Source: Gelatoporia subvermispora B
Lineage: Eukaryota; Basidiomycota; Agaricomycetes; Polyporales; Gelatoporiaceae
Assembly (NCBI GenBank): GCA_000320605.2
Contig: KB445816.1
Coordinates: forward strand, 250,601 to 272,559
Length of the DNA stretch: 21,959 nucleotides
Reading direction: 5' to 3'
Position 1 is the first letter of the stretch; every line of letters starts with the position of its first letter. Shown one piece after another: positions 1 to 21,959 of the stretch. The notes under the pieces are model-generated. The model searched no databases. It saw nothing but the letters and a program-made list of their open reading frames with translations, and was not told the origin of the DNA. The position numbers were made by a program, and so were the translations under genes.

Positions 1-1396
<1,396 letters not shown>

Positions 1397-2213
1397 ATAA
1401 CTGGAAATGATCTTCGACTGCATTGTAGGTTGTATTCATCACTGGTGTATCTTAGGTGTGCGCTTTCACATAAATTGTTGGAGTATGGACGACTAGTCAT
1501 ACAATGCCTGAGCTGGCACTTTGGAAGGAGACAACCGTCTCAGGCCCGCTGTCAGAACCGCACGAGGGCTTTCCGGGGATATACCGCTGGATCATGCAAC
1601 TTATGTGTACTTATCTCGTGCACAAAGGCAGCCTCCGTCGCTTCAGACCAATCATTCTAGATGGCACCCTGATGCTCTAGCCTCTAGCCAAGTAAACCTC
1701 ATGAACATGGAAAGCCAGTCAATTCACTGCAACGTGCATCGATCTATCTCGTCTTTGCTCGCGCGCCTGCGCCTTCATTCTGGCCACGTGGTCGTCACCA
1801 CATCGGGACTTGTGTGGTTGAAACTTGACGGCTTACAATTCACGAATAGCCTCATCGAGCAGCCGCACTGCGAGCATAGCACCGTACAGGCGACCATCCA
1901 TCTACTCATTTTTCCGTCGTTCATCTTCAGCTACTACGAGGCGAAAGGGGAGCTGCCACATGTCGGGAGCTGTCGTTGAAGTTTAAATTTTGACGGCTGG
2001 CACGCCGGACCCCCGGAACACCCTCTGACCTCGGTAATTCCGCTGGGCTTGGTTTCTGAGCCCTCCGCCGAACTTTCGCAGGAAGGGTCGCTCATAGAAA
2101 TGGTCGCATTGTGCAGTCACTGCCGCGGCCGTTCCCCTGTAAGCGACCTTCTACGCGCATGTGTCCCGTGGTGCCTCTCCGCGCAAACTAAAGGGCGATC
2201 CTGCTCAATCCTA
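1397..2213. other. Intergenic stretch with no supportable gene
   Basis: This lies between the MCM4 stop and the first recognisable FunK1-like codons. Short open frames exist, for example a 57-codon ATG frame starting near 1,504 and a 152-codon frame at 1,521-1,979. None has a recognisable domain, and I see no clear exon-intron pattern. It should hold the MCM4 3' UTR and possibly the lost 5' end of the following pseudogene. Confidence 0.5.
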
Positions 2214-4264
2214 GACTCGTGCACAGACTACCCACAGCCATCACCCGCACAAACCTGGCTGTGACAACGAAATTGCGGGAAATTTCGTCCGTGTCTCAGG
2301 TACAATACACGAATTCTTCGAGAAGATTTTGCATGTGGCCGATGCCAAAGTCCCTCGTAGACACAATGTCTCTCGGATCTTCCAGGATCTAAAAGCAACA
2401 ACGCAAGTGAATATGATCCTAGAAACCCTGGCGGGCATGTCTCACGATAGCGTACTACGACGTAATGACGTTTGAGTGACTTCATGCGTTTTTCTAGGTA
2501 CCAGGCTTGAATAAGCTCACCGAAAGTTTTTTGAAGGCGAAACGGATTAGCTTCATGGATACGCACAGCATCACAATCGGTTTTCCGTATGCCTCGTACA
2601 ACAAAGATGCTGATGGTTCGAAGCCGGACGTCAGCGCCACACTGCCTGGGGAAGTCTTCGAGGATCGACTGAAACTGACATGGAATCATGTCTCTCTGGT
2701 CTTTGTTATCATACCTGAGGAGGATCAAGATCCATTGTCCCCAACGAGGCAATTTCTCGGATGCCCGGACAAGGACACTCTGCGGCAACTTGTCATCAAC
2801 GCCCCGAACTTGATGGCTGCACACCTGAGCCTCTTCACATTTGTGATCGGAATTTACGACCCCTCGGCTCGTATCTATCGTTTTGACCGCGCCAGCTGTA
2901 TCGCATCCCCTCTGTTCAGCTATCGTGACGAGCCTGAGATTCTCCGCACATTTTTAGCACTTCGTCAACCCTCCTCACGGGGTCTGTTTCCGTGTGCTAG
3001 ATCCAACTGTAAAACTTGCTACGGATGAAGATCTTGATTGGGCCGACGAGACTCTGCAGAACAAGACCGGCAAGGGTCTCTCTTCGGAAGATCGAGCTAC
3101 CAGTCGATGGCTCGCGGTCTATTGCTTGGACAATGGACAGTGGTGTCCGGAAGCGGTTTCCAACGGTCAAGTTGCTGTTCTGGAATCATCACTTGTTCTC
3201 AAGATCGACAATCGTCTGGGCCACAATCGACGAGGTTTCAGGTGATATGTACACCCTCAAGGACACGTGACGACAATCTGTACGAGTTCATGCAACTGAG
3301 TACCTGAGGTTCTGGAAGCAGAAGTACCTCGATCCCGACAGACTCGAAGGACTACTGGAATCTGTCATCGAAGGTGACCTATCGCAGTGGGAACCGCGTC
3401 CGGATGATGGTAGTGAGTTCCTGTGTACTCCTATGTGCGACGCCAATTGAACGGTATTAGATCCATCCCAGGTAACTGACCTTAGCACGATGTCAGGGAG
3501 GGTGAGTGGCCGTGGGAAACCCGACGAATACTGTCATGTGGGTTTTGTGGTGGCTCCCATCAGCCGTCCGATTTTTCAAGTTCCGAAGTACGAAAGACAT
3601 GGTGGCCGCGATGCGCAGCACCATTAGAGGTACGATTCCACTCATCTTGTCTCTCACACGGTCTGATGATTGCATAGGTCACCGGACGGCACTCGTCGTA
3701 GGTCTATATCACCATGATACCAGTACAGGAAATGTGATGGCCATCAGTGGGAAGCAGAGGAAGAAACTTGGCTTACTGTCCGATTTTGATTGCAGTCACC
3801 GTATGCGCAGCATAGCTTTCAGAGCACTGCAAGGAACTGATGAAAACAATGTTGATCAGTTGACGCCGGAAGAACAAACTGTACGTTGTAGTGCTGTGTA
3901 CTCGATCAGCCGTACTGACAGATGTGCAGGATGCTCTGTACTTAAGGGCCCTAACGGTTCTTTGGAAGCCAAGAGAACCCAGAGCCTGATGGTACCTATC
4001 CCGCGGTCGCGGCGGTCCCTATCAACGCACGACGATGTTCTCGGGTTTTTGGGCGAAGCACTTGCTATGAACGGCTGGCCATGTGGTGACGAAGCTATCC
4101 AATTCGAGCTGCCAGAAGACGAGGAAGTTTCAAGATCACAAGCTACGACATTGCAGGTCCACAATGTTGACATTCAGAGGAAACATAGCCCAACGCACCG
4201 TGAACAGTCAAGTCGGGGTTTCCCCAAAAGGCGGCAATCCAGCAAAAATGGTGGCGGCCGCTGA
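2214..4264 (+). pseudogene. FunK1-type fungal protein kinase, decayed
   Basis: These are remnants of the basidiomycete-expanded FunK1 kinase family. In order: HEFFEKILHVADAKV (about 2,308-2,352); an intron at 2,452-2,497; then HLSLFTFVIGIYDPSARIYR (about 2,823-2,882), typical of the FunK1 N-lobe region; HFVNPP and LDPTVKLATDEDL (2,958-3,036); TIVWATIDEVSGDMYTLKDT (to 3,267); then, after an intron at 3,630-3,677, the catalytic-loop equivalent HHDTSTGNVM and the DFG-equivalent SDFDCS (about 3,780-3,795). Lesions: a frame change near 2,952-2,958; another between about 3,100 and 3,175; TGA at 3,268-3,270 where the family has the Trp of LKDxWR; and one extra T in the run at 3,572-3,576. No start codon was identified, and the C-lobe beyond about 3,880 is not recognisable, so the 3' limit is arbitrary. 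Some indels could be sequencing errors, but together with the nonsense codon they favour a pseudogene. Confidence 0.75.
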
Positions 4265-5037
4265 GGTCGTTGGCATGCGTTCCAGCACCCTCGTACACTT
4301 CCTATCGTTATTTACCAGGCCTTTTCTCGTCGTGTCTTACTCCTTGGGTTCGTTGAATATTCGCTCATTTTAGGGTCAGACTGCATTCTTGAACACGCTA
4401 CACATACCTGTAACACCGATAGCACTGTATGTACTGTTTATTGAGGCTTTAGAATACAACGTGCTGATTGTGGAATGAAACTACCAAATGTGACTATGCA
4501 TTCGAGTACTGAGATGAGCGAGAACGCGGGTGCGCTCAAGGATGAACGGTCAGACCAAGTTTCCGCTATAACTAAGAGGCATCGGACTAACATCTCACTT
4601 CGTACCTTCTCATCGTACTGCTGTTACATCGTAGACGCACCAGGTTTTCATTTTATGTATGACGAAGTCCACGACTGCTGCTGAACGAAGCGTCTAAACG
4701 ATCGGGACGCGCCTCTGTAATTCATCTAGATGGTACGTAGGGATACAATGTGTCTCCAGTGAGAAAGAAGTGCATAGGTATAGTGTATCGCAGCGAATTA
4801 CGACGAGGCGTGTTGTACAAGCAGTAAATGATCAAGCATACGGGTGTTCCGAAAAGCGACAACGAGAGATGTATAGTGCAGATGCGAACGACGAAGAGCA
4901 AAAATATGTCGGTGAAGAGATCCAGAGTTAAATGTACAGAGATCATCGCCACGCCCTCGGGGCTAGATGGAAGCAAAAGGCGAAAAAAACAGGGGAAGCC
5001 AAGGGCCAAGGAGTGGAGGATGCAGAGCTTAGTAAAA
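4265..5037. other. Intergenic stretch with no supportable gene
   Basis: This 3'-to-3' region separates the FunK1 relic and the transcription factor gene. It is less GC-rich than the gene to its right. A 69-codon open frame at 4,475-4,684 (+) and an antisense frame at 4,722-5,600 (-) have no recognisable content. The second overlaps the transcription factor's last exon in another frame and is a shadow there. Confidence 0.5.
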
Positions 5038-8000
5038 TCACCCAGTGTAGTATTTGTTGTATTCCGGCGCCCAGCCCATCGGAGCTTGCGCATGCTGCCA
5101 CTGTAGTATATGTGGATTCTGCATGGGCATCGTCTGCGGCGCCTGCTGGTACTCATGGCCCATTTGCGCAGGAATGCCATGGTCCTGCTTCCCGCCCTGA
5201 GCGTTGAATGAGAACTGCGGCTCGTGCGACGGCGTGGACATCGGCGGGCCCATGCTTCCTCGTGCGCTGCCCGTCGTGATCGGCGAGGGCGTGACAGTGT
5301 CGACCATCGATATGTTCTGCGCATGCGACATGGTGCCGGAGCTATCGTAGCCCGATGAAGGGGCGGGCAACTCGTACATGTAGTAATTCGACGGACTGGG
5401 CCCGCTGGCGTACGTTGTCGGGCTTTGCGCAGGTGGGGCGTAGTGAGTCTGATGTTGCGGCGGCTGCGGCTGGGTGTATACTGGGGCCTGCGTGGGTTCC
5501 GCGTATGTCTGATGAGTGTAGCGTTGCCGGTCGTCTTCGGGGGTGGAGTACTGCACTGGGTAGTCGTTAGTGCGCATTGTTTCGAACTGTGGAGAGCCAT
5601 TATGACTCTGGGGCGGCGGCGTCAAGAGCTCAGTGAACGCGGTTATAGGCGGCGGAACATGGGAGACAGGTGCAGCAGGCGGCGGTTGCGGTTGTGACGG
5701 AGGCGGAAGAGGCGGGGCGTTGACAGAGGTTGCCGAGACAGGCGTCGCGGAGGAGTGCCCTCGTTGGCGGACGGCAGGAGGGACGTGATTCGGGCGCACA
5801 CGTATCCCGACCGTCGGGTACTTCGTCTTCTCCCTGTCCTTCTCCTTGCTCCTCTCCTTGTCCCGCTTGTCGTCCTTCTCCTTCAGCTTCTTCTCAGCCC
5901 TCGATTTCGGCTCCGGTGCGGACGCGTCCCTGGTTGGCGCAGGCGCCGTGGGCTTCGGGTGGGGCGCGGGCCTCGGATGGTCTGTCTTCGACGCAACGGC
6001 GGCACCGACGAACGGAAAGCGGAAGTCGCCCGGCAGGTGTTCGCCCTCGGGCTCGAGCTCGCCGTGCTTGCGCTTCGCACCCGCAGCGGCGGCGCTCGCA
6101 TTGCGCGTGCGCGCGGCCTCCGCCTTGTGCATCATGATCTCCACAATGCGTATCGCCTCCGCCCTGCTGCGCTCGGCATGTGCGCCCTCGACGCCGCCGC
6201 GGGCCGCGCCGAGCCGTCGGAGGATCTCCACGGCGGACGCGACGCTCTTCATCGCCTCGCCCGTGAGCATGTTCGTCGGCTGCTGCACGAGCGCGTGTGC
6301 GCACACGACCGCCGCCTCGAACAGCGTCCGCCCAAAGTCGTAGAAGTCGAATGCGGCTGGCCGTGTGTCCTGCCATACACGGTGCAGCACGCGCGACGCG
6401 AAGATGATCGCGTGCGCCGCGCTGATCGTCCCGAAGAACGCCTGGTGTCCGGGCCGCCCCGTGTTCAGGCTCGCCTCCTTCAGGAAGGGCAGGTACAGCT
6501 TCAGGATGACGCGGTTGGCGAGTATGACGAGTTCGCACTGCTGCGCGAGCAGGAAGGGCGACCCTGGAGACGAGCCCGTGGTGAGATGCGAAGGGTCCTG
6601 GCTCATGTCCAACCGGAACGCCTCGGGGAGCTCGCTCAAGAACGAAGTCACGTTCGACTCGAAGCCTGCCGCCTGGTCGATGGAGAGCTCGCCAGGGTCG
6701 TCCGAGAGCGGATCTCTGAACGTTTGTTTCTTTACATTTTTCACCAACTGAGCCAGTCTGCTCGCAGTAAGCACAACGCGGTCAGCGACATCGCGAGTTG
6801 AGTCACAGCCGGGGGACAGCACTCACCTGCACTTCAGGACAAAGTACGCTGTCCCTTTTTCGCTGCCTTCCCCGCCCGTCGATGCAGGCAGCGTCATCGA
6901 GGACGGGCTGAACTGCTCCTCGTCGACCTCGGCAGGCAGGCGTGTCGTGAACGAGTTGTCCGCAATCAGCGGCGGGTGACCCATGCAGTCCGACACGAAT
7001 CTGCCCTGCATCAATCCCGCCCAGCTTACAAGGACGGCTGCAACACTCACAAATCGTAATAAAACACATCCCACCACACGCGCCTCCGGGTCTCCGCGTC
7101 GAACACGCTGTACACGCCCGCCGCACAGTCGTCCGGGTCGTGCGCGAGGCCCATCATCCGCGCGACATTGATCATCTTGCCCACCTGCAGTGCCGCACGG
7201 TCAGCTCCTCACCAGACTCAGCCCTAAGCAGAGGAGAAGACCTACCAACGGGAACACGCCCTGTGCGACGCACGTGCGCCCGTCGTGCAGCAGGTACAAC
7301 ACCTGCAGGAGCATCGCGACGACCGCGTCCAGGTCGTACGGCGCCGTCTTCTCGAACACGCCCAGCGCCTGCTCCGACAGCGCGTGCAGCGCCGCCGGGT
7401 CCGCCTCCGCGCCCTCCGCCCCGAGCGCACCCAGCGCAAACGCCGCGCTCGCAACCGCGAAGAAGCTCAGCGTCGGGTGCGGTCCGCCCGGGATCTGCGC
7501 CTGCGCCTGCGCCCTCTGCGCGCCCTTCTTCGTTGCCGCGCCCGACCCAAAAATATCCCGCGCCAGCTCTGCCATGTACGGCTTCCCGCGTGCCTGGAGC
7601 TCGGCCTGCGACGCCGGGATCGGCGCATCACCGGCACTCTCGCCCCACGCAAACATCGCCTCGACGCGCTGCACAAAGTGGCGCACGTTGAAGCACGGGT
7701 GCAGCAGCATCGTGTCGGCCAGCGCGCTCAGGAGCCGTGGCCGCGCTGAGGGCGAGGGGAGCCGCGCAAGCAGCGCCGGCGTCACCTGCGGCGGCGATCC
7801 CTCGCGCGCGTAGAACGCCTCGATCGGGACCGGGGGCACAAACTGTGCCGCGGTGTACGGCGCGCTCGTGGCGCCCGCGGGCGAGGCGGGTGGAAGTGCG
7901 CCTGGTGAGGGTTCCTTCTTGACGCGGCCCGAGCCCGCTGTGTGCTGGCGCCCTCCGCTTGCTGCTGGGTTCGTGCTTGTGATAGGGTCGACAACACGCA

Positions 8001-8440
8001 TGCGCGGGTCGATGCCGAGCTCCTCGAGCTCGCCGAGCCATATGCTCGCGACGTCCTCGAGGCTGATGACGACGGAGCTGCCTGCCGCGCCCGTCGCGAG
8101 GAGTGCGCGGTCGAGCGGGGGCGCGCTCGTCCCCGCGAAGTGGATTGCGAATGCGGGCGCACCCGCGCCCGCGGATTCGGGCTGCACACCAAAAGGCGCC
8201 TTGAACTGCGCGGGGGAGCCGGTGGTGAGCTGTTCCAGCGTGCCCTCGACGTTCATGAGGCGGTTGCGTAGGGATTGCACGTCGCTGCGGGAGTCGTTCG
8301 GTTTAGGGCGGGCAGTGGAAGGATGGGACGTACACTTTCTCTGCCGCTGCGGCGGAGTAGATGCAGCGCGCGGTAGAGTCGCGCTTGAGGCAGGAGCCGC
8401 AGGGCGTGCGGCGGTCGCAATTGAGTTTCAGCCGCTTGCA
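5038..8440 (-). CDS. Zn(II)2Cys6 fungal-specific transcription factor, first exon missing
   Basis: This is a nuclear DNA-binding regulator of the Gal4-like binuclear zinc cluster family. Exons (minus strand) are 8440-8334, 8284-7246, 7184-7051, 7000-6827 and 6757-5038. Introns are 49-69 nt, and the exons total 1,058 codons with stop. The first exon opens in the middle of the zinc cluster: CKRLKLNCDRRTPCGSC supplies five of its six cysteine-type ligand positions up to that point, ended by a Cys shortly after. The first Cys and the start codon should lie in an upstream exon that is not present. After a short linker (QSLRNRLMNVEGTLEQL, coiled-coil-like) comes the fungal transcription factor domain, with RRRVWWDVFYYDLFVSDCMG spanning an intron and GHPPLIAD. 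The C-terminal third is low complexity: a Lys/Glu/Asp-rich run near 5,830-5,900 and a Pro/Gln/Tyr-rich tail ending YNKYYTG. The target genes cannot be told from sequence. Very high GC explains the long antisense shadow frames. Confidence 0.88.
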
Positions 8441-8601
8441 CTGCAGAGGGGAGGATGTGAGTTCAAGCAAGTGATGAGCAAGTCAGAAGCAAACTGGACG
8501 CAGGCACGCAGGGAGATGAACGAGAGAACATCAAAGAGAGGTGGGCATCCCAGTGATGGGTAATAATGTGTGTGGGGCGGGGAAGCGAGGATCGAAGCTG
8601 A
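8441..8601. other. Stretch upstream of the truncated transcription factor gene
   Basis: On the minus strand this should hold the 5' intron and first exon of the transcription factor. The acceptor CTGCAG at 8,446-8,441 is clear. No frame in the next 160 bases contains the expected Met...Cys-x2-Cys start of a zinc cluster, and the stretch then ends abruptly at the duplicated sulfite reductase segment. Confidence 0.6.
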
Positions 8602-8807
8602 GGCCGTTCTCGATAAAGCAAGTGAAGTGGTGCTTGCCGCTCGCGTCTGTGTGCCAGCCGAAGTCGTCGATGTTGCGGTCAAATGTGAATGGACGTGCGG
8701 GCTGAAGTTGGTATCCGAGCAGCTTCTCGACCTCGCCCTTGAAGACGTCGAGGCCCATCCTATCGATGGTGTATTTCAAACGCGCGTTCTAACAACCGGT
8801 CAACACT
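8602..8807. repeat. Duplicated sulfite reductase exon fragment (copy 1)
   Basis: These 206 bases match 9,804-10,009 in the same orientation, with a single mismatch (the codon read as Thr here is Ala in the other copy, in PF[T/A]FDRNIDDFGW). The copy starts inside the ferredoxin-like exon of the MET5 homologue and ends a few bases into its upstream intron. It includes the splice acceptor but no other part of the gene. It therefore cannot be expressed as sulfite reductase. Sequence on both sides is unrelated to the flanks of the other copy. Confidence 0.95.
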
Positions 8808-8994
8808 GGTGCGGTCGTGCCGGTGAAGCTCCGAAAATGTCCAGCGGATATGGCCCAGGGTGTCCGGAACACCGCGAGATGGAGTGTTGATCTACAGCGA
8901 GCGTGCGGATATACATTGCGGCGGATGACTACAGATACATTGTGCCCTATCTTCCTATACAAAAGTAACAACAGATCGTGTTCGCGGAGTCCCT
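8808..8994. other. 3' flank of the sulfite reductase gene
   Basis: This is a short stretch between the duplicated fragment and the MET5-type stop codon at 8,997-8,995. It presumably carries the 3' UTR and polyadenylation signal of that gene. I see no open frame or motif worth calling. Confidence 0.4.
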
Positions 8995-9803
8995 TCATGA
9001 CGATGCGACGGCAATCTCGCCGCCCATCTTGTCGTACCAAGCCTTGCCGGAAGTTGTCGCAGCGATGTAGCCCGCACGGATGACGAAGTCGCCGAAGTGC
9101 TCGCCTTCGTGCCTCTCCAAGGCGTAACGTTTGATCATTGGCTTGAGAATGGCGAGGATCTCCGGCTCCGTCACCGTTTCTAATCGAATCGGTCGGTGAT
9201 AAGCCTCAGTCCCATGATACTGAGCTCTCCACACCTCTGTAGATCTTGTTCAGTCTTTGACCGTGGTAGCCACCACCGAGCAACATCAGATATGTGCCAG
9301 GCGCTTTGCCCCGACAAATGCAACCTCTGGGGAAAACATTGAGATGATAATTATGTGAAGCAGACTACGACACGTACCTGCGACATATGGACGTGCGCAG
9401 CCGTTAGGACAGCCAGTCATACGCATGACGATCGAATCGTTGCGCAGACCGTTCTCCTCGCAGATTTTTTCTACCTTGTCAATCAGGATGGGGAGGTATC
9501 GCTCCGATTCCGCCATTGCGAGACCTGTACACAACATTGAGCACCCATAATGAGCCTGACAAGATAAATACTCACCGCATGTCGGGAACGCAACGCAAGC
9601 CGATGACGAGAGCCTGAGAGCAGATTGCGAGAGGTTATCCAGCTTGTACTGCGCCAGCAGATCCTTGATCTGCGGCAGATCCTCCGTCGCGACGTCAGTA
9701 ACGACGAGGTGCTGGTTCGCCGTGAGGCGGAAAGTGCCCTTGTGCACCTTCGCGATTTCCCGCAGGCCAGCCTTAAAGTCGCGGTCGGGTTCGTCCTGGA
9801 TAC

Positions 9804-10009
9804 GGCCGTTCTCGATAAAGCAAGTGAAGTGGTGCTTGCCGCTCGCGTCTGTGTGCCAGCCGAAGTCGTCGATGTTGCGGTCAAATGCGAATGGACGTGC
9901 GGGCTGAAGTTGGTATCCGAGCAGCTTCTCGACCTCGCCCTTGAAGACGTCGAGGCCCATCCTATCGATGGTGTATTTCAAACGCGCGTTCTAACAACCG
10001 GTCAACACT
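9804..10009. repeat. Sulfite reductase exon segment that is duplicated (copy 2, in place)
   Basis: This is the native location of the 206-base segment also found at 8,602-8,807. Here it is continuous with the rest of the exon (9,990-9,576) on one side and with the intron after the microexon on the other. Confidence 0.95.
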
Positions 10010-10041
10010 TTCTTCGTAGCGCAAATTGAGAATCTACATAC

Positions 10042-10048
10042 CTTGCGG
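10042..10048 (-). other. 7-nt microexon of the MET5 homologue
   Basis: Seven bases, CCGCAAG, lie between acceptor TATAG (10,049-10,050 is the AG) and donor GTATGT (from 10,041). Flanking introns are 10,117-10,049 (69 nt, donor GTAAGT) and 10,041-9,991 (51 nt). Splicing through it gives NRE-D-RK-NARLKYTIDRMG in frame, which matches the conserved family pattern of DRK followed by ARLKYT. Skipping it would lose the frame. Confidence 0.8.
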
Positions 10049-10893
10049 CTATAAATGCAATTGCAAAGGGAGATGATCAGCGGCTACACCACAGGCTGAC
10101 AGGGCCGTCGAACTTACTCCTCTCGGTTTCCGTTATCCCTCTGGACAAGCATGATTTTCTCCGCGACCTCGCAGCCCTGCTCAACAGTACAGAAGCCGAG
10201 AACATCACCAAGACGGGGGTATGTCTTCTTGTTGCCGTGGGTCACACCCATACCACCGCCCGCAGTGACGTTGAAGCCAGCAAGCTCACCCTTCTCGTCG
10301 ACGATGGCAATGAACCCGACATCATTAGCGAAGATATCGACATCGTTAGTAGGAGGGACTGCAACTGCCACTTTGAACTACACGCGTACAACCTGTCAGA
10401 GAGATCGCTCACAAGAGCGATAGGCAACCGACCTTGCGGGGAAGATAGAATTCGCCGTACAGCGGCTCTACGTCCTTCAAGGCATCACCAGCGACAAGCT
10501 TCTTGTCAAGCCAGATCTCATGGTATGCAGTGGTCCGGGGGAGCAGCCGCTCGCTGACCCTCTTCGCGAACTCGTATACCTGGGCATGGAGCTTAGAGAG
10601 CGAAGGGATGGCAGAAACGATGACGTTCCTGTAATGGAGCGAGGATGAGCTAGATGCTATAACCAAGGTGTGATCGGCTTTACGCACCTGTTCACATCAC
10701 CGCACGCCGCGAGGGTATCGAGCAGCGCTCTGTTAATGTCCTGGATAGCGGACTTAAGGTGGCGCTTGATGACTCCGTGGAACTGGAACGTCTGCCGCGT
10801 CGTGATCTTGAACGTCCCGTTTCCGTGCTCGTCCGCGATCTGGTCCATCATGAACCACTGGTCGGGCTTGCACACGCCACCGGGCATGCGGAC

Positions 10894-11821
10894 NNNNNNN
10901 NNNNNNNNNNNNNNNNNNNNNNNNNNNNNNNNNNNNNNNNNNNNNNNNNNNNNNNNNNNNNNNNNNNNNNNNNNNNNNNNNNNNNNNNNNNNNNNNNNNN
11001 NNNNNNNNNNNNNNNNNNNNNNNNNNNNNNNNNNNNNNNNNNNNNNNNNNNNNNNNNNNNNNNNNNNNNNNNNNNNNNNNNNNNNNNNNNNNNNNNNNNN
11101 NNNNNNNNNNNNNNNNNNNNNNNNNNNNNNNNNNNNNNNNNNNNNNNNNNNNNNNNNNNNNNNNNNNNNNNNNNNNNNNNNNNNNNNNNNNNNNNNNNNN
11201 NNNNNNNNNNNNNNNNNNNNNNNNNNNNNNNNNNNNNNNNNNNNNNNNNNNNNNNNNNNNNNNNNNNNNNNNNNNNNNNNNNNNNNNNNNNNNNNNNNNN
11301 NNNNNNNNNNNNNNNNNNNNNNNNNNNNNNNNNNNNNNNNNNNNNNNNNNNNNNNNNNNNNNNNNNNNNNNNNNNNNNNNNNNNNNNNNNNNNNNNNNNN
11401 NNNNNNNNNNNNNNNNNNNNNNNNNNNNNNNNNNNNNNNNNNNNNNNNNNNNNNNNNNNNNNNNNNNNNNNNNNNNNNNNNNNNNNNNNNNNNNNNNNNN
11501 NNNNNNNNNNNNNNNNNNNNNNNNNNNNNNNNNNNNNNNNNNNNNNNNNNNNNNNNNNNNNNNNNNNNNNNNNNNNNNNNNNNNNNNNNNNNNNNNNNNN
11601 NNNNNNNNNNNNNNNNNNNNNNNNNNNNNNNNNNNNNNNNNNNNNNNNNNNNNNNNNNNNNNNNNNNNNNNNNNNNNNNNNNNNNNNNNNNNNNNNNNNN
11701 NNNNNNNNNNNNNNNNNNNNNNNNNNNNNNNNNNNNNNNNNNNNNNNNNNNNNNNNNNNNNNNNNNNNNNNNNNNNNNNNNNNNNNNNNNNNNNNNNNNN
11801 NNNNNNNNNNNNNNNNNNNNN
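10894..11821. other. Assembly gap (928 N)
   Basis: This is a run of unknown bases inside the sulfite reductase gene. The protein on each side (VASVAVYSSY before, [13 protein letters not shown] after) leaves roughly the length expected for the intervening flavodoxin-like region. The gap size is therefore plausible, but its content is unknown. Confidence 0.99.
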
Positions 11822-12283
11822 TACATGTGTGTACGACGAGTACACGGCGACGCTCGCGACGTACACGTCTCCGTGGTTCATCGCGTACAAGCCGACGTCC
11901 TGCTTGCGGCGGCTTGGATCGGACGTATTGCGTGCAGAGTAGGGCAGGGTATCGAGAACAAGGATATTGATGTTAAGCTTCGACGCAATTGCGTGGTGCA
12001 AGCCAGATGCGCCGAGGTCGTACGACCACGCATCAGAGCCGATGATCCAGCGCGATCGTGCGTTCAGGTGCGAGCGGAGAGAGAAGACGCGTTCCGCAGC
12101 GACTTGCGAGGGTTTGAGCTCCTCGAGCGCAGCGATGATCTCCTCGCCAACCTTCTTGCTCTTGACGCCGTCGTCCTTGACAAGGACCCATTGCTGAGCA
12201 GTGCGTGCAGCTCAGCCGGTATAGAGGCATCCTGAAGTAGCTCCTGCACAACCGAGACGAGCTCTGCGCGCTCTTCAAACTCT

Positions 12284-12309
12284 CCGCCATCAGGAAAGAC
12301 ACCCTAATC
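12284..12309 (+). repeat. Left terminal inverted repeat
   Basis: Read inward on the plus strand it begins CCGCCATCAGGAAAGACACC. It matches the reverse complement of 19,301-19,326 at 20 of 26 positions, including an uninterrupted 11-mer. Confidence 0.75.
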
Positions 12310-12330
12310 GGGTAGTTCCGTGCCACCATA

Positions 12331-12342
12331 TGTAGCGCCCGT
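12331..12342 (+). repeat. Left subterminal inverted repeat TGTAGCGCCCGT
   Basis: This exact 12-mer matches in inverted orientation at 19,170-19,181. Similarity extends outward (CGTGCC…ACC…TGTAGCGCCCGT on both sides). Subterminal repeats are typical binding sites for accessory or transposase proteins in CACTA-like elements; that role here is inferred. Confidence 0.75.
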
Positions 12343-12500
12343 AATCTCCATAGTCGCGCACACCGCTACTGGGAGCTATTCAAGACTACAGTATCTAACT
12401 TATCGTGTATGTAGCTAGATGTAGTCGACATGATACCAGAAACCTCTACCTCTGTCACGCCACTCCCTGCAAATATCGTACAAGGTAGAGAACCTGAGAA

Positions 12501-13344
12501 CTAAGCATGGGACCCATTCAAGCCCGGCTCGCACTTGCTCATGGCATCAGCAAGCAACTGGTCCAGCATGCAGATGTTCTGATGGAACTCCTGCATGTTG
12601 AAGCGAGTAGACCGAGCCACCATCCATCCCATCACTCTCTCGAGAATACAACCACAGGCATTGGTGAACTCCTCGGCGGTCAGAGGGCGCTGCTCATCCA
12701 TCGAGTTTGCCAGCACATCGATTGTGTGGCTTGCGAGCACACGCATTGCGTGGGCGTGCGTCGGAATGTTCGTGAGCGGAGGCACTAGGAGTGATATGAA
12801 CAACATCCAATAAGTCATCAAATATAACGAGATTTCTCGGGCTTTCACTTACCGAACGTGTTACTCGGTGCCACAGCTCTGACCAAGCTCTCCAAGGTCA
12901 TCATGCCGGCAATCTCCTCAGCATGGTGCAACTTCTTGCCAATACTACTAGTCTCCTCCGAGTCACCACTGTCAGCAGAGTTGGCTGCGTTCTTCGTGAT
13001 AACGGCGTTGGGTTTGATGGAAGGCGGTGTCATGTTCTGTGTGGTAGTAGTGGTGGAGTCGGACCGAGCTCGCACAGTCGCGCTGGCCGGCTTGATGCGC
13101 TCTCCTTTGACAATTTCTTCAAGAGCCTGAGTGGCTGCCGCAGTTCACACAGTATCGAGTCTCCCTGTCCCTCTGTAATATGTATGATATCAAACGCTCA
13201 TCAGTGCCCTGATCGTGTGGATCCCGACAAATCAAAACTGCATATGACTACATACCCGTATTCTTCCCCAGGCGGCAGAGCCTGAAGCAGATCGATCAAG
13301 GAGTTAGACCACTGGACAGCGACTGCGTTCAACTCGGTGGACAT
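12501..13344 (-). CDS. Unknown small protein encoded in the transposon
   Basis: I do not recognise the family. The start is ATG at 13,344 (MSTELNAVAVQWSNSLIDLL), with the first exon ending at a GTATGT donor near 13,255. The second exon reads PPSIKPNAVITKNA… and ends at 12,853. A clean 68-nt GTAAGT intron (12,852-12,785) follows, then a last exon 12,784-12,501 (VPPLTNIPTHAHAMRVLASH … SKCEPGLNGSHA, stop). The product is about 200 residues, with a Ser/Thr-rich middle and a helical C-terminal half containing three Cys. No signal peptide or membrane segment is seen. The acceptor of intron 1 is uncertain: candidates near 13,083 or 13,127 give different phases. It lies just inside the left end of the element, reading toward that end, in the same direction as the transposase. 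It may be an accessory factor of the element or an unrelated passenger. Confidence 0.6.
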
Positions 13345-13508
13345 GATGAGTGTTCAGATAAGGGTGAGAGACAAGGCAGCGTACACATGCAGCTTGCCGA
13401 TGTCCTCAACTCCGACTATTATCTCCGAAGGTGTCGAATTTGGTGAACAAAGACACCAGGTCAATTCAAAGTCATATCCTTGCTTGCATTGATGTCCAGA
13501 TCGCATTA

Positions 13509-13583
13509 CAGTGAGCAAATATCGAAACCCTACCAAGCCCCGTCATTTACTGATCACTGAGTAAATATCGAAACTCTACAAAG
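13509..13583. repeat. Two imperfect direct repeats at the transposase 3' end
   Basis: 29-mers at 13,509-13,537 and 13,555-13,583 match at 25 of 29 positions with a 46-base period. On the minus strand both read TTTCGATATTT(A/G)CTCA. The second unit encodes the last residues of the transposase (FRYLLSDQ); the first lies beyond the stop and would still encode FRYLL. This looks like a partial tandem duplication of the terminal coding segment. Confidence 0.7.
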
Positions 13584-16500
13584 TCCTGATGTCTTAAGTA
13601 CCAATTAAACAGGAACTTCTTACTCTTTTCTAACACCGTGTCCGATGTCCAGCTCCAGTCCATTTGCGAGCCCCACACAGGAATCAAGTGGCAGCTTCGC
13701 AAGATGTCGGTCAACGGAATGACCGTTGCATGTTGTCGATGCTGACGTGTCGACCGTGTGAGCATGTACATCGCGGTAGCCTCATCGCGTGCATGGAAGG
13801 GGGTAAACCATTCGACATACGCCAGAGGAATCATTTGAGTATATGACGAACTGAGGCCTGCTGCGTGGCATACAAGTTCTGGAATTCGAAATATTGCTCG
13901 AACTTGCCCGACCCGCATGCCTGTCACAGACCCACAGAGCAATATTGATCAGCACACCATGAGTTTCGCAGGTTGAATGGATGACTCACCATCAAGACCG
14001 CTCCTCTGCGGAATCCGACGTGAATCTTCTATATCGCCGCGTCCCAGACTCTGTGTCCTCACGATTACCGTCGCAAAGTACGCTGGCACAGCAGCCTGCA
14101 AACCTCGACTTGGGCGGGCCGGATATGCCTGAATGGTGTCAATCGTTGGTTTGTTGATGAGCGACACTTGAGGTACGTGCGCCAGCTTCAACTTGAATTG
14201 GTTGTATACTGAGTACCTACTGCTCTCAATGACGATGAGCAATCTCTCTGCATCACGGCGTCGGCTCATATTGGATCCAGTACTGCTTGAACTGCCGGCA
14301 ACTCTCTGGCAGTACTCTGCTACACACCGTGTGAAGTCAGTAGCTCCGAATAACTGCACTAAGTCCGTCACACTCGTGCGTGGCATCGGGCACATCTTGG
14401 CAATCTTGAACCCTCTGGCAAACTCTTCGTCATCCTCTGGCTTCTTCTGTGACTGTACTTCCTTCGCAACTGCAGCGCGGCTCTCTGGCAGCTCACTCTC
14501 GGCATCTGATTCCACTTGATCTGCTTCGTCTGCCTGCCGCTGCTCTTCAGGGCGCCTCATTCCTGTCTTTGTTATCACCCATCGAATATATGAGTCTTGA
14601 CGATCTATCGCCTCCTGCCGCTGAAGCCATGAGGCCATTTGGCTCGTGTAATTCGATTTCTTGTTGCTTGAACCGTAGGCAATCTTGGCGAAGTCGATAT
14701 GCAGGCGTTCTGGACTCTCGGTACTGTACCCGTCTGTGGTTCCCAGCTCCTGGATCGAGTGTGCGTAGTGGTGCATTGAATGCACCTTTGGTATGTTGAA
14801 GTCTGTCCGGATTCCTAGCTCAAGGAAGACTTCTTTGTACTCGTGGAAACGACTCCATGCGTTGTCAAGCTCCTGCAGAGAATTGTCTAAATGGATTTCG
14901 AAGTGTGCATAGTGGATGAAATCGAGAATGGCGCACACCGCACGAGTGACGTCCAGATCCGCGCCACCGGACAACACACCAGCAAAAACTTTCTCCATGT
15001 TCTTGTACTCGGTACCCGTCCATTGCGATATTAGGCTGATGCCTTTCTTGAAATGGCGCAGCTGTGGATGCCTCGGCACGGATCGGAAGCGACGGTCGAC
15101 TTTAGCTTTGCCGCCGTCAAGACAGCTCGTCGCCCAAGAGACGAGATGGTCCTTGAATACGCCCTTGTGGAGCTGATGGAGAATATCGGGTGTGAGACTG
15201 CCGAAGATGTCGGCCATGGGTAAGTCCTTCCAGAAGGGGTTGACAGCACGCAGGCCCCACGCTTCGAAATTGGGTGGCTTTGCACCCTGGCATGCTGATT
15301 CTAACACGCTGCAGATTTCTATCGCATCTCGCATTGGCGAGATCACTGGGTCACCACGCCGCTCACGAGGAACGCAACACTTGGGGCAGAAGCTCTCACG
15401 GCAGCATGCCACGAGACACTGCTCCGGGTGATCGGCAATATATGCAGCAAGAATTGGGAACACACGCCGCACGCGTCCGTCTGCACATACCATCTCGACT
15501 CCTTCCCTCCCCGCAGCAATCAGAGGCTCTAGGAGAGAGCCCATGCATCGGTGAAACAGCCGGTATCCCTCCATGGGACGTTCAGCCTTTGAAAAGCACT
15601 CAAGCTTAGACACTGGCAGGTACCCAATGAGGACCGTGGCGTGTTGTGAAGGTTTGCGCCGTGTTGACTTCTCGATATTCCCAATGCTAAGATAGACAGG
15701 CCAGGCTGTCTTGTTGCCGCTGAACTGGGAAAGGGAAGTCTTGTCAGATGCGAGTATAATAGGTGCAATCGTGGCACCCTTCGGAAGGCGCGTCTGTGTT
15801 CGCCACCACCAATCGCCTGTCCACATATTGTCATACAGGCGATGTGTTCCTTCCTTATCACTATACAGGTGCTCGGGTGCGTACTTGATATGGTCTTTGA
15901 ATTCCGGGTTGCCAATCAGCTCACGGACCACTTCCACTGGATCTCGCTTCCAGAGCTCCAGCACCTCGCTTCGTCGGCTACCGGTCTCGTCAAGTTGATC
16001 GCCGATTGCTTTGAACCTTTCACAATGCCACTCGGCACTTCGAGGTAAGCAGTCAACCTTCTTGAAGAAGGCGTACTTATTGAGGAACAACAACCGCATG
16101 CGATCTCGGGTCTGGGTCCAAGCGCTGCCAGTGAGCATGCAATCTTGATGCCAAATTGATGATTACTCATGATGCGTAGCCTTAGAAACTCATCAATAGC
16201 TGTCTGACTGAGTCCGCTTTTCAAAAGCCACTTTGCTAACTCCCATTCTTCCAGATTTTCGAACGGGGCCCATGGTGCGTCCTCTTGCTTGCATTGATGC
16301 TCATGATGCTCATCAAAAGAGGTCCTGCCCTCACAAGTCGCTATCCCTGCAGCTGCCGGAAAGCACTCCACCCATGGCTTCTTGGGAATGACACCGACAT
16401 CGAAGTTGTCATCTAGGATATCCTCGACGTACACCTGAGGGTGCTTTGGCGGCGAAGGCTCGGGACCTGGAGCAGCTTGAGAAACAGCAATGTCGTCGTC

Positions 16501-16716
16501 CAGCCCGAGGTCTACATCAAGGAGGGTGGTGTCCATCGGCCCATCAGAGCCCATAGGAGACAAGTCGGCCTCTTCCTGCATACTGGTAGGACGCCGCCGT
16601 GCATCCAGTTTGACACGTTGGGCCTGCCGACAAGCTGGAGTCTGGGAGATGTGAGAGCGGAGCCCTTTAAGCGTAGGTTTTTCGCGGTGACAGTATTCGC
16701 AGGTAAACATGCTCAT
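13547..16716 (-). CDS. Plavaka-type transposase (CACTA/EnSpm superfamily)
   Basis: This DDE-type transposase is thought to cut and paste the element. It is about 1,010 residues long, in line with the family. Exon 1 starts at 16,716 with a C2H2-like zinc finger ([20 protein letters not shown]…C), then an acidic linker and [20 protein letters not shown]. The main exon (about 16,111-13,990) carries [61 protein letters not shown] and [15 protein letters not shown]. After a 69-nt GTGAGT intron (13,989-13,921) the last exon (13,920-13,547) has [23 protein letters not shown] and the conserved ending [16 protein letters not shown]. The main frame has no stop over about 700 codons, suggesting a young copy. 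The exon 1/2 junction near 16,166-16,112 is unresolved: the only nearby GT donor compatible with the conserved FLRLRI does not give the right phase with either AG. This means either a non-consensus splice or a one-base error. Confidence 0.92.
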
Positions 16717-16861
16717 CTCTACTACTCAACAGGAACGAGCAGCCTTGCGCCTGACTCAGTCCAGATGCAAATGACATAGGCAAGTCTCAGCGTTCACCGG
16801 TGGCGGCTCGATCATCCTGCAGATTTTGCGCGTCAGCCGCTGTCAGCCTGCGAGCCTCTCA
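16717..16861. promoter_or_regulatory. Divergent intergenic region, likely shared promoter
   Basis: About 145 bases separate the start codons of the transposase (16,716, minus) and the DUF6532 gene (16,862, plus). Head-to-head genes this close probably share regulatory sequence. No specific TATA or operator motif can be assigned with confidence. Confidence 0.5.
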
Positions 16862-18992
16862 ATGGCACCACACCGCCGGTCGTCAGGTCTGGCACTATCA
16901 GACGATGAAGAGGAGCTTGAAGTTTTATTGCTGCCATCAAAACGACCGCGGAAAGCAACTGAGAAGAGAAAGGAATCAGGTACGAAATTCAACCAAACTC
17001 AGACATCACGGCAGCTCATAGGCGGCCTCCCGCATACATTCCAGAGGAGGAGAGTCACGAAAAACTGCAACGTCAGCTGGATCGACTTACGAAGAAACAT
17101 GCAAACCTCAAGCGGACGCTGCAAACTCAGAAAGCCAGTGTTGCGATAACTCAAGAGCAGGAAGAGCACGACCTGGATGACGACGATGAGTTGTTCGAAA
17201 GTGAAGAAGATGATAATGAGCCTTCGGTAATGAAGACCGGCTCTTTTGACTCCCAGGTATGTGTCACTCCTTTCCAAAGTAGTGTGCATTCATAGCTTGG
17301 GTTTGCAGTTCTCGTCATCCGGGATCATCGCCACCTTGGCACCAAAGCCGAAGACACAGCATCGACTTTTGCACCGCAGTGGTGACACTCCGCAGCAGGA
17401 GGAGACCTGAGGTTCAGACGTCACTAGTGATCATGATACTCGGCGGTCGCCAAGTCCGCTGAGTTGCAGGAGCCATCACGGTGACTACACCTATCCACCA
17501 TCGTCAGTCTCACGGGAAGCTCACCACACTGACATGTTGCTGATTGAGTCTTTTTATAGTGATGAGCGCCATGAACCGCAAGAACAGCAAGATTACACCC
17601 CCTCGATGGCGCCCACTACTATCTCTCGTAGTAGTTCTCAAGGCTCGACAGTACCCAGTGCACTATCTCGCAGCAGCTCTCAAGTCTCAGCCGCTCCCGC
17701 TCTGTCTCGCAGCGGCAGTGCTTTGGTAGGCCAAGGCTCGGCGGCATTGACTCTGTCACGCAACAATACACAACAGAGTTAACCAGACTATCACTATGCC
17801 ACCAAGGGGCATGGCAAGCGGCGCAGCGCCACATCAGACCCCCACTCGGCAGGGGAACCTCGGGGCCGTGCAACAACAACTGCAACCAAGCACAAAGTGC
17901 CCCAGTATCGCAATGGACAACTACCATCCGGGGATCCAAAAGCGTCGGACTACGAGCCAACAGTTAGTCGGCTGATCCTCAGTACAATCCGTATCTGGGA
18001 GGTGTGTCTCTTCACAATCAACGCGTTTCCCGATCAGGACCAGCAGCTCGAATGGGCACGAGAATGCTGGGAGTCAGCGTGCCGGACGGCAGGGAAAGAT
18101 TACGAGCTGGTGGACCGTATTCTGGGATTGGTGAGTGTGTTCCCTGGTGTCCGAGGCCAGCCTACTGAATGCTGTTCTGATGTGCGTGTGTAATCACGTG
18201 GAACAGGTCCGTGAGCGAGGCGCAAATGCCCGGGGAGGATTGCGTGATCTGGCCCACGCGCTCATGAAGGACTTCGGGTTCAACAAACAACTGTCCGCGG
18301 AGACGAAGATCCAGAACAGCTCACGTCATCATCAGCTGCTGGGTGGGTCAGATGACCCTGGCGAAGCCATTTTCTATTTCAAGGTACGAGGCAGCACCTT
18401 GCGATTGGACGTTGGAGAGCTAATGTACTACTCTACAGGATATTGAACAGAAGAAAGGGTACTGGCAAAACGACGCTGTCATGAATCTGCTCCAACAAGG
18501 GTTCTTCTCGAAGAAGGCAGCGAGCAGTGGGATGGTACATCAGCTGACCTTTTGGCCACTCCCTCTACCACTACTGGCTATTGTGATCGCAACGGTGAGT
18601 GACATGTATTCTCATCAATAGTGTTGCGCCTGCTCACGCACGCGCAGTTACATGTCTGCATCAAGGAATGGGCAGAAGGGTATCATCAGTCGATCATGTT
18701 CACGGAGGGCAATGTCAAGCCTCTGTACGAGCACTACCTAGCAGCGTTAGAAGATTACAACACGATCAATTCAGCCGTCGTGACAAAGCTGCGTACAAAG
18801 ATGTACGACACTTTGCGGTATGTTGGCTCTCGTGCTGGCCGGTACTGTGAGGTGCGACTGAGGTGCTAAATTTGCAGTCATCGTGCCGGGATGGCTGCTG
18901 TGGTATCGACGAAGGGGCTCTCACAGGAATTCCGTCGGCGTGCACAAGAGGAGCTGGCAGGGCGTACAGGGGATACTGATTCAGACTCGTAG
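16862..18992 (+). CDS. DUF6532 protein with coiled-coil/acidic N-terminus, carried by the transposon
   Basis: Exons are 16862-16979, 17015-17256, 17309-18130, 18207-18383, 18439-18594, 18648-18817 and 18878-18992; all phases agree. The N-terminal part is charged: LALSDDEEELEVLLL and a basic KRPRKATEKRK, then a likely coiled coil (LQRQLDRLTKKHANLKRTLQ) and an acidic run DLDDDDELFESEEDD. A Ser-rich repeat segment follows (LSRSSSQ/LSRSGS units). The C-terminal half is DUF6532, a basidiomycete domain of unknown function, shown by FTINAFPDQDQQLEWARECW, RGANARGGLRDLAHALMKDF, LTFWPLPLPLLAIVIAT and IKEWAEGYHQSIMFTEGNVK. Two in-frame stops interrupt the N-terminal part. TGA at 17,408-17,410 could be removed by a 36-nt in-frame GTGACA…CAG intron. 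TAA at 17,780-17,782 has no clean splice around it, and no in-frame ATG follows until within the domain. This copy may therefore be inactive. A DNA-binding partner of the transposase, like the second protein of plant En/Spm elements, is a reasonable guess. Confidence 0.78.
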
Positions 18993-19300
18993 AGTAGCCC
19001 GCACAAGGCGCTTGATTGCATGTAACTGTATTTCTGTAGTGCTGAATGAAGCCGCGTTGGCGTATTCATGGCTCAAATGACAGTGCGAGTGAAAATATAT
19101 TGTTTTGATAGAGAATTACGGTAACTATAGCGCAGGCATGTAGCTTAGAGGCAAGGCTACCTGTGCCTAACGGGCGCTACAGAGGTGCGGCACGCGGCTA
19201 CTCAATCCTATGGGGCTGCGGCGGGCGCCTACGTACACTACATAAACCGGGACTTTGCTATGGGGCTACGAGATCACTGTAGGTTACTGGACCCAATGTA
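18993..19300. other. Right subterminal region of the element
   Basis: There is no gene here. The stretch is rich in short GCTAC/GTAGC-type words (GGCTACCTG, GCGCTACAG, CGGCTACTC, GGGCTACGAG and GCGCCTACG between 19,155 and 19,272). One of them belongs to the 12-mer inverted against the left end. Such clustered short repeats resemble CACTA-type subterminal repeat zones. Confidence 0.5.
19170..19181 (-). repeat. Right subterminal inverted repeat ACGGGCGCTACA
   Basis: This is the exact reverse complement of 12,331-12,342. It lies about 145 bases inside the right end, against about 47 inside the left end, so the right subterminal zone is longer. Confidence 0.75.
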
Positions 19301-19326
19301 GACAAGGCTTTTTTTCCTGATGGTGG
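19301..19326 (-). repeat. Right terminal inverted repeat
   Basis: Read inward on the minus strand it begins CCACCATCAGGAAAAAAAGC and pairs with 12,284-12,309 (20 of 26 positions). It directly abuts sulfite reductase coding sequence at 19,327. Confidence 0.75.
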
Positions 19327-19566
19327 ATATGACCGAGGGTGAACTCTGGGCTGGTGGCGAGCTGGCCCAGCGAAGGCACGAGGTCGGAGAGTTCGAAATT
19401 TCGAGCTGCTCACCGAAGAGATGTGACAGGATCTTCGTGTACGACGATTCGTGCTTCGGAACATGAGGGGTCGCCACAGTGCCGGCGGCAATAGAAGCAG
19501 AGGAGCCAAGTTCCAAGCGCACAGATGGGTTCTGAGTGGAAGCGCGCTGGAGGAGCTTCAACACGT
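19327..19566 (-). pseudogene. MET5: Sulfite reductase beta subunit (MET5-type), upstream part, cut off by the transposon
   Basis: This is an exon of the same gene as at 8,995-12,283, reading toward the element. It starts after a TGTAG acceptor at 19,567: DVLKLLQRASTQNPSVRLEL, then HESSYTKILSHLFGEQLEIS, a frame break near 19,383-19,392, then LVPSLGQLATSPEFTLGHI up to the element edge. The YTKIL..LFG…SPEF..G pattern is the segment that, in MET5 proteins, precedes the acidic linker and the W(L/I)IGSDAWSYDLG region found at the left of the element. The frame break corresponds to one missing or two extra bases. The remaining N-terminal part (about 280 residues in the yeast protein) was not found further right. 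Confidence 0.8.
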
Positions 19567-20227
19567 CTACACCCTCCAGTACTCATTGTACGCGCGAACT
19601 CAACAATGTGGTGCGCTGGTCACGTGCGTTTCTCACACTTACTTTTTGTCTTATACTGTGTTATGGGCGTGCGCGCGTGTGGGTTCCCACGGTCTAAAAG
19701 ACGGCCTGCCAATCGCGCAGCGTAGACCAACAAGCCGCGGGAATACCGACCTATGCTGGCGGCCGTACTGCCGCTCGAACCCATTGAGGATGTGCACAAC
19801 CTCGACCATGGCGCTGATACTGACCAAGTCCTACGATAAGCTTTCGGTGATGATCCCCGCGAACAGTTACCTGTTATGCCACTACTTGGAGCCCTGCTGC
19901 ACCATCGTCCTGAAGGGGACAATTGATACTGATCAGCTCATCATCGTGTACGGAGATATACAATTAGAGAATACGTAGTAACAAATGGTGGAATTGATAA
20001 ACAAAAATGTGGGGTCGAAGTAGGGAGCGACTGAAGATTGAGGGAGTGGGGTGCTTGACAGAATGAGATGACAGTCGGTGGACGCCGAGAATAGAAGTGA
20101 TAGCCATGAAGAGGGCACCTTCCTCCTGCCTGGACGTAGCAGTGCCATCACACCGAGATGGTATTGAAGGCATCTCTACACATGGTGACCATTAGCAGAC
20201 GAAGACTGAGTAACGAGATATTGAAGC
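19567..20227. other. Stretch with no supportable gene
   Basis: The N-terminal exons of the MET5 homologue should lie here on the minus strand. I can read only a weak possibility (a short RTMVQQGSK-like string near 19,890-19,915, followed at once by stops), which is not enough to call. The plus-strand 175-codon frame at 19,451-19,978 has no recognisable content and overlaps MET5 sequence antisense. Confidence 0.4.
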
Positions 20228-21195
20228 TCACGACTTTATGATTTCTTTGGCGGCTCCGTCGACAATATCGGCTTCGGTAGGGAATATGCTATTCTCTGCG
20301 ATGTGCGCAATCGTATCCACCAAGCAGTCGTGCAAGCCTGCGTAACGGCGATCCTGAGTGACCCGTTTAAGAAGCGGGGAGACTTGAGAGAAGGCGAGTG
20401 GCTTCTCAGGGTGCAGGAGCCGGCGGGCAACAATGTCCCACCAAATGTTCCCCCATGACGACATGCACTCCTGGTGCGACTGGCAGGCAGCAGATCTTAC
20501 GGTAATTGGGGCATTCTGAGCCATTACCCACCTCTCATGCTCGAGTTTAGCCTTGGCGTGCATGAGAATAGTAAGAACCCGATAATCGATGGACGCCACA
20601 TCAGTGTCGGTGACTTCTCTGACGTCCCACCTGAGAATTCGCGCAACAGCGTCCGGTAACCACTCCGGTATGTTGAACTTGCAGGCAAGTTGAAGCTGGA
20701 CTGCCGGTGCTAGAGAAATGCCGGCCAGATTATGGACTGCCCACTTCTGCGCCCCTGCTATCTGCCATCGCTGGCTGATCTCTAGGATGTTGACAAGTGT
20801 GGTTATGGAGCGCGGAGTTACACAGGTATATCTGATCGATGAGACGATTAGTAGTCTCGTGAAAGGAGGGCGTCATGCACTTGCCTTTGATATAGATATT
20901 TCATGAGATCATCGAACTGAAACCTCGTCGTGTCACGCACGAGCACGGCAGTATCATCTGTCATGCCGTTCTTCTCAGTTGGTAAATGAGTGTTCAACAG
21001 CTCATCGAATGCCTTGGAGTGCATGGTGAGTAACATTCTGTGGATCTTGTACAACATGTTTTCCACCTGGTTGAGACATTGGCGTTCAGCTGCCAGCAAC
21101 ACAGTGGAGATAACATTTGATCTTACTAGAAGAATGATGGAACCGTCCTCGAAGTAATAAAACTGATGGCGGCATGGTCGATCAAGCCCCCGCAT
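20228..21195 (-). CDS. BTB/POZ domain protein
   Basis: This is a protein of the large basidiomycete BTB/POZ family, whose domain mediates dimerisation or recruitment to other complexes; the specific partner is unknown. Exons (minus) are 21195-21127, 21066-20885 and 20831-20228, 285 codons with stop. The domain opens FYYFEDGSIILL, then VENMLYKIHRMLLTMHSKAF, GMTDDTAVLVRDTTRFQFDD and LMKYLYQR. After the second intron come TTLVNILEISQRWQIAGAQK and QLQLACKFNIPEWLPDAVAR, the usual helical follow-on in these fungal proteins. Intron 1 (21,126-21,067) is GT-AG. Intron 2 (20,884-20,832) has donor AG|GCAAGT, so it is GC-AG, with CTAAT upstream of the acceptor as a possible branch site. The frame is clean through all three exons. 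The ATG at 21,195 is plausible, but a short upstream exon cannot be excluded. Confidence 0.85.
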
Positions 21196-21959
21196 AGTGT
21201 AGTATCTGCCTTCAGAGAAGAGAGAAGCTGGGTGGATGATGGGTATCTGGGTCAGGTTGGACTGGCTCTAAAAGCCTTGAGGCTTGCACAATATTGTCTT
21301 ACCGAACTTCTCTCAACTCCGAACTCCCCTCAATTCGTGAGAGAATGCGCGTGTGCACAGCTTGACATGTAAGTATATTTTGCCGTACCATGGATATCAG
21401 AATTGTGGGTTCTAGCACATCTTCGGATCATTTTTGAGAGCACGCAACCCCACCCTTGACGCCCTTGTGTGATGCCAGGGCTGGTAGTGCCGCGGCCAAG
21501 GTAAGGCTCAGCACGGTGACAACAGGCGGCGGCCTGACGTGAAAATAATTCAAAGGATCTACTTTTTTTCAAAGTCTAAAGCATTGCGAGGGCACAGCAG
21601 TTTACAATGCGAACATTCCGGGAATGCTATGTAGGCGAGTCGACAGAAAGTCTGAGCTTGGACCACTCGCGCAGGTGATCGGGATTCCGGATAAGGCTCG
21701 TACAGGACGGCCATGCAAGACATGTACCAACATTTGACATTCACTGCGTATACTCGACCAAATTGGAGCTGAGTATCCTAACTTCTGCAAGGGGACCAAA
21801 TGCATGCAAGCCCTGCTCCGGAGACGATCACTTGTGCATTCAGACCAGCGAATAAGCGATCTGCGCTATCCTTCCCCGCTGGTGTAGCGCCCCAGTGTTG
21901 CGCAGGCAGGGCTGCTGGTGCCTGCGCGAATGGGAAAACAGACGTCGACGTTCCGAGCG
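21196..21959. other. Upstream flank of the BTB gene, no supportable gene
   Basis: Only short open frames with no recognisable domain occur here (60-80 codons on the minus strand at 21,330-21,805). Near the right edge TGTAGCGCCCC (21,883-21,893) matches 10 of 11 bases of the transposon's subterminal word. A 7-bp inverted repeat ACCAGCG/CGCTGGT lies at 21,844-21,850 and 21,878-21,884. Confidence 0.4.

Follow-up and report, generated by a model that had tools for sequence, protein, structure and literature searches.

Plavaka elements are a lineage of the CACTA/EnSpm-Mirage-Chapaev-Transib group of transposons, and those of the PlavakaB type carry CATCA..TGATG termini and make target duplications of 2-3 bp, according to the accessible part of PMC12730594. 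A Plavaka-related deletion is on record in Marasmius oreades (accessible part of PMC9674265), and DUF6532, Plavaka and others appear as additional domains of two Ganoderma genomes in the available portion of PMC8955403. The element examined here resembles PlavakaB, as that part of PMC12730594 describes it, in its PF18759 transposase, CATCA..TGATG termini, 2-bp insertion footprint and Agaricomycete host. In contrast to PlavakaB, it has a divergent DUF6532 gene and one differing base in the target duplication, and no TET/JBP gene was found; the Tet_JBP profile gave zero matches in the whole genome, but the search controls were equally silent.

In this study, we analyze a stretch of 21,959 nucleotides from Gelatoporia subvermispora B (the window, on contig C26), in which a preliminary description had recognized a seven-kb transposon splitting a sulfite reductase gene. 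The split is confirmed: a 7,035-bp Plavaka element, absent from two empty sites, interrupts a sequence whose counterpart is the assimilatory sulfite reductase beta subunit (MET5) of Obba rivulosa, P0121. Unlike P0121, this interrupted sequence has lost part of its length and its continuous frame and is a pseudogene. We hold it highly probable that the ancestral MET5 remains intact on contig C4, that a truncated, broken copy was duplicated to C26 and C18, and that Plavaka then inserted into the C26 version with a 2-bp duplication. The locus invites the reading that a core sulfur gene has been lost; empty sites in the same assembly show instead that the element landed in a dead duplicate, and the footprint of a PlavakaB-type insertion is now resolved to single bases.

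Results

The element occupies positions 12288..19322 of the window, and its ends read CATCAGGAAA..TTTCCTGATG. The left terminal inverted repeat, CATCAGGAAAGACAC (12288..12302, plus strand), and the right one, CATCAGGAAAAAAAG when read inwards (19308..19322, minus strand), are identical at 12 of 15 bases from CATCA, in agreement with the inverted repeats previously described at the edges. Those edges had been drawn at 12284 and 19326, so that each overshoots by four bases; the CATCA..TGATG termini fall at 12288 and 19322, exactly where the empty sites put the element ends. The PlavakaA termini, 5'-TGT..ACA-3', are not matched, and the element is an ordinary PlavakaB-type transposon, another member of a known group. 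Inside the termini lie the subterminal repeats TGTAGCGCCCGTAA (12331..12344, plus strand) and TGTAGCGCCCGTTA (19168..19181, minus strand); an exact-pattern search of the 37.7-Mb genome placed TGTAGCGCCCGTWA only at these two sites. When one mismatch was allowed, TGTAGCGCCCGTWA had 17 genome matches, fewer than the 29 of a reversed-pattern control. No other close copy of the element was found in the genome, where the next long DNA match, on C3, is 67% identical, and shorter similar pieces span 55-111 bp at 71-82% identity.

Empty sites, which the preliminary description had proposed to look for in the other nucleus or in related strains, were found at two places in the same genome, on C18 and C4. 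At both, the flanks are directly adjacent, with 12287 joined to 19325; they are 100% and 99% identical over 88 and 76 bp on C18, and 95% and 96% identical on C4. Relative to both empty sites, the insertion consists of the element plus 2 bp, and a 2-bp target duplication is therefore likely. Alignment with the empty sites places its presumed left copy, GC, at 12286..12287 and its presumed right copy, GT, at 19323..19324 (both plus strand), the latter one transition away from GC. The duplication is thus probably GC/GT with one base decayed, and the earlier statement that no target-site duplication is obvious is probably wrong. Direct closure at the wider edges does, as had been claimed, stay in frame, but it leaves out two codons (6 bp) present in both empty sites.

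The transposase gene lies on the minus strand at 13547..16716. After exon 1, from 16716 to about 16164, come a short intron and then exon 2, in which the Plavaka domain lies; an intron at about 13990-13925 separates this from exon 3, which ends at the stop at 13547. The intron limits are predicted, judged visually from the sequence and from tblastn. The Plavaka transposase domain, PF18759, was detected with an E value of 6.9e-127 and a score of 423.6 bits (cut-off 26.3), over profile positions 1-324 of 325, and the gene is apparently intact. In the numbering of the window's 737-aa open reading frame, an alignment with 16 relatives out of the 120 listed shows D228, C259-C262, H461-H465, E482 and E485 as invariant and D140 as nearly so. 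The C(2)C and H(3-4)H motifs are present between the second D and the last E, the catalytic D and E being our inferred choice. The top-ranked transposase relatives are the Obba rivulosa Plavaka proteins P0001 and P0002, which match the query at 65% identity, over 96% and 89% of its length, and belong to families different from that of the window element. Within the genome itself, among the 61 of 97 candidates that were scored, long matches other than self did not exceed 53% identity, and short pieces included 69 residues at 70% and 58 residues at 59%.

A second gene, on the plus strand at 16862..18992, has several introns and encodes a DUF6532 (PF20149) protein, represented by the public model CERSUDRAFT_100178 (452 aa). 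Unspliced, it contains two in-frame stops, both of which the public model leaves out. A third small gene, seen as exon pieces with tentative limits, may lie at 12501..13345 on the minus strand.

With P0121 as the tblastn query, the MET5-type coding sequence of the minus strand breaks off near 19325 and is taken up again near 12287, with order and direction kept, as previously read. The upstream part (19325..19580, minus strand) corresponds to Obba residues 335-419 and contains a frame change near 19385, so that the piece with the end ...SPEFTLGHI and its upstream neighbor are read in different frames. The downstream part (8998..12287, minus strand) corresponds to residues ~421 to 1442, has a second frame change near 12193, and is broken by a run of 928 N (10894..11821). 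Thus, the interrupted copy is without its first ~334 residues and, with its start at residue 335 and both frame changes, lacks a full-length open reading. A direct 206-bp copy of 9804-10009 with one mismatch (8602..8807, minus strand) is joined to the downstream end, and beyond the other end, at 19581..21843, lies non-MET5 sequence with a BTB-domain open reading frame, common to the C18 sister copy. The C26 and C18 copies both start at Obba residue 335 and have the same frame change. Because the truncation and frame change are common to the element-free sister, the interrupted copy is, by its reading frames, one that was already a pseudogene at the time of insertion. The two copies were also considered as alleles, a reading that was rejected: homology is limited to window positions 8602-21843, with window positions 1-8601 unmatched in the surrounding 30 kb of C18.

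The genome search recommended earlier for an intact second MET5 located one at C4:530980-535681, covering P0121 residues 1-1442. Its two stops are both opposite query gaps, which are presumed introns, and its first long open reading frame is 88% identical to P0121 over 97%. C4 is accordingly annotated here as holding an intact full-length MET5. It had been reasoned that loss of the enzyme would imply either an intact copy elsewhere or an auxotroph. The first part holds; sulfur auxotrophy is not expected, given the predicted C4 gene, and since the split copy appears to have been dead beforehand, the insertion would not be the cause of enzyme loss. The three MET5 copies are unevenly similar to one another, and their duplication history may therefore not be a simple tree.

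Similar ends were seen elsewhere in the genome. Inside the C18 sister pseudogene lies a miniature element of 182 bp, with like ends and an AA duplication, whose family has at least 39 near-full-length copies. C46, a contig that is identical to the right end of the window, carries a 12.8-kb element with like ends and a CG duplication. Three of the nine other strong Plavaka loci were searched for element ends: C13:815101-822238 has good ends (12/15) with a TA duplication, C13:931606-939131 has weak ends (10/15) with GC, and C3:1005492 has no convincing ends.

Discussion

In the sequence of events that we favor, a C4-type MET5 would have produced a copy that lacks its N-terminus, has a broken frame and is joined on its upstream side to unrelated sequence, and this broken copy would have been duplicated to yield the C26 and C18 versions. 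Plavaka would then have entered the C26 version at a CC-GC-GG site, with duplication of 2 bp. We take Plavaka to belong to the CACTA-like group and to move by cut and paste, a mechanism assumed from its family membership. What the assembly itself shows are the two empty sites, the ends of the element, its transposase domain, the older lesions that the C26 copy shares with C18, and the intact gene on C4; we infer the order of events and a 2-bp duplication followed by a single transition.

That the element knocked out a working MET5, leaving a strain that is a sulfur auxotroph or depends on another allele, is the least probable of the alternatives. The flanks are MET5 coding sequence, and closure is in frame right at the insertion point, but the copy lacks residues 1-334 and carries a frame change, both also seen in the empty C18 copy, and the intact MET5 on C4 speaks against auxotrophy. 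Scarcely more probable is that a transposon contig was artificially joined into a MET5 contig during scaffolding. N runs do occur in both pseudogene copies (C26 and C18), but neither junction contains N, and both junctions coincide with inverted-repeat ends and with the exact closure base of two empty sites. Since the edges are inverted repeats and the flanks are adjacent at C18 and C4, the arrangement is not a chance or scaffolding join.

An element of 12287-19323 with ends CCATCA..TGATGG, no target duplication and one changed flank base is unlikely, though less so than either of these. This parse fits the letters equally well as GC/GT, and three of the nine full-length 182-bp copies that were examined have no duplication. 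However, the other six have duplications of 2-3 bp, the C18 copy (AA) included, the 12.8-kb element on C46 has its CG, and PlavakaB families on record make 2-3 bp duplications in the accessible part of PMC12730594. The GC/GT duplication is the probable reading.

Plant CACTA elements encode a TNPA protein. In the present genome, a divergent DUF6532 gene is found within 10 kb at 8 of 10 strong Plavaka loci when the window is counted (7 of 9 without it), which suggests that DUF6532 is a standard second gene of Plavaka, divergent from the transposase. Conversely, 8 of 13 DUF6532 loci are placed divergently within 10 kb of Plavaka (7 of 12 without the window). We favor, with some reserve, this assignment together with a role as TNPA counterpart, in which the protein may bind the subterminal repeats; the uncharacterized DUF6532 domain thereby gains a proposed, testable role. 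Just two relatives of the protein were found among 3229 candidates, one of them identical to the element's own, and neither has a precomputed transposase domain. Structure prediction from two sequences gave a mean pLDDT of 37.7 and an unusable model. The main text of PMC12730594 has one word with the initial letters DUF, in the reference list and apparently an author name. The DUF6532 gene of the window lies between element ends fixed by the empty sites, and that of C13:815101-822238 lies between good candidate ends.

Insertion edges and target site

The window corresponds to C26:250601-272559 in the genome of Gelatoporia subvermispora, a white-rot polypore (37.7 Mb, 52 contigs). We searched this genome with window positions 12200-19400 and obtained nine matches: the query itself, four that together form two empty sites, and four other Plavaka sequences. 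The empty sites lie on two contigs of the same assembly, at C18:564658-564821 (flank identities 100% and 99%) and at C4:532146-532310 (95% and 96%), and alignment showed that base 12287 directly adjoins base 19325 in both. The inserted stretch is therefore 12288-19324, made up of the 7,035-bp element at 12288-19322, with termini CATCAGGAAA..TTTCCTGATG, and two further bases. The preliminary description of a transposon splitting coding sequence for MET5, the beta subunit of assimilatory sulfite reductase, is sound once its edges are corrected by the closure at the C18 and C4 sites; its own limits, 12284-19326, would remove two codons that both empty sites have. It had also seen no obvious target-site duplication. 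GC closes the left flank and the two additional bases at the right are GT, a pair that fits a 2-bp duplication with one transition and so speaks against that view, although the same letters may alternatively be parsed in its favor, as an insertion without duplication. No close second copy of the element was seen in the genome, either among the protein matches (61 of 97 candidates scored) or by a search with the subterminal repeat TGTAGCGCCCGTWA, which was found exactly only at the element's two ends.

The host gene and its copies

The second, intact MET5 that had been envisaged elsewhere in the genome was found on C4, where the copy covers residues 1 to 1442 of the Obba rivulosa protein with both of its stops opposite query gaps; the first long open reading frame is 88% identical to this counterpart. 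The window copy (contig C26) and the C18 copy both begin at Obba residue 335, have unrelated upstream sequence in common (window 19581-21843, 97%) and change frame at residue 399/400. Because C18 is empty, these common lesions predate the insertion. C26 has an additional frame change near 12193, and C18 has a stop facing residue 1160. Runs of N (928 and 1643 bases) occupy the same part of the gene in both pseudogenes. A separate 195-bp MET5 fragment at C26:35646-35840, 94% identical to C4, corresponds to the part lost in these runs.

The three copies are unevenly similar along 8862-12287, with C26 resembling C18 in one part and C4 in another. Distinguishing sites number 46 for C18, 10 for C4 and 6 for C26 in 8862-9876; 23 for C4, 8 for C18 and 3 for C26 in 9871-10399; 8 for C4 and 7 each for C18 and C26 in 10400-10847; 17 for C4, 1 for C26 and 0 for C18 in 11825-12287; and 6, 4 and 3 for C4, C18 and C26 across the insertion in 19325-19580. 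Any one of three processes could account for the pattern: gene conversion, an assembly that mixed near-identical copies, or a higher rate of change in one part of C18.

Coding content of the element

A minus-strand open reading frame at 13952-16162 scores 423.6 bits against Pfam Plavaka. With the Obba Plavaka protein P0001 as query, tblastn placed exon 1 upstream at 16716-16162 and a C-terminal exon across one in-frame stop, which plausibly lies inside a GTGAGT..CAG intron judged by eye. PMC12730594 describes a D, C(2)C, H(3-4)H, E pattern for Plavaka transposases, and residues matching it are conserved in the window frame and in 16 aligned relatives selected from 120 listed. The genome holds at least 34 protein matches to the transposase among the 61 of 97 candidates scored, the best long non-self ones being 53% identical. 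Exon pieces on the minus strand at 12501-13345 may represent a third small gene.

The element's DUF6532 gene is identical to CERSUDRAFT_100178 of G. subvermispora B (100%, 278 residues compared). DUF6532 (PF20149) matched 22 places, grouped by eye into 13 loci, and the 34 transposase matches were likewise grouped, giving 10 strong loci and 17 weak ones. A DUF6532 locus lies within 20 kb of nine of the ten strong loci, divergent in every case, and within 10 kb of eight; the strong locus C3:1005492 has none within 20 kb. Under uniform placement, the probability that 8 of 13 DUF6532 loci have a strong locus at 10 kb or less is about 8e-16, a figure that takes in the window's own pair, which had suggested the test. 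The other 5 of 13 lack a strong locus inside 10 kb. DUF6532 lies near one of the 17 weak loci, and its orientation there is not divergent. As a rough control against mere repeat clustering, 2 of 38 reverse-transcriptase matches, counted by eye, lie within 10 kb of strong loci. When ends were scanned at three other Plavaka loci, one gave good candidate ends, C13:815101-822238, where both genes are enclosed by ends alike at 12/15 with a TA duplication; one was weak and one yielded nothing convincing. By a limited literature search, this association is the only part of the analysis beyond what was found in print; the biology is otherwise ordinary, a known transposon type lodged in an inactive duplicate, with an intact copy of the gene at another site.

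Related insertions and adjacent repeats

PMC12730594 gives PlavakaB termini as CATCA..TGATG and their duplications as 2 or 3 bp. Other insertions in the genome served to calibrate the footprint independently. Contig C46 (13,901 bases) matches window 21053-21959 at 100% identity and carries 12.8 kb of inserted sequence (C46:660-13425), for which the window is the empty version at 21527-21528. Its ends, CATCAGCAAAT..ATTTGCTGATG, are of the CATCA..TGATG type, and the duplication is CG, or three bases if the element's first C is reckoned as flank. C46 may represent either a haplotype or a duplicate of very recent origin. The C18 pseudogene carries a 182-bp palindromic miniature element (C18:567814-567995) with PlavakaB-like ends CATCAGGAAAAT..ATTTTGCTGATG and an AA duplication. 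Used as a query, it gave 82 matches in the genome, with at least 39 near-full-length copies, itself included, at 79-100% identity among the 40 of 81 candidates scored. Of ten loci extracted, one was a partial copy and was dropped; six of the nine full-length copies have a 2-3 bp duplication and three have none.

Just past its downstream breakpoint, part of the window's MET5 pseudogene is repeated as a 206-bp direct repeat with one mismatch (8602-8807 and 9804-10009), either a real tandem duplication or an assembly error. At the other side, a dispersed repeat, also present at C26:40403 and C5:2200010, begins at 21842-21959, coinciding with the end of C26-C18 homology.
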